Part shown: in pieces, positions 1-64,000 of the stretch | How positions within the stretch are numbered: position 1 is the first letter of the stretch | Layout: every line of letters starts with the position of its first letter | Origin: Ecytonucleospora hepatopenaei | Taxonomy: Eukaryota > Microsporidia > Enterocytozoonidae | Length of the DNA stretch: 64,000 nucleotides | Direction of reading: 5' to 3' | Assembly: GCA_026692725.1 (NCBI GenBank) | Contig: JAPMUG010000003.1 | Location: forward strand, 186,001 to 250,000 | The notes under the pieces: model-generated | Databases searched by the model: none | What the model saw: only the letters and a program-made list of their open reading frames with translations | Told to the model about the DNA's origin: nothing | Position numbers and translations under genes: made by a program

Positions 1-1507
1 GTCCACATAAATATTTAAACATAAATCTAAAGCTTTTTGTCTTATTTTCTATTACATAATCATTCCACAAATAATATTTTTTGTTTTCTCTGCATTTATT
101 GTCTGTAAAATGCTTTAAATAATAAGGATGATTCTCATTAATTTCAAACATAAACTGGTAACTTATTTTACGAGCATTCACACTCCAATACAATTCCATG
201 TCATATTTTAAACATAAATATTCATTTGTGTTTATGTGCTTAATCCTAAAAGGAATTCTGCTTACAACAAAGTCACTTTCTTTTTCAGATAAATTTTCTA
301 ATTTTTCAAAAACAAACATAGTTTTAGCATCGTCTCCGTCTGAAATCCATTTGCTGAGTAAAAACTTGTCAGATTGATCTTTTTCTTCAAAAAGACTTAA
401 ATATTCCTTTCTGCTTCCTGAATTATTTTCGTCTACACTTGTATATCTATAAATTTTACAATGATCTCCATATTTTATGTATCTATCTTCTTCTTCAATA
501 TCTGTGTTTTCGTGTATTTTTTCAACAATTAAATTTTTAAAAGAATAAAGGTGCCTGATATTTAATAAATTCACTTCACTCCTATCCATTATGTACTTAT
601 GCGTCTCAGAAAGTATTTTTGAAGTATTTTCAGCGTATTTTTTCAATTCTTTATTTTCTTTCTGTAACTTTTCTCGTCTATTTATTACCGAATCTGTTGA
701 TAAATCACTCTCCGTTTCGCCTAAATTAGTAAAAAATGAATTTTTAATTTGATTTTTATCGACATTTGTGTTTTTTTCTATGTACGAAGAATAATTATCA
801 ACAAAAATGTTCCTTAGGGTATAATCATATTTATCAACCCGTGTGCTATGCCTAGATCTCATGTATTTTAAATCCACAAATGCTACTATAAAAAACATAC
901 AAAAATATACAAAGAAAAAAACAATAAGAAATAACACATGTTTAAAAAGTCCATAATAATACCAAAAATATGGTAAAAAAGTGTTTTTCTTATTTTTATC
1001 ATCAATTTCGTGTGTTATATAATTATAGCAAAAATTATCAAATATTTCAAAACATATTGCACCTGACACCAAAATAATGTTTGTTACGTCAAAAAGCATA
1101 GAAACATATGCTAATAAAAAACTTAAAAGAAAAAAGACAATTTTGAAAAATAAACAAAATCCTTTTTGTTGTTTAGCAAGCTTATTTTTATAACTGCTAT
1201 AAACATATTCAAATAAAACAAAAGAAACACCCCCGTATATTTGGTTATCAATATCATATTTCATTCCATTTTTGTTTATAAACATTATTATACATGCATA
1301 TACTAAAACAATGCTTTTAAACCTTAAAAATATCAGTAAATTATAAAATAAAAACAATGCTATGTTAATAAATTTTAAGCTTACAGAATTTATGTCACCT
1401 GTAAAAATTTTAGAAATCAAATAAGTAAACATGGCAGGCAAACATAATAGCTCAGTACCTCCAAACTGCTGATTTTTATAATAATCAAAACTTCTGCTAA
1501 ATGACAT
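1..1507 (-). CDS. Multi-pass membrane protein, possibly PMT/MIR-like, cut by window edge
   Basis: The frame is open from an ATG at 1507 down to base 2 with no stop, so at least 502 residues are visible and the C-terminus lies outside the window. Residues about 15-245 contain five to seven hydrophobic segments. The rest is hydrophilic and holds two stretches of the form (L/F)xIxHLxSFxNL and PFRIKHINTNEYLCL, which resemble MIR-type repeats. Hydrophobic helices followed by a MIR-like luminal region recall the first half of protein O-mannosyltransferases. However, the acidic loop expected after the first helix of those enzymes is not seen, so the protein may be divergent, truncated at the N-terminus, or unrelated. 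It is transcribed away from PTH2's end. No CCC box abuts this ATG. Confidence 0.6.
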   Translation of the reverse strand, partial: MSFSRSFDYYKNQQFGGTELLCLPAMFTYLISKIFTGDINSVSLKFINIALFLFYNLLIFLRFKSIVLVYACIIMFINKNGMKYDIDNQIYGGVSFVLFEYVYSSYKNKLAKQQKGFCLFFKIVFFLLSFLLAYVSMLFDVTNIILVSGAICFEIFDNFCYNYITHEIDDKNKKNTFLPYFWYYYGLFKHVLFLIVFFFVYFCMFFIVAFVDLKYMRSRHSTRVDKYDYTLRNIFVDNYSSYIEKNTNVDKNQIKNSFFTNLGETESDLSTDSVINRREKLQKENKELKKYAENTSKILSETHKYIMDRSEVNLLNIRHLYSFKNLIVEKIHENTDIEEEDRYIKYGDHCKIYRYTSVDENNSGSRKEYLSLFEEKDQSDKFLLSKWISDGDDAKTMFVFEKLENLSEKESDFVVSRIPFRIKHINTNEYLCLKYDMELYWSVNARKISYQFMFEINENHPYYLKHFTDNKCRENKKYYLWNDYVIENKTKSFRFMFKYLCG

Positions 1508-1632
1508 TTAAATTTGTTTTTTATGATTTCCTAACAAAAATTATATAAAATAAGGGCAATGATTTTATTTTAAAATATTGTTTGTTAGTAAAATAAGCTT
1601 AACTCAAAAAATTCAAAATTAGTAAACACCGG

Positions 1633-2181
1633 CTAATAAGTTTCCAAATGACTAACTAACTCATCTATCACCTTTACAGAATCTGGCCCTATTCCCATTA
1701 CAGTATTTGATCCGCATTCAACTTCTGTTTTTCCTGCGTCAAAAACCTGAGAGACATTTACGTTATTTTTCACAACTATTTTCCTGTAAATGCTTTCTAT
1801 TTGTTTTTGAGTTCCTTTCAAAATAATTTTTGGATTTCCCTCCTCCTTCCATCTGTAATAGTTTGAATTGTATCCACTTGAACTAGATGATGTTTTTATG
1901 TTTTCAAGTAGCTGGTCATAAGCGTGCATGCATTGACTAACTACCTTTCCTTTTGACATTTTAAGATCGCTGTTTACTATAAAAACAACTTTGTAATTGT
2001 ATGTGGAATTAGTTTGTGTATGCGCAACAACACCATTATTTTTTGTATTGTATACACCAAAAGACTGTTGCTTTGTTTTATTACCAGATCCTAAACTTTT
2101 CTTTATTTGTTCTATTGTTACTTTTTTGCCATTATTTTCTTTACTTTTTTCTTCTGATTTTTTTGTTGCTTGAATGACCAT
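1633..2181 (-). CDS. PTH2: Peptidyl-tRNA hydrolase 2
   Basis: The protein has 182 residues. Residues about 65-182 match the PTH2 family throughout: NDLKMSKGKVVSQCMHA, then a Lys-rich middle, then DAGKTEVECGSNTVMGIGP and a C-terminal LVSHLETY. The family cleaves peptidyl-tRNA that drops off ribosomes and recycles the tRNA. The first 60 residues are Lys/Asn/Ser-rich without a membrane segment, unlike the anchored animal mitochondrial form, so a cytosolic location is likely. The start is fixed by CCC touching the ATG (CCCATG). A Ser-rich loop replaces part of the usual mid-domain helix. The fold and identity are clear. Confidence 0.95.
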   Translation of the reverse strand: MVIQATKKSEEKSKENNGKKVTIEQIKKSLGSGNKTKQQSFGVYNTKNNGVVAHTQTNSTYNYKVVFIVNSDLKMSKGKVVSQCMHAYDQLLENIKTSSSSSGYNSNYYRWKEEGNPKIILKGTQKQIESIYRKIVVKNNVNVSQVFDAGKTEVECGSNTVMGIGPDSVKVIDELVSHLETY

Positions 2182-2320
2182 GGGATATTTATAAACTTAT
2201 AAATTTTTTAAAGAAATTTGTCAAAATTATTTGTGTTTATTGATCAAATTTTATAATTTATTGTCAAATTATAATTCAATTAATCAAATTAATCAATATT
2301 AAAAATCAAAACATCTTATT

Positions 2321-2647
2321 TTAATCGCTACTTGATGAATTTTCATTCTTTTGATTTCTTTTTTTAATGCTATTAAAATAAATTTTATCAAATTCAGCAT
2401 TGTATTCCTCTTCTGCATTTCTTAGGCGTTTTTGCATGTTTTTAATTTCATTCTTTTTTGTTTTTACAAAAGTATCATAGCTAACAGGATTCAACACTTT
2501 AATTTCACCTGTATTTTGATATAGATGTCCTTTATTCTCAAATTTATTATCATCTAGTGTATAATTACTTTGTTTATTTTCTTTCCCATGAATAGTATTA
2601 CTTATAAATAATGTTAGTAAACAATTGTAAAAAAATAAGAATGACAT
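2321..2647 (-). CDS. Small secreted or ER protein of unknown function
   Basis: The protein has 108 residues. The first 20 (MSFLFFYNCLLTLFISNTIHG) form a hydrophobic segment that reads as a cleavable signal peptide. The mature part is charged: a Lys/Glu-rich helix around residues 55-90 (KNEIKNMQKRLRNAEEEYN) and a Ser/Asp tail. No family is recognised. It sits between PTH2 and CCT5, on the same strand as both. No CCC box lies next to the ATG. The signal peptide makes it a candidate secreted effector or ER-resident peptide, but that is inference. Confidence 0.6.
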   Translation of the reverse strand: MSFLFFYNCLLTLFISNTIHGKENKQSNYTLDDNKFENKGHLYQNTGEIKVLNPVSYDTFVKTKKNEIKNMQKRLRNAEEEYNAEFDKIYFNSIKKRNQKNENSSSSD

Positions 2648-2765
2648 AACATGATAAAGTTTGTTATTTTTTGTTTGAAAATGAAACTAATGTAAAATAG
2701 AATGAATAAAATATTATTAACCTTATTTAAAAATAAAAATCAAACATTTTAAAATAATCATTAAT

Positions 2766-4433
2766 TTATTTATATATGACCTCCTGTACTTTTAACAAAG
2801 AACACACAAAATCTATTGCCATCGTGTATTGCCTCTTTTTAGATTCAAAACTTTCAAATACATTTTCTAGCTGCATATCTACATTGACTCCATCTCCTAC
2901 TCCAATATGCTGTATCTTATCTAATTTTACAGCTGCCAATATTTCCTCCACATATTTTGCATCATGTCCTGCATTTTCTGCCAAAACCAAAGGAATTTCA
3001 AGGAGGGCTGACGCAAAAGACTTAAAACACAAAATTTCTTCTGAACAAGACCCGAACCCTGTGTTTTCCAGATTCTCTTTTAATTTACCAGAAGAAAGAT
3101 TTCCCATAATCTTTTTGTAGAGATTAATTTCCAGTGATCCTCCACCAAAGACAATGTAATCAGTAAAAAGAACATTTCTAGCAGCATTTAATGCATCGGT
3201 AATAGATCTTTCAATTTCTTGTCCCACAAACATGTTACTACTCTTTACCAAAATAGTTGCCACCTTTGAAGCTTCCATTTTGGTGTCTTTTTCCAATGTT
3301 TTTGTAATGTTAATAAAGTTAGTAGAATCTGTTCCAAAATTGTTTAGTTCTACAAAACCTTCCCCTAAGCATTTTTCAGTTAAAAATTCAAAACGTGAAA
3401 CAATTTGTGCGTTAGTTAGTGCTGCAATCTGTCCTAATTCATGTCCGCCTACCCACCTGACAGCAGGAAGTTTTTCTTCCATAAGCATAGATGTAGCTTC
3501 ATCATCAAATCCCCACTGACATAAAACAAGGTCTGCCCCTGAATCCTTGACTTTTCGTATCATCAGTCTAAATGTTTCTTTTTCGTAATCACTTAGTTTT
3601 GTATACTCTTCTGCTGTGGACACAATAAGTTTGCTTTTTGTCTTTAGCTTTGGTGGCTCAAAAGGACACGCCAGCAAACAAATCTTTAACTTTTTATTTT
3701 CTTTCAATTTTTCAATTAGCGCTTCTTCTCCAACGACAGGCTTTTCTAATGAAATTCCCCTAACTAAAGAAATTCCTTCAAAATTTCCTCCCTTAAGTAT
3801 TTTCACATTAATGTTTTCTAGGTCAATGTCTCTCCTTTCCCCATCCATTACACTGTATAATGCATCTACGCAAACATTTTGAATATTTTTATACTTCCAT
3901 GCAATTTTACTGCTTAAAGCTGTTTCCACTGCTTTTAAACATTTTTCTCTTTTCTTGCTAATTTCATCTTCTAACCTAATGGAAAAGTTTTTCTTAACAA
4001 TTTCAATCACCTCTCTTAATGCCAGATTATACCCTTCTATAATCTTTATTTGGTGAATTCCCTTCTTCAATAAAATCATAGCTTCCCTTAGCAACGCATT
4101 AGCAAACAAAACTATACTTGTTGTTCCGTCTCCAACCTCACTATCCTGCGCTGCAGTTAGCTGTTGCAACAGATCCATCACACAACCACGGTTATTTGCT
4201 ATATACTCCTTCACAATGGTTGCTCCATCGTTTGTCATTGTTATTTGACCATCGCAGTCTACAATGATCTTGTCCATTCCATGCGGTCCTAAACTACTTC
4301 TCAATATTTTAGCAATTTTATGTACAGCCATGGCATTGGTTTCAACACAGTCAATTCCAGAAAGCTCAGTAGTTTCTTGTTTAACCTCAAATGACATTCC
4401 AAATTCATCTGAAATGATTTTACCTTCTTCCAT
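2766..4433 (-). CDS. CCT5: T-complex protein 1 subunit epsilon (CCT5)
   Basis: This is a group II chaperonin subunit of about 555 residues, full family length. It folds actin, tubulin and other cytosolic proteins in the eight-subunit TRiC ring. Visible motifs include SLGPHGMDKIIVD and TNDGATIV near the N-terminus and the ATPase motif GDGTTS. The block LCQWGFDDEATSMLMEEKLP followed by AVRWVGGHELGQIAA is diagnostic for epsilon rather than other subunits. Late motifs GGGSLE and GVGDGVNVDM are also present. The longest open frame begins two codons earlier at a TTG, and the ATG at 4433 is the sensible start. A CCC lies roughly 45 nt upstream, farther than in most neighbours. Confidence 0.95.
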   Translation of the reverse strand: MEEGKIISDEFGMSFEVKQETTELSGIDCVETNAMAVHKIAKILRSSLGPHGMDKIIVDCDGQITMTNDGATIVKEYIANNRGCVMDLLQQLTAAQDSEVGDGTTSIVLFANALLREAMILLKKGIHQIKIIEGYNLALREVIEIVKKNFSIRLEDEISKKREKCLKAVETALSSKIAWKYKNIQNVCVDALYSVMDGERRDIDLENINVKILKGGNFEGISLVRGISLEKPVVGEEALIEKLKENKKLKICLLACPFEPPKLKTKSKLIVSTAEEYTKLSDYEKETFRLMIRKVKDSGADLVLCQWGFDDEATSMLMEEKLPAVRWVGGHELGQIAALTNAQIVSRFEFLTEKCLGEGFVELNNFGTDSTNFINITKTLEKDTKMEASKVATILVKSSNMFVGQEIERSITDALNAARNVLFTDYIVFGGGSLEINLYKKIMGNLSSGKLKENLENTGFGSCSEEILCFKSFASALLEIPLVLAENAGHDAKYVEEILAAVKLDKIQHIGVGDGVNVDMQLENVFESFESKKRQYTMAIDFVCSLLKVQEVIYK

Positions 4434-4555
4434 TAACAAAGTTTATAACAATATTTTGGTATTTTGGTAGTTTAAAAATGGGATTAAAAAGTTTTAAAAA
4501 TAAACCCATACGTTTTTTATTTTTATAAAAAGTAAATATATTATAATTTATTTGT

Positions 4556-4723
4556 ATGGTGAAAGCAAAAATTAAAAAATCTTTAAGTGGTGTAAAACAA
4601 GCAGTAGACGAATTTTTTGAAAACGAAACCATCACTGATGCACTGATTAATGAAATAAAGCCATTTAAATTTTTGCATGAACAAATTAAAGAAGAAAAAG
4701 AACCTTTTGAAAAATATTTTTAA
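4556..4723 (+). CDS. Possible 55-residue basic protein
   Basis: A complete small frame (ATG to TAA) lies in the gap between the divergent CCT5 start and the convergent coiled-coil gene. The product starts MVKAKIKKSLSGVKQAVDEF and ends with a charged helix (EEKEPFEKYF). It looks like a real soluble helical protein rather than a random AT-rich frame: it has few Asn, balanced charge and two predicted helices. It would be transcribed divergently from CCT5 with 122 bp between the starts. No family is recognised and there is no CCC box, so the call is tentative. Confidence 0.5.
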   Translation: MVKAKIKKSLSGVKQAVDEFFENETITDALINEIKPFKFLHEQIKEEKEPFEKYF

Positions 4724-4750
4724 TGCTATGTATCTTTATTTAATAAATAA

Positions 4751-5122
4751 TTAGTGATCATTATTATTTAATTTATCATCTAATACATCTGTTAGTTCTT
4801 GATCTATTAAAAAACTTTGGTTTAAATTTTGACATTCTTCTGTATTTTTTACTTTATTTTTTATTTCTTCACTGTTTTTAATTTTGTTAAGAAGAATTGT
4901 GTGTTTTTCTTGTACTTCTAATAGTTTTTTATTAAGTGTTTGTATGATTTGTTTTTGATGTTCTACCTTTTGAAGTAGACTGTGGTAATTGTAAAATTTA
5001 TTTTGTGGTGGTTTACCATCTAAAGTAGAATATGTTAGGTTTGTTTTATATTTAATCATATTTTCTTCAGTAGCATCTGAATTTTCCAATTTACTTTTAT
5101 TTTTACTAAATTCACTTGACAT
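4751..5122 (-). CDS. Small coiled-coil protein, unknown
   Basis: The protein has 123 residues. The N-terminal third is polar (Ser/Lys/Asn). Residues about 48-105 form a heptad-patterned coiled coil (HSLLQKVEHQKQIIQTLNKK and onward). The C-terminus is acidic and ends in a Leu/Asp/Asn-rich tail. It is not recognised. Its stop faces the end of the small plus-strand frame ending at 4723, 27 bp away. It could be a subunit of a larger coiled-coil complex (kinetochore, spindle pole or tether), but nothing in the sequence decides this. Confidence 0.65.
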   Translation of the reverse strand: MSSEFSKNKSKLENSDATEENMIKYKTNLTYSTLDGKPPQNKFYNYHSLLQKVEHQKQIIQTLNKKLLEVQEKHTILLNKIKNSEEIKNKVKNTEECQNLNQSFLIDQELTDVLDDKLNNNDH

Positions 5123-5444
5123 TTTTGTATTTTATATATTTTTTAAAGAAAATTGTGTGTGTTTTTATATAAATAAGTAGTAAAAGTAAATTTAAATGTT
5201 AAAACCAATATAATCTATATCTTATTATAATTATAATGATTAAAATAAAATAAAGTGATAATATTATAATACACGTATATTTGTGTTTAACTAATTTTAT
5301 AAATTTAAGGATTAAATATCTTTAAAAAATACAAAATAAAAATTTACTCATATATTAATGCAAGGTTAAAAAAATATATCCAATTTATTACCTTTAAATA
5401 CTATTAACATATAATAAGCATCAATAAAAAGAAATTTAACGAGC
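5123..5444. other. Intergenic, AT-rich, nothing recognised
   Basis: This is about 320 bp of A/T-rich sequence with no sustained open frame, no tRNA-like fold and no clear tandem repeat. Confidence 0.6.
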
Positions 5445-6740
5445 TTAAACATTTTTATCTTCTTCTTTTTTGATTTTATAATACTTTCGGATGTTTTTTT
5501 CTATTATTTTTTGCGCTGATTCGAAATTTTTATATATTTTCATATCTTTAGCTTGTTTCTTATTCATATAATCTACAAAATCACTAAAACTTCCTGTGTT
5601 CTGCATAATTTTTGCCTTTCTTTCAAGATTTTCTGTCAAAAATGACCTAGATATACCAAAAACGTTACAAATTTTCTTAAAAATTTCTTTTAACATTGTA
5701 AAGTGATAATTTTCAATATAGAAATATGTAAAATATGCACATTCAAGTTCAGGTACATATACTCTTTCATTTTCCTGTATATAAAAATATTTCTTATACA
5801 TTTGAATGTATTTTAAAACTAAAAAATTTGAAATTCCACTCAGGTTTAATAAATCATGCACTTTATACAAGTATTTTATATTTAACTCCATACTTCTCAT
5901 AAATTGCACTCTAAAATTATGTTTTACACTTTCTACATAATCAGAAATAACACCTGTTTCGTTAATGTATTTTCCTTTATAAAAACACCTTGTATTATAA
6001 AATCCTTTTTCTGTCAAGATACGCAGGATTCTATCCAAAACTACAGTATTTTTATGCCAATCAAAAAACATATTATCATAAAAATGAAAACGCTGCCAAA
6101 AAAACTGTGTGCTTTGTTTGTTAAAATCATAAGCATCAAGTTCTTTTGTAAAATCATTTAATGTATATATTTTATCTTGTTTTTCCATAAAAAGCCTTTT
6201 TGATAAATAAATACAGCAAATTATTTCACAAACATGAGGCAAGATATCTTTTTCTAAAAGAACATGTTCATCTGTTTTTTCAGCATCATATTTTTCTTCG
6301 CTTACATTTGTTATTTTTTGATTTAACCTCAAAAATTCCTTTATAAAAAGAGAATAATTTTTATAAAACGTAAATTTGTCACGTAAAAAAATATCATCAA
6401 ATTTAGAAAAAATATTTTCTTCTGATTGTTTAAACAGCTTTTTAAAAGAATAAAGACCACAATATAATTTAAAAATAGTTTCTTCAGTAAATTTAAAATA
6501 ATCTTTGGCATTTCTAAAAATCATATAAAAAATACGCAATTTATCTAGACTGGTCTCTTTAAAGACAATAATGTTACTTTTCTTCTTTTTTTGTCTTATT
6601 CTCTTACCTTTACCATATAATTCAAATTCTCCTTCATCTTTTTCTTCTAATGTATTTGTTATCACATGTCCATTTTTACAAACAAGAATATTTTCATGCA
6701 GTTCCATTTTTTCTTTGCAGATATTACACAAAAACACCAT
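5445..6740 (-). CDS. Rrn7/TAF1B-like RNA polymerase I TFIIB-related factor
   Basis: The protein has 431 residues. It opens with a zinc ribbon, CNICKEKM followed by LVCKNGHVI; CxxC and CxxGH spaced about 14 apart is the pattern of the Rrn7 zinc finger. A basic stretch follows (GKGKRIRQKKKK), then about 350 residues of helical sequence that could be degenerate cyclin folds. In yeast Rrn7 is the TFIIB-like subunit of the Pol I core factor that places Pol I at the rRNA promoter. Yeast Rrn7 is somewhat longer (about 510). The start is supported by ACCCATAAATG. Only the zinc ribbon is decisive, and another zinc-ribbon transcription factor is possible. Confidence 0.6.
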   Translation of the reverse strand: MVFLCNICKEKMELHENILVCKNGHVITNTLEEKDEGEFELYGKGKRIRQKKKKSNIIVFKETSLDKLRIFYMIFRNAKDYFKFTEETIFKLYCGLYSFKKLFKQSEENIFSKFDDIFLRDKFTFYKNYSLFIKEFLRLNQKITNVSEEKYDAEKTDEHVLLEKDILPHVCEIICCIYLSKRLFMEKQDKIYTLNDFTKELDAYDFNKQSTQFFWQRFHFYDNMFFDWHKNTVVLDRILRILTEKGFYNTRCFYKGKYINETGVISDYVESVKHNFRVQFMRSMELNIKYLYKVHDLLNLSGISNFLVLKYIQMYKKYFYIQENERVYVPELECAYFTYFYIENYHFTMLKEIFKKICNVFGISRSFLTENLERKAKIMQNTGSFSDFVDYMNKKQAKDMKIYKNFESAQKIIEKNIRKYYKIKKEEDKNV

Positions 6741-6754
6741 TTATGGGTATAATT

Positions 6755-8062
6755 TTATTGTTCATTTTTTACAGTTGGTTTAGCCTGAAATAAAATTTTA
6801 AATGTCGCTGTTTCTTTTAATGTTTTGAATAAAAACAAGAAAACAATTGCCAAATACATCCAAATGCCATAAAAACACAATTTCCTCCATATTTTTAATG
6901 TTTCACCAAACGTATTTGAAAGTTTAGCCATTCCTAAAAAAGAAGTGAATAAAATTGTTATCATTTGTCTTGAAACAATACTTTCTTTGATAAATGGCAA
7001 AATTGTAAGTGCCTTATCAAAAAAAGGAGATGAAAATCCCATTCCCACAAAAAAACACAAAGTTTTTATGTCAAAAGAGTGCATCAATGCTGAAAATAAA
7101 TAAGTTAAAAGTGCACTTATTTTCTTGTTTTTTGTTTTGTTTATAAGTGGATTAAAAAAATAAATCTTAAAAAACCTATGTGTTGCAATATTCCAGTTTT
7201 TAGAAATTTCCTGTATGTTATTAGGTAATTCCACACGCAAAACATTAAAATTGTTGACCCGAAAGTTTAAGAGAATAAAACAAAAAGCAGATGAAGTCCA
7301 GCAGAAATACAAAATTGACCTATACTGTAGGCATTTTAAAACAACAAAGGAAAGCGTAACCAGTGCATTCTTTGCTTCAAACATCTTCCTATCTAAGTCA
7401 AAAGATTTTGTAAGAATAAAAAAAGAAAAAAAGCATAAATGCTGTTTTAACACGCAAATGGAGTATAATTTTTTATCTTCAGGGCCATTAAAATATTTAA
7501 CCATATTTTCACCTTTTTCTTTCTTTATTTCTTTCTCATTTTTACCAGATGTTTCTGTTTTATTTTCTACCTTATCATTTAACAGCTCTTTGTTTTTAAA
7601 ATTAAAAATAAATTCAGAAAAATTGATAATTGGACCAAATAAAAAATTAGATACGTTAAATAAATAATTAAAAGCATCAACCAAATTTCCATTCCAACTG
7701 TCTGCAATATAACACATTTTTAACATATAAAGAAAAAACATGCCAGACATGTCGTACATTTGTCCTATATTGTACAATTTCCTATAAAATATCTGATAAA
7801 CATAAGACAAAAAAATGTTAAAAATCACAAAAATCTGTGGGAATTTTCTGTTTCTTAGAAAAACCAAAAGAATTAAATTCAGAAACGTAGTTAAAAATAA
7901 AATTAGCAAATGCCTTACACCAAAAGCAAAGAAACTTACTAATGTTGTAAAGATAAAATTAACCAGTATGTGCTTTTTGTAGTTTGTTATATGCAGTAAA
8001 TAGCTTGCTATTATTGCTGTATACATTGCCAGTAAAAATCCTACCTCATAATTATTTATCAT
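6755..8062 (-). CDS. MBOAT family acyltransferase (ALE1/LPCAT-like), copy 1
   Basis: The protein has 435 residues and about ten hydrophobic segments. It has the MBOAT signatures of lysophospholipid acyltransferases: a loop with FLFGPIINFSEF (the conserved glycine-proline after the cytosolic loop), NWNIATHRFFKIYFF holding the WN pair, and FSALMHSF with the conserved membrane histidine. By family it would transfer acyl groups onto lysophospholipids in the ER, remodelling membranes. The central insert (KTETSGKNEKEIKKEKGE) is a charged loop. It lies 59 bp downstream of a paralog in tandem and its start has TCCCTAATG. Its substrate cannot be told from sequence. Confidence 0.8.
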   Translation of the reverse strand: MINNYEVGFLLAMYTAIIASYLLHITNYKKHILVNFIFTTLVSFFAFGVRHLLILFLTTFLNLILLVFLRNRKFPQIFVIFNIFLSYVYQIFYRKLYNIGQMYDMSGMFFLYMLKMCYIADSWNGNLVDAFNYLFNVSNFLFGPIINFSEFIFNFKNKELLNDKVENKTETSGKNEKEIKKEKGENMVKYFNGPEDKKLYSICVLKQHLCFFSFFILTKSFDLDRKMFEAKNALVTLSFVVLKCLQYRSILYFCWTSSAFCFILLNFRVNNFNVLRVELPNNIQEISKNWNIATHRFFKIYFFNPLINKTKNKKISALLTYLFSALMHSFDIKTLCFFVGMGFSSPFFDKALTILPFIKESIVSRQMITILFTSFLGMAKLSNTFGETLKIWRKLCFYGIWMYLAIVFLFLFKTLKETATFKILFQAKPTVKNEQ

Positions 8063-8121
8063 TAGGGATAAAAGAACATAAAATAAACAAACAATTTAAG
8101 CATAAAAATTTAGAAATGCAA

Positions 8122-9399
8122 TTATTTTATTTTTTTAATAAATTTACATATATAAGAAATTATTCCCAAACTAATCAAAATGGCAAAACCTGAAAAATAC
8201 ACTTGTTTCCACATATTAAAAATTTCACTAAAAGTCGAACAATCCTTTATCAAAATTAAAAATGCTGAATATAAGTGAATTATCATAAACTTTAGCAAAC
8301 TAAAATTCCTAATAAAAGGTATACTTTCTATGAAGATATCTAAAAGTTTTGTTGAAATTCCAAAAGTACCAAAAAAGACAAGTTCGCATGCCTTAATCGA
8401 ATGCATTGCAGCAGAACACAAGAAAGTAAAATAAACTGCAAATTTTTTGTTGTTTCTTACGCCTAAATTGTCAAGAAAAAAGATTGCATTTTCATAAAAA
8501 AACTGTCTATAAAAAACATAAGCAGAAATATTCCAATTCTTAGGGTGAAACTTAAAAGAAGTTGCACTTTCTATTTTCATAAAATCTACATTGTATGCTT
8601 CTATTCCACAAATTGCATAACATAAAGATGCAAAAGACCAAACAAAATACAAAATGCCTTTCTTTCTGTATGCAAAGCAAAACATATAAAATAATTTTTT
8701 AGACAAAGAATGCTTTCCATATATTTCCTCATCAATGTTAAATGGTTTTATAGCAAAAACAGTAAAAAGTCCAAAAAATAAACTAAAAACATTCATCAAA
8801 GATGTTCTTTTGAATGTATTTTGACTTTTATTTTCATCCTTGATTTCAATATCTTTTTTCTTATTGTTTTTTAAAACAATTTTTATTTTTGAATTTCCCA
8901 CTCTATTTACAAGACGCACAAAATCCTTTAACAAAACCACAGGACCTACCGCAAATCCTGGCACAAAATAAATGTAAGCAAATGATTCATACCAGTTACC
9001 TGTAAAAGAGTCGCTAACGTATCCCATTCTGATGATAAAAAAGAACATACATGCAATGAGGTCATTTTCATCCGAAATGTCATAACTTGGACTATAAAAA
9101 TATTGGTAACAAAATGATAAAAAAATATTGATTAAAATATTAACATGTTTGTGTTTTCTAAAAAATGTGATCCTTAGCATCATAAAGTTTATGGCTATGA
9201 TTGAATTAAAAATTATAGTTTGAGCTGTTCCAAAAATTATTTTTGATATAAAAATACTCATCAAAATGTTTAAAAATGCAATACTTCTAACTTTGCATTT
9301 GTTTTTAAAAAGAATTCTGTTTATTAAACTACCCAGTAGAGTTAAACTCAACCCAAAGAGGTAATTGCTTTCTGCGTTTGAAAGACCAAAAAAAGTCAT
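8122..9399 (-). CDS. MBOAT family acyltransferase (ALE1/LPCAT-like), copy 2
   Basis: The protein has 425 residues with the same layout as the adjacent downstream gene. It has multiple hydrophobic segments, the FVPGFAVGPVVLLKDFV loop, NWNISAYVFYRQFFYEN, and CSAAMHSI with the conserved membrane histidine. The two proteins are clearly paralogous but diverged, so the tandem duplication is old. The ATG is preceded directly by CCC (CCCATG), and this start overlaps the upstream region of the divergently transcribed RCL1. Likely role is lysophospholipid acylation. The two copies may have different acyl or head-group preferences, which is inference. Confidence 0.8.
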   Translation of the reverse strand: MTFFGLSNAESNYLFGLSLTLLGSLINRILFKNKCKVRSIAFLNILMSIFISKIIFGTAQTIIFNSIIAINFMMLRITFFRKHKHVNILINIFLSFCYQYFYSPSYDISDENDLIACMFFFIIRMGYVSDSFTGNWYESFAYIYFVPGFAVGPVVLLKDFVRLVNRVGNSKIKIVLKNNKKKDIEIKDENKSQNTFKRTSLMNVFSLFFGLFTVFAIKPFNIDEEIYGKHSLSKKLFYMFCFAYRKKGILYFVWSFASLCYAICGIEAYNVDFMKIESATSFKFHPKNWNISAYVFYRQFFYENAIFFLDNLGVRNNKKFAVYFTFLCSAAMHSIKACELVFFGTFGISTKLLDIFIESIPFIRNFSLLKFMIIHLYSAFLILIKDCSTFSEIFNMWKQVYFSGFAILISLGIISYICKFIKKIK

Positions 9400-9436
9400 G
9401 GGTCTTTGTTATTATTTTTTTAAATATCCCAAAATG
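9397..9436. promoter_or_regulatory. Compact divergent start region with two facing CCC boxes
   Basis: The minus-strand MBOAT gene starts at 9399 with CCC directly upstream (GGG at 9400-9402 on the plus strand). The plus-strand RCL1 gene has ATCCCAAAATG with its ATG at 9434. Two divergent genes thus start only about 35 bp apart, each with its own CCC box. Any promoter elements of each must lie inside the other's coding or leader sequence. Confidence 0.7.
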
Positions 9437-10423
9437 AAAAGTTTTTGGAAATTTAAAATAGCACAGTCTCTGTTTTCTCAAAAGGAAATAGAACTAGAAA
9501 ATACAAAAGAAATTTACAAAGTGCTTGAATTTTTTGTTTTGTTCAATAACTCACGTATTTCCAAAAAAGAAAAGAATCTTTTATTTTTTCCTGGAAAATT
9601 ATCTCAAAAAGGAAAAAATATTGAAGTAGAAAATATATGCGATATTGTGGACATATTGCTATTAATTGGAATGTTTTTTGAAGATGACATAGATGTTGAG
9701 TTCACAGGAATTACAAATGATATCCATTCTGTAGATATTTTTAAAATTACACACTGGAAAATATTTGGTCTACTTAAATACAAAGGATTTCAATTAAATA
9801 TTAAGAAAAGAGGGTTTCCCCCGATAGGAAAGGGAATAGTTCATTTACATATGAAAAATATAAAAAATTCAAATGACATGTTTAAAAAAGCCAGTGACTT
9901 CGAAGGTTACAAAAAAACATATGAAAATTTTGAGTTTGTTCGTAAACAAAAAATAGAAAAAATAAGAGGACTCGTCATATCCAGTCGTACAGGAAGTGAA
10001 TGTACTTTTCAGATGATTAAGGCCATAAAAGAGTGTTTTAAGAAATTTAAAAACACAAAGGTCATGAGCATAATAAACAACAAAAATGACTCAGGCCCAT
10101 CTCCAGGGTTTGAATGTTCAATTACGGCAGAAACAAAAAATGGAATTTTTTATGTCACAAAAAAGGGAGATAGCATAGAAAATGCATCTAACATAGCAAA
10201 AGAGTGCGCAAACGATCTAATGAACCATATAAAGGACGAATATGTATATGACGAAGTGCTTATAAATCGCATTTTATTTTACTTTACACACGGAAGCTCC
10301 GTAGGTAAATTGTTGTGTAAAAAGGTAGATCTAGATTTTATAGAATTTTTAAAGGAAGAAACACATGCACAGATTGATGTAGCATCTTTCAAAAATTATT
10401 TTATAGTGACAGTAGTAAAATAA
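9434..10423 (+). CDS. RCL1: RNA 3'-terminal phosphate cyclase-like protein (RCL1)
   Basis: About 330 residues match the RCL1/RTC fold end to end. FTGITNDIHSVDIFKITHWK corresponds to the family's RGxTND-SxD block, KKRGFPPIGKG to the RRGxPPxGGG motif, and SGPSPGFECSITAET to the SPGFGxSLxAET motif. RCL1 acts in the nucleolus with Bms1 in 18S rRNA processing and is not an active cyclase. An upstream in-frame ATG (9398) exists, but TCCCAAA directly before the ATG at 9434 and the alignment of MKSFWKFKIAQSLF with the family's N-terminus favour this start. Slightly shorter than yeast RCL1. Confidence 0.85.
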   Translation: MKSFWKFKIAQSLFSQKEIELENTKEIYKVLEFFVLFNNSRISKKEKNLLFFPGKLSQKGKNIEVENICDIVDILLLIGMFFEDDIDVEFTGITNDIHSVDIFKITHWKIFGLLKYKGFQLNIKKRGFPPIGKGIVHLHMKNIKNSNDMFKKASDFEGYKKTYENFEFVRKQKIEKIRGLVISSRTGSECTFQMIKAIKECFKKFKNTKVMSIINNKNDSGPSPGFECSITAETKNGIFYVTKKGDSIENASNIAKECANDLMNHIKDEYVYDEVLINRILFYFTHGSSVGKLLCKKVDLDFIEFLKEETHAQIDVASFKNYFIVTVVK

Positions 10424-10528
10424 ATTATAAAAATATTTTGACCCTATAATTTAAATTTTTAAGCTAAGAGTATTGTTTATTTTTAATTTAAAAACAGATT
10501 GTTGTTTATATCAAAATTATTAGCAAAA

Positions 10529-10900
10529 ATGACTGATCAAGAAGAATTTGATAAAGATAAACTTAAATTGCTTGAAAATAATTTAAACAAACAATTTGTT
10601 GAGATAACCAAAAAAGTTGAAAGTGTGCTAAATGGTAACAAAAATATAAAAACAACAGAAGATGATGAACCAGAACTATCTTTAGAACAAATATATAGTG
10701 TTTTAGAGGAAGTATCAGAGATAGTCAATAACCATTTGGATGTTAACCACGTAAACATACAAAAAATAAAAAGTAAAGCAGATGAAAACATAGACTATCT
10801 AAGAATATTAGATGGTAAAATATCTATACCTATGAAAAAAGAAAATAAAAAGGGTAAATTGAGCACATTTAGACCTAAACTAAAAAATTTTATATGCTAA
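10529..10900 (+). CDS. Small acidic helical protein, unknown
   Basis: The protein has 123 residues from the first ATG; the longer frame starts with TTG. It is acidic and helical throughout (DKDKLKLLENNLNKQFVEIT, then LSLEQIYSVLEEVSEIVNNH), with a basic C-terminus (KKENKKGKLSTFRPKLKNF). It has no signal peptide or membrane segment. The pattern suits a small coiled-coil subunit of a complex, but no family is recognised. A CCC occurs about 85 nt upstream. Confidence 0.6.
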   Translation: MTDQEEFDKDKLKLLENNLNKQFVEITKKVESVLNGNKNIKTTEDDEPELSLEQIYSVLEEVSEIVNNHLDVNHVNIQKIKSKADENIDYLRILDGKISIPMKKENKKGKLSTFRPKLKNFIC

Positions 10901-11028
10901 AGATTTTTATATACTAAAGAATTTTTTATGTGAATGTTTTTAATATAAAAGTTTAAATAATTATTTTTAACTTTAAATTATTCTTTTTATAATAAAGTAT
11001 ATCATTAAATATTTAAAAAACACTAAAT

Positions 11029-11535
11029 TTATTTCTGTGTAACTTTTAATGCTGCTGCTTGCTTTTCTAACTCTGCAAGTCTCAATGCTTCCTGCTTCTT
11101 CTTTGCTATATGATCTACCATCGTATTCTTGTTAAGCTTAAACATATTACCCTTAGCCTGCTGCCTGTACATATGGTACTCTTCAGAAGTTAATTCTCCT
11201 TTGTTTTTCATTTCCTTAAGTGTAGCTCTCATGGATCTTATTGTTTTAATCCAAATGTCTTTTTGAGGAAGACGTGCATTCTTTGTTCCTTTTCTTGAAC
11301 CAAGACCCATATGTCTGCCCTTGTTTTTAGCTTCTGCTCTTTTTCTTGCATGTGCTCTTGAATTTACCTTGTCATCTTTTTTAAGGATCAAATCTTCTGC
11401 TATCAAGTCCTTTACCTGCTGAATGCTTACTGCAGACAAAATTTTTTCATGCTCGTTTGGATCAAACCACAATTTGTTGACTCCGCACTTCAAAATCCTG
11501 CTGGCCATTCTTTCTATAGAAGCAAGTTTTCTCAT
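11029..11535 (-). CDS. RPL19: 60S ribosomal protein eL19
   Basis: The protein has 168 residues. The eL19 core is unmistakable: MASRILKCGVNKLWFDPNE, VNSRAHARKRAEAKNKGRH, MGLGSRKGTKNARLP, then the long helical C-terminus. Yeast eL19 has 189 residues, and the shortening is at the C-terminal helix, as is common in microsporidia. The start is supported by ACCCACATG. It diverges from a small basic gene whose ATG is only 36 bp away. Confidence 0.96.
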   Translation of the reverse strand: MRKLASIERMASRILKCGVNKLWFDPNEHEKILSAVSIQQVKDLIAEDLILKKDDKVNSRAHARKRAEAKNKGRHMGLGSRKGTKNARLPQKDIWIKTIRSMRATLKEMKNKGELTSEEYHMYRQQAKGNMFKLNKNTMVDHIAKKKQEALRLAELEKQAAALKVTQK

Positions 11536-11571
11536 GTGGGTAAAAATTTTTTAAAAAAATTAACCGCAGAA

Positions 11572-11787
11572 ATGTCAAGTGCTATTGGTAAGAAAGTTTT
11601 GCGTAAAGGCTGGAAAGGTGGCAGAAAAAAGACAGCAAATAATCTACTATCTCACGAAAGAAAAAAAGAAATAAAAGAAGCAAAGAAGCTTAAAGCAGAA
11701 GAAGATAGAAAGATTATTTTAGAATTGAAAGAACAGAAAAAAGCATATTTTGAAAAACAAAAAGAAAAGTCAAAAAAGAACAAGTAA
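11572..11787 (+). CDS. Small highly basic protein, unknown
   Basis: The protein has 71 residues from the first ATG; the upstream extension of the frame is antisense to eL19. It is Lys-rich throughout: KKVLRKGWKGGRKKTANNLL then a charged helix with many Lys-Glu pairs. This composition is typical of nucleolar or ribosome-associated factors, and its divergent pairing with eL19 fits, but no family is recognised. The stop is TAA at 11785. Confidence 0.6.
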   Translation: MSSAIGKKVLRKGWKGGRKKTANNLLSHERKKEIKEAKKLKAEEDRKIILELKEQKKAYFEKQKEKSKKNK

Positions 11788-11897
11788 AATTTAATATTGT
11801 CATAAGCGGGCTTATGCCATCGGGACAGTGGACTAGATATTTAAAAATTTGAAATGTTTTAACCCTTATCTTTTATTTTATTAAACTTTATTACAAT

Positions 11898-12182
11898 ATG
11901 ACATTTTATACTAATACATTACCAAAAGTATATACTGATTATTTAGACTCACTTGAACAGAAAGAGTCGGTTCGGCAAAATGCACTTCAAGAACTTCCGC
12001 CTACTGTGGAATCAAAGGAGGAACCTGAACGGCGCGAGCCCAATTATAGCACTATGGAGCTATTCACAGTAGGACATTATTTAAATCAGATTCACGAAAG
12101 CTCAAAGGGAAGGGATTGGAGCAAATATAATATTTACATAAAATTTTCATTATATTTAAATATACACAGAATTATTCAGTAA
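11898..12182 (+). CDS. 94-residue protein, duplicated elsewhere in the window
   Basis: It is of unknown family. The N-terminal 36 residues (MTFYTNTLPKVYTDYLDSLE, then QKESVRQNALQELPP) recur as a degenerate copy at 38710. The middle has an acidic Pro/Glu stretch and GHYLNQIHESSKGRDW. The last 18 or so residues (KFSLYLNIHRIIQ) are encoded by the start of a 30-bp tandem repeat, so the original stop may have been lost and the tail may be spurious. An ACCC box lies about 30 nt before the ATG. The upstream 90 bp is also shared with the second copy, showing a segmental duplication. Confidence 0.6.
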   Translation: MTFYTNTLPKVYTDYLDSLEQKESVRQNALQELPPTVESKEEPERREPNYSTMELFTVGHYLNQIHESSKGRDWSKYNIYIKFSLYLNIHRIIQ

Positions 12183-12266
12183 TCTTTTAATATATACAGA
12201 TTTATTCAGTGATCTTTTAATATATACAGATTTATTCAGTAATCTTTTAATATATACAGATTTATC
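12181..12266. repeat. 30-bp tandem repeat, about three copies
   Basis: Three consecutive 30-bp units begin with (A/G)ATCTTTTAATATATACAG. A degenerate unit precedes them and overlaps the end of the 94-residue gene. The first two units are nearly identical, so the expansion is recent. Confidence 0.85.
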
Positions 12267-12344
12267 CATCATTTATAAAAAATATAAAAATAACAAATAA
12301 AATTTTATTGTTTTAAATTTTTGTAAATATTTTTACCCTGTTTT

Positions 12345-13280
12345 ATGGTCCAAGCAGTAAAATACAACAGAGTTTTGAATAAATGCGGGGAATGCGGAGA
12401 AACTAAAAATATTGTTGAAGATTACAGAAACGGATTTAATGTTTGTGGAAGATGCGGGTGCGTATTCAAAGACAAAATCATTGACGAAGGAAGTGAGTGG
12501 AGAAGCTTTGGAGACAGCACCAAACCAGATCCAAACAGAGTTGGAAGCGCATCAAATCCGTTTTTGGACTCGGAACAATTAGACACGGTCATTTCCGTAG
12601 GAACCGGCACAAATTCTTACGCTCTAAATAAAATTCAGATGAAAAATTACATGCGCGGACCAGATAGGGTGCTTAAGAACGGATTTGGGTTGATTACGAC
12701 ATTTTGTGAGTCAGGATTTTTGCCACAGACTGTAATTGATGTTGCTCAATCAATCTTTAAAAAGGTAGAAACATTAAAATTGCTAAAGGGCAAGAATTTA
12801 GAAGGAACACTCGGTGCATGTATTTACATTGCATGTAAAATGGAAGGATGCCCAAGAACATTTAAAGAAATTTCAGTAATAACTTCAGTGCCAAAGAGAG
12901 AAATTGGAAAATGCTACAAACTTATAAGCAAGGAAATTGACACTACGGGAATAGTTGCAATTTCAGACATTGTTGGAAGATTTTGTTCTGACTTGAATTT
13001 AAGCACTAAAATCCAAAACACTGCTAGATTTGTGGCTTCCAAAGTTCAGGAACTTGGCATTTTGGCAGGAAGATCCCCTGATTCAGTGGCTTCTGCTGTT
13101 ATTTACTTTACTCTTTATTTGTATCCGGAGCAAACGTACAACCAAAAAGACGTACAGCACGTTACCAATGTAACCGACGTTACGATAAAAAGCACGTACA
13201 AAGACATTTTACCACATAAAAGACAAATCACACCGGAAGAATTTTCTGATGAAATTGTTTTTTCCCTGCCTAGGGCTTGA
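12345..13280 (+). CDS. SUA7: Transcription initiation factor IIB
   Basis: The protein has 311 residues. The N-terminal zinc ribbon is CGECGETKN with VCGRCGCVF. The B-reader/linker (DEGSEWRSFGD) follows, then two cyclin repeats: first GACIYIACKMEGCPRTFKEI, second SVASAVIYFTLYLYP. TFIIB bridges TBP and RNA polymerase II at the promoter and helps choose the start site. This is slightly shorter than yeast TFIIB (345). The start is supported by ACCCTGTTTTATG. It is complete, without odd features. Confidence 0.96.
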   Translation: MVQAVKYNRVLNKCGECGETKNIVEDYRNGFNVCGRCGCVFKDKIIDEGSEWRSFGDSTKPDPNRVGSASNPFLDSEQLDTVISVGTGTNSYALNKIQMKNYMRGPDRVLKNGFGLITTFCESGFLPQTVIDVAQSIFKKVETLKLLKGKNLEGTLGACIYIACKMEGCPRTFKEISVITSVPKREIGKCYKLISKEIDTTGIVAISDIVGRFCSDLNLSTKIQNTARFVASKVQELGILAGRSPDSVASAVIYFTLYLYPEQTYNQKDVQHVTNVTDVTIKSTYKDILPHKRQITPEEFSDEIVFSLPRA

Positions 13281-13327
13281 TTTTTTTGTAAGATTTTATT
13301 TTGTTAATAAAATGTTAAAATAAAAAT

Positions 13328-13834
13328 TTATTTCTTTTTACCTGCAAATGCCTTGAGTCTTCTTCCATTTGCTCTTGTTCTCTGTCCGTTACATCTCAAA
13401 CCGATTGCAAGTCTACATCCCTTGACTTCCTTAAATTTCTTTGCCTTTTCCATGAGAAATCTCAGTTCACCGTCAATCTTAATACCAACAAGTTGCTCTG
13501 ACTCACCTGTTACAATATCCTTTTGGTGGTTTAGGAAATACTCTGGTATTCCATATGATTTTGGATTTTCAATTATTTTTTGGATTTCATCGATTTCGTT
13601 CAAATTTAACTCTCCTGCAAATTTAGTGTGATCAATTCCTGCCTTTAAAACTATAGCCCTAGCAAAACGCATTCCCACTCCTCTTATCCTTGTCAATGCA
13701 AAAGTGACTTTCTTGGTACCATCAATGTTTGTGTTATACAATCTAATGATGTGCTGCATAGTATCAGCGTCAAACTTCTTTACGCTTTTCTTTACTTCGT
13801 TTTTTGTATTTTCCTGTGTAATTGGTTCTGCCAT
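13328..13834 (-). CDS. RPS18: 40S ribosomal protein uS13 (S18)
   Basis: The protein has 168 residues. Conserved blocks are IIRLYNTNIDGTKKVTFALT, IRGVGMRFARAIVLKAGID, the C-terminal RLAIGLRCNGQRTRANGR and a basic tail. It lies in the head of the small subunit and contacts the P-site tRNA and the large subunit. The first 20 residues are a Lys/Glu/Thr extension beyond the usual eukaryotic start. ACCC occurs 14 nt before the ATG. The gene converges on TFIIB with 47 bp between the stops. Confidence 0.96.
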   Translation of the reverse strand: MAEPITQENTKNEVKKSVKKFDADTMQHIIRLYNTNIDGTKKVTFALTRIRGVGMRFARAIVLKAGIDHTKFAGELNLNEIDEIQKIIENPKSYGIPEYFLNHQKDIVTGESEQLVGIKIDGELRFLMEKAKKFKEVKGCRLAIGLRCNGQRTRANGRRLKAFAGKKK

Positions 13835-14033
13835 TTGAAATGCTGGGTAAAATTTTTTAAAAAATAAAATTGCTGTTAAAATGTTTTTATTTTTATGTGC
13901 TGTTAGATGTGTCTTTAATAAATAATTAGATTAAATTTGATCATAAGCTGTTGTTAAATGACATTATTATAAATATTTTATTATTATAACAAAAATAGGT
14001 AACAAATATTTTTTTCAAAATTTTTACCCAACC

Positions 14034-14312
14034 ATGAAGAAGTTTTTTAAGAAGATAAGAGTACACCATAAAGTTACACCAATTAAAGTTGAAAAAGTTA
14101 TCAAGGAAAAAACATTTGAATTGAGTCCTGCACAAATTGTGGCTAAAAAAGTAACTTCTGAAATTTGTGGTTTACAACCATACGAAAAAAAGGCAGTTGA
14201 ATACATAAAAAGCGATAACATTAAAAAGGCAAGAAAGTTTTTGAAAATAAAATTGGGATCCTTATCAAGAGGAGAAAAGAAACTTGAAACTTTAATTAAG
14301 CTGGCAAGATAA
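14034..14312 (+). CDS. RPL36: 60S ribosomal protein eL36
   Basis: The protein has 92 residues. VAKKVTSEICGLQPYEKKAV matches the eL36 signature (VxxVIREVxGFAPYERRxxE), followed by KSDNIKKARKFLKIKLGSLS. The basic N-terminus is usual for the family. The start is supported by ACCCAACCATG. It is close to the normal family length (about 100). Confidence 0.92.
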   Translation: MKKFFKKIRVHHKVTPIKVEKVIKEKTFELSPAQIVAKKVTSEICGLQPYEKKAVEYIKSDNIKKARKFLKIKLGSLSRGEKKLETLIKLAR

Positions 14313-14346
14313 ATTTATTTTTATTTTTTCTTTTTTCCCTCTTTTT

Positions 14347-14799
14347 ATGTTTTTATGCAAAATCAAAGGATGCAACCAACAAATAGAAGAAGACCTTTTG
14401 GAACATATAGGAAAGCATATTGAAAAAAACAAAAATGTAGAAAAGTGTTTGTGGGAAGGATGCAAATGCACACAAAAGTTTTCTTCCTCATATGCACTGG
14501 CACAGCATATAAAATGTCATTTTCAAACACCAAATTTAGAATGTGCATTTTGTCATGTTTTATTTGCAAAGGAGGACAGTCTTAAAAAACACGAAGAAAA
14601 GCACATGCATGAAAATGAGAAAAAATCAAGACAGGCAGATAGACTGTTTTTTGTTAGTGAAGTAAGGGACGAAGAAACAGAAAATTTACATTTGCTTTTA
14701 GAGGAAAGATTTTATCACGTAAGTTTAAATAGACTGTTAAAAAAGGAGCTTGTAAGAAACAAAGAGAATGATGACAGTTATAATGATTACTTAGGTTAA
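14347..14799 (+). CDS. C2H2 zinc-finger protein
   Basis: The protein has 150 residues with three zinc-finger units in the first 95: CKIKGCNQQIEEDLLEHIGKH, CLWEGCKCTQKF with HIKCH, and CAFCHVLFAKEDSLKKHEEKH. The C-terminal third is acidic and ends in a Leu/Arg-rich stretch. It is probably a nuclear DNA- or RNA-binding protein. The TFIIIA and Zap1 families share this finger type, but no specific ortholog is claimed. TCCC occurs 8 nt before the ATG, and it follows eL36 by 34 bp. Confidence 0.85.
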   Translation: MFLCKIKGCNQQIEEDLLEHIGKHIEKNKNVEKCLWEGCKCTQKFSSSYALAQHIKCHFQTPNLECAFCHVLFAKEDSLKKHEEKHMHENEKKSRQADRLFFVSEVRDEETENLHLLLEERFYHVSLNRLLKKELVRNKENDDSYNDYLG

Positions 14800-15086
14800 A
14801 ACAATTTTAAATTAATGTTATGACTAATGTGCTTTATTTTTAAGAAACTAAAAAATTTTAAATAATAATTTAATTTGTTAATAAAATTTGACCCTTTTAA
14901 TTTTATAATTATATACTTTTGAATATCATAGCTTAATTTATACTTTTAAACTATTATTAGGATATAAAACAAAATATAATTTATATTTTATATTTTTAAG
15001 CTATAAAATAATTTAGTTAATATACAAAAATCAAGTTATATACTAAAGTATATTTTATAATATAATTTATACATTAACAGGAAGAA

Positions 15087-16505
15087 ATGAAAGAAAAAAA
15101 TTACACACGACCTTCTGCACTGAACTTTTTAGGCTTTAATTTTGGATTTGCCATTTCTTTCTTTTTGAGCATTTTTCTGATATTCTTCTTTATGGTCATG
15201 GATTACATAAATGTACACGAAGATGTTTATAATTATTTTTATTGGCTCAATTTTATACCTGCCGGTGGCATTTTTTGCTATACCATCAGATACGTAGATA
15301 TAAATTGCATTTCAAATGTACTGACACAATCTACTTTTGATTATATCATGATAAAGAGTGCATTTAAACTACTTGAAGACTGTAGGTTTTACTTTGTCAC
15401 GTGTCTTTTTGGGGGAATGCTTTTAACCTTGGAGGGGCACAAGGGAAAGAAGAAATTTATTTGGTTTTTGGTGGCTGTTTATTTTTTTCAGCTTTTCTTT
15501 TTGTGTCTGAGTTTTGAGCAGCTTTTGATTGCGCTTTCCATGAGGATGCTCTTTTTTGGCATTTTTCCACTTAAACACAGAGACACGAAACATAATATGA
15601 ACAAGGTATTTTTGGTTTCTTGTTTTTATTTTATAGATTTGATAATGAATTACAGGCTATTTTTAGAGCTGCATTTTTTTAGCGTAGATTACGTGAAATT
15701 AGCCTTTTATTTTTACACTATTTTAATATTGGGTTATATACTTTTTTACAAGAAAATTTCTTATTTTGCATCTGCATATGCCATTGTAAATTTTATAGGT
15801 ATTTTATGCATTGCAATTTACAATTTTTGTAAAAAAACGGTTTTTAATTATTTAGACGCATATTGTCTTAAGATGGCTATTGTTCTCTCGATCGCATTGA
15901 TTGCTCTGTCGCACATTTGTTCACGCTCAAAAATGGTCAAAATATTCCCACCTGAAAAACAAAGTTTGTATGATTTCATGTACTTTTCCCTGGCCAACAT
16001 AATCAGGAAAGAAACATTTGACATGAATGTAATTCAAATAAAACTTGAAAGTATTTTGCCACAAGTTTCAAACAAGGATACAAAAGTTTTTATGCGTATT
16101 CAAGATTTTAAGCTTATTTCTGCAGTGCACATTTTAAATGAGTTGTATAGAAAAACAAATGAACCTTTAGATATAACAAGTACACTTGTAGCAAGCGAAT
16201 TGGATCAAAGTAAGCTAACATTGTATGATGCACTGAATAAAACAAAAAAACATTATGATGAGTTAGATCAAGCAATAGAAGAAGCAATAGAATCTGTTAT
16301 AGACGTAAATAATGATGTTGTTTCAGATATAATCCAAGCCATAGGGTTTAGAAGCATTGGTCTGGGATACATATTTAGTAAAAATACATATTCTAGCGAA
16401 AAAAACATGACAATGGCAAGTAAATTAGAGTATGAAATAAACAACAAAAAAATTGGTAACATTATAACAGTAATAAATCCAAATGTAAATGCAGATGAAG
16501 AATAA
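15087..16505 (+). CDS. Multi-pass membrane protein with cytosolic C-terminal domain, unknown
   Basis: The protein has 472 residues. About eight to nine hydrophobic segments lie between residues 15 and 290, for example FAISFFLSIFLIFFFMVM and MAIVLSIALIALSHIC. They are followed by a soluble helical region of about 180 residues rich in Asp, Glu, Asn and Ser. It has no signal-peptide cleavage pattern. No family is recognised, and the layout could suit a transporter, an ER lipid enzyme or a scramblase. The 287 bp upstream hold no other feature. Confidence 0.75.
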   Translation: MKEKNYTRPSALNFLGFNFGFAISFFLSIFLIFFFMVMDYINVHEDVYNYFYWLNFIPAGGIFCYTIRYVDINCISNVLTQSTFDYIMIKSAFKLLEDCRFYFVTCLFGGMLLTLEGHKGKKKFIWFLVAVYFFQLFFLCLSFEQLLIALSMRMLFFGIFPLKHRDTKHNMNKVFLVSCFYFIDLIMNYRLFLELHFFSVDYVKLAFYFYTILILGYILFYKKISYFASAYAIVNFIGILCIAIYNFCKKTVFNYLDAYCLKMAIVLSIALIALSHICSRSKMVKIFPPEKQSLYDFMYFSLANIIRKETFDMNVIQIKLESILPQVSNKDTKVFMRIQDFKLISAVHILNELYRKTNEPLDITSTLVASELDQSKLTLYDALNKTKKHYDELDQAIEEAIESVIDVNNDVVSDIIQAIGFRSIGLGYIFSKNTYSSEKNMTMASKLEYEINNKKIGNIITVINPNVNADEE

Positions 16506-16585
16506 ATTGATTTTCAAACTTTATTTTAACAGTATTGTACAAATTAAGCATAATTGTATAAATACGATAGACTACAAAAAAACAA

Positions 16586-17104
16586 TTAATAAAATATTTC
16601 TAATACATCCGTAGGTGTTGTTTCCTTGTTTAAAAAAGTATTTTGATATGCATATCTTTTTAGCAATGCATTTTTGCACATTTTCTCCTCATTTTCCACT
16701 ATTTTTCCTGCATTTCTTCTTTTAAATCCAAAACCTTCTAATATACCCATTACTCTTCTGGTACTGCACAAAAAATCATCTGTTATCACCATAATTCTCC
16801 ATGCCCTAAAAACAAGAAGCTTCTTCAATAAGCCACAGAAGAGCAATTTGTCTTGAGAATACTCTGATAAATTGACCTTAATGAAAATATTGTGTTGTTT
16901 GCATATGTTTACTAAACTTTTCTTAATGTTTTTTATACTACTCAATTCTATAAAATCAACATTATATTTTAGAATTTTATTGGTTATTTTATCTGCCTTA
17001 ACACCAACTAAATTGTATTTAGCATGTAAATTATGCTTTAAATCTTTTTCTTCAAAAACATTCATTTCTTTAAATGCAATTAAGTGTTTTTTAGTCTCTA
17101 ACAT
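16586..17104 (-). CDS. RNase P/MRP subunit p30-like (Rpp1)
   Basis: The protein has 172 residues. The pattern fits a shortened p30/Rpp1 barrel: YNLVGVKADKITNKIL then NVDFIELSSIKNIKKSL corresponds to the family's alternating strand and helix. The C-terminal RRVMGILEGFGFKRRNAGKI plus NEEKMCKNALLKRY matches the region where p30 proteins have a Leu-Gly-Leu helix, an Asn-Pro turn and a closing Arg/Lys pair. Rpp1 is a protein subunit of RNase P and RNase MRP, which cut pre-tRNA and pre-rRNA. The family is usually 250-290 residues, so this one is short. The call rests on pattern only. Confidence 0.5.
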   Translation of the reverse strand: MLETKKHLIAFKEMNVFEEKDLKHNLHAKYNLVGVKADKITNKILKYNVDFIELSSIKNIKKSLVNICKQHNIFIKVNLSEYSQDKLLFCGLLKKLLVFRAWRIMVITDDFLCSTRRVMGILEGFGFKRRNAGKIVENEEKMCKNALLKRYAYQNTFLNKETTPTDVLEIFY

Positions 17105-17140
17105 TGTATGGCCTATAAATATAAAATTTTACAAATTTAT

Positions 17141-18562
17141 TTAGCTGAACGAATAATTGATAACCAGTGCATTTTTTACAGAAAACTTAGCCAATTCTGT
17201 TTCAATTTCTTTGATCGTCTTCTCAATTAAGAAATATGCAGCTAGTTGTTCAAGCTGGTGATTAAATTCTGCCTCTGTGAGTTCTTTATCACAATCAGTG
17301 TTCATTTGATCATGCATTTCATTTTTAATGGTGGATGTTTCTGTTTCAATGTTTGTTAAATCAGTCTGTAATGAAGTAAGCTGATTTTCAGCTTGTGTTT
17401 TATTTGCTATTAATACATCCTTTTCTGTTGTTTTTTCATTTAACTCTTCTTCTAATGAATCAATTTGTTCTTCAATGCCTGTCTTTTGTTCGTTTAACTT
17501 TTCAATTTCAGCTTTATTTGCCTCAATATCTGCATCAAGATTTGCTTGTTCAGTATCAATATTATTTTGTAGTGTATCAATTTCTTCTTGTGTCGTAGAT
17601 TCAGCCCCAGCTGGCACCAAATTACCTTCTAGGCTAGCAATTTCATCATCAATTGCGGCATTTTCATCTTCAAGTTTAGTTTTTTCATCTGTTTTAGTTT
17701 GGATTTGCTTGTTTATTTCATCAATTTCTGCCTGTTTGGCATTAATTTGCTCTTGTTTTGGATCCAATTCAGCTGTTTTTGTTGTTATTTGACCTTCTAA
17801 ATTTGTTATTGCAGTGCTTAAGTCATTTATGTGAGTATTAAGACTTTCCTGGGTGTTAAAAGTATTTTCTCCTATTGTTACAGGATAACTTTCAGGTTGT
17901 GTTCCATTAAAAAATTTTTCTGCTTCTGTTTTTTCTGTGTTTTTAGCATCCAATTCAGTATTTAAATCAGCTATATCACCTTGTATTGTTGCCAATTCAT
18001 TATTTAAAGTTTCTAACTCTGTATCTTTTTGAGACAAATCAGTTGTTAATGCTTCTAAATCTGTATCAAGTTGATCTATTGAAGCCAAATTAGTGTTTTT
18101 TAATTCTTCTTTTGCATTTATTTGTTCATGAATATCGTTGTTTTTTAATTTTTGTTCTAAATCTTCTTTATCACTGTCAATATTTTCTTGTCGTTCTGTA
18201 AATTCAGTCTGCTTTTCTGTTTCAGTCGTTATATCTTCCGTAACAGCTTTCAAATTATCATTAGCATCGGCAAGTGCATTTTCAATCGGTGTAATCTCTC
18301 CTTCTTTTGATATAATTTGTTCATCTATTTTTGTTATGTCAGATTCTTTTTCTTCTATTTGTTTTTCAAGATCTTTAATTTGTTGCTCTAAATCTTGTAG
18401 TTGTTTATAATCATCAGTATACATTGTTTTGTTTTCTAAAATTTCTGGTTCAATTTCATTTTTGGTTTCTTCAAGTTTTTTGTTGGCTATTTCCAATTCC
18501 TCTTGTAATTCAGCTTCTGTTTTCCTTGTAGCTAAACTCAATAAAAAGTAATTTAAAATCAT
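17141..18562 (-). CDS. Long acidic coiled-coil protein, possibly secreted
   Basis: The protein has 473 residues. A short hydrophobic N-terminus (MILNYFLLSLA) may be a signal peptide, though it is short. Nearly all of the rest is heptad-patterned coiled coil rich in Glu, Gln, Asp, Thr and Asn, with short breaks (QPESYPVTIGENTFNTQ near residue 225; VPAGAES near residue 315). The thymine-rich third positions match its neighbours. ACCCTAATG supports the start. It sits head-to-tail with another long coiled-coil gene, 675 bp away, on the same strand. It may be a structural spore or cytoskeletal element; the function is unknown. Confidence 0.75.
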   Translation of the reverse strand: MILNYFLLSLATRKTEAELQEELEIANKKLEETKNEIEPEILENKTMYTDDYKQLQDLEQQIKDLEKQIEEKESDITKIDEQIISKEGEITPIENALADANDNLKAVTEDITTETEKQTEFTERQENIDSDKEDLEQKLKNNDIHEQINAKEELKNTNLASIDQLDTDLEALTTDLSQKDTELETLNNELATIQGDIADLNTELDAKNTEKTEAEKFFNGTQPESYPVTIGENTFNTQESLNTHINDLSTAITNLEGQITTKTAELDPKQEQINAKQAEIDEINKQIQTKTDEKTKLEDENAAIDDEIASLEGNLVPAGAESTTQEEIDTLQNNIDTEQANLDADIEANKAEIEKLNEQKTGIEEQIDSLEEELNEKTTEKDVLIANKTQAENQLTSLQTDLTNIETETSTIKNEMHDQMNTDCDKELTEAEFNHQLEQLAAYFLIEKTIKEIETELAKFSVKNALVINYSFS

Positions 18563-19237
18563 TAGGGTTTTGTTTGTTTGTTTTTAACAAAAACATTTTA
18601 TAAAAACAATTTTGATTTTATGAAAGGTTATTTATGACAATCAAATATTATTGTAATTAATACATATTGATTTTAAAATTGCAACAAAATAAATTTATCA
18701 GTTTTTTCAATATAAACATATGTCATTTATTATTTGACATTTTTATTAATACAACAGATTATGTGATTCTTTTCCTCATCTGGATTAGAACCTATCTCTC
18801 TTCTTAATGCCATAATCTACTTTTAATATAATATCAACTTAAGATTAAAATATAAGATAAAAAGATATTTATTTATAAACACTAAATATAAATCAATTAT
18901 GAAACATAGGTTTCACTCATGTGAAGAACCACAGATTATTTATGCTTTTATAATTGAATGCATCCCAAATGAATTTAAAAATTAAATCTTCTTTTATAAA
19001 AAAATGTTTTATATTTTATGCAATATTTTTATATTTATGTAAGGAACATACAAAAAATTATTTTATTTATCGTTTATTCAAATGATACTAGAAGATTTTT
19101 AAAGCACTTTATTAAACTAACAAGAAATTAAATCCATTGGATTAACAGTATTATAAATAAATAAATAACAAATAATAAATAAATAAAACAAAATAATCTT
19201 AAATTCTTCAAAACTTTATTTACAAATAAAGATGTTT
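18563..19237. other. Intergenic between two coiled-coil genes, nothing recognised
   Basis: About 675 bp of AT-rich DNA without a long open frame. It holds a short palindrome-like TTTCACTCATGTGAA near 18909; almost the same 14-mer recurs near 56320 in the gene desert. Near 19150-19200 there are short A/T-rich direct repeats (ATAAATAA). Confidence 0.6.
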
Positions 19238-20728
19238 TTAATTCCACGTATATGTGACTGCCAATGGAGTTGCCACTGTGTTTATCAATAATTTCGACAG
19301 TCTACGTATATCTTGTCTTAAACCTTGGATTCTTTTTAGTTGCTCAAAATCCTCGTCTGATATTCTACTAGACCTAGAACTAGACCCTGATGTTTTAAGT
19401 CTATTTAATTCTTCATCTTTGTCGTTAATTCTTTTCTTTAAAATATTGAGATTTTTTAGTAAACTTTCAGCTTCTTTTTTCTTGTCCTCAAATGTTTTAA
19501 GGTGCTGTTTAAGTGTGTTTTCTAATTTATCACAGTCTTCTGCGTTATGACTTTTTTCCATATTGCGTTTCAACCCATTCAACTTTGTAAGTTCTTCTAA
19601 TACTTTTTTGTGCTGCATTTTTACACTTTCTTCTTGCTTAATTATTTCACGTATTTGCTTCAATTTTTCATAATCATAAAGCTCCTTAGGAAGATTATTG
19701 ACAAGTCTTTTTGCTAGATCTTCATTTTCTCTTGTAAGTTTGTCAATATTATACCCAATTTGATCTACTTTTTCTTGGTTTTGTTTATATGCCTCATTAA
19801 TTTTCTTCTTTTCCATGTCAATATTTTCTAAACCTTTTTTTAAAAAACCAATATTATGCCTGCCTATTTGAATGTTTTCCTGTATTCTTTTTAAGTCAAC
19901 CTCACATTCTTTCTTCTTTTTTACTAAATCGTTTCTTGTGAATTGCTCTCCCTCGTGATCAATTTTGTATCCTTTTACATCGTAAGGTTCTTTTCCAAAA
20001 CAAGATGCTAAGTAATTAACCTTTGTTTTTAAAAAATCAAAACGTTCTGCACTTTTACTTTCTTCATCTAACTTCTCAATAGATTCTTCAATTTTTTCCA
20101 TCATTTTTTTACATTCGTTTTCTCTATTAAAATCATTTTTTAACTCCTTTTCTTCTTTTTCAAGATTTTTTTTCATTTCAATTAATTCATTGTTAATTTT
20201 AGTTTGCTTTTTCAACAATATAGATTTTTTTGCCAATAAATCTTTTTCTTGTTTAGTTAAATCCTCTTTTATTTGGTTGTTTTCTTTTTGTTTTGCACCA
20301 ATTTTTTCGTTATTTTCAAAATTTAATAAGTGGTTTTTATATTTATTAATATAATTTTCTTTCTTTTGCAAATCAGATTCTTCTTTTTCCAATTCCTTAA
20401 TTTTATTTTTAAGTTCATTATACTCTTTTATGGTTTTATAATTACTTTTTTTGCACATTTTTAAATTTGCTTTATGATCATCGATTGCAATTTGTAAAGC
20501 ATCAATCTCATCATTTTTTGTGCTTAATCTTTCTTCAATTTTACCAAATTCTGATGTCAAACTGTCTTTATCATAAAACAATTTTAAAACAGAATCCATT
20601 TTTTCTTTAAAACTTTCAGGTACTTTCTTCTCTACATTTTTAAGTTCATCTCTTTTACTTTCCAACTCACTTTTTATAGCATCTTTTGAAATTGCAGTAT
20701 AGCATTTTAACAAAAAACATAAAAACAT
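19238..20728 (-). CDS. Long Lys/Glu-rich coiled-coil protein with signal peptide
   Basis: The protein has 496 residues. The N-terminus MFLCFLLKCYTAIS looks like a signal peptide. Residues about 20-440 are an almost unbroken Lys/Glu-rich coiled coil, with one break near residue 235 (LASCFGKEPYDVKGYKID). Near the C-terminus comes a Ser/Arg stretch (TSGSSSRSSRISDED) and a short hydrophobic end (LLINTVATPLAVTYTW). The family is not recognised. Its layout parallels the downstream coiled-coil gene, but the composition differs (Lys versus Thr/Gln). No CCC abuts the ATG; instead a 15-bp-arm hairpin lies just upstream. Confidence 0.75.
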   Translation of the reverse strand: MFLCFLLKCYTAISKDAIKSELESKRDELKNVEKKVPESFKEKMDSVLKLFYDKDSLTSEFGKIEERLSTKNDEIDALQIAIDDHKANLKMCKKSNYKTIKEYNELKNKIKELEKEESDLQKKENYINKYKNHLLNFENNEKIGAKQKENNQIKEDLTKQEKDLLAKKSILLKKQTKINNELIEMKKNLEKEEKELKNDFNRENECKKMMEKIEESIEKLDEESKSAERFDFLKTKVNYLASCFGKEPYDVKGYKIDHEGEQFTRNDLVKKKKECEVDLKRIQENIQIGRHNIGFLKKGLENIDMEKKKINEAYKQNQEKVDQIGYNIDKLTRENEDLAKRLVNNLPKELYDYEKLKQIREIIKQEESVKMQHKKVLEELTKLNGLKRNMEKSHNAEDCDKLENTLKQHLKTFEDKKKEAESLLKNLNILKKRINDKDEELNRLKTSGSSSRSSRISDEDFEQLKRIQGLRQDIRRLSKLLINTVATPLAVTYTWN

Positions 20729-20744
20729 TTAAGGACAAAACATT

Positions 20745-20778
20745 TTTGTTTTTGATCAGTAAACTGATCAAAAACAAA
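20745..20778. promoter_or_regulatory. Perfect 15-bp inverted repeat in a 5' leader
   Basis: The arms TTTGTTTTTGATCAG and its reverse complement are separated by 4 nt (TAAA). It lies 17 bp upstream of the ATG of the coiled-coil gene on the minus strand, so it would be in its leader or core promoter. It could form a stable RNA hairpin or be a dimeric protein site. Confidence 0.7.
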
Positions 20779-21024
20779 CAAAGAATAAAGCGAAAAACAA
20801 AAAAGGTTATAAGCATTAAATATTGATAAAACATAATAAAAAGGTAAAAAGAAAAAATTCAATTTAAAATAAACAAACAAAAATATTGTTTTTATCATAT
20901 TTATTGTATAAATTATTCATAAAATTAGAAAAAGTTATTAAAGCACCTAAAAAATCTTTTAGTTATTAATCAAAATTTTAAGTTTAATTATTGTCTAATT
21001 ATTGTTCTTTATTTATTAAAATAA

Positions 21025-21097
21025 GCCTCGCTAGCTTAGTCGGTAGAGCATTGGGCTTTTAACCCGAGGGTCAAGGGTTCGAGCCCCTTGTGAGGTG
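21025..21097 (+). tRNA. tRNA-Lys (UUU)
   Basis: It is 73 nt and folds as a standard cloverleaf. The acceptor stem GCCTCGC pairs with GTGAGGT (two G-T pairs), discriminator G. The D arm is GCTT/GAGC; the anticodon stem is TTGGG/CCCGA with loop CTTTTAA, anticodon TTT; the T arm is AAGGG/CCCTT with loop TTCGAGC. There is no intron and CCA is not encoded. Box A and box B sequences are internal. A run of seven T follows directly as the Pol III terminator. Confidence 0.95.
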
Positions 21098-21104
21098 TTT
21101 TTTT
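21098..21104 (+). terminator. RNA polymerase III oligo-T terminator
   Basis: Seven consecutive T residues directly after the tRNA-Lys discriminator base, as expected for Pol III termination. Confidence 0.85.
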
Positions 21105-21119
21105 ATTATAATTTATTTA

Positions 21120-22160
21120 CTATTTACTTATCTCTTCTAATTTGCAATTGAATCTATTTTTTATAAGTTTTATTGTGCTTTTTCGTTCTTTTTTATTATC
21201 GTTTACCTTATTCTCGTCTTCTTCTATTTCTACAAAATTATTGTCAAAAAATTGATCAGAAAGTAGGTTAATACTTTCTATTTCCTTTTTTATTTTTTTA
21301 CGAACATAAAACAAATCGTTTACATCAGTCTTTTCTTTTTTGTAGTTCAATTTTCGACGAATTGAAGAATTGAATTTTTCTCCATAATTTTCTATCAAAT
21401 AAAATTTGTCGGACAATACTTCTTGCTCCTTTTCTATGATGCTTTTTTGAATCTCACAACTTTTTTCTATATATAAAAATTCATTGTACATTCTTTGGAG
21501 TTTCTCTATTGTTTGCTGCTCATTCTTTCTTGATTTCATTTTTGGCATTATTATTCTTGGCTTAAAACATGTATATGCCTCAAAACCTTTCTTTTCATAT
21601 CTTATTAATGTTTTACGCAAAACAAAATCCACAAACTGGTTGTTTTTCACTGAATTGCAGTATTTCACATCTTCACCAAACGTTTTAACAGCTGTTTCAA
21701 AATCATATGCGTTTGTTAGTTGTTCGGGTGGGACACATTCCAGAGTCTTTTGAGCATCGCATTCATAAATCAAAACCAAGCCACCATTTGTTTTTATTTT
21801 AAAAGATCCTAAATTTACTTGCTCTTTGTATTTCTTTATTTGGTTTAATTCTTTTTTGTCCTCTTTACTCAAAATATATTTGTTTTCCACATCCTTTTGT
21901 ATATTTATAAAGTTTTTTAAAACTTGGTGCATATATTTACATTTCCTTTCAATTTTAGAAAAAACAGGAAGAGGAATTTCCTTGTCTTTCCCTCTAATGA
22001 CATTTTGCAATTGAATTTCTTTCTCTTCATCCTCTTCCATGCCAGTTGCCTTTGTTTCTACATAGTCTTCTATTTCTTCTGTGTCGAATGTGTCCAAAAA
22101 GAAAACATTATAAGTGTTCAATGGATCAAACTTTATGTTTCTCTTGCGTTTGAATGACAT
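21120..22160 (-). CDS. EPL1: Enhancer of polycomb-like protein (EPL1, NuA4 subunit)
   Basis: The protein has 346 residues. The first half has the EpcA pattern: an acidic EKEIQLQNVIRG stretch followed by IPLPVFSKIE. Near the middle, GFEAYTCFKPR followed by a basic segment and EKLQRMYNEFLYIEKSCEIQ corresponds to the conserved YVCFRRR-basic-EKLxxLR block with its long helix. Epl1 anchors the Esa1 acetyltransferase in NuA4/Piccolo on nucleosomes. The protein is shorter than yeast Epl1 (832) and lacks its C-terminal half. TCCCAAAAAATG fixes the start at 22160; the frame is open to a TTG further up. The stop lies 23 bp from the tRNA. Confidence 0.75.
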   Translation of the reverse strand: MSFKRKRNIKFDPLNTYNVFFLDTFDTEEIEDYVETKATGMEEDEEKEIQLQNVIRGKDKEIPLPVFSKIERKCKYMHQVLKNFINIQKDVENKYILSKEDKKELNQIKKYKEQVNLGSFKIKTNGGLVLIYECDAQKTLECVPPEQLTNAYDFETAVKTFGEDVKYCNSVKNNQFVDFVLRKTLIRYEKKGFEAYTCFKPRIIMPKMKSRKNEQQTIEKLQRMYNEFLYIEKSCEIQKSIIEKEQEVLSDKFYLIENYGEKFNSSIRRKLNYKKEKTDVNDLFYVRKKIKKEIESINLLSDQFFDNNFVEIEEDENKVNDNKKERKSTIKLIKNRFNCKLEEISK

Positions 22161-22311
22161 TTTTTGGGATTTCTTTGACAGAATATTTAATGAAAATTTT
22201 TTCAAAAAAATCTAAAAGCATTTTCATTACAATATATAGTCATTTCTTTTCTTTCTTATTGTGAATTAGATTAACCTTATTTAAATAAACAAAATCATAT
22301 TTCTATATCCT

Positions 22312-22830
22312 ATGGATAAACTTATTTTTAAAATAAGAAATGATAAAACGTCTGAGGGGGAATTATTTAATAAAAAACAAAATGAAAATAAAGAAAGCGT
22401 TGTTAAAAATATAAAAGAAACAAAAAATTCTTCCGTATTTTATACCAAAAACGACATTCTAAACATATCTGAACCTAAAAACATCAAAAGATTGCATAAA
22501 ACATATACAAACAAAAAATATATTTGTTTAATTGAAGATTTAAAAAAATTAAATGAAAAATGCATAAAATTACATGAAATAAAAAACAGTACCAAAAGAG
22601 TAATTACCGAAGGCTTTTACACAATAGTTGAGGTAGATGTAAGTTATGGAAATTTCTCTAAATTATTTCTTTTTGACCAGACAAAAACAATATTTGGGTT
22701 TACAAACATTCAAGGCATAAAACCAGGGGATATTATATCATTAAAAAATTGTGGGATTTGGAATGACCCTGATAAATCACTAATTATTTTAAAAGAAAAT
22801 GTCAAAAAAGTGATAAAAAACAAAAAATAA
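22312..22830 (+). CDS. Possible OB-fold protein, unknown
   Basis: The protein has 172 residues. The N-terminal 90 are Lys/Asn-rich and charged. Residues about 95-165 alternate strand-like segments (GFYTIVEVDVSYGNFSKLFL, TIFGFTNIQGIKPGDIISLK) in a way that suits an OB fold, with the GDIISLKN turn typical of nucleic-acid-binding OB domains. The Mcm10 or a telomere/ssDNA-binding family would fit, but no signature decides. It ends 25 bp before the CDC50 gene on the same strand. Confidence 0.6.
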   Translation: MDKLIFKIRNDKTSEGELFNKKQNENKESVVKNIKETKNSSVFYTKNDILNISEPKNIKRLHKTYTNKKYICLIEDLKKLNEKCIKLHEIKNSTKRVITEGFYTIVEVDVSYGNFSKLFLFDQTKTIFGFTNIQGIKPGDIISLKNCGIWNDPDKSLIILKENVKKVIKNKK

Positions 22831-22855
22831 GCTTGTTTTGTTTACAAATAACCCT

Positions 22856-23686
22856 ATGATTAACTGGCTGAAAAGAAATGTATTAGAACAAGAACTTCCT
22901 GGTAAGTACAGAAGAAACAATTATTTAAAAATGGCACTAAAATTGCTTGTTTTTTCATTTGTAAATTTAACTCTAGGAATTGTAATGTTTGTTACGTATG
23001 CAAATATTTTTAAGGTAGTAGTGCCATACAAGGATGATATTGTCAAAGTTATAAATTTGCCGACAGGAAAGATTTTTTTATACGTAGAATTAGATTTTAA
23101 TCAAGCAAATTTAAAATATATTAAATCAATAAATTATGATCAATTAAAAGGACAAACAACAGATTTGGACTTATCAAGCACAGAACCTTTCAATAAAATT
23201 GATGGCAAGATCGTTTATCCAGCAGGTGAAGTATCAAATTCCTATTTCCAAGACAAATTTGAAATTGAAAATCTACAAATTGTACAAGAAGGTATAGTAT
23301 TTAAAGAAGATATGAAAAGAATAGGGATAACAGGATATAAACCTGGTCAAATATCAATTCCTGAGACCTGGACAAGCGAAACAAACAAAAACAGCAAACC
23401 TTTAAATTTCGAAGGCAACGTATCTGGCCTTCCTGTTTTAAACGAAAGATTTATAAATTGGATCAATTTGTCTCTTTTTCAACCAACAAAAAAATTATGG
23501 GGTTTTGTAGATGTTGAGGAAAAAGGTGAATTTGTGTTAAAAGTTGAATCTATCAGTGATTATAAAAAAAGAATTGTTTTTACAAAAAACTCTTGGCTTG
23601 GACCTAAAAATTATTTTTTACCTGTTCTTTTTATTGTAATTAGCATTTTTTGTTTTACAACAGCATTGTTGATGTTTTGGATGTGA
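22856..23686 (+). CDS. CDC50/LEM3 family P4-ATPase beta subunit
   Basis: The protein has 276 residues. It has one membrane segment near each end (residues about 25-52 and 245-270) around an exoplasmic domain. Family landmarks are IVYPAGEVSNSYFQDKFEI (the family PCG-ANSxFND block), NERFINWINLSLFQPTKKLW (family DFIVWMRTAALPTFRKL) and KNSWLGPKNYFLPVLFIVIS. These proteins chaperone and activate phospholipid flippases. The usual Cys pairs of the ectodomain are missing, and the protein is shorter than yeast Cdc50 (391). ACCCTATG supports the start; the longer frame begins at TTG. Confidence 0.88.
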   Translation: MINWLKRNVLEQELPGKYRRNNYLKMALKLLVFSFVNLTLGIVMFVTYANIFKVVVPYKDDIVKVINLPTGKIFLYVELDFNQANLKYIKSINYDQLKGQTTDLDLSSTEPFNKIDGKIVYPAGEVSNSYFQDKFEIENLQIVQEGIVFKEDMKRIGITGYKPGQISIPETWTSETNKNSKPLNFEGNVSGLPVLNERFINWINLSLFQPTKKLWGFVDVEEKGEFVLKVESISDYKKRIVFTKNSWLGPKNYFLPVLFIVISIFCFTTALLMFWM

Positions 23687-23727
23687 CTGTTTATTTTTTA
23701 TTTAAAACAAAAATTCACAAAAACATT

Positions 23728-24303
23728 ATGAGCAGTAATGATCTAAATTCCATGGATTTAAATAGAATGATTTCTGCAATTGAAAACGACTGTGAGTTGG
23801 AATTAAACAAGATACGCACAGAAACACAAAAAGAATTTGAGAAAATAAAAGAAATAACCTTTAACAAAATAAAACAGGATCTTACTAAAGAGTTTGAAAA
23901 AAAGTTAAAAGATGAGGAAAAAGAAAAAATAGTGTTGGAAGGAAGACTTAAAAACGAGTTTAACAAAAAATTCCTTGAAGCAAAAAATAACAAAATAAGC
24001 CTTATAAAAGAGCAGGTCATTATGAATTTAAAAAATACAAAACTAACTAAACTTTTATTTTTAAAAACAATAGAAGCAATGAATGAGGATGAAAATGATT
24101 GTACAATATTTTGCAATGAGGAAGACTACAAAAACGTTAGGAAGCACTGGAAAGGTGAAATCAAAACAATGCCTGAATATTGCATGGGTGGCATAATCAT
24201 CGCTAAAAACGATGGTTCAATTATATGCGACAGTTCGTATAAAACGAGACTAGAAGAATTTCTAAGACAAAACTTGAAAAATCTAAAAAATAAAATTTTC
24301 TAA
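23728..24303 (+). CDS. VMA4: V-type ATPase subunit E
   Basis: The protein has 191 residues from the first ATG. It has a long charged N-terminal helix (residues about 10-100, Lys/Glu-rich), then the globular domain with EEDYKNVRKHWKGEIKT, CMGGIIIAKNDGSIICDSSY and KTRLEEFLRQN. The GG(I/V)(I/V)-xxxDG-I-x-N/D-T/S pattern is the subunit E signature. It forms the peripheral stalk linking V1 and V0. It is a little shorter than yeast Vma4 (233). The gene follows CDC50 by 41 bp on the same strand. Confidence 0.85.
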   Translation: MSSNDLNSMDLNRMISAIENDCELELNKIRTETQKEFEKIKEITFNKIKQDLTKEFEKKLKDEEKEKIVLEGRLKNEFNKKFLEAKNNKISLIKEQVIMNLKNTKLTKLLFLKTIEAMNEDENDCTIFCNEEDYKNVRKHWKGEIKTMPEYCMGGIIIAKNDGSIICDSSYKTRLEEFLRQNLKNLKNKIF

Positions 24304-24343
24304 TTTTTGCCTTTTCATAGGTTTTTTTACATTTTTATTTTTT

Positions 24344-25449
24344 ATGAGTATCATTAAAATTTTATCTTTTAATGTAAATGGTATAAGATCATTAGAAAAG
24401 CACATTAAATCAACTAATAAAAAGTATGACATAAATCAGTGGCTAATAGACTTAGGATATGATATTTATTGTTTTCAGGAAGTAAAAGGAAGCAGAGATA
24501 ATTTAGAAAAATATTTTACATTGAATGATTTTTGTGCATTTGCGTCATTCCACAAACAGCCAGGAAGACATGGTGTTATGACTTTCGTAAGTAAAAAAAG
24601 CAACTGTTATGAAGTAACCGAAGTAGAAAAAGGAAGAATACTAAAAACCACTCATAATGGATTTTCATTGTATAACTGTTATATGCCATATTGTTCAGAA
24701 GATGATGCAACAGATGTTATAATGAGTGTATATGAAAAGCTATCAAATTCCCTTAAAAAAGACAAAGAAGAGTGTATTTTTATAGCAGGTGATTTAAATG
24801 CTACGTATAATATGTCTGACAATTATATTTACCAGCAGGAATATGAAAAACTAGTGTATGTAGATAATTTTGAAGAAAAAGTAAAACACAGAAAAGAATT
24901 AAAAAGCCATACAGAATGCAATAAACATAATCACACAAGTAATAGCAAAGAAAATATATCACAGCTAATAAAAGTATGGGATGATATTTTTTATAAGAAA
25001 GTGCGTGATTTAAGTGAAAATGGCATCTATACAGAAAAAATAAAGCCAAAAGCAACAGAAATGGAGGTGTATTATTTATCAGTCCACGAGCTGTACAAAA
25101 GGTTCATGGAAAAAAGCAAAGAAAATGGCTGTTTAACATGGTAAAAGAATATACAGATGTGTACAGAGAGGTAAATACAGAGTTGTTTAAGTACACGTGC
25201 TGGGACCAGCAGCTATCCCTCCGTGCCTGTAACCTAGGCACCCGTATAGATTACATACTAATGAAGAATAGGAGAAATTACAATATAATAGCAGCAGAAA
25301 TCCACCAAAATATAGGCGGAAGTGACCATTGTCCAGTATCAGTAAAAATAGAGATAGAAAGCAAATCATTGGATAAATACAAAGAGAAAAAGAATATAGT
25401 AAAAAAGCCACACAATCTAATGGATTATATAAAGAATAAAAAACAATAA
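24344..25449 (+). pseudogene. AP endonuclease (Apn2/ExoIII family), interrupted by a frameshift
   Basis: Two overlapping frames together make one endonuclease/exonuclease/phosphatase-fold protein of about 365 residues. Frame 1 (24344-25144) has LSFNVNGIRS, the metal-binding Glu in CFQEVKG, GRHGVMTFVS and the catalytic GDLNATYN. Frame 2 (from about 25138) has TCWDQQLS, LGTRIDYILMKN and the terminal SDHCPVSVKI with the catalytic His. The frames meet near 25135, and the change needs one base more than the sequence shows. The family cuts DNA at abasic sites in base-excision repair. All catalytic residues persist on both sides, so the break is very recent, is a sequencing indel, or is bypassed. 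Confidence 0.85.
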
Positions 25450-25569
25450 AATATACTTAAAAATAGATAAAATAGAAAAATATTATATATGTTGAATATG
25501 AGTGTATTAAAACTTTATTTAGGTAAAACATGATGGGTGTAAAAAGTATTAAAATATATCAAGATGCCA

Positions 25570-25690
25570 TAATATACCAACAATATAATATATAATAAAT
25601 AGTATATGATATATATTTTTTTATATTTATAATAAGTAGTATATGATATATATTTTTTTATATTTATAATAAGTAGTATATGATATATTT
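25570..25690. repeat. Short tandem repeat, AT-only, unit about 37 bp
   Basis: Two to three units, each with AGTATATGATATAT followed by a T-run and TATTTATAATA, between the AP endonuclease and the next gene. Confidence 0.75.
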
Positions 25691-25708
25691 TATAATAATG
25701 TATTTTAT

Positions 25709-26149
25709 TTATTCTGCCATTTCTTTCACACACTTTACATACATATCATCTACTATTAAGGTTAATGCTGTTTGTGGACATATTGCAACTACAAAGAATC
25801 CTAACTCATGATACATCACTGCCAGTCCTAACTTGCTATCCTGCACACTCCCCATGGTGAGTGGGTTTTTGCTCATGTAGCACCACACCTTGTTGCTATC
25901 ACTCCCATCTGTTTCCTTTACGTTTAAGTATACATAAGTCTCACCATTTATTTCCAGATGGTCGCGCAGGTTTGTTTCGTTGATATACCTGAGGAACTGG
26001 GCAGGGTCAACAGATTTGATCCCGTCAGTCTTGACCGTGGCACCCCCAGGCTGAAGCACGCACGCCTCCAGCACGGAGTCAACTTCCCTCAGCTGGTTAA
26101 GGACCTCCTGTAAATCTTCTTCGCCATAAAATTCTTCTTGTTCAGACAT
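25709..26149 (-). CDS. Conserved-looking small protein, unknown
   Basis: The protein has 146 residues and is acidic. The GC content is markedly higher than the flanking DNA and codons are well varied, so this is a constrained gene. It reads as a single alpha/beta domain: an N-terminal acidic helix (EDLQEVLNQLREVDSVLEAC), strands VKTDG and TYVYLNVKE, and a last helix (VDDMYVKCVKEMAE). Layout and length recall roadblock or profilin-type folds, but no signature is present. The ACCCCTATG start is strong. Confidence 0.75.
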   Translation of the reverse strand: MSEQEEFYGEEDLQEVLNQLREVDSVLEACVLQPGGATVKTDGIKSVDPAQFLRYINETNLRDHLEINGETYVYLNVKETDGSDSNKVWCYMSKNPLTMGSVQDSKLGLAVMYHELGFFVVAICPQTALTLIVDDMYVKCVKEMAE

Positions 26150-26179
26150 AGGGGTAAAAAAGAAAGGGAAATAAAAATA

Positions 26180-26290
26180 TTATATATTATTATATATTAT
26201 TATATATTATTATATTTTATTACATATTATTATATATTATTATATATTATTATATATTATTATATTTTATTATATATTATTTAATAGTAT
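26180..26290. repeat. 11-bp AT tandem repeat
   Basis: About ten imperfect copies of TATTATATATT, with variants TATTATATTTT and TATTACATATT, lie between the LSm gene's stop and the next upstream gene's leader. Confidence 0.85.
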
Positions 26291-26301
26291 AAAATGTAAT
26301 A

Positions 26302-26493
26302 TTATTGCATATCATATTCTATATAATTAATATATACACCATTAATCAATATATCCTTATTATTTATATTTAAAGTAACATTAGCATATAAGTCAACACC
26401 AGTAAAAATACCACTATAAGTAACATTATGGGAAGTATGGACATGTATAAGGTTACCAATATTATTGAGTAGAATATCAATAGAGTTAGACAT
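26302..26493 (-). CDS. LSm/Sm-like protein, minimal length
   Basis: The protein has 63 residues. LLNNIGNLIHVHTSHNVTYS, then GIFTGVDLYANVTLNI and ILINGVYINYIEY, aligns with the Sm1 and Sm2 motifs. The GxxGxxxxxDxYxNxxL core of Sm1 is present; in Sm2 the expected (I/V)RGNxV appears as INGVYINYI. The hydrophobic spacing most resembles LSm6/SmF. LSm rings bind U-rich RNA in decay or splicing. The loop between Sm1 and Sm2 is almost absent, and the protein is shorter than family members (75-90). Confidence 0.8.
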   Translation of the reverse strand: MSNSIDILLNNIGNLIHVHTSHNVTYSGIFTGVDLYANVTLNINNKDILINGVYINYIEYDMQ

Positions 26494-26529
26494 GATAAGT
26501 ATATTATATTATTTTTATATTTTTATTCT

Positions 26530-26570
26530 CTTTAATGGTTTAAATAAATATTTAAATATTACCATTAAAG
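26530..26570. repeat. 10-bp inverted repeat between divergent genes
   Basis: Arms CTTTAATGGT and ACCATTAAAG are separated by 21 nt of AT-rich, partly palindromic sequence. It lies between the LSm start and the 8-bp microsatellite leading to the DPH2-like gene, so it may be a shared regulatory site. Confidence 0.65.
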
Positions 26571-26638
26571 AATTTAATATATATTAATATTATAATATAA
26601 TAATATAATATATATAATATTATTATATAATATATATT

Positions 26639-27197
26639 ATAATAATATAATAATATAATAATATAATAATATAATAATATAATAATATAATAATATAATA
26701 ATATAATAATATAATAATATAATAATATAATAATATAATAATATAATAATATAATAATATAATAATATAATAATATAATAATATAATAATATAATAATAT
26801 AATAATATAATAATATAATAATATAATAATATAATAATATAATAATATAATAATATGTTAAATACAACTAATAAATATAATAATATAATAATATAATAAT
26901 ATAATAATATAATAATATAATAATATAATAATATAATAATATAATAATATAATAATATAATAATATAATAATATAATAATATAATAATATAATAATATAA
27001 TAATATAATAATATAATAATATAATAATATAATAATATAATAATATAATAATATAATAATATAATAATATAATAATATAATAATATTAATAATATAATAA
27101 TATAATAATATAATAATATAATAATATAATAATATAATAATATAATAATATAATAATATAATAATATAATAATATAATAATATAATAATATAATAAT
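26639..27197. repeat. 8-bp microsatellite (AATAATAT)n, about 65-70 copies
   Basis: Near-perfect AATAATAT repeats run for about 560 bp. Around 26855-26880 they are interrupted by a copy of the first bases of the downstream gene (ATGTTAAATACAACTAATAA). The long open frames crossing this block on the minus strand (LLYYYIII periodic) are repeat artefacts. The block forms the whole upstream region of the DPH2-like gene. Confidence 0.95.
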
Positions 27198-28349
27198 ATG
27201 TTAAATACAACTAATAAATGTAATAATACTAATAAATGTAATAATATCCTTATTGCATTTACTAATGATTTTACTAATGATGCTAAAATAATATATGATT
27301 ATATTTATGATAACATATTAAATAATGATATATTAAATAATGATATTGATGTATATATGTTATCAGTTGATTATATGATATGTCCTATTAAATTACCTAC
27401 TGATTATGATGTATACATTTTAATAGGTGATACATGTCCATTACATTCTATTGATAAATTAAACAATATATCAAATAGTAGTAATATAATAAATAATAAT
27501 AAATTAAACAATATATCAAATAGTACTGATATTAAAAAAGTTATTAAATATAAAACCATAGACATATATAAAGAGAATAAAATAATTAATTTAATGGAAA
27601 ATGATAATATCAATGATATTAGTGAATATACCATAGTAAGGAATAATAAGGATATAAAGGAAGTAATAGAAGAAATAAACACTATATTAAACAATACTGA
27701 TATATTAAATAATAATATATTAAACAATACTGATATATTAAATAATAATATATTAAATAATAGTAATTTATATAATACTGATATTAAATATATCAATTAC
27801 CTTAATAAAATCAAATCTAATGGTGATCCTTCTTTTTATATGAAACAAAATATATTAGGCAACCACTTCCATGATAACACTGTATTTGCTATCATATACA
27901 CCACCATGGCATATGCCAGTGATGCACACGAGGCATACACTTTGCTGAGGAAATACAAGCAGAATGTATTCAAGCTGTTTCTCAAGGAAGTCACTTACGA
28001 GAGACTCATTTCCATTGACAGTGTAGACTGCATCGTACTGGTGGACTGTCCTATGTTTGAGTGCAACATCAACCTGCACATCCCTGTCATCAGTGTGTTT
28101 AGCATGTGCAGGGGAATAGACAGGCAATGGGTGGGGGAGGGATGGAAGAGAAACAGGGTAGAACTGTTCATGAGTGAAAAGAGTTGCGGAGAGAAAGGGA
28201 GTGAGTTAGTGGTGAAGAACTGTGAGATAGCAAAGCTAATGGAGAGTAGAGAATATCAGGGAGTGGAATATAAGGGAGAAGAGGAAGATTATGAGATACA
28301 TGAGGGAAGGAAGGGAATAGCAGCAGATTATAAAGAAGAGGGAGAATAA
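27198..28349 (+). CDS. DPH2-like diphthamide biosynthesis protein with Asn-rich insert
   Basis: The protein has 383 residues. The N-terminal part (NILIAFTNDF, DYDVYILIGDTCPLHSID) and the C-terminal part (VFAIIYTTMAYASDAHEAY, DCIVLVDCPMFECNINLHIP) fit the DPH1/DPH2 fold, where the last block matches the family's (V/A)CPxxxxxD-F-PVxTPF region. Family members help build diphthamide on elongation factor 2. Residues about 95-200 are an Asn/Ile-rich insert with repeated LNNTDILNNNI, encoded by AT repeats. The conserved 3' half has much higher GC than the insert. Only two of the domains are easily seen, so DPH1 versus DPH2 is not certain. Confidence 0.6.
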   Translation: MLNTTNKCNNTNKCNNILIAFTNDFTNDAKIIYDYIYDNILNNDILNNDIDVYMLSVDYMICPIKLPTDYDVYILIGDTCPLHSIDKLNNISNSSNIINNNKLNNISNSTDIKKVIKYKTIDIYKENKIINLMENDNINDISEYTIVRNNKDIKEVIEEINTILNNTDILNNNILNNTDILNNNILNNSNLYNTDIKYINYLNKIKSNGDPSFYMKQNILGNHFHDNTVFAIIYTTMAYASDAHEAYTLLRKYKQNVFKLFLKEVTYERLISIDSVDCIVLVDCPMFECNINLHIPVISVFSMCRGIDRQWVGEGWKRNRVELFMSEKSCGEKGSELVVKNCEIAKLMESREYQGVEYKGEEEDYEIHEGRKGIAADYKEEGE

Positions 28350-28438
28350 TATAATATTATAAATATAGTATAATATTATAGTATAGTATAGTATATAATA
28401 TATAAATAAATTACATTATATATAAAGTATGTTATTAT

Positions 28439-28936
28439 TTAATTTCTTTTAAATATCTTTTCAAATATTCCATACAAATACATCTGTGGGGCTTTTCTTC
28501 TTTTTGTATTGGGCAGGGCTGAATATGCAAAATACCTTTTTATAAATATTGACATGTCCACCATTACCACCAGGAACACTGTGAACAACACCATTGCCAC
28601 CTTGCTGGTTCTGAAATTCTCTTTTTTGTTCAGAAACATCATTTTACCGTGCTTCAACACATAATCATAATCTTTTTTATTGTGCATTAGCACGCCATAT
28701 CCGACCATACATAGCTTTTTGTACTCCTCGGTTGATAGGCTTTTATGAGGATTTTTGCCTCTGGTTGCATTTCTGTATGCGTGTTTTATTTCCTGTTTGG
28801 ATGCATTTTCCTTTAGACCAAACAGTTCATAGTACGTTTTAAATTGTGTATTCTTATGCAGGTAATCAATTTTAACCAGAATATCGTGTGTTTGTGATAG
28901 AATCACAGCTAAAAAAGTAAAAAATATAGCAAACAT
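28439..28936 (-). CDS. ER membrane J-domain protein lacking the HPD motif
   Basis: The protein has 165 residues: a signal peptide or anchor (MFAIFFTFLAVILSQTHD), a J-domain at residues about 33-95 (YYELFGLKENASKQEIKHAY), and a membrane segment at residues about 112-135 (VAMVLFTVFLVVMVDMSIFI). In normal J-domains an HPD triad follows the second helix and triggers Hsp70 ATPase; here the loop reads RGKNPHK, so HPD is absent. The rest of the fold is well kept. It may be a J-like scaffold as in Pam16-type proteins, or an ERj-type protein that has lost Hsp70 stimulation. A CCC box is 39 nt upstream. Confidence 0.75.
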   Translation of the reverse strand: MFAIFFTFLAVILSQTHDILVKIDYLHKNTQFKTYYELFGLKENASKQEIKHAYRNATRGKNPHKSLSTEEYKKLCMVGYGVLMHNKKDYDYVLKHGKMMFLNKKENFRTSKVAMVLFTVFLVVMVDMSIFIKRYFAYSALPNTKRRKAPQMYLYGIFEKIFKRN

Positions 28937-28989
28937 TAGAAAATAAACTCAAACAATAAAATAAAATTAAAATAAGGGTAAGTAAAATA

Positions 28990-29165
28990 TATATTTATTT
29001 AATTATATTTAACATTTATTTAAATAATATTTTATATTTATTTAATTATATTTAACATTTATTTAAATAATATTTTATATTTATTTAATTATATTTAACA
29101 TTTATTTAAAATAAAAAAATATATTTATTTATTTATATTTAACATTTATTTAAATAATATTTTAT
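28990..29165. repeat. 43-bp tandem repeat, about four copies
   Basis: The unit contains TTTAACATTTATTTAAATAA. Copies start at 43-44 bp intervals (landmarks at 29011, 29054, 29097, 29141). It fills the gap between the J-domain gene's leader and the stop of the polyprenol reductase-like gene. Confidence 0.9.
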
Positions 29166-29177
29166 ATTAAATATATT

Positions 29178-29774
29178 TTATCTATTTCTTAACTCTACTC
29201 TCTGTTTCACTGAAATATACACAAACAATGTGGTATACACTAACATATTTAACATAAACCAACTTTTTATATAATATAAATATAACATATAAAATAGTAT
29301 TTCACATACATAATGTGTATAATTGTAATTTTCATCTTTTATTACGTATAGCTTGTAATGGAAATATCCCTGCAATATATTTAATAGCATAAAATAATAA
29401 TAAAAAGAATATGGTAAATTATGGGAATATTTTTTAAAGTACTTTCCTAGCACTGTGTAAAATATAGAGCCATGGAGTAGGTGCAACATGCTCATTTTTG
29501 ATTCTGTGTGTTTGGTGTAAAACCATGTTTCAAGTGTCCTTCTTAGGGTGTAAACCATAAAAAAGGTGTTAACACTGTAAAATACACCCAAAATATAAAA
29601 CACCAAGTAAAATCTCTTGCTAACTGACAGATATTTTACCCTTCCTCTGCCGTGGACCAAAAGGTCAGGCCAATTTAAATGGGCATACAGCACAAAAATA
29701 ACAAGAGAAGGTGCATAACAAAAATAAAATAGTTCGCTAAAATTTTCTAGAAATATTTTGAGAGAAAAAAACAT
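29178..29774 (-). CDS. Polyprenol reductase-like protein (SRD5A3/DFG10 family), short
   Basis: The protein has 198 residues and about six membrane segments. KRFYLVFYILGVFY followed by RRTLETWFYTKHTESKMSML and HLLHGSIFY is the SRD5A3/Dfg10 signature (RRLxExxFxxxxSxxxMxxxHY). A later YTHYVCEILFYM replaces the family's CPHYFxEI-Y. These enzymes reduce polyprenol to dolichol for glycosylation. The protein is about 100 residues shorter than yeast Dfg10, losing part of the loop between the two motifs. A GGG/CCC box lies about 155 nt upstream of the ATG, beyond an AT-only stretch. Confidence 0.7.
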   Translation of the reverse strand: MFFSLKIFLENFSELFYFCYAPSLVIFVLYAHLNWPDLLVHGRGRVKYLSVSKRFYLVFYILGVFYSVNTFFMVYTLRRTLETWFYTKHTESKMSMLHLLHGSIFYTVLGKYFKKYSHNLPYSFYYYFMLLNILQGYFHYKLYVIKDENYNYTHYVCEILFYMLYLYYIKSWFMLNMLVYTTLFVYISVKQRVELRNR

Positions 29775-30112
29775 TTCTTTTTTTATTACAAATTATAATA
29801 TATTTAACTAAAATATTACAATATATTTATAATATAATATTACAATATAATTATTACTTTTATTAAAATATTAAATATATTTACAATATAGCAAGAATAT
29901 AACTATAAAATTAGAATATATTTTGTTAGGGTTAAATAAATTTATATATATGATATACAATAATTATGTTTTTATTAGCAATATTTCAAAATATACTTTA
30001 TAACACTATTTTTAAATTATTTCAATATAAAAAGTTTAATATATCACGCATTAAGGTTAAATAATTTTTTATTTTTATAAATAGCCTATTATTTTATGTT
30101 TTACATTTATAA
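29775..30112. other. Divergent intergenic region with AT repeats
   Basis: Between divergent starts at 29774 and 30113. It holds repeated ATATTACAATATATTTA-like stretches near 29790-29890, the GGGTTAAATA box at 29929 (a CCC box for the minus-strand gene), and no open frame. Confidence 0.7.
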
Positions 30113-31072
30113 ATGCATATTGGCTATTATATGCACATGGAAAAGAATAAATTTAAGAGTGACTTGCTTAGGACCACTAAACTGCTAACATACATTTTAG
30201 TATATTATGCTTTATGTATTACTTTAAGCTTCATTACCAAATATTTTATAAGTGAACAGGGGTATAACTTTAGGTTTCCCATTTTTAAATCGGCAATTAC
30301 CAATATGTGCCACTTTTTAGGTGCTTTGGCCATTCTCATTTACAGGGGAGAAAACAGGAAATACGAACAGCCACAACAGACCTTGGCGTGTGCTGTAATT
30401 GGATCCGTTGACATTGGTATAGGCATACACATTTTGAGACAGGTTGACCTGGCATTTTACACCATCATAAAATCTGCTACCCCTGTTTTCATCCTTTTAA
30501 GTGGTTTTGTTTTGGGCACGGAAAAAGTTTCGTTTTTTACGCTGCTGAGCATTTTGCTCATAGCATTTGGTACTTATTTGGTTACTGTAAAGCCAATACC
30601 AACAAATAACATGGACATTTACCTTTTGGTGGGAAGTGCTATAGTTTCAGGGTTTAGGTGGTCTTTTATTCAGTTCATTCTCAGCAAAAAGAAAAGCAAT
30701 GTTTACATAGCTATTCGTGATTTGTGTCTTCCGACTTCCCTTCTTTTATTTGTTTATGCATTTAAGGTTTACGGCGTACGGGAGATTTTAGAAAGTTCAT
30801 TTTTTGACACTTACAGACATACGCTGGTAACCATGACAATTATATCCATACTAGGATTTGCATCTTTAGCAGTTCTTGTTTGTGAGCTGGTTATAGTAAA
30901 GAAAACTTCAGTTTTATTTTTGTCAATTTCTGCCGTAATAAAAGAGTTGATTATAGTGGGGGTGTCTATAACACGGGGAGATACTTGCATGACAAAATTA
31001 AATTATTTAGGAATAGTCATAAGTATATTAGGTATATTGTTATATAATGGTGTAAAATATAAAAAAATATAA
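30113..31072 (+). CDS. SLC35/TPT-family sugar-phosphate or nucleotide-sugar transporter
   Basis: The protein has 319 residues and about ten membrane segments. The family core is visible: DIGIGIHILRQVDLAFYTII followed by KSATPVFILLSGFVLG (the conserved KSxxP), and GFRWSFIQFIL in the second half, matching SLC35C2-like GxRWTxxQ. Such carriers exchange nucleotide sugars or triose phosphates across Golgi/ER membranes. Starts at 30113 or at the internal Met9 (MEKNKFKSD) are both plausible. The coding sequence is GC-richer than its flanks. Confidence 0.82.
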   Translation: MHIGYYMHMEKNKFKSDLLRTTKLLTYILVYYALCITLSFITKYFISEQGYNFRFPIFKSAITNMCHFLGALAILIYRGENRKYEQPQQTLACAVIGSVDIGIGIHILRQVDLAFYTIIKSATPVFILLSGFVLGTEKVSFFTLLSILLIAFGTYLVTVKPIPTNNMDIYLLVGSAIVSGFRWSFIQFILSKKKSNVYIAIRDLCLPTSLLLFVYAFKVYGVREILESSFFDTYRHTLVTMTIISILGFASLAVLVCELVIVKKTSVLFLSISAVIKELIIVGVSITRGDTCMTKLNYLGIVISILGILLYNGVKYKKI

Positions 31073-31218
31073 TCCATAAAACAGATATTTATGATTAAAT
31101 GCTTATAATTATAAAATAAAAATATCACTTTTATCAAATAATAAAATGTTCAAATTAAATACAGGTAATTTAAAAAATATTTTTAAATAATTTCAATTTT
31201 ACCCTAAAACACCTAACA

Positions 31219-32016
31219 ATGACAAAAAACAAAATAACTGAAGAAAAATTGAAAATTGCTGCAAAATTAAAAGAAAAACACGGTGGATTTTTTGGTATTG
31301 GTGCAAGTGCTGATTTTGTTGGCGCAGGTATAATTTATGAAGAATTAGCAGAAAATTCCACTGATAGTTCGGAAAAGGAAAAGTTTTTTACAATGGCGGC
31401 TGAAACATTTGAAATGGACAAATCCGAATATGCCCTTTGGAGATCTTCAGAGTGTTACCGCGAACTTTTTGAACTGAGCATTAAAGATGACAGGGAAAAA
31501 GCAACCGAATTTCAAGTCATGGGATGCGATAAGCTTAAAATTATAAAAAAGTGGAATATAGCTGGACAGCGGTATGTAACGCTGGGAGAGCTGTTTGAAA
31601 TAGACAGGCCAGAAAAAGCACTTGAATTTTATCAGGAAGCTGTTGAATGTTATTCCAAGGTTCCTTCCTATAAAGCCAATCTCAAAATTGTTAAGCTTAA
31701 AGTACTTTTATGCTTGATAATCCTAAAAAAATTGGACCAAATTATAAACATGATGGAAGAGGAGAATTTATTTGAAAAGCAGGAAATTTGCATGCAACTT
31801 TGTTTAATTTTGAAGGGAAGCTATAAGGAAATAGATGAAAGTGATTTAAAAAATAAGGAAGAAAAAGAACTTATTGACGCCATTTTAAATGGAGAAAAAG
31901 AAGAATACGAGGAAAAGATGAAAGAATATCAGGGTGACACCCATCTTAATGTGTATGCACAGTGTATATTTGACATGTTTTTAGAAAGTTATGCATTAGA
32001 GTCGGAGCTATGCTAA
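31219..32016 (+). CDS. SEC17: Alpha-SNAP (Sec17)
   Basis: The protein has 265 residues. It has TPR-like helical pairs throughout: GGFFGIGASADFVGAGIIYE at the N-terminus is the membrane-binding loop region, then AALWRSS-type repeats, AGQRYVTLGELFEIDRPEKA and FYQEAVECYSKV. Alpha-SNAP brings the NSF ATPase to SNARE complexes for disassembly after fusion. It is a little shorter than yeast Sec17 (292). ACCC is 15 nt before the ATG. The last residues (ALESELC) differ from the usual acidic, Leu-containing end. Confidence 0.85.
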   Translation: MTKNKITEEKLKIAAKLKEKHGGFFGIGASADFVGAGIIYEELAENSTDSSEKEKFFTMAAETFEMDKSEYALWRSSECYRELFELSIKDDREKATEFQVMGCDKLKIIKKWNIAGQRYVTLGELFEIDRPEKALEFYQEAVECYSKVPSYKANLKIVKLKVLLCLIILKKLDQIINMMEEENLFEKQEICMQLCLILKGSYKEIDESDLKNKEEKELIDAILNGEKEEYEEKMKEYQGDTHLNVYAQCIFDMFLESYALESELC

Positions 32017-32190
32017 TTCTTATTAAATATTTTTGTAATAAATTTTATGTCAACTTTTTTAAAAAATATTTACTGAGAATAAAAATGCAAGTTTATTTTG
32101 ACACTGTACAATTTGAAAATGAAAAAAATGTCAAAATGAAATTTGTTCCCTCCGCCTCTCTTATAAAAAATTTTCTTTTTACCCCATAGC

Positions 32191-32676
32191 ATGCCTAAGA
32201 ATACAAAAAAGAGAAAGGACCCAAATGCACCTAAACGACCACTCTCTTCATACATGATATATTCACAGGAAATAAGACAGACAGACGAAGAGATCAAGAA
32301 ACTGTCAATTACCGAGCAAACAAAGGCAATTAGCAGTCTCTGGAATGAGTTGTCGGAGGAAGAGAAGAAGCCTTATGTTGAAAAAGCAGCAAAAGCAAAA
32401 GAAGAGTACACAAAGAAGCTTGAAGAGTACAAGCAGTCAGACGAGTACAAAAAGTTTATGGAGGAGCAGGAAGAGCCAAAGAAAAGCAAAAAGAGTAAGG
32501 AGAAGATGACAGGAGAGAAGCTTTTTGTGCGTGAGCTCAAGGAAAATTTGACAGAAGAGGAGAAGAAGGAGATTGGAAATGCAGCAGCAGTAAGTCGCCA
32601 TGCAGCCAAAGAGTATTCAAAGCTAAGCAAGGAAAAGAAGGCAGAATATGACAATAAAGCTAAGGAGATGAATTAA
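32191..32676 (+). CDS. HMG-box chromatin protein
   Basis: The protein has 161 residues. Residues 8-78 are a classic HMG box (DPNAPKRPLSSYMIYSQEIR and SSLWNELSEEEKKPYVEKA). A second, weaker HMG-like helix bundle follows at residues about 105-160 (GEKLFVRELKENLTEEEKKE), ending KEMN. NHP6/HMGB proteins bend DNA and help nucleosome remodelling. The codons are GC-richer than the surroundings. ACCCC occurs 7 nt before the ATG. Confidence 0.9.
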   Translation: MPKNTKKRKDPNAPKRPLSSYMIYSQEIRQTDEEIKKLSITEQTKAISSLWNELSEEEKKPYVEKAAKAKEEYTKKLEEYKQSDEYKKFMEEQEEPKKSKKSKEKMTGEKLFVRELKENLTEEEKKEIGNAAAVSRHAAKEYSKLSKEKKAEYDNKAKEMN

Positions 32677-32755
32677 TTAGTAAAATAATATTATTAATAA
32701 AATATTTTTATTATAATTAAATTTAATTTATCAATAAAGTATTAATATAATTGAA

Positions 32756-34759
32756 TTATTGTTTGTTGTTCTTTAATTTATCTCTCTTCTTAAAATATAT
32801 CCTCTGTTTTGTCTTTCTCTCTGCTATATAATCATCCTTATTTATACCAAATGCAGAGGAATGGATTAAAGTATTGTGTTTATTGTATGGAATATAAAAT
32901 TTATCTTTAAATATATTGCTGGTATTTTTATTGTCTTTAAATATATTTTTATATTTATTTTTACTTATACCATTTTTATTGTTACCATTTCTTATCTTCT
33001 TTATTTGGTCAGCTAATGTTTCCTTCTGCCTGTATTTGCTGTGTATTCCTATTGAGTTTACTAATGATTTGTATTCAGAAGGAACACTGACTTTCCCTCT
33101 AAACTGCAAGCATTTTTGATACCCACGCATGGCTTTTTGTCTGGCATAAGTAAACTTTTTCAAATCAAATCTGTCAAGCATATTCTGTGGTAACATTCCT
33201 ATTTCACCATGTTTACTATAATTATTACCAATACTGTTATCATTATCATTTAAATTATTGTTATCATTTATTATGCTACTATATGCTGTTTTTGATGTTT
33301 CATATGGATTTATTTTAAAATGTGTTTCTCTTATGTTATAATACTGAAATATGTCTGAATAAGTTACCAATGATATGCTATCCCCTATTCCTCTTACCCT
33401 TCCTGCTCTGTGCACGTATGTTTTTTCATCGCACATGTCATAGGATATTGCAGTGGTAACACGGGGGATATCCAGCCCACGGGCAGCCACATCCGTAACC
33501 ACCAGGTATCTGATTTTACCCTTAACAAACGCATCCAAGGCAGACTGTCTTGCCTCATCATCCATTCCACTGTATATTCCCATTGTTTTAAATCCGTAAT
33601 GGTTTAAAATTTCACACAGCAAATCTACTGCATATTTGGTAGCAGTGAAAATTATGATATTATCATTATTATTATTTAATTTATCACTAAAATTATTATT
33701 ATTATTTAATTTATCACCTATATTATTATTATTTAATTTATCACTAAAATTATTGTTATTATTTAATTTATCACTAAAATTATTGTTATTATTTAATTTA
33801 TCACTAAAACTATTGTTATTATTTAATTTATCGCTAAAATTATTGTTATTATAAGTATTAATGCTATTTTTATTTATATCACTAATTATTGATAATAATG
33901 CTCCTTCTTTACTTTCTGTTGCCACATAATAAAAATAGTGTGATATGCTTTCTGGTATTTTACTCTCTATTTTTACTATGCTGCTTATTTCCTTTACTGG
34001 ATCAACTGGGAGAGTTGCTGAGAAATACGCACGCTGCTTGCTGTAATTTGCAGTGAGTTTGTCAAAATGATTTTTTAAGGAAGGTTCCTCCATGATTCGA
34101 TCAAATTCGTCAACCACTAAAAAATCTACAAATGTATTTATGTCTGATAAATTATATTTGCTGTTTAAATCATTAACTAACTGATTAAATGTATTTCTTT
34201 CATTATGAATAAAATTATCATTTTGTAAAATATCATTATTTGAATCATTTTGTGAAATACCATTATTTGAATCATTATGTGAAATACCATTATTTAAATT
34301 GTTTATAATGTTTATCATGTCGTTGTTTACTTTATTGCTGTTGCAATACACCTGTTTTAGGTCCAAATTGCTATTTAGTGTTGTTATCTTTATCCTTCCA
34401 TTTATTTTTATTTTTCCTTTTATTTCTTCCAGTACCTTTTGGATTTGTTTGGCCAATTCTTTTGTAGGGCATAAAATAAGCGTATTTTTATTGTTTAGTG
34501 CATGTTGTATGGCAGGTATGAGATAGCACAGGGTCTTGCCAGAACCAGTCCTGGCTATGGCCATGAGAGACCCGCCCAGCATCAGCTTAGGAATGGTCTT
34601 TCTCTGTATGGGTGTAGGTGTGTTATATTTAGCAGTGATAGCAGAGTATAGCAGTGGGTGTAAATTAAGCGTATTAAAGCTACCACCATGTAATTTATTT
34701 GAATTATTATTTAAATTATTTGAATTATTGTTATTTATATTAGATAATTCATTAATCAT
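32756..34759 (-). CDS. DBP10: DEAD-box RNA helicase, DBP10-like
   Basis: The protein has 667 residues. It starts with an Asn-rich leader, then GSFNTLNLHPLLYSAI and PTPIQRKTIPKLMLGG (Q motif), ARTGSGKT (motif I), VVDEFDRIME (motif II, with DEFD for DEAD), FSATLP (III), AARGLDIP (V) and HRAGRVRG (VI). The C-terminal FTYARQKAMRGYQKCLQFRG and a basic tail fit Dbp10, a nucleolar 60S biogenesis helicase. Between the two helicase lobes about 55 residues are a 27-bp minisatellite, and another Asn-rich loop sits at residues about 150-190. The CCC box is 114 nt from the ATG. Confidence 0.82.
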   Translation of the reverse strand: MINELSNINNNNSNNLNNNSNKLHGGSFNTLNLHPLLYSAITAKYNTPTPIQRKTIPKLMLGGSLMAIARTGSGKTLCYLIPAIQHALNNKNTLILCPTKELAKQIQKVLEEIKGKIKINGRIKITTLNSNLDLKQVYCNSNKVNNDMINIINNLNNGISHNDSNNGISQNDSNNDILQNDNFIHNERNTFNQLVNDLNSKYNLSDINTFVDFLVVDEFDRIMEEPSLKNHFDKLTANYSKQRAYFSATLPVDPVKEISSIVKIESKIPESISHYFYYVATESKEGALLSIISDINKNSINTYNNNNFSDKLNNNNSFSDKLNNNNNFSDKLNNNNNFSDKLNNNNIGDKLNNNNNFSDKLNNNNDNIIIFTATKYAVDLLCEILNHYGFKTMGIYSGMDDEARQSALDAFVKGKIRYLVVTDVAARGLDIPRVTTAISYDMCDEKTYVHRAGRVRGIGDSISLVTYSDIFQYYNIRETHFKINPYETSKTAYSSIINDNNNLNDNDNSIGNNYSKHGEIGMLPQNMLDRFDLKKFTYARQKAMRGYQKCLQFRGKVSVPSEYKSLVNSIGIHSKYRQKETLADQIKKIRNGNNKNGISKNKYKNIFKDNKNTSNIFKDKFYIPYNKHNTLIHSSAFGINKDDYIAERKTKQRIYFKKRDKLKNNKQ
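33650..33855. repeat. 27-bp minisatellite inside the DBP10 coding sequence
   Basis: About six in-frame units encode NNNNFSDKL-type nonapeptides, one variant reading NNNNIGDKL. They sit in the linker between the RecA-like lobes, where extra length can be tolerated. Confidence 0.92.
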
Positions 34760-34952
34760 TTTTATAAAAATAAAAAATACTATTATAAACTATAAAATAA
34801 AAATACAATAAATTATTATAAATATAATATTATAACTATAATATAATTATATAATAAAATTTTTAAATATATGGGTTAATAAATTTTTATATTTTTACTA
34901 AAATAATTTACTAATAATAGTTTACTAATAAAATAATTTACTATAAAATAAT

Positions 34953-35495
34953 TTAATCATCTTTTTCTATTTTTCTCTTTTTATTAGATTTATCATCATC
35001 TTCTTTATTATTTATTTCACCCAAATAACCACCTTTATAATTAATACCTGCATCACTAAATCGTAATGTATATAAAGATCGTCTTTTTCTTTTATTATCT
35101 TTTTTATTATCTTTACTGTTATTAGTATTAGTATTTTCTCTTTCCTTTTTACATTTATCACATATCCATTTACCATCATCTAATTTATGACCATCTGCAT
35201 TTGTTTTTTGTTGTTTTTCTTGATTTCGCTGTTTTTTATAATTTTCACTGGTCACCCATCTTTTTCTAATTGAACCATCTGCCTGTTTTTCTTTTATCAA
35301 TAAATAATCTTGTGTCACTACTGTTTGTTGTTTTACATGTTTATTTTGTATAGGTCCTTCTGTTGATGTAACATTAGGTGTTGATTGTATGATTGTGGAT
35401 GTGTTTTCACTGGTACTTGGATTATTTCCTGTATTTCTACTGTTATCATTGTTTCTTATATTAAATAAATTTGATAACAAATTAAAAGGCCACAT
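34953..35495 (-). CDS. MW-P/KDD family protein 1
   Basis: The protein has 180 residues and is of unknown function. It begins MWPFNLLSNLFNIRNN, then an Asn/Thr/Ser-rich part sharing NTGNNPSTS with the paralog at 36781-37791. A single CxxC pair (WICDKCKKERE) sits in the middle and the C-terminus is basic/acidic (NKKRKIEKDD) with an NLS-like KKRK. The CCC box is 168 nt upstream, separated by a 10-bp repeat expansion. It is likely a fast-evolving lineage-specific family, nuclear or secreted; which one is not decided by the sequence. Confidence 0.65.
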   Translation of the reverse strand: MWPFNLLSNLFNIRNNDNSRNTGNNPSTSENTSTIIQSTPNVTSTEGPIQNKHVKQQTVVTQDYLLIKEKQADGSIRKRWVTSENYKKQRNQEKQQKTNADGHKLDDGKWICDKCKKERENTNTNNSKDNKKDNKRKRRSLYTLRFSDAGINYKGGYLGEINNKEDDDKSNKKRKIEKDD

Positions 35496-35589
35496 ATTTG
35501 TTTAAATTATATGTTGTTATATTTAAATTAAATTATATGTTTTTATATTTAAATTAAATTATATATTGTATAGTTTATGTTGTTATATT

Positions 35590-35660
35590 AAAATTAAATT
35601 ATTATATTTATGTATATTTATGTATATTTATGTATATTTATGTATATTTATGTATATTTA
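35590..35660. repeat. 10-bp tandem repeat (TGTATATTTA)
   Basis: About six copies of TGTATATTTA between the CCC box at 35664 and the ATG at 35495 of the MW-P/KDD family gene on the minus strand. They account for part of the distance between box and start. Confidence 0.9.
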
Positions 35661-35882
35661 TATGGGTTATTAAATATTTTTAATATTTTTAACTATTACA
35701 CTAAAATTATCTAAACATATTAATAAATATTGATAACTAGTAGTAAGACTACTAACATATATTAATTATTTAATTTTATAAATTATTTATTTATATAATA
35801 TTATTTTTTATAATTATATTATTTTTTATAATTATATTTTTTATAATTATATTATTTATTTATATGTTAGGAGTCCGGATGG

Positions 35883-36035
35883 ATGGAGGAATACAATATC
35901 TATTACTATCATTTATTAAAGTCATCTCAAAAACTAGGGGTAAAATATATAAGGAAAGGATATGTAGGAGGAGTACTCCAACATTATATAATATTCTTCT
36001 TTTTTCTAATTATTTACATTGTTATTCTTTTTTAA
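35883..36035 (+). CDS. Possible 50-residue tail-anchored membrane protein
   Basis: A short frame starting MEEYNIYYYHLLKSSQKLGV, followed by a basic patch and a strongly hydrophobic C-terminus (IIFFFFLIIYIVILF). An overlapping frame (ATG at 35864 or 35879) reads less protein-like. The layout, a short amphipathic segment followed by a terminal membrane anchor, suits a small translocase or SNARE-like subunit. The DNA here is GC-richer than around it. No CCC box and no family; it could also be a gene remnant. Confidence 0.35.
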   Translation: MEEYNIYYYHLLKSSQKLGVKYIRKGYVGGVLQHYIIFFFFLIIYIVILF

Positions 36036-36048
36036 GCTTATTTATGAT

Positions 36049-36599
36049 TTAATCATCTTTTTGTATTTTTCTCTTTTTATTATGCCTGTATTTATTTACA
36101 CATGTATTTGAGTCACTAATACATTCTTTATAATATTCATTACATGGTTTAGAATAATCATTAGAACAGTCTATTTTACATTTACTTCTTGTAAAGTATG
36201 AAGAACTATCACTATACATACATTTACATTCTGATATATTATTATATTCTAATATATCTTTGCATTCTGATTGTAATGTATTATTATATAGATTAAAATT
36301 ATTTATATCATTTACATTATCACCACTAAGTATATCATTAGTTAATAAAAATGGACTTATATTATTATATGATAATGGTGTATTCTACTTCTTTTACTGG
36401 GTGTTATTTTATTTAATAAAAATGGTGATTGTGTATGTTTATTATTATCATTATATTCATTAATATATTTATTATCATTATATTCATTAATATATTTATT
36501 ATCATTATATTCATTATTTAATGTATATGATTGATTATATGATATATCCTTATATATATTTGTATTAGATCCAAAATTATAAATAACAATTAAAATCAT
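36049..36599 (-). pseudogene. MW-P/KDD family member 3, frameshifted remnant
   Basis: On the minus strand the last 120 codons end in KKRKIQKDD, the same tail as the neighbour at 34953. They contain SSYFTRSKCKIDCSND, aligning with NYFLRSECQKELDRTG of the paralog at 36781. The upstream part is in a different frame (36357-36599, beginning MILIVIYNFGSNT) with a repeated NEYNDNKYI peptide. The two parts are joined only through a frameshift near 36360-36390. The protein has many Cys (about nine) in the last 75 residues. It is probably a decaying copy, unless the assembly has an indel. Confidence 0.6.
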
Positions 36600-36780
36600 A
36601 ATTAAATATTTTTAATTTATATAAGTGTTTGTTTATTTATTTTTAAAAAATACTATTAAAATTATTTATTTATTTTATTGATCTAATAGTTAATACTTTT
36701 TTATTTAAAATATATATAAAATATATTAAATATAGAATATATAGAATAATATAAAATATATTAAATAATTAATTATTTAT

Positions 36781-37791
36781 TTAATCATCTTTTTCATTAT
36801 CATTACGTTTGTCTTCATTTGATTTTCTCCTCTTTGTTGAACTTTCAGTAATTATTGTATTATAAATGTCATCACATGATTTATTTCCAGTCCTATCTAA
36901 CTCTTTTTGACACTCGCTTCTTAAGAAATAATTAGGATATTTCTCTTCATCTGCAGATTTATTAGTTTCTGTATGTTTTCTTTTAGCACTTCTTTTACCT
37001 CTTGAACTGCCTTGTCCTGCATCAGTTTGACCCGTGCCATTACAATTATTTCTGAGAGGAGTAGAAGTTGTAAGTGGTTCAAAATCATCAGGTTGTGGTG
37101 TATCATCACATTCATCTGCTTGTTGTCTTGTTTGATTTTCTTGCTGTTGCCCTGTTTGATTTTCTTGCTGTTGTCCTGTTTGATTTTCTTGCTGTTGTTG
37201 TTCTGTATGCTGTGAATCTTGATGTTGTTCTGTTTGATTTTCTTGCTGTTGCTGTCTTGTTTCTTGCTTTTGTTGTCCTGTTTGATTTTCTTGAGGTTGT
37301 CCTGTTTGATTTTCTTGCTGCTGTCTTGTTTCTTGCTGCTGCCCTGTATGTTGTGAATCTTGAGGTTGTCCTGTTTCTTGCTGTTGTCTTGTTTCTTGCT
37401 GTTGTCTTGTTTGATTTTCTTGCTGCTGTTCTGTTTGATTTTCTTGAGGCTGTCCTGTTTGATTTTCTTGTTGTTGCTGCTGCCTTGTTTGATTTTCTTG
37501 TTGTCGCCGATTTATACATGACTCACACAAATATATATCTTCTGGTTTACCGTTCACAATTCTTTGCCCAACCTTGAACATTTTTACCATTGATGAATGT
37601 TTTTGTGACTGTTTAGATGTTGTTGCACTTGTACCTGCTGATGGCAATGGTCTATTGACAATAGTAGTACTGGTTGTTGTTCTAACTGTTGGTGTACTTC
37701 CACTGGTACTTGGATTATTTCCTGTATTTTCATTATTCTCATTATTGCTTCTACTAAAGAAATTTGCTAAACTATTTAAAGGCCACCACAT
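36781..37791 (-). CDS. MW-P/KDD family protein 2, Gln-rich repeats
   Basis: The protein has 336 residues. It opens MWWPLNSLANFFSRSNNENN, then NTGNNPSTS shared with paralog 1, a CxxC pair (YLCESCINRR), and a block of about 125 residues of Gln-rich repeats (QQENQTGQQ and variants). The last 90 residues have basic NLS-like segments (GKRSAKRKH, TKRRKSNED) and end NEKDD. The CCC box is 50 nt upstream. Gln repeats vary in short units of 5-11 residues, encoded by a GC-richer minisatellite at about 37118-37510. The function is unknown. Confidence 0.7.
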   Translation of the reverse strand: MWWPLNSLANFFSRSNNENNENTGNNPSTSGSTPTVRTTTSTTIVNRPLPSAGTSATTSKQSQKHSSMVKMFKVGQRIVNGKPEDIYLCESCINRRQQENQTRQQQQQENQTGQPQENQTEQQQENQTRQQQETRQQQETGQPQDSQHTGQQQETRQQQENQTGQPQENQTGQQKQETRQQQQENQTEQHQDSQHTEQQQQENQTGQQQENQTGQQQENQTRQQADECDDTPQPDDFEPLTTSTPLRNNCNGTGQTDAGQGSSRGKRSAKRKHTETNKSADEEKYPNYFLRSECQKELDRTGNKSCDDIYNTIITESSTKRRKSNEDKRNDNEKDD

Positions 37792-38136
37792 ATTAAAAAT
37801 AGAATATTATATTATTATATTATTATATTAAAACTTTATATGGGTTATTAAATATTTTTAATTTTTAAATGTTTTTAATATATTAATGTTTTTAAAATTT
37901 TTAACTTACTTATTAACTAATAAATCAGTTATTAAAATTCATCTTATTGAAAGAAAAACTTACTACTACTAAAATTTTTTTAATCTTTTAAAATTTAATA
38001 TTAGATTAAAATATGTTATTAAAACATATAAATAAAAGAATATTATTAACATATTAATAAATTAATAAATTAATAAAATACTTTCATATGCATGCTTATG
38101 TCATAAGGACAATAGATTAGATTTTTAAAATTAGAA
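37792..38136. other. Intergenic, AT-rich, with CCC box
   Basis: Contains the ATATGGGTTA box (37842-37844 GGG) serving the minus-strand gene at 37791. The rest is poly-A/T-rich with short ATTAATAA repeats. The last 45 bp (from about 38090) begin the segment duplicated from 11800. Confidence 0.7.
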
Positions 38137-38159
38137 ATGTTTTTCCTTAACTTTTTTAT

Positions 38160-38703
38160 TTATTTATATTTATTTATATTTATTTATATTTATTTATATT
38201 TATTTATATTTATTTATATTTATTTATATTTATTTATATTTATTTATATTTATTTATATTTATTTATATTTATTTATATTTATTTATATTTATTTATATT
38301 TATTTATATTTATTTATATTTATTTATATTTATTTATATTTATTTATATTTATTTATATTTATTTATATTTATTTATATTTATTTATATTTATTTATATT
38401 TATTTATATTTATTTATATTTACTTATATTTATTTATATTTATTTATATTTATTTATATTTATTTATATTTATTTATATTTATTTATATTTATTTATATT
38501 TATTTATATTTATTTATATTTATTTATATTTACTTATATTTATTTATATTTATTTATATTTATTTATATTTATTTATATTTATTTATATTTATTTATATT
38601 TATTTATATTTATTTATATTTATTTATATTTATTTATATTTATTTATATTTATTTATATTTATTTATATTTATTTATATTTATTTATATTTATTTATATT
38701 TAT
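38160..38703. repeat. 10-bp microsatellite (TATTTATATT), about 54 copies
   Basis: A perfect run of TATTTATATT with only two one-base variants (TACTTATATT at 38421 and 38531). It sits between the upstream homology block and the ATG of the duplicated gene. All three plus frames are open through it, giving a spurious 228-residue reading frame. Confidence 0.97.
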
Positions 38704-38821
38704 TATAACATGACAATTTATACTAACAGATTATTAAAAGTATATACTGAATATTTAAACTTACTCGAACAGAAAGAGTCTATTAAGCTAAATGCATTTA
38801 AAGAACTTCCGTCTACTTTAT

Positions 38822-38930
38822 AATTTAAAATACCTTGTAATTTAACATACCTTGTAACTTAACATACCTTGTAACTTAACTTACTTTATAATTTAACATA
38901 CCTTGTAATCTAAATTAACTTTATAATCTA
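38822..38930. repeat. 17-bp tandem repeat
   Basis: About five to six imperfect units of TAATTTAACATACCTTG, inserted into the decayed duplicate gene. Confidence 0.8.
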
Positions 38931-39219
38931 AGAAGGAACCTGAACGGTGAGAGTCCATTTTAGCACTACGGTTCTATTTAAAGTGTATAATTTTATTTAA
39001 ATCAAATCCATGAAAGCTCAAAAGAAGGAATTGAAGCAATGATAATTAAAATATATAATTAATTAATAAAATTATCACTAACAATTATATTTAATAATAA
39101 ATTATTTAATAACAATTATATTTTATTTAATAACAATTATAATTATTGTTATTATATTATATTATAATTATTTTATATTATATTTTATATTAATATTTTA
39201 ATTTAATATAATACTATTA

Positions 39220-42039
39220 CTATTCTATCTTCCTCTTCTTCCTATCTCTCTCAATATCACTTACCCTTGCCCTATTCCTATTATCTTCTTCTCTCTTCCT
39301 AATAAAATATTCTTCCATATCCCTATATAAATTGTGTTTATTAGCAAGTGCAACAGCATCATCATAATTAACACTAATTAACCATAATATTTTAACCTTA
39401 ATAAACTTATCTAATATATCAGTATTATTACTATTATTACTATTATTACTATTATTTGTATTTATATAATTTATAATTTTATCAATGATATTAATATAAT
39501 CATTAGTATTATTGTTAGTATTATTATAATTAGTATTACTTATATTATTACTTATATTATATTTATTACAACATTCTAATAATATATTACTATTAAATAT
39601 AATATTATATAATACATTACTGTTATATAATATATTACCATTATCATTATATAATATATTAGTATTAGTATTAGTATTATCATTATGTAATATATTAATT
39701 ATATTTATATAATATTTCATAGCTATATTATAATTACCTAATAAATAATATGTAATAGCAATATTATTATATAAATATATAGTATAATAATTAATATTAT
39801 ATATATTAGTATATAATATATTAGTATCTTTTATATCCTTTTCTAATTGTTTATATATATTAATAGCTTTATATAAATATTTAATATATAAATTATTATC
39901 ATATAATATGTTGTTATTATCATATAATATGTTGTTATTATCATTATGTATAGTATTATCATATAAATCATATGATATACTATTATGTATATAATATTTT
40001 ATATAACTTATTGCTAATATATTCATACTATAAAATGATACTTTATTCCTATCACTGTTTATATCATATATTAGTGTAATGTATTTAATATCCTTAGTAA
40101 TATCATACATACATAAATAGCAATATGATAGTATACTATTAGTGTATAATATATTAGTATTATTTATATTAGTATTATTTATATTATGTAATATATCAAT
40201 AATGGTATTATATATATCAGTATTATATATATTGTATAATATACTATGTATATAATATATATCATTATTATCTAATATATTATTATGTATATCACTATAA
40301 TTTATATTAGTATTATGTATATATGTAATATATTTATTATATATATTTATATTAGTATTACATATATTACTGTTATTACTGTTATTTAATATATTAGTAT
40401 TATTTATTATATTAGTATTACTATTATATTCTAATATTTTTATATTATATTCCATATATTGTATTTTATCATTATATACTCTATTACTATTATTACTACT
40501 ATTTATTATATTAGTGTTATTACATATTTCTATTCCTTTCTTAATATATTCTGTATTATTTGTTATTACACCTATATTATTGTATATTTCTATTAGTGAA
40601 TATATATTAGTGTTATTGTGTAATATATTAATATATTCATTATATGCATTATATTTATTATTGTTGATATAAATATATAAATTAATATAATCACTAATAT
40701 TGTTATTATTATTTGTATTATTGTTATTATTTGTATTATTACTGTTTATTATATTATTACTGTTATATAAATTTATATTACTGTTACTGTTATATAAATT
40801 TATATAATCATATAATATATTATAATCATTTATTATCCTATATATATTAGTATGTATATCCACTCTCTTTCCTTTTATTCTACATATATTATATAGTGCA
40901 GGTATATATGACTTATTAGCTTTATATGATTCATAATAATATTCACATGCATTATCATATAATATATTAGTATTATTTGTATTATTTGTGTTATTTGTAT
41001 TAGTATTATTTGTATTAGTGTTATTCAATATATTACTGTTATTTATATTATCATATAATTTATGATATATCTTTCCTATCATATAATCTACTTCTGATGT
41101 ATAACTTAACTTGTCTTTTATATCTTTTAATTGTTCTATATATGTCTTGCTATTTGATAATAGACTATCATGTGTACTATTATTAATATTATTTAATATG
41201 TGTTGAATAGTATAATCACTATTGTTAGTATTAGTAATAGTATTATTTATATTGTTTATATTTATATTATTAGTATTATTAGTATTATTAGTATTATTAG
41301 TATTTATATCACTATTTTGTAAATTATTAGTATTATACATTCTATATAATATAGTATATGCTTTTCTATCTAATAAATATTTGTGTATATTTTTATTAGA
41401 CCATAATTTACTATTTATAAATGAATATAATACGATATCAGTTATATTACATATATTACATATATTACTGTTATTATCATTATATACTGTATTTGTATTA
41501 TTTATATCATTATATAATATATTTGTATTATTTATACTATTATATATTATATTAGTATTATTTATATCCTTCTGTGCTATATAACATAACATCTCTCCTC
41601 TTTTATACTTTGCTTCTTTAAACAGTCTTATTGCTGTCTTGTAGTCTTTCTCTTTATACATGTGATACCCTTTTATTACCAGTGTTCTTCTTAATTTGTT
41701 AGGTGATAGCTGTTCAAATAATTTAGTATTTTCTATTGTTTTATTATGTGTGATATTAAGAGCTATTAAATAAGAAACTATAATATCATTAGAATAATTA
41801 TTAGAATAGCTATTATTTATATTATTTTGTAAATTATTATGTAAATTATTATTAGTATTATTAGTATTTTTTATATTATTATTAGTATTATTATTAGTAT
41901 TTTTAATATTATTATGTATTTTTGTTAATACTTGTAATACTTCATCATACTTAGTATAATTAGCTGCTGACCATTCTAATATTTCTTTAATACTTATAGT
42001 ATTATTATCAATAGAATGTAATATTTCAGTATATATCAT
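39220..42039 (-). CDS. TPR-repeat protein, CTR9-like, Asn-rich
   Basis: The protein has 939 residues. TPR-like helical pairs are visible: GYHMYKEKDYKTAIRLFKEA near residue 130, ACEYYYESYKANKSYIPALY near residue 365, YNNIAITYYLLGNYNIAMKY near residue 770. The C-terminus is charged (YFIRKREEDNRNRARVSD then DRKKRKIE). About half the protein is Asn/Thr/Ile-rich low complexity from AT repeats. A long TPR array with a basic/acidic charged tail resembles the Paf1-complex subunit Ctr9, but an anaphase-promoting complex TPR subunit is also possible. CCC boxes lie 161 and 271 nt upstream, separated from the ATG by repeats. Confidence 0.6.
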   Translation of the reverse strand: MIYTEILHSIDNNTISIKEILEWSAANYTKYDEVLQVLTKIHNNIKNTNNNTNNNIKNTNNTNNNLHNNLQNNINNSYSNNYSNDIIVSYLIALNITHNKTIENTKLFEQLSPNKLRRTLVIKGYHMYKEKDYKTAIRLFKEAKYKRGEMLCYIAQKDINNTNIIYNSINNTNILYNDINNTNTVYNDNNSNICNICNITDIVLYSFINSKLWSNKNIHKYLLDRKAYTILYRMYNTNNLQNSDINTNNTNNTNNTNNININNINNTITNTNNSDYTIQHILNNINNSTHDSLLSNSKTYIEQLKDIKDKLSYTSEVDYMIGKIYHKLYDNINNSNILNNTNTNNTNTNNTNNTNNTNILYDNACEYYYESYKANKSYIPALYNICRIKGKRVDIHTNIYRIINDYNILYDYINLYNSNSNINLYNSNNIINSNNTNNNNNTNNNNNISDYINLYIYINNNKYNAYNEYINILHNNTNIYSLIEIYNNIGVITNNTEYIKKGIEICNNTNIINSSNNSNRVYNDKIQYMEYNIKILEYNSNTNIINNTNILNNSNNSNICNTNINIYNKYITYIHNTNINYSDIHNNILDNNDIYYIHSILYNIYNTDIYNTIIDILHNINNTNINNTNILYTNSILSYCYLCMYDITKDIKYITLIYDINSDRNKVSFYSMNILAISYIKYYIHNSISYDLYDNTIHNDNNNILYDNNNILYDNNLYIKYLYKAINIYKQLEKDIKDTNILYTNIYNINYYTIYLYNNIAITYYLLGNYNIAMKYYINIINILHNDNTNTNTNILYNDNGNILYNSNVLYNIIFNSNILLECCNKYNISNNISNTNYNNTNNNTNDYINIIDKIINYINTNNSNNSNNSNNTDILDKFIKVKILWLISVNYDDAVALANKHNLYRDMEEYFIRKREEDNRNRARVSDIERDRKKRKIE

Positions 42040-42695
42040 AATGTTATTTATATTATATTATAAAATAGTATAGTATAAAATATTATATTATAAATTAATG
42101 TATTATAAAATATTATATTATATTATAAATTAATGTATTATAAAATATTATATTATATTATAAATTAATGTATTATAAAATATTATATTATAAAATATAT
42201 GGGTTAAATATTTTACAAAATATAATACTATATAATAGTATATGTTATATAGTATATGTTATATAGTATATGTTATATAGTATAATACTATATATTAGTA
42301 TATGTTATATGGGTTAATTATATTGATTTGTTTATATGTTAAATAAGCTTAATATATTTAACCTTAACCTTAAAATACTAACATTAGTATTATATGTAAA
42401 TATTAGTATATGTAATATATTAGTATTATATATATAACTAACATAATAATATATATTGTTAAATAGTTAGCTATAATGTTTATTACGTATGTTATATTTA
42501 TTTATATTTATATATATTTTATGCTTATAATTTATATATTTTTATCCCTTTATAAATATATTATTAATATATTATAAATATACTCCTTTACACTATTATA
42601 ATATACTATATAAATATATTATAGTATAATACATAATATAATATTTAATTTATTATAATAATACATAATATACTATAATAATATTACAGTATAAT
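42040..42695. repeat. Divergent leader block with AT tandem repeats
   Basis: Between the TPR gene (minus) and the SulP gene (plus). It holds three to four units containing TTATAAATTAATGTATTATA (42070-42190), GGGTTAA boxes at 42201 and 42311 for the minus gene, a TATGTTATATAGTA repeat (42240-42300), and TATCCCTTTATAAATA at 42544 for the plus gene. No open frame. Confidence 0.75.
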
Positions 42696-44708
42696 ATGTT
42701 AAATAATAAATATTATAAATATATTACTAATATATTATATAATATAATAATACCTATAATAATATCATTAGTAATAATACCAATATTTTTATCATATATA
42801 GGTACAAAGTATATATATAATTATAATACTGATATAAACAATACTATATATAATACTGATATATATAATTATACTAATAATAATATTAGTAGATTTATAT
42901 TTATATATTCTATAATAGTAGGTCAAATAACATATTCATTATTATCATCATCACCATATAAGTTAGTATGGTTACCAATATTAGATAGTATATTTATATT
43001 AGATAAGATATATAGTAATATACATAATAAGATATTAAATAATAGTAATATATTAAATAATAGTAATATACATGATAAGATAAATAATATTAATATATAT
43101 AATATACTATATTGTCTTATAATATTATTAATTATCAATTATATTACTAGTATTATATCATTTATATTGGTATCACTAGATTGGTGTAAGTATATGATAC
43201 GTATACCAATATCAGTGGAAATAGCATTAGGCATATATACAGGTATAACATTTACACTATTACCAATAATACAGTTATATGATGATAATACATATAATAC
43301 ATATAACAGTAATACATATAACAGTAATATAAACAGTAATACATATAATACTAATATATTATTTACTGATAAACTATTTAATATATTATTACAATGTATT
43401 ATTACTATAATTGGTATTATGTTATTTATATATTATATGCATCCATTTATTATATCACTATATATTATATGTAATATAATACTAATACATATAATATGTA
43501 AATATACTAATATATGTAAATATATACATATAATATATAATGGTAATATATGTAATACAAATATAATAAATATAATATATAATACATATAATAGTAATAT
43601 ATATAATACATATAATAATACATATAATACATATAATAATACATATAATAATATATTATATTATATATTATGTAATATACATATAATTATTAGTATAGTA
43701 ATGATTAATATAATAATGTATACACTATCATTAGTAGCATATATGAATAGGTATGACATACATATGGATGTAAATAGAGAGTATATGGCATATGGGTTAT
43801 CAAATATGATAGGAGTGTGTTGTACAGGTGGTATAAATTATGCATGTAGTATATTATTAAATATATGTAATACATATAATACACATAATACACATAATAC
43901 ACATAATACACATAATAACAGTAATACATATAATAACAGTAATACATATAATAACAGTAATATATGTAATAAATATAAATATAATAATTTAAATAATAAC
44001 AGTAATATATGTAATAAATATAAATATAATAACAGTAATAGTTTAAATAATAAATATTGTAATATTCTACTTGGTATTTGTAGTACTGCTATTCTATTTA
44101 TTTACCATTATATTGCTAACTACATTAACATATATGTATCACTCTTTATTATGCAGTTCATTGGTGTATTATACCTATTGGAATATATTAGTGTGATACG
44201 TAATATCAGTTATGTTGATATGGTATATGTTATAATACTATCATGTATAAATTATATTAATGGTGGTATTATTATAATATGTATAATAGTGATATCAGTG
44301 ATATACATAATAAGATATATATGTAATATACATAATACTAATAATATAACTGATATAAATACTAATACTAATAATATAACTGATACTAATACTAATACTA
44401 TTATATTTCCTATTGTTGTTGATGCATTTAATATACATAATATAATAAAAGATATTAAGAATATAAGTAATAGTAATATAAGTAATAGTATAAACAATAG
44501 TATAGGTAATAGTATAAACAATACTAATATAAGTAATATAAGTAATATAAGTAATAAGAATATAAGTAATAATACTATATATATTGATCTTACTTATTGT
44601 AAATATATTGATATTAGTGGTAATATTACATTAAATAGATATATTAGTAATAATAATATAAATATTAAGATAATAGGTAATTGTATAAATAATTATATAA
44701 AAATATAA
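42696..44708 (+). CDS. SulP-family anion transporter with STAS domain
   Basis: The protein has 670 residues and about ten to twelve membrane segments. Family landmarks are GQITYSLLSSSPYKLVW near the N-terminus and DVNREYMAYGLSNMIGVCC near residue 360, matching the SulP (N/D)xELxAxGxxN block. A C-terminal STAS-like domain has IYIDLTYCKYIDISGNITLN. The pattern most resembles the yeast Vsb1/YGR125W-type branch. Loops are long Asn/Thr-rich repeats (HNTHNTHNT, NSNTYNNSNTYN), so the gene is larger than its relatives for its number of segments. A CCC box lies 148 nt before the ATG. Confidence 0.72.
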   Translation: MLNNKYYKYITNILYNIIIPIIISLVIIPIFLSYIGTKYIYNYNTDINNTIYNTDIYNYTNNNISRFIFIYSIIVGQITYSLLSSSPYKLVWLPILDSIFILDKIYSNIHNKILNNSNILNNSNIHDKINNINIYNILYCLIILLIINYITSIISFILVSLDWCKYMIRIPISVEIALGIYTGITFTLLPIIQLYDDNTYNTYNSNTYNSNINSNTYNTNILFTDKLFNILLQCIITIIGIMLFIYYMHPFIISLYIICNIILIHIICKYTNICKYIHIIYNGNICNTNIINIIYNTYNSNIYNTYNNTYNTYNNTYNNILYYILCNIHIIISIVMINIIMYTLSLVAYMNRYDIHMDVNREYMAYGLSNMIGVCCTGGINYACSILLNICNTYNTHNTHNTHNTHNNSNTYNNSNTYNNSNICNKYKYNNLNNNSNICNKYKYNNSNSLNNKYCNILLGICSTAILFIYHYIANYINIYVSLFIMQFIGVLYLLEYISVIRNISYVDMVYVIILSCINYINGGIIIICIIVISVIYIIRYICNIHNTNNITDINTNTNNITDTNTNTIIFPIVVDAFNIHNIIKDIKNISNSNISNSINNSIGNSINNTNISNISNISNKNISNNTIYIDLTYCKYIDISGNITLNRYISNNNINIKIIGNCINNYIKI

Positions 44709-44789
44709 TATTATAATATATAATTTACTAATATAATAAAATATAATAAAATATAATAAAATAAAATAATTTACTAATATAATATATAT

Positions 44790-45104
44790 TTATATTTCTT
44801 CTAATATTTGAGTAATAAATTCTTTACTTATATTTATATATTCATCTGTATTATATATTATATTATTGATATTATTATCAGTATTATATAAATTATTATA
44901 TAAATTAGTATTAGTATTAGTAGTATTATCTATATATCTCTCTAATATTTTATCTATTTCTTCCTTTGTTTGTTTCAATTCTTTAAGCATAATTGCTATT
45001 GTCTCTTCTAAATTATCATTATTTATATCACGCTGTATTACACCTATTATAGTATAATAATGATATAATAATTTATTAATAAGGCATTGTAGATCAAGTA
45101 GCAT
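44790..45104 (-). CDS. MED21-like mediator subunit
   Basis: The protein has 104 residues. LLDLQCLINKLLYHYYTIIG followed by ETIAIMLKELKQTKEEIDKI is the Med21/Srb7 layout: two helices, the second ending in the family's KxKQIExLIDSLP-like stretch. An Asn/Thr-rich repeat (NTTNTNTNLYNNLYN) separates a last helix (ISKEFITQILEEI). Med21 is part of the Mediator middle module that links activators to RNA polymerase II. The match is by pattern only; a small kinetochore or prefoldin-like coiled coil is possible. Confidence 0.45.
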   Translation of the reverse strand: MLLDLQCLINKLLYHYYTIIGVIQRDINNDNLEETIAIMLKELKQTKEEIDKILERYIDNTTNTNTNLYNNLYNTDNNINNIIYNTDEYINISKEFITQILEEI

Positions 45105-45292
45105 ATTATAATTTATATTTTTATATATATAATATTATAATTTTATATATAACTGTATATTTATATTTTTATATATAACTGTATATTATATATATAAATA
45201 ATATTATAATATTATATTTTTATAATTTATAATTTTATATATAACTGTATAATTTTGCTATGGGGTTTTTATAAAAATTTACCCTTCTTTTT

Positions 45293-45676
45293 ATGCTTTT
45301 TGTTCAGTTGGGGAGAGAAGTTGCAATGAGACAGCTCAAACATAGGGATGAAAAGGGTGTCATTACTGGCATCATTGACAACAAGTTTGTAGTGATAGTT
45401 AAGCAGGATAGGAGTAGTGAAGTGGTTAGAGTGGATGATTTTGTATTAAATGATAAAGTATATTCATTTGAAAGTAGCAGTGTTAGTAACACTAATGATA
45501 ATGATAACAATAGTAACATTACTGTTGATACAGGTAAAAGAATTATTAAAACATTAGAGAGTGAAGGATTCTTTAATAAAAATAACACTGTTAAGAAAGA
45601 AGAAATGAGTGATTTTGAAAGGTATAAAATAACCATAAGAGATAAAGTAGCAGAAAAAATTATAAAAAATTATTAA
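45293..45676 (+). CDS. RPL14: 60S ribosomal protein eL14
   Basis: The protein has 127 residues. The KOW/SH3-like N-terminus (FVQLGREVAMRQLKHRDEKG, VITGIIDNKFVVIV) and the C-terminal MSDFERYKITIRDKVAEKII match eL14 (MTDFDRYKVxxxKKxRxxII). Residues about 68-85 are an Asn/Asp/Ser-rich spacer (NTNDNDNNSNITVD) not seen in the family. The start is supported by ACCCTTCTTTTTATG. Its CCC box is close to the ATG even though the flanking DNA is repeat-rich. Confidence 0.85.
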   Translation: MLFVQLGREVAMRQLKHRDEKGVITGIIDNKFVVIVKQDRSSEVVRVDDFVLNDKVYSFESSSVSNTNDNDNNSNITVDTGKRIIKTLESEGFFNKNNTVKKEEMSDFERYKITIRDKVAEKIIKNY

Positions 45677-45689
45677 ATTTTATTTTTTA

Positions 45690-45840
45690 TAATAGTAAAT
45701 TATTTTATAATAAATTATTTTATAATATATTATATTATTTTATATTATATTATATTATATTATAATAATATATTATATTATTTTATATTATATTATATTA
45801 TATTATAATAATATATTATAATTAAATAGTTTATATTATA
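45690..45840. repeat. AT tandem repeats
   Basis: Imperfect runs of TTATATTATATTATATTATA and TAATAATATATTATAT between eL14 and the next gene; no coding potential. Confidence 0.75.
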
Positions 45841-45997
45841 TTTTATTTTATAACTTATTTTATTTTATAACTTATTTTTGTTTGTAAATATTAATGAAAC
45901 CTTTTGATACAATTTACAAACATATAATTATATAAATATTTTAAATATAGTTTCATAATATACTATTGACTATTAAATATCGACTATTAGGTTTTAT

Positions 45998-46750
45998 ATG
46001 GTTTTTAAAAATTATGCCAATATTAAACACACGGCTCTTTATAAAAAAATATTAAATGGTAATGGTAATTTACACATGAAGAAGAATGAAAAGAGAGCTA
46101 GTTTTATTTTAAATTGGATTAGTAGAAAAAAGAGGAGAGGATTTCATCATTATAATATTAATGGTAATAAAAATAATATAAATATAAATTTAACTGATAA
46201 TAAAAATAATATAAATATAAATTTAACTGATAATATAAATAATATAAATAATAATGATATAAATGATATAAATGATATTAATACTAATAGTAGTGATATC
46301 AATTTAAAAAATAATTTTAAACTTAATGACCACCCTTCTAAATATAGCAGCTACAACTATGTCAGGGGAATCAACAAGAGGAGAGAAAATGCTGAGCTTT
46401 TTTTGGGCGCTGTCAACTCTTTTCTGGACAGGCACCAGTGCAACCCTAAGCTGCATGGATTCCAGCTGGATCAGGAGGCAAAAAACCAACTGGCTGTCAT
46501 TGTGGATGGGTATGGGCTGTGCTTTGACGAGCATGACGGTGACTTGGTGGAGAGACTGCGGATATTTAGAGAAAAACTGAGTGGGGAAATGCACAATGCT
46601 GAAGAAAATGAAATATATGGAGATGAAACATCTAACATTGTAAAATCAGTGGATAAAAAACAAAATATCATAAGGAGGGGAATTATAGAAAATGAAAATA
46701 GTGAAGAAGAAAATCCAAATTATTTATCATTAGAATATTTTTATTTTTAA
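45998..46750 (+). CDS. Protein of unknown function with Asn-rich insert
   Basis: The protein has 250 residues. The N-terminal 50 are basic (KNEKRASFILNWISRKKRRG), then about 55 residues of Asn/Ile repeats (NNININLTD twice), then a GC-rich, clearly constrained domain (residues about 120-205: NAELFLGAVNSFLDRHQCNP, AVIVDGYGLCFDEHDGDLVE). The C-terminus is acidic. The GC shift at about 46320 marks the boundary between repeat-derived and ancestral coding DNA. No family is recognised. Confidence 0.7.
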   Translation: MVFKNYANIKHTALYKKILNGNGNLHMKKNEKRASFILNWISRKKRRGFHHYNINGNKNNININLTDNKNNININLTDNINNINNNDINDINDINTNSSDINLKNNFKLNDHPSKYSSYNYVRGINKRRENAELFLGAVNSFLDRHQCNPKLHGFQLDQEAKNQLAVIVDGYGLCFDEHDGDLVERLRIFREKLSGEMHNAEENEIYGDETSNIVKSVDKKQNIIRRGIIENENSEEENPNYLSLEYFYF

Positions 46751-46804
46751 TAGTAAAAAAATGTTTGATAATAAATTAATAAATAGTAAATTAAATTTAA
46801 TATA

Positions 46805-46925
46805 TTTTTAGTATTGATAATTATTTAATATATTTTTAATATTGATAATTATTTAATATATTTTTAGTATTGATAATTATTTAATGTATTTTTAGTATTG
46901 ATAATTATTTAATGTATTTTTTATT
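46805..46925. repeat. 28-bp tandem repeat, four copies
   Basis: Units contain TATTGATAATTATTTAAT and repeat at exact 28-bp spacing (landmarks 46813, 46841, 46869, 46897). It ends just before the stop of RQC2. Confidence 0.95.
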
Positions 46926-46934
46926 ATAAATATT

Positions 46935-48968
46935 CTATGATTTTGCTAATCTACATTTACCTGGAAGAATGTCTATTATTTCCTGTAATCCTATTGCTCT
47001 AATAAAATTGTTTTCTTTTTTTCCTATGCTTTGCTTGTCAAACTTTTCTATTAGTGTCTGGGCCATCTTTTGTTTGCGCTCTGCTCCCGGGACTATTCGG
47101 GCTGAATACTCATATTTACGAAGGGATGACCATGAACCGGTTATTGGCATTGCATGTTCTATTTCCATCTCTTCTGTCACCTTATTTTCAAACTTAAAAA
47201 TATCACTCTCTGCCTTTTCCTCCCCTTCCTTCTTTTTAAGCTTAAAAACCACTGCTATGGCATACTCCATGCGAACGGGATAAGCCATTGTTTTTTTGCC
47301 TCTGATCATAAATGCACCTTTTTGTATGTGCTCTCCTGCTGGTGCTGTTTTTGATACCTGTGATGCTTCCACATAAAATACATCTTTCATCACTTGCTCG
47401 TTCCATGCTTTGGACATTACCAGAGCCAAATACATGGCATCAATAATGTTTCTTTCTGAATTTCCCTTGCACACGACTGAACTGGCTCCTTTGACGTCAC
47501 AGTGGAAATATAAATCAGTGTTTTCCATATACTTTGAAACTACCATTTCATTTTGCTGTGCATTTCTTCCTCCTATAATTAGAGTGTCATTTTCTGAAAG
47601 TGTAAAATAAAACTTTTCAAACCAGTAAGGCTGTCTTTGCTGTGTTTTGACTGCTTCTCTTTTTGGTTTTAACTTATCCTGTATTGTTTTCATTGCTAAA
47701 ATAGTTTTTGTTTCTTTATTGTCGTTTTTCTTTTTTTGTGCGTATATCTTTTGGATGTTTCTTTCCAATGACTTGTCAAGATCCAGCTCTATTATATCAT
47801 TTTCAAACTTAATATACGCCTTTTTATTTTTTAAATCGTAAGCTTCTATTGCCCTTGCAAATTTATTTCCTTTTTCCTTTTCTTTTCTATAGAAATGATC
47901 AAAAACATTCCAATTCATTTTTTCATCAAATACACTCTTAAATATTTCCATTATTCCTGTAAAAAAATCTCTATTTTCTTCTAAAATAACTGCTGTTTCT
48001 TTTATTGCTTCTGTTTGTTGCTGCAGTTCTTTGACATACTTTTCCTGTGCCTTTTTTATTTTTTCGTGTTTTGCAAGATGCTGCTTTGAAGATTCCTGTT
48101 TGTTTTTTGTGTAATTGTAAAAAACATTTAAAGCATCATTATATGAGTTAAATAAAATAAAACTGCTGTTTTTATTTTCAACAGCTTCTTGCACTGCATC
48201 AAAAGAAAAAAGTTTAAAGCTCTTCTTTATGTCTGTATTTTCACCTGCCCAATAAGAAACTTCTTTGTTTTCTAAAAAACCTTCTTTTTCTTTGGAATAC
48301 GCTGTGTAATCATTCATTTTGTTTTTTATCTTTGTTATGCACCCTTTCCATCCCAGACTGTTTATTTTTTCTCTTACGAAAGTATTAAAATTATCTGGTT
48401 CGATTTCGCTAAAATCTATCTTAAACTGTTCTAAATATTGATTTAAAATAATTTCTCCATATTCACTTTCAAAAGGAAGATTTTTTATAAATTCCTCTTT
48501 TCCCTCACTAAGATTTTCCTTTGTAAAATTTATCTCTATTTTATTCCAGATATATTTACTGCCTTTTACCATTCCTAGCTGGGTAATTGGTCTGTGTATG
48601 TCAACTATAACATCTTGTGAATCTAAAAGAATTACATTTCCTAAACTATAAAATTCAATTACAAGTTTGTACTTTAACAAATCAAAAACAATAATTCTAT
48701 CAAATCCAAATTGATATACCTGCAATATCCTATAGTTTCTTATGTACTCCCTTAGCTTTTTGCTAAAATGATTTATTTCAGTGTCATAAATATGTGTTAA
48801 ATGCATTCTAGAACCAACTTCTATAACAACAATATCTTTTGAAGACATTTTTAAGTAAAATTGCTGTTGTTTCTTTGAATATATGTTAGTAATATACTTG
48901 TTTGTTAGAATACAATTTAATTCATTTGCTATTGCTTTAACATCAAGCACGGTAAATTTTTGCTTCAT
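46935..48968 (-). CDS. RQC2: RQC2/NEMF (NFACT) ribosome quality-control factor
   Basis: The protein has 677 residues. The NFACT-N part has FTVLDVKAIANELNCILTNK, IEVGSRMHLTHI and VYQFGFDRIIVF. A coiled-coil region follows (residues about 290-340), then NFACT-R with WFEKFYFTLSENDTLIIGGR and DLYFHCDVKGASSVVCKG. Rqc2 binds split 60S subunits with a stuck nascent chain and recruits Ala/Thr-charged tRNA for CAT tailing. The C-terminal NFACT-C domain of yeast Rqc2 (1038 residues) is missing; the frame ends soon after NFACT-R. ACCCACATTTCTATG supports the start. Confidence 0.92.
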   Translation of the reverse strand: MKQKFTVLDVKAIANELNCILTNKYITNIYSKKQQQFYLKMSSKDIVVIEVGSRMHLTHIYDTEINHFSKKLREYIRNYRILQVYQFGFDRIIVFDLLKYKLVIEFYSLGNVILLDSQDVIVDIHRPITQLGMVKGSKYIWNKIEINFTKENLSEGKEEFIKNLPFESEYGEIILNQYLEQFKIDFSEIEPDNFNTFVREKINSLGWKGCITKIKNKMNDYTAYSKEKEGFLENKEVSYWAGENTDIKKSFKLFSFDAVQEAVENKNSSFILFNSYNDALNVFYNYTKNKQESSKQHLAKHEKIKKAQEKYVKELQQQTEAIKETAVILEENRDFFTGIMEIFKSVFDEKMNWNVFDHFYRKEKEKGNKFARAIEAYDLKNKKAYIKFENDIIELDLDKSLERNIQKIYAQKKKNDNKETKTILAMKTIQDKLKPKREAVKTQQRQPYWFEKFYFTLSENDTLIIGGRNAQQNEMVVSKYMENTDLYFHCDVKGASSVVCKGNSERNIIDAMYLALVMSKAWNEQVMKDVFYVEASQVSKTAPAGEHIQKGAFMIRGKKTMAYPVRMEYAIAVVFKLKKKEGEEKAESDIFKFENKVTEEMEIEHAMPITGSWSSLRKYEYSARIVPGAERKQKMAQTLIEKFDKQSIGKKENNFIRAIGLQEIIDILPGKCRLAKS

Positions 48969-49699
48969 AGAAATGTGGGTGAAAAATCTATAAAACTTGA
49001 CTATGATTAAAATAAATATTTTTAAATAAATTTATTTACTTTTTGTTTTATTGCGTAAAAATAAGATGCTTTGATAATTAATTTAATTCTATATATTTTT
49101 AAAAAAGCCAAGTTATAAAAAATAACAATACATGATGCAAAAAAACTATTCTGATTATAAAATATTTGAACTTTTTTTTATTTTTTTGAATTTTAACAAA
49201 CCCATAACAATGTACAAAACTTAAAATTCAAATATTATTGGCTTATAAAAGAACTTTGTTATAAACTGTCTTTGAGGAAAAAATGGAGTAAATTTACATT
49301 TTATGACCCTAAAGTTTGCCCCAATTTTAGCATTTTAACTTTTTTTTCAATTAAAAATTAACTTACTACTTCTATACATTGAAACTTTACAGCACGCCGG
49401 GCATTTAATTTTTGATTTGTACAAAAATGCTGGGTGCTTTTCCGCGGCTGATTATTCCTTAAACCAGTCGTGCTTGTATATGGGTCATTACCCAACCAAA
49501 AATAACCCGTTTGGACTCCTGTCTCCTTTGGATTCTTCTGGAGGCTTGACTCATGGGTATTTTAAAAAAGCAAAACATCAAAACCACAGAATATTTAAAA
49601 ATAACATGTTTAAGATGTTTTTACTGAAATTTATAAAAAATTCCTGTAAACATCCATTTCTCTTGGTCATAGATATTGCAGGTAGTGGCCAAATACTCT
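48969..49699. other. Intergenic, start of gene desert
   Basis: Mostly AT-rich without a conserved frame. Short GC-richer patches at 49395-49560 contain an open frame from a non-ATG start (AGCFSAADYSLNQSCLYMGH) that is not recognised and runs antisense into the Merlin remnant. Confidence 0.55.
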
Positions 49700-50030
49700 T
49701 TTCACTTCGCCATTTATGGCTAAAAAATTTTTATTATGTCCAATTTCCTTTAATGGTGTTGGTATAAAAACCTGTTAAAGAATCAATGCAATGAATGATT
49801 ACCTAAATAATGAATGAAATATTTGTTTAAATTTCCATATCCTTTCCAACAATCAGTATAAATTACTGGTCCTAGGAGAAACATGAACAATTCTTATTTC
49901 TGGTGGTCTCTCATTTAGTTCTAACACCCAAACTCCTTAAACATGGTGGTTTCTGTTATATTTTCGTCCACCAAACTTGCCTTCATCGATGTCTTTAAAA
50001 AACTATAACAGCGGGGCCACCTGTCACATC
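49590..50030 (-). pseudogene. Merlin/IS1595-type transposase remnant A
   Basis: On the minus strand the catalytic-core pattern DIDEGKFGGRKYNRNHHV is followed by a stop, then WVLELNERPPE, then (shifted frame) YTDCWKGYGNLNKYF and NTIKGNW. The same pattern occurs in copies B and C. In ISXO2/DDE_Tnp_IS1595 (Merlin in eukaryotes) the three acidic residues lie in the IDE, YTDxW and TIEG motifs. Here at least four stops or frameshifts are present, and the Glu of TIEG is Lys. The copy is dead. Confidence 0.8.
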
Positions 50031-50204
50031 GGTGATTTTTTGTAATTATTTTTAATATACATCACGGTCAAAAAAATTAAAAAATTTTATGGGATTAGAG
50101 CCCTTTATAACACCTTAAATTTTGCTTCAGAGTAAAAATTTGTTTTTTACTTCTATTTTTATGTTTTTAAAAAGTTAATAGTAAATATTTTGAAAGATTT
50201 AAGG

Positions 50205-50960
50205 ATAAATGAATGCATAAAATGTAATTCTAAACAGCGTTTTACGTCTCCTACTTGCTTTTCATTAATCTATACATGTAATTTTTGTAAAAAAAAACTT
50301 CTGTGTTTTAAAACAGTATATTAAAACTTAAAAAAGGGAGAAGAAGGTAAATAAAATTACTTAAACTACTTTTTACATCTATTAGGTTGCGTTCATTTTA
50401 AAAAATAATGCCCTATAGGTACAAGAAATTAAAGAAGCTTGTATCTAAAACCAATCATTATGTCAAAAAACACTATGATAGGTTTTTAAATACAATAGGA
50501 GGTGAAGGCGTTATAGTTGAAATTGATGAAAGTAAATTTGGAAAGCGCAAATATAACAGAGGGCACAAGGTAAAAAGTGTTTGGGTCTTGGGTATGGTAG
50601 AAAAAACTGCAGATAGAAGAATAGTTCTTTTACTAGTAAAAGACCGTACTTAACACTTAAGAAGCCTTAATTTAAAACATGTCGCCTAGCCCAATAAATC
50701 TTACTGATCAGTGGAAAGGCTATAGTAAATTTTCAAATTACTTTGCTCACAAGACAGTAAACCGACCGAAGGGCCCTTATACGGCCCACAAAAGTGGGTG
50801 CATGAAAAATTTGTTTTTTTACCCCAATTTATGAGTTTGGAAAAAATAAAAATCCTGAGAAGAGATTTAGGACTTATTTGGAATTGTTTATTTATAAAAA
50901 AGTGTTTACGATGTAAGTTTACTACCCGCTTTTCGACAAAAACTTCTTTAAATGTCATTT
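50205..50960 (+). pseudogene. Merlin/IS1595-type transposase remnant B, with zinc ribbon
   Basis: The N-terminus at about 50208-50320 encodes a zinc ribbon NECIKCNSKQRFTSP followed by TCNFCKKK (CxxC twice), typical of IS1595/Merlin transposases. The core at 50408-50653 reads VEIDESKFGKRKYNRGHKVK then SVWVLGMVEKT and stops. In another frame at about 50699-50760 comes TDQWKGYSKFSNYFAHKTVN, and later FRTYLELFIYKK, matching the family's YLDEFxWR end. It is broken by several stops and frameshifts. Confidence 0.85.
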
Positions 50961-51057
50961 GCACAAACAAATTGTGAAAACAAAAAAGAGCTGTTTTTAA
51001 AATATTGTTTCAGAAAACTTTTAAAAAAGCATAAATAAACTTATTGAATTAGTAAAT

Positions 51058-51512
51058 ATGTTATTTTTAAACACTTCCTTAGTTCAAATTTCTACATTGC
51101 TTCAGTATAAACTCAGAAATTTAAAAAATTTTATTAAATCAATTAATGATCAAATAAAAAATATTTATGAAAGATTCACAGATAGGATAGGTGGCTCTAA
51201 AAAAATTGTCAAAATCGACGAGAGCAAGTTTGGAAAAAGAAAATACAACAAGGGCCACCATGTTGAAAGAGTTTGGGTGTTGGGTATGGTTGAACGCACC
51301 CCAGAAAGAAGAATGGTTTTTATTTCTGTTAAAAACAGGAATAAAGAAACACTTTAAAAATTATTCTTCGCCATGTTCATCTAGGATCGGTTATATATAC
51401 CGATTCCTGGAAAGGATATACGAAAATAAAAGAAAATTTTATTCATGCTACAGTAAATCATTCTTTACACTTTGTTGATTCCATAACAGGTGTTCATACT
51501 AGCACCATTTAA
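51058..51512 (+). pseudogene. Merlin/IS1595-type transposase remnant C
   Basis: Frame 51058-51357 encodes IVKIDESKFGKRKYNKGHHV and RVWVLGMVERTPERRMVF, then a stop. After a frameshift near 51350 the reading HVHLGSVIYTDSWKGYTKI continues to VNHSLHFVDSITGVHTSTI and a stop. The third catalytic acidic residue (TIEG) is lost at the stop. It has lost the zinc ribbon. Copies B and C share most of their core (SKFGKRKYN, VWVLGMVE), so they belong to one subfamily. Confidence 0.85.
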
Positions 51513-51888
51513 ACAAATTGCCCCCCTTTAAAGAAAAACATTTGCCACAGATTGCTATCTGAGAATAAAATATGGTTGCCATTTACTATTGCTATGGCTA
51601 AAAAAATGGTTGTGTTAATGAATTTATTATTAATTTTATTAAATATAGAGTTTTCCGATCTAATTCGTCTTTTTCCCGAACAATTTCGTTTTTTTAATTA
51701 AAGAAAAAATATAAATTTATTAATTATTAAATTACTCACAGAAAATTCTATAAAAAACATCATTTTAACTTTTGTAATTAGGGTACCAACAATTTTCAAA
51801 TTTTTAAAATGTTAAAAAATTAATAATTTGTTTTAGAAAAAAACATTAAAATGTTTTAAAAACAATAAAAAGAGTATTTTAAATAAAT

Positions 51889-53264
51889 TTATTTGGCTAT
51901 TAATCTTTGAAAAAGTTTTTTTACTGTTAAATTATTTCCTTGGGATGATATAAATTGTTTTTGCTCTGAAAATGAGCGCTCAATATTTGCATTGGTTAAA
52001 TTTACGTATTTAAAATGCTTAAATTTACAATCTCGTAAATTTTTTGATGCATCAATAAAAAATTTTTAATCCACATTTTTATCAACTATTTGATCGAAAC
52101 GATCACTAAAAATTTTTGTTTTCAAGCTATTTTTAACCGAAAAAAAAATTTTTAATTGTTCTTTTAATGTCAAATCAGTTTTCTCTAAATTTTTAATAAC
52201 TGATGGCAAACTTTTTACTTCTTCAAGTAATTTAAATTCAAAAAGAAGTTGTTTATACTGTTTTTCAGCCACTTTAATGCTCTTTGACCCTTCGCGAAAT
52301 TTAGAAAAAACACCTAAAATTTCAGCAAAATGGTTTTTAAAGAAAAGTGCGGACTTGATCCATGTTCCCCACCTAGTTGTAACATAACTGGGAAACTTTG
52401 GCAAACTTTTCGAAAAATTCCAACATTGCTTAAAATGGTGTCCTTTTGACCACTTTATGTTGATCACTTCTAAAAAATGTCCTAAAGTCTTTAATTCCTT
52501 TCTGACGGTTTCAGCAAGGTTATGTAAGTTATGGCAAAGACATATTACATGTTTTACTCCATATTTTTCTTTAAATATCTTGCCTACTTTACGACATACT
52601 GTCGCACCATCAGTTATTAAAACCTTAAATTGATTTTTTTCAATAAAATTTTGATTCACTTTTTTTAATGATAATTCAATTTCATTAAAAATTGTATTTG
52701 AATCTTTGGAATTAATTTTTTTAATATCAATAATAAATTTTTTATTAAATTTTTTAGAAGACAAATTTGACATGTCTATAGCCAATACATCGCCTAAATA
52801 AGACAATTTAGACTCATCAAAAGATAGACAAAAAGATTTATTAATAAATTTATTGTAAATATTGTTTTTTTTTCAATTTCAAAAATTTCTGGCATTAAAC
52901 TTTCTCTATAGAATTCATCAGAATACAGAGGATAGCCCAAAAAGTTAAACAAATTTTTGGTTGCCTCGTTATTTAGGCAGTTAAAAGAAAGCTTATTGGC
53001 ATTTAAAAAAGACATAAATAATTTTAAAAATTTTATTGAATAAAATTCTCCATTATTAAATCTATTTTCGCTGCTAAGTCTTATTTCCATTCTTTCTCTG
53101 TGTCTATTGCTTTTGCAATGACTTTCTAATTTTTTCTTAGTGTTTTCATCAATTTTTGAAATTGAAAAATAACAATATTTACAATAAATTATTTTATTTT
53201 GAACTATAAACTCTTTTGATGAGTCCAAATACTTGTCTAACTGTGATTTTTTTGGCAGGTTAAT
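51889..53264 (-). pseudogene. hAT-family transposase, inactivated
   Basis: Read on the minus strand from about 53264: SQLDKYLDSSKEF, a BED-like finger (YCKYCYFSISKI with HCKSNRH), SFNCLNNEATKNLFNFLGYP, SFDESKLSYLGDVLAIDMS, LITDGATVCRKVGK and HVICLCHNLHNLAETV (the CxxHxxH-like hAT core). After a TAA at about 52066 the C-terminal dimerisation block follows in frame: NANIERSFSEQKQFISSQGN and NLTVKKLFQRLIAK. A frameshift in an A8 run near 52865 and the in-frame TAA are the only lesions found, so it died recently. No clear ATG is found at the N-terminus. Confidence 0.85.
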
Positions 53265-54909
53265 TCTTAAATTTAAAAAAACATATTAAGGTTTTAAAAA
53301 ATTTTTTTAATTAAAAAACAAGAGGGAAAATTGATTACAAGAAATTTTTTTGATAATAAATATTTATTTATTATAAAAAATTCGTTCAAGGTTAAAAATT
53401 TGCTTTGTTTTGTTGTATGAGCTAAAACTTGGCAAATTGTAAGTACCCTATTTGTAATAAACAAACCCTTATGATAAAAAAATCAATAAAAAAACATGCG
53501 GTTATTTTTTAACATATTACTAGTAATATTATTGTTTAAACCAATAATTAAATTGTTTTTAATATTGTTTGAAACCTCCTCAAAAACCATGGGTTAAAAT
53601 TTTTTGACTTTATAAAACGAAATTGATCGGAAAATTATGGAATTTATAGGGACAAAAACGAAATAGATCGGGAAAAAAACGAACTAGATCGGAAAACTCT
53701 ATATACAAAATACATTAATGCCAAAGTACTTCAGTCAAAGGCTAAAAGATTTTAAGACAAACATTTTGTATTAAATTATATTTAAATCTTTTTTTATTAT
53801 ACTTTGCTTAACATTTAATATTTGCACTTTAAAATTTTAAAATTGACTTGTTCTGTTATGAACTTTTTATTTAGCAAAATAAGTTTCTTGAGTTTTAGCA
53901 GGGAAAAAATTTTGCACTTGATCCAATTTTTAAAACATTTCTCCTTTTTGATAGACAAGTTATTAAATTTTATTTTAAAAAATGTGCAAAAATTTTTATA
54001 GAAGAAAAAAAGTTGCTTGTGTTTTGACACATAGTCATTATAAAAAAATAACATATTTTGCCAATGTAGCTTGCTGCTACATGCACAATTCTGTAACAAG
54101 AGATTACCTTGCGGTTGTTGCCCTCTTTGTTTACCATTCATAAGAAAATTTTTTAAAAAACTAATAAATATATGTTTTGAACACATAAATTAATTTTTAA
54201 TCAAAATTGTAGTTTAAAAGAATTTATAAACTTATCTTATTATTAAAAGAATTTTTACCTTATTACTAAAAAAATTATTAGGTAACTCGGATAAAAAATT
54301 TAAAATTAATTTAAAAATAAAAAAATTCTAGTTATTATTATTTTTATTTAATCTTATTTTTTATAAATATAAAATTTGAAAATACAATACATGTTTTGTT
54401 TAAAAAAAACAAAATTTATTGAAAAAAGATACACTAGTTTAAAATTTAATTTAATTTATAACTTTTTATTAAAAATAATATTTACCCATCAAATTAAAAT
54501 GTATAAAAACATTTTTGTTTTTAATTTTGTTAAAAATGTTATTTTTTTATTAAAGAAGTAAAAATTTAAGTTTTAATATTACTTTAAATTATAATTTTTT
54601 TAAGTGTATTATTTTTTAAAATATAATAGCATAATTTTTGAAAAACAAAAAATTTTAAAATTTTACCACATTGTGAAACCTTAAATTTGTTTATTTAAAA
54701 ACACAATAAAATTTTTAACTTAGAACTAAAATCGTAATCTTAAAAACTTTTACATTTAATTTTTTATGATTAAGTTTCCCGCTAGCTTAAATAATCTTTT
54801 TTTATTTTTATTGCCTTTTAAACTGCTTAAAGACACATTAAAATTTTTTAATTTATAACCAAAAGGTATTGTAAGTTTTTAAAAACTTTAATTAATATTT
54901 TTTGCTAAA

Positions 54910-55145
54910 TTTTTTATGGGTGGATATTTCTTGACCCTTAAAAAATTCTCAAAACCCATAAAAAATTTTGTTCACCCATAAAGCCTGTACCCCACCCCTT
55001 TAATTAATTTCTAAACCCATAAGTTATGTTCCTCGACCCATAAATTAAAAGCTTTATTTTTAATTTATCAAGGCAAATAATTGGTGTAAATGCTTTAATG
55101 GTTTAGAGGTTTTTTTTAGGTTTTGAGAATTTTTTATGGGTGTAA
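54910..55145. repeat. Cluster of CCCATAAA/TTTATGGG motifs
   Basis: ACCCATAA-type words occur at least six times in 230 bp, in both orientations (TTTTTTATGGG at 54910 and 55130; ACCCATAA at about 54954, 54974, 55014 and 55036). The pattern is inside the gene desert and is not tied to any open frame. Confidence 0.6.
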
Positions 55146-58062
55146 CTGTATTTATCCTTTTTTTATTAGTTAAAAGTTATCTTTTTCAAAAACATGTTAA
55201 ATCAAAAAGTCAAAAATATCATTAAATGACAAATGAAATTTTAATAACACATTAAACAAAAAGTATAAATGAAGATTAAAGTCTTTTTAATATTTAATGT
55301 TCAAAAAAATTAATAAATTAGTGAAAAATATCTGGTTATTGCCTTTAAAATTTTTATTGATTGTCAGCTTGTGACATTTGTAAAATAAAAAATAGTATTT
55401 TATTTATTTAACTTCTTAAAAAGTATATATGAAGAAAACGTATTCTCTCATTCTTAACATTATTTAAACTTATACATATTATAAAACATAAACATTAATA
55501 CGAATAAACTATTTTAAATGGCTCTAATTTCTCACTCTTTGCAATGACAAACCTTTAAAAATTTTTTTTTGCGCTCAATAAAAAAATTTTTTAAAAATTG
55601 ACAAATTCAAAACAATTTTACAAAATTTATTGTTTTTATTAGTCAACCAAAAACATAACTTATTTTTAACTCCGTTTTTTTGTTAAATTTTTTTGTTTTT
55701 CTTATAACCTTTTATTATCATCTTAAAAAATTTTTTTAGAATACTGTTACATTAAAAAGTCTTAAAACAAAAAATTAATTTTTTAACTGTATATAATTTT
55801 CAGTATTTTTTTATAAAACCTAGAAAAAAACTTTTTAAATTATAACAGTTTTTAATGTTTTGCATTTTTATGATTATTACGTTTAAACATTTTTTGCAGT
55901 AAAAACAATTTTTGAATAAAAAAAACAGGTTTACAATAAATAATTGTTAAAAATTTTAGCTCATTTGCAAAATTTTTTCCAAGGGATGATTTTGCATTTG
56001 TGTTTTAAAAAAATTAGTTAAGCGTTAAAAAAAAAGTTAGGAAAAAATCTTTTCAAAAAATTTTTTTATTAAAAATATAGGAAAAAATTTAGCACTTGAT
56101 CTTAGTTTTTATATAAAATTGCAGTTGTTTTTGTTTTTGCAATTTTTCATGTAAAATAAAAATATACAAAAAATTGTTTTTATAGCCTACTGCTAATGCA
56201 TATTCCCGAGACCGTCAATTTATTGGCGGGTTTAACCATCTTGTCTTTCCATTTTTGACCTTGTCATGTTGTTTATGCCCTTTAACACATTTTGCATTGT
56301 TATCACAAACTCCTAACAAATTTCACTCATGTGAGAAATGAAATTATAATACATAAATATATATTTTTATAAAAGTACATTAATTGTGAATTTTTTTGTT
56401 AAAAACTTTATTTTACCTTATATGCAAAAAAAGATCTATTTAAAGTTTAACTATATTAAACATGTTACAAAAATACTTTTGTTAAAATTTTTTGTACATT
56501 TTAATTTTAATAACATTACTCCAGAGCAATTTAAAATTTAAAAGTTTTACTAAAATTAACAAACAAATTTTTATAAAATTTTTCTTAAAACTTTTAAATA
56601 TTAATCTATTATTTGAAATAACCCATATTTAACACTGCTTTTTTTGTTTTTATATTATTTTTGTAAAACTTCTATAAATTTAAATTTAAAAAAAGCTTCT
56701 ATGTAAAATTTTTTTAAATTATATATTTTTTTAAAAAATTTCATAAAAATTTTAAATACTTTTTGCAAAATTTTTTTATAATTAAATAGAGCTTTTACTA
56801 ATTTATTTTTCAAAATTGTTTTTTTTTATATAATGCCAAAACGAACATTGTTAAAAAACTTTTTTAATAAAATTTTTTTAAATACTTTTTAAAGATTAAT
56901 ATTACTGTACGCTGGATATTTTTACTTATTTTTTTCTAATATACATTTAGAAAAAAGTTTGTTCTACTTTATAATGCTTATTGAATTTTTTCTTTGTCTT
57001 TTTCGAATTTACATAGTGGTCATAACTTTAGTCATAAAACTTCATTTAGAATTTTTTTACAAGAAATATGTTATATTGAAACTTTGCAAATTTTTTACTA
57101 AAAACTTTTTTGTAAAACTTTAATAATTGTGTTGTAAAAAGAAAAGTTATAAAAAAACAGTTTTAAAAAATTTTTACTTACTAAATTTTTCTAAAAAAAA
57201 CTTTTTTATAAAAAATTTGTAGGGTTTATTTTGTTTAAGTGTTTTACCAAACTTTAAATATTTACAAAGATTTAAGACTTGTTTTTTCAATTTTTAAATT
57301 ACTCTTTAATGTTTTTGTTTATAAATTTTTTGCAAAACTTCTTTAAATGTTTTTTAAATTTTAATAGATTATATACTAAATCATTGTGTTTTTTTCTGTT
57401 AAAAATTTGTTAAACTAAAGCTTTTAATAAAATTTAAACTTTACAAGTAGACTAAAAAACAAAAACTTTGTTTTTTTACATAATATAGTATTAGTTTTGC
57501 TAAATTTTTCATAAAACATATTTTTTGCTTTAAATCAATAATTAGTTTTTTTATAAAAATAAAACAAAATTTTTTTAAATACATACTTTTTTGTAATATT
57601 CTGTAAAAAAAGAAAACGTATTTAAAAAATGTCTAATGTTTTTAAAAACTTTTTTGACCTACATAAACGTATTTTTAGCTGTTTGAAAACACGTGCATAT
57701 TTCAAAGGGAAAAATTCTACCAAGATTATATAAGATTTTATAGACAATATTTTTAATTCACGTAAAGTAGATATAATATACTTTGGGTATAAAGTACATA
57801 CTGCCAAAATAAAAATTTTCATGAGCTCGTGTAAACATAAGGTTTAAAAAATGGAAAAAACAAATAGTTTTAAGCGTGAATTATGAAGAATTTTAGGATG
57901 ATAAGATAGAGGGCCAAATGGAATTTTATTTTTAAATGTTTACGGCAATTTACTGCTAGCTAAAAAAGTTAATTGTTGAAATGGAGTAAATTTTTTACAA
58001 AGAGGAGGGCAAAGGGGTACTTATGTGGCATATTATTAAAAACCTCTTAAGCAGATACACTT

Positions 58063-58106
58063 AAGGGGTGTTTGTTTAAATACATCTTATTTATCAAACA
58101 CCCCTT
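58063..58106. repeat. 12-bp inverted repeat, candidate hairpin
   Basis: Perfect arms AAGGGGTGTTTG and CAAACACCCCTT with a 20-nt loop, in a GC-richer island of the desert about 340 bp from the proteasome gene's stop. Confidence 0.75.
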
Positions 58107-58446
58107 CACACACGGCTTGAAACTAAAACCTTTGACCATAGCACTTCAGTATTATTGTATTTTATAGAATAGTGTGAGTTTGTGTATGGTGATCCCAAGG
58201 CGGGATGAAAACCGCAGGTTTTTTTCTTGATTTTTTTATCCTAAGGGCTTGTTTATTGCAACAGCTAGCATGATGTTTTTTATAGAATTTTCTGTGAGTA
58301 ATTTAGTAATGAATAAATTTTTATATATATAAACCAAATCATTTAGGCATTTAAACACTTAAAACTGTTATAATAAATGCATTTACTTATAATAAACCTT
58401 ACAGCTATACTTTTTGCCTTAAATAAAACCATAACAAATACTATTT

Positions 58447-59106
58447 TTATTCAAAGCCATTGATTTTCTCTTGTAAAAGTTTTGCATCAATTTCTTTTAT
58501 GTCATTGTTATTTTCAATTTCAAAGCCTCTTATATTTTTGGCATCCTTTGGCGTAACTGTTATTAATGCCTTTAAGGCAGAAAATTCACCAATATCTTCA
58601 AATTTCTCATATATTTTATCAGCTTTAGAACCCACTGCACATTTTTCATACTCTGCAAAATTACCATCTGCTTCTACCACATATATTTTAGGCTTTCCTT
58701 CATCAAATCCAAAAACTACTGTTTTTAAACCAAGGGGTCTATAAGTCCTGCTTACTGTATACCACTGTTTAAACTCGCTAATAAACCCTGTCAATTCCTC
58801 TACAGTTAAATCTTCATCACAATTAAGTTTATGATTTATTATTTTATTTTTACATGACTCGATTAAATTATAGGAGTCAGGTTTTACTCCACTAAACAAC
58901 AAAAACATGTTTTTTCTTAAAGATACTATCCTATCATCTAAAATTTGTAAATTATTTATTTGTTTGTTATCATAAAAAACATAAATTTTGTCATTGTAAA
59001 TGTTTAAGCACACCAGACCTCCTTGATCAGATGCATGCTGTGCATATTCTACCTGATAAAGCCTACCATCTGGACTAAAATACCGTGTAGATGTTTCAAA
59101 ACTCAT
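58447..59106 (-). CDS. 20S proteasome alpha-type subunit
   Basis: The protein has 219 residues. It has the alpha-subunit N-terminal signature YFSPDGRLYQVEYAQ and the later FSGVKPDSYNLIES, TYRPLGLKTVVFGFDEGKPK and IYVVEADGNFAEYEKCAVGS blocks. Alpha subunits form the gated outer rings of the 20S core and have no catalytic Thr. RPLG and the IEEKL-like C-terminus fit alpha-1 (Scl1) best, but several positions differ, so the subtype is uncertain. The C-terminal acidic tail is short. The ATG at 59106 has CCC 15 nt upstream; the frame extends to a TTG at 59118. Confidence 0.88.
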   Translation of the reverse strand: MSFETSTRYFSPDGRLYQVEYAQHASDQGGLVCLNIYNDKIYVFYDNKQINNLQILDDRIVSLRKNMFLLFSGVKPDSYNLIESCKNKIINHKLNCDEDLTVEELTGFISEFKQWYTVSRTYRPLGLKTVVFGFDEGKPKIYVVEADGNFAEYEKCAVGSKADKIYEKFEDIGEFSALKALITVTPKDAKNIRGFEIENNNDIKEIDAKLLQEKINGFE

Positions 59107-59411
59107 TTGCAAATTCAAGGGTTATTTTTTAAAAAATATTATAAACATTTACTAGGCAACTCTAACTAAGTTTTTTATATAAAATATATAAAAAGGATTA
59201 ATTTATATTTAATTAAACATTCAAATAATTAAAAATTAAATAAAAGATATAAATTTTAAATAGAAAAAACAAAAAATAAAATATTTTCTTTTTCTTAAAT
59301 AAATATGTATATTTTAAAAAAGATTTTAAGGATTATTCCTATTTACAGCTTAATTCTCATATGTTTCTATCATGAAACATTTGACACAAATCGTTTTACA
59401 TTAAAAACATT
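59107..59411. other. Intergenic, nothing recognised beyond the CCC box
   Basis: Divergent gap between the proteasome subunit and the first secreted-protein gene. It contains the CCC box of the proteasome gene near 59120, and otherwise A/T-rich DNA without tandem repeats. Confidence 0.6.
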
Positions 59412-61040
59412 ATGAATTTTACGATTTTATTTTTAACCTGTCTTTTGTGTATTTTTTCAAAAGACAAAGGTTTTTTATATGCGCCTAATGAAAAGCTATA
59501 TCTGGGTGATGGATTTAATTTTGTAAGAAAAAAGGAACATGCTCAAATTGTAAACATGGTGAAAATAGAAGGCAAAAGAAGCAGAGGAATACTTTCTAAG
59601 GAAAAATTGAGGGAAATGGGGCTTTACTCAAAAGTTGTTAGCATTGCGACAGAAAAAAACAAATTCTTAAGTTTTTATGACAATGCATTTTCATTAGTTG
59701 CATATGTTTTGAACACGAATCTTCCAGCAATAAAACTTGGTAATCAAGATAAGGTTAAAATAAGCAATTCCATGTCTGTTGCTGAAAAAATACAAAAACT
59801 GGGAAGTTCTACTTTTAAAATTGCGATAAAGGGGAAGTTTATAAAAATTCAAAACAAAAAGCCAGTGGACACCAAAAATTATGAAAATGCAACAAAATTT
59901 GTTATTGTAGCAAGTAATGACAGTTACAGCGAAGATACAGAAAGTGGCTATGATGCGGATGTTTCAAATTCAGAAACCTCAAGTACTGAAATATCACAAG
60001 AAGAAACAGTAGAAAGTACAAAAGAAAATAGCAGCAGTAAGGAAGAAACAGAAAACCAAAGTTCTTCTAAGAAAAAAGAAAAGAAAAACAAAAATAAAGG
60101 AGACAAAAAAGATAAAAGCAAAAATACAGAAAAACCAAGAACTGAACCTGTTGAGCTACAAAAGCACGTAAATGATTTAACAGATAAACATAAAAAATTG
60201 ATAGATCTCCTTAACGAGGAACAAGTGAATTCCAAAGCAGCGGTAGAGCTAATGTTAGAAAAAGAAAAACTTTCGAATAAAATAAAAGAACTGGAAGAGC
60301 AAAATAAAAAGCAAAAGAAAGCACACGAGGATGAGTTGAATAAAGAAAAAAAGGCAAATGAAGAAAAATTAAAAGAAGTAGAAAAAACAAAAGAAGAGGA
60401 GTTTAAGAAGCAGCTAGAAGAAAAAGAAGAAAAAATAAAAAAGTTACAGGAGAAAAAGAAAGAAAAAAGTAAAAAAGAAGAAAGTGAAGAAAGCACAAAA
60501 ATCAAGGAAGAAAGTAAAGAAGAAAGCGACACACAGGTGCATAAAGCAAAGATAGCAGAAGAATCGTCATGTGAAGAAGAGCCAATGTCAGCAGCAAAAA
60601 TGGCATATTTAAATAATCTATGCCACGGTCATGTCCACATAATGCACCATAACATGCATGATCCATGCGCAGGATATCAACAGGCATATCCGCAACCAGC
60701 ACAATTTACTGCACCCCTACCCACACCAGCAGATGCATTTGTGCCCAATGCGGCATCAATACAAAAGATGATAAACAGCCTGAGCAATCTGATGGGCAAC
60801 AATTGTATGAACCAGCAACCAAATGATTGTACGTCTACGATTGTAGGGAATACCATGCACGTGCCAGTCACAGATATGGCACAACCACCAAAACCCCGTT
60901 CAAAAAGGAAAAGAGTGCACAAGGCCCAGCCTGTGTTTGAAGCGTATGGTGATGATTTACCACCAAGAGAATATACCCCGTTGCCTACAATACCAAGTGT
61001 AAGTATGTTAAATGCAGCAGATAGAAATTATTACGGATAA
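59412..61040 (+). CDS. Secreted Lys/Glu-rich coiled-coil protein with SGYDAD motif
   Basis: The protein has 542 residues. MNFTILFLTCLLCIFSKDKG is a signal peptide. Residues about 20-170 form a compact beta-rich domain (KGFLYAPNEKLYLGDGFNF, STFKIAIKGKFIKIQNKKP) with a repeating GxxL/I pattern, possibly beta-trefoil. An acidic Ser-rich stretch with ESGYDADVSNSE follows, then a Lys/Glu coiled coil (about 215-375), then a His/Met/Pro/Gln/Cys-rich tail (CHGHVHIMHHNMHDPC) and a basic motif (RSKRKRVHK). It is probably exported to the spore wall, polar tube or host. It heads a same-strand cluster with the next two frames. Confidence 0.7.
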   Translation: MNFTILFLTCLLCIFSKDKGFLYAPNEKLYLGDGFNFVRKKEHAQIVNMVKIEGKRSRGILSKEKLREMGLYSKVVSIATEKNKFLSFYDNAFSLVAYVLNTNLPAIKLGNQDKVKISNSMSVAEKIQKLGSSTFKIAIKGKFIKIQNKKPVDTKNYENATKFVIVASNDSYSEDTESGYDADVSNSETSSTEISQEETVESTKENSSSKEETENQSSSKKKEKKNKNKGDKKDKSKNTEKPRTEPVELQKHVNDLTDKHKKLIDLLNEEQVNSKAAVELMLEKEKLSNKIKELEEQNKKQKKAHEDELNKEKKANEEKLKEVEKTKEEEFKKQLEEKEEKIKKLQEKKKEKSKKEESEESTKIKEESKEESDTQVHKAKIAEESSCEEEPMSAAKMAYLNNLCHGHVHIMHHNMHDPCAGYQQAYPQPAQFTAPLPTPADAFVPNAASIQKMINSLSNLMGNNCMNQQPNDCTSTIVGNTMHVPVTDMAQPPKPRSKRKRVHKAQPVFEAYGDDLPPREYTPLPTIPSVSMLNAADRNYYG

Positions 61041-61246
61041 ATAAAATTGTTTAATATTTTTATTATCTAACTGATTATTTTTTTATTAGACAAAAAAATT
61101 TAAAAAATTGATATAAAAACATATAGTGTAATATAAAAGACAACATTTAACCATTGAAAGTATAAAATTAATTTTTATTAAAATTAAAAAACATTTTGTA
61201 ACGTTACACTATGAAACAAATATAAAACGATTTTCCAATTTAATTT

Positions 61247-62755
61247 ATGATAATGTGTTATAGCTTTTTTCTACACATTATTAACTTAAAATGTACAGGA
61301 ATAGTTTTGAATGATAAATTAAACAGTCTTGACATTAACAATATTGATCAAAATATGGTAAATGTAGATGAAAAAAAGAAGCATATTTTAGAAGGAATAT
61401 GGAGAACATTTTTTGGAAAGAATGCTCTTTTAAAAAGCAACAGGTCTTATTCCAAAGACATTAAAATAAAAGAAAAACTTGAAAAGCTTAAAACCGTAAC
61501 TCAAGAATTAGAAGATGCATCTAAAAGACCTGAACCTGTGCCAGTGGAAAAGAAGGAAAGCAAAGAAAAGGACAAATCCGCAGATAATGCAACCGCTGAC
61601 TTAACCAAGGAACCATTAAAAGCATTACAAAAACAAGTGGGTTTTAGCAAAGAACTACTGGAACTTTCTAACAAAAAAATAAACGACCTAAAAAAGGAAA
61701 ATGAAGAACTAAAGAAAAAGAACAACGATAATTTAAAACCAAAAGATAATGATACAAGTCCAAAACCTAACAATGAAAAAGAACCAAAAGAAGAAGAGAA
61801 AAACAAAAAACGCAAAAAGGATTCCGATTCAAAATCAAAAGAAAAAGATACAGAATCACAATCAGAAGATAAAGAGAAAAAGAAAAAGAACAAAAAATAC
61901 TCAAAATCTAAAGATAAAAACAGAAAAGACAGAAAGGGAAAAGATTCAGATTCAGATTCAAGCTCAAAAGATAGTGATAAAGATTCGCATTCAGAGGATA
62001 AAAATAGAAGAAAAAACAAAAAGTATAAAAAAGAAAAAGATTCACATTCAGATGATAAACATAAAGATTCAAGATCAGAAGAAAGTGATACAGAATCACA
62101 TTCAGATGATGAAGACAGAAGAAAAAACAAAAAGTATAAAAAAGAAAAAGATTCAAGTGATAGCAACAGTAAAAGATATTCAAGAAGGAGAACACAAAGT
62201 TCAACTTCAGAAATTTTAAGTGAATGTTCTTCATCAAGTATGGACAACAGGAGAAACAATTACACACACCCAGGTAGAAGTAAAAACATGAGAAAACATT
62301 CAAAAAGAAAAGGAACAGATTCTGGTTATGACGGCGATGCTTCATCTGCTGCCACAGATTCCTGTAGTGATATGCTTGAAAGGTACAAAAGGAGAAGAAG
62401 GAAAAAGCCAAGCAATCGTATGCCCTCACACCAACATCCATGCATGCCACCTTATGGAGGACAATCACCTGCGTTTAATCCCTTTAACAGTTATAATATG
62501 CACAATCAAAACTGCAATAATTCACCAATGCATCAACCTTGGTGCCATCCTTATGGTGGTGCGTATGGTCCTAATATGCATGACTGCTATAACCAACAAG
62601 GAAATGCAAACTATGACTGTTTGGCACAGCACATGCAAGGAATGAAAGTACCATCGGATGATGTTTTGTTAAGTATAGAAAAATTTGATCCTCTTAGGAA
62701 TATGGACGAGTCATGTTCCTCTTCAGAAGAAACAGAGAGAAGGCGTCCTTTTTGA
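61247..62755 (+). CDS. Secreted Lys/Ser/Asp-rich protein with SGYDGD motif, likely frameshifted
   Basis: The protein has 502 residues. The N-terminus has a hydrophobic stretch (MIMCYSFFLHIINLKCTGIV) that may be a signal peptide, then a charged domain, then long Lys/Asp/Ser-rich tracts with internal duplications (RRKNKKYKKEKDS occurs twice). Near residue 365 comes TDSGYDGDASSAATDS, then a basic patch (KRRRRKKPSNR) and a His/Met/Asn/Cys/Tyr-rich tail (HQHPCMPPYGG, HNQNCNNSPMHQPWC). It ends at 62755 right after ERRRPF, within a T5 run; the next frame continues plausibly. Confidence 0.65.
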   Translation: MIMCYSFFLHIINLKCTGIVLNDKLNSLDINNIDQNMVNVDEKKKHILEGIWRTFFGKNALLKSNRSYSKDIKIKEKLEKLKTVTQELEDASKRPEPVPVEKKESKEKDKSADNATADLTKEPLKALQKQVGFSKELLELSNKKINDLKKENEELKKKNNDNLKPKDNDTSPKPNNEKEPKEEEKNKKRKKDSDSKSKEKDTESQSEDKEKKKKNKKYSKSKDKNRKDRKGKDSDSDSSSKDSDKDSHSEDKNRRKNKKYKKEKDSHSDDKHKDSRSEESDTESHSDDEDRRKNKKYKKEKDSSDSNSKRYSRRRTQSSTSEILSECSSSSMDNRRNNYTHPGRSKNMRKHSKRKGTDSGYDGDASSAATDSCSDMLERYKRRRRKKPSNRMPSHQHPCMPPYGGQSPAFNPFNSYNMHNQNCNNSPMHQPWCHPYGGAYGPNMHDCYNQQGNANYDCLAQHMQGMKVPSDDVLLSIEKFDPLRNMDESCSSSEETERRRPF

Positions 62756-63753
62756 GGAACTCCCCAGGGCAGAGACAAACAAATGGTGAGAAAGACGATT
62801 CGAGTGATGGAGAGGCTAGCGACAGCGGCTATCTGACAGACTCAGAAGATTCGAAACCAAGTCAAAAGAAAATCCGAGAGAGTCCTGGGGATTTCCACAT
62901 GGGAAAAATAGAAAAAGTAGATGAAAAATATCGAAAAAGAAAAAGAAAAATTGAAACATCAAGCGAACTAAGTGAGTTTTTTCCCAAAAACAAAGAAAAG
63001 GTTACTGATAAAAGCACTTTTTACATCAACCCAGAAGGAAAGATGACTAAGGCATACGGACCATTTTCAGAAAATCCAAAAAGTCCCTACTACTGGCCAG
63101 GTTTACACAAATTAAGCAGTAAAGTAGGGAAAAAAGTTATAAATGATGAAAATTATACTTTCCACCCAGTATTTATGAAGCAACTGGCAGATGGTGGTTG
63201 GTATGAGCGTAGGGTGATTAAACCAAAGCAAGAGAAAGGAGCAGATATTGTGGAAGAAAGGTTCGGTTACTGGCCAAAAAATGATAAAAATTACGACTCT
63301 TCGGAATTCGAACCCAGAGGATCTGGTCGAGGATCATCATATGCACCTCCTGGGTTCAATTCCTATGCACAACCAAATTTTTTTCGCTGTCCCCTTGATG
63401 CGCCATATAACATAGGAACAGCAGCATTTGCCATGCACTACGTAGACGATGAGTTGGATAAGGTAAAAGAGCAAAGAGAAAGAGACAGAAAGTACTACGA
63501 TGAGCAAACAAACGCATTGAGGGATTATACAACAAGAACAACAGACAAACTCAACAGCGATCTTCAGCATCATGCTTGGTCAGGAATTAAACAACAGCTA
63601 AATGATTTAAATTATGACATGGCAACAAAAAAGACAAATGAGTATACAGATGTTAAAGTAAAGACAAATTCAATTGCAGGCATAATGGGATTTGCACCAC
63701 CACCAGCAGGACCAGCAGCAAGAAAGATGGAGGCCAATGATGCAGCAGAATAA
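62713..63753 (+). CDS. Third SGY-family reading frame, probably the 3' part of the previous gene
   Basis: The frame has 346 codons. Its first ATG lies inside the end of the previous frame, giving MFLFRRNREKASFLRNSP. If one base is added in CCTTTTTG, the previous protein reads RRRPFLRNSPGQRQ and continues without a break, so a single gene of about 840 residues is likely. The frame contains SDSGYLTDSEDSKPS, a Lys/Arg-rich stretch (YRKRKRKIE), a possible folded middle (FYINPEGKMTKAYGPFSENP, PYYWPGLHKL), and a C-terminal helix ending AARKMEANDAAE. No signal peptide of its own. Confidence 0.6.
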   Translation: MFLFRRNREKASFLRNSPGQRQTNGEKDDSSDGEASDSGYLTDSEDSKPSQKKIRESPGDFHMGKIEKVDEKYRKRKRKIETSSELSEFFPKNKEKVTDKSTFYINPEGKMTKAYGPFSENPKSPYYWPGLHKLSSKVGKKVINDENYTFHPVFMKQLADGGWYERRVIKPKQEKGADIVEERFGYWPKNDKNYDSSEFEPRGSGRGSSYAPPGFNSYAQPNFFRCPLDAPYNIGTAAFAMHYVDDELDKVKEQRERDRKYYDEQTNALRDYTTRTTDKLNSDLQHHAWSGIKQQLNDLNYDMATKKTNEYTDVKVKTNSIAGIMGFAPPPAGPAARKMEANDAAE

Positions 63754-64000
63754 TAAATTGTATTTGAGAAAATTAAAAAATAAAAAATTTTTTATTTACA
63801 TATTAAATTTTCTAACAAAATATTTTTCATAATTCTAACAAATATTTAAAACTTAAATTTAATCTTACAAAGTATGATGGAAAATAAAAAATTTACATTT
63901 AAAATATGATTACTACATATTAAAATTTAAATTAAAATTATAACAAAATTTAATTTATTAGTCCCTATTCTTTATATACCAAAAAATGTTAACAGCTTAT
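63754..64000. other. 3' flank, nothing recognised
   Basis: AT-rich sequence after the third SGY frame, without an open frame or repeat of note. Confidence 0.6.

Follow-up and report, generated by a model that had tools for sequence, protein, structure and literature searches.

The window, a 64-kb stretch of DNA (G000:C7:186001-250000) in a genome of 3,094,744 bases and 13 contigs, contains a series of genes whose CCC boxes stand far upstream of the start codon. Six such sense-strand boxes had been reported in an earlier note, 50-168 nt 5' of their ATGs, and our distances agree with its values to within 1 nt; the DNA in between is AT-rich and for the most part repetitive. Five of the genes lie on the minus strand. 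The 29178-29774 gene has its CCC at 29929-29931 and a leader, the stretch between box and ATG, of 154 nt (29775-29928). DBP10 (CDS 32756-34759) follows a leader of 113 nt (34760-34872) with a box of the form TAACCCATAT (CCC 34873-34875), and the same form is found at the next three genes. In the 34953-35495 gene the leader is 168 nt (35496-35663), with 10-bp and 26-bp arrays and eight antisense ATGs, and the CCC is at 35664-35666. The 36781-37791 gene, whose product weakly matches that of the 35495 gene, has a 50-nt leader (37792-37841) with an 8-bp array and its CCC at 37842-37844. The TPR gene (CDS 39220-42039) has a leader of 161 nt (42040-42200; four antisense ATGs) and its CCC at 42201-42203, with a second TAACCCATAT box (42311-42313) 271 nt from the ATG and nine antisense ATGs in between. 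The sixth, the SulP-named gene on the plus strand (CDS 42696-44708), is preceded by a 147-nt leader (42549-42695; two antisense ATGs) and a CCC at 42546-42548 that belongs to a TATCCC box, not to the ACCC form. The names SulP and TPR are those of the earlier note; a Pfam scan returned no family for the SulP-named product and only below-cut-off matches for the TPR product.

Two minus-strand genes can be added to these six, a DnaJ-domain gene at 28439-28936 (CCC 28976-28978; leader 28937-28975, 39 nt) and the 44790-45104 gene (CCCC 45262-45265; leader 45105-45261, 157 nt, one antisense ATG). Each of the eight leaders, and the longer stretch to the second TPR box, contains no sense ATG. The 44790-45104 gene is one of a divergent pair, its partner being the plus-strand gene at 45293-45676, which serves as a short-leader comparison with its CCC (45282-45284) 8 nt 5' of the ATG. 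The opposite-strand boxes in the interval 45105-45292 are 16 bp apart and the leaders are 157 and 8 nt, so that the promoter is compact and only one of its two genes has a long leader.

Distal boxes had been described as a property of the block at 29-43 kb, but the pattern is spread over the genome and also occurs in the window outside this block, with box-ATG distances of 46, 84 and 192 nt within 1-25 kb. Nor do most ATGs in 1-25 kb have a CCC within the preceding 20 nt, as had been stated; of the 23 ORFs there that reach 100 aa only 10 do, as do two of three at 45-49 kb. No CCC was found in the intergenic DNA (up to 700 nt examined) preceding the genes at 27198, 30113 and 45998. Few long ORFs are present at 49-58 kb, and a short ORF at 50408-50653, which by eye we take to resemble a fragment of an IS1595-type transposase, had no Pfam match.

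Two classes of box distance

The TAACCCATAT box occurs 26 times in the 3.09-Mb genome, against six occurrences of the reversed control pattern. At 18 of the 26 sites, a count that includes both TPR gene boxes and two near-identical gene copies, the first downstream sense ATG starts an ORF of at least 60 aa, and at 16 of these 18 the leader is 50-392 nt long. The other eight sites include one within the SulP-named coding sequence and one at locus L041. A further form of the box, TATAACCCTT, is present at 15 places in the genome.

ORFs of at least 100 aa were called in the window, in 70 kb around it on C7, at the 13 contig starts and in 3-kb loci, giving 191 after exclusion of ORFs with N or overlapping a longer ORF by at least 30%. 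With identical upstream sequences collapsed, the nearest CCC was at least 40 nt away in 60 ORFs, 37 of them with an (A/T)ACCC box, which is also the commonest box context of short-leader genes (38 of 52), and 23 with CCC in other contexts. Removal from the 37 of two duplicates, two MEELFK paralogues (L008 and L012) and L026 left a set of 32 long leaders. Nineteen of these come from 264 kb that had not been chosen by pattern (hereafter unpicked DNA), which holds 126 nonredundant ORFs.

An (A/T)ACCC box was found within 500 nt of 58 of the 126 ORFs in unpicked DNA; the 68 without one may include false ORFs and genes with other boxes. Fifty of the 58 boxed ORFs have no sense ATG after the box, and in these the box lies at 0-14 nt (30 ORFs) or at 36-272 nt (20 ORFs), with none at 15-35 nt. 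In the remaining eight the box is 91-346 nt away and is followed by one to six sense ATGs. The distances were fitted better by two components than by one (BIC 196 versus 214), although the empty interval at 15-35 nt is suggestive only, since two broad classes could leave it empty at these numbers.

The boxes of both classes resemble the published CCC-like motif of microsporidia (PMC2685015, PMC2803860), a sense CCC upstream of the start codon after a purine and a T- or A/T-rich run; here too the CCC is preceded by A and by T/A-rich DNA. In the short class (52 genes) A is at -1 with a frequency of 0.83 and T at -3 with 0.63. The corresponding value for T at -3 in the long class (32 genes) is 0.75, or 0.63 when only the 19 genes from unpicked DNA are counted. 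In the long class A at -1 is fixed by the selection for (A/T)ACCC. The published motif is mostly within 15 nt of the ATG, whereas here there is a large class at 36-272 nt in unpicked DNA, and a distance of 392 nt at L037. Because the box lies within about 15 nt in 30 of the 58 boxed ORFs and beyond it in 28, we regard the long class as a variant of the microsporidian CCC-box promoter.

Far-box genes have mixed functions. Pfam families above cut-off were assigned to 8 of 20 far-box proteins, among them Rpt6, chitin synthase, cyclophilin, a proteasome subunit, NIF phosphatase, a CDP-alcohol transferase and a Brr6-like protein, and at least these eight are therefore not junk ORFs. Rpt6 (26S proteasome subunit 8, encoded near the window at L018) is 84% identical to the protein of Enterospora canceri, 82% to that of Nucleospora cyclopteri and 92% to one further database sequence, and the best named protein matches of DBP10 are from Nucleospora and Vittaforma. 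With best protein matches that are microsporidian and of this kind, the genome appears to be Enterocytozoonidae-like. Proteins of long-leader genes are richer in asparagine (0.150 versus 0.078, p = 0.0002; in unpicked DNA 0.136 versus 0.083, p = 0.04), with a weak correlation between leader length and asparagine content (rho 0.21, p = 0.057), and GC3 did not differ between the leader classes (p = 0.17).

Sense ATGs between box and start codon

The 32 long leaders (4,733 nt) contain one sense ATG and 46 antisense ATGs. Dinucleotide shuffles of the same leaders gave 24.0 ± 3.5 sense ATGs, with a minimum of 14 in 1000, and left 17.4 leaders free of sense ATG (maximum 24 of 300), compared with the 31 of 32 observed. 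Controls that preserve the repeats gave 46 ATGs when the leaders were reverse-complemented, 67 when reversed and 80 when complemented. Nineteen leaders have only antisense ATGs and one has only a sense ATG (p = 4e-5). The same was seen in the 19 leaders from unpicked DNA (1 sense versus 28 antisense) and in the 18 leaders without ATAT after the box (1 sense ATG versus 15.6 expected), the latter having other boxes and so providing a check independent of the TAACCCATAT form. Among leader trinucleotides with an expectation of at least 8, none comes close to ATG in depletion (observed/expected 0.04, compared with 0.95 for CAT); GTA is also under expectation (67 versus 105). The full set of 37 contains 14 sense ATGs, 13 of them in the three rows removed after inspection (L008, L012 and L026), versus 32.0 expected (minimum 18 of 500 shuffles), and 33 of the 37 have none. 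The window leaders alone are a weak test (0 versus 3.3 expected; 1.4% of shuffles reach 0), and the strength of the depletion comes from loci outside the window. Long leaders thus have the depletion of upstream AUGs on the mRNA strand that is expected of a scanned 5' UTR.

An artefact of composition or of ORF calling is a highly improbable cause of this depletion. The leaders are 91% AT with few G, and some in-frame upstream ATGs would be absorbed into the called ORF; however, the shuffles preserve both G content and dinucleotides, and absorption affects at most one of three frames. Moreover, the 23 distant CCCs in other contexts, subjected to the same ORF calling, had no overall depletion (59 ATGs versus 60.1 expected). 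This control may itself hold real boxes, because 9 of the 23, including that of the SulP-named gene, are followed by no ATG.

The ATG-free zone is sharply bounded. In successive bins of 50 nt (150 nt for the final one downstream), sense ATGs occur at 9.2, 7.5 and 5.5 per kb upstream of the box and at 0.6, 0, 0 and 0 downstream of it, while antisense ATG density is 8-13 per kb throughout on both sides. Since sense ATGs upstream of the CCC come as near to it as 4, 6 and 8 nt, the purged zone begins at about the box. The simplest reading of this edge is that transcription would start at the box, as RACE has indicated for the near-ATG boxes of Encephalitozoon cuniculi (PMC2803860).

At some loci sense ATGs do follow a box. 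At L041 (1501-1700) an ATG-rich array begins immediately after a TAACCCATAT box, with 24 sense ATGs before the next 60-aa ORF and no ORF of 60 aa on this strand for 1.1 kb downstream of the box; this may be a dead gene that is no longer under the constraint. Each of the MEELFK copies near contig starts (L008, 8011; L012, 5884) has additional ATGs upstream of its called ORF, and in L008 an ATG lies 1 nt after the box where the corresponding triplet in L012 is ACG. These are perhaps decayed starts.

Start codons and repeat arrays

Adenine is at -3 of the start codon in 24 of the 32 long-leader genes, compared with a mean of 0.44 at positions -4 to -12 (p = 0.001), in agreement with what is expected of a scanned 5' UTR. 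It is found in 17 of the 19 genes from unpicked DNA and in 7 of the remaining 13. The contrast with short-leader genes is only moderate, as 10 of the 20 in which the box is at least 6 nt away also have A at -3. The called starts of DBP10 and Rpt6 agree with orthologues. The DBP10 ATG is the sole in-frame ATG before a conserved GGSF motif (eight orthologues reaching that far), and the ATG of Rpt6, which has a 170-nt leader, is at most three residues away from the start of eight sequences aligned with it. Upstream ORFs and shifted start codons were rejected on these grounds, together with the lack of ATG in 31 of 32 leaders. Predicted RNA structure of the leaders did not differ from that of shuffles (mean z -0.01). 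Genes for eIF1-type and eIF4E proteins were found in the genome, the intact eIF4E gene being on C5; a second eIF4E-like locus (G000:C6:129121-129492) has two internal stop codons.

Tandem arrays make up 71% of the length of the 32 leaders, which at 91% AT are not the AT-only sequence described earlier. They also account for 47% of the sequence on the upstream side of these boxes, where 25 of the 32 offered 30 nt or more for analysis, and for 20% on the upstream side of short-leader boxes, where 50 of the 52 did. Within the DBP10 coding sequence, a 30-bp array at 33665-33852 gives the helicase an asparagine-rich insert without counterpart in nine aligned orthologues. Repeats upstream of boxes and in coding DNA indicate that growth is a regional process that does not target leaders. 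Of the earlier proposal that repeats grew specifically between a fixed box and the ATG, the fixed distal box and the longer leader are therefore retained and the specificity is not.

Two further arrays are present in the window without a CCC upstream. Approximately 85 copies of an 8-bp unit at 26571-27247 reach some 50 nt into the gene at 27198-28349, which has a below-cut-off match to diphthamide synthesis and its nearest sense ATG 343 nt away. The second array, at 38153-38704, consists of 55 copies (99% matches) of a 10-bp unit, and after it comes an ATG at 38710 that opens a frame of 37 codons; the 228-aa ORF at 38137-38823 is mostly a same-frame translation of this repeat.

A change of length inside a leader was seen directly in two copies of one gene (L009 and L013), in which a 7-bp leader array is 39 nt shorter in one copy and the box and near flanks are identical. 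Their coding sequences are 99.9% identical over 868 aligned positions, with one 18-nt length difference. Leader lengths were equal in two other pairs of gene copies (129/129 and 172/172 nt). Because the distribution of distances has two peaks, the data do not establish a simple gradual lengthening of short leaders. It is possible, though we consider it doubtful, that long leaders did not arise by lengthening of short ones and represent a promoter class of old and separate origin, such as one of stage-regulated genes, which would be compatible with the explanation preferred below. The two peaks, the absence of distances at 15-35 nt and the BIC values fit such an origin, but boxes are alike in the two classes, the leader array differs in length between the copies of one gene, and functions as varied as those of Rpt6, chitin synthase, cyclophilin and a proteasome subunit are represented.

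Long leaders as probable scanned 5' UTRs

We consider it probable, from the DNA sequence, that the distal box sets the transcription start, that the repeat DNA behind it is a scanned 5' leader, and that slippage in this leader is filtered against AUG on the mRNA strand. The (A/T)ACCC box would be the core promoter element that fixes the start of transcription in both gene sets. In one set, with the box 0-15 nt before the ATG, the mRNAs would be nearly leaderless; in the other, with the box 36 to about 400 nt away, the AT-rich repeat would be transcribed as a 5' leader. Ribosomes loading at the mRNA 5' end would scan as far as the first AUG. Repeat units in the leader could be added or removed by replication slippage, and units with an mRNA-strand AUG would be selected against. 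Given the alternatives of tolerated long leaders or relocated starts, as the earlier note put them, tolerated long leaders are favored because sense ATGs are purged from box to start codon (1 versus 24 expected) and not upstream of the box, and because the DBP10 and Rpt6 starts fit their orthologues.

Transcription might instead begin near the ATG, in which case the distal CCC would be a relic or a coincidental triplet, and the repeats would be ordinary intergenic slippage DNA. Repeats do occur upstream of boxes and in coding DNA, and in other microsporidia the box is mostly within 15 nt of the ATG (PMC2685015), with 5' UTRs of less than 7 nt in E. cuniculi (PMC2803860). However, there is no evident reason for untranscribed DNA to lose ATG from one strand between box and start codon, and we regard a start near the ATG as unlikely. 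That the box-to-ATG stretches are 5' introns removed by splicing is improbable in the extreme. Putative microsporidian introns often adjoin the start codon (PMC3749934), but introns have no need to be ATG-free, and leader introns were rejected on the missing GTARG donor motif (0 of 32 leaders). Searches of the genome for PROCN and U6 also gave no match, although such negatives are not proof.

Within the preferred explanation, that of a scanned leader behind a fixed box, we propose more tentatively still than the separate promoter class that a single core promoter may serve two modes of translation, with initiation at the 5' end for leaders of 0-15 nt and scanning for those of at least 36 nt. 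Intermediate lengths might be avoided since neither mode would work, and slippage-prone AUG-free repeats could be the means of crossing between modes. TISU or leaderless initiation (PMC6769788) is a possible analogue for the 0-15 nt class.

Long leaders have a precedent among microsporidia in Edhazardia aedis, in which 5' UTRs average 180 nt and reach 255-348 nt by RACE in one gene (PMC2474625). Unlike the present case, that species is described as having a large genome and multiple start sites, and the available text of the report mentions no box, repeats or purging of ATG. Upstream AUGs have been proposed as a limit on 5' UTR elongation in animals, although the same paper argues that the target is upstream ORFs and not AUGs (PMC3283318); in contrast to such models of 5' UTR length, leaders here have gained length as tandem repeats that lack AUG, downstream of a promoter box that stays fixed. 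A literature search, with subscription journals mostly outside its scope, revealed no report of ATG-free repeat leaders in microsporidia.

E. cuniculi, the model of small microsporidian genomes, has been described as nearly free of 5' UTRs (PMC2803860). The AT repeats analysed here, nearly free of mRNA-strand ATG, suggest real, ribosome-scanned mRNA leaders. If so, the sharply bounded ATG-free zone would suggest, on DNA sequence by itself, the sites at which transcripts begin, as well as continued strong selection on scanning initiation in a 3.1-Mb eukaryote. It would also be a clean natural case of translation filtering the growth of tandem repeats, and the box together with the first ATG would offer a simple means of correcting gene starts in genomes of this kind.
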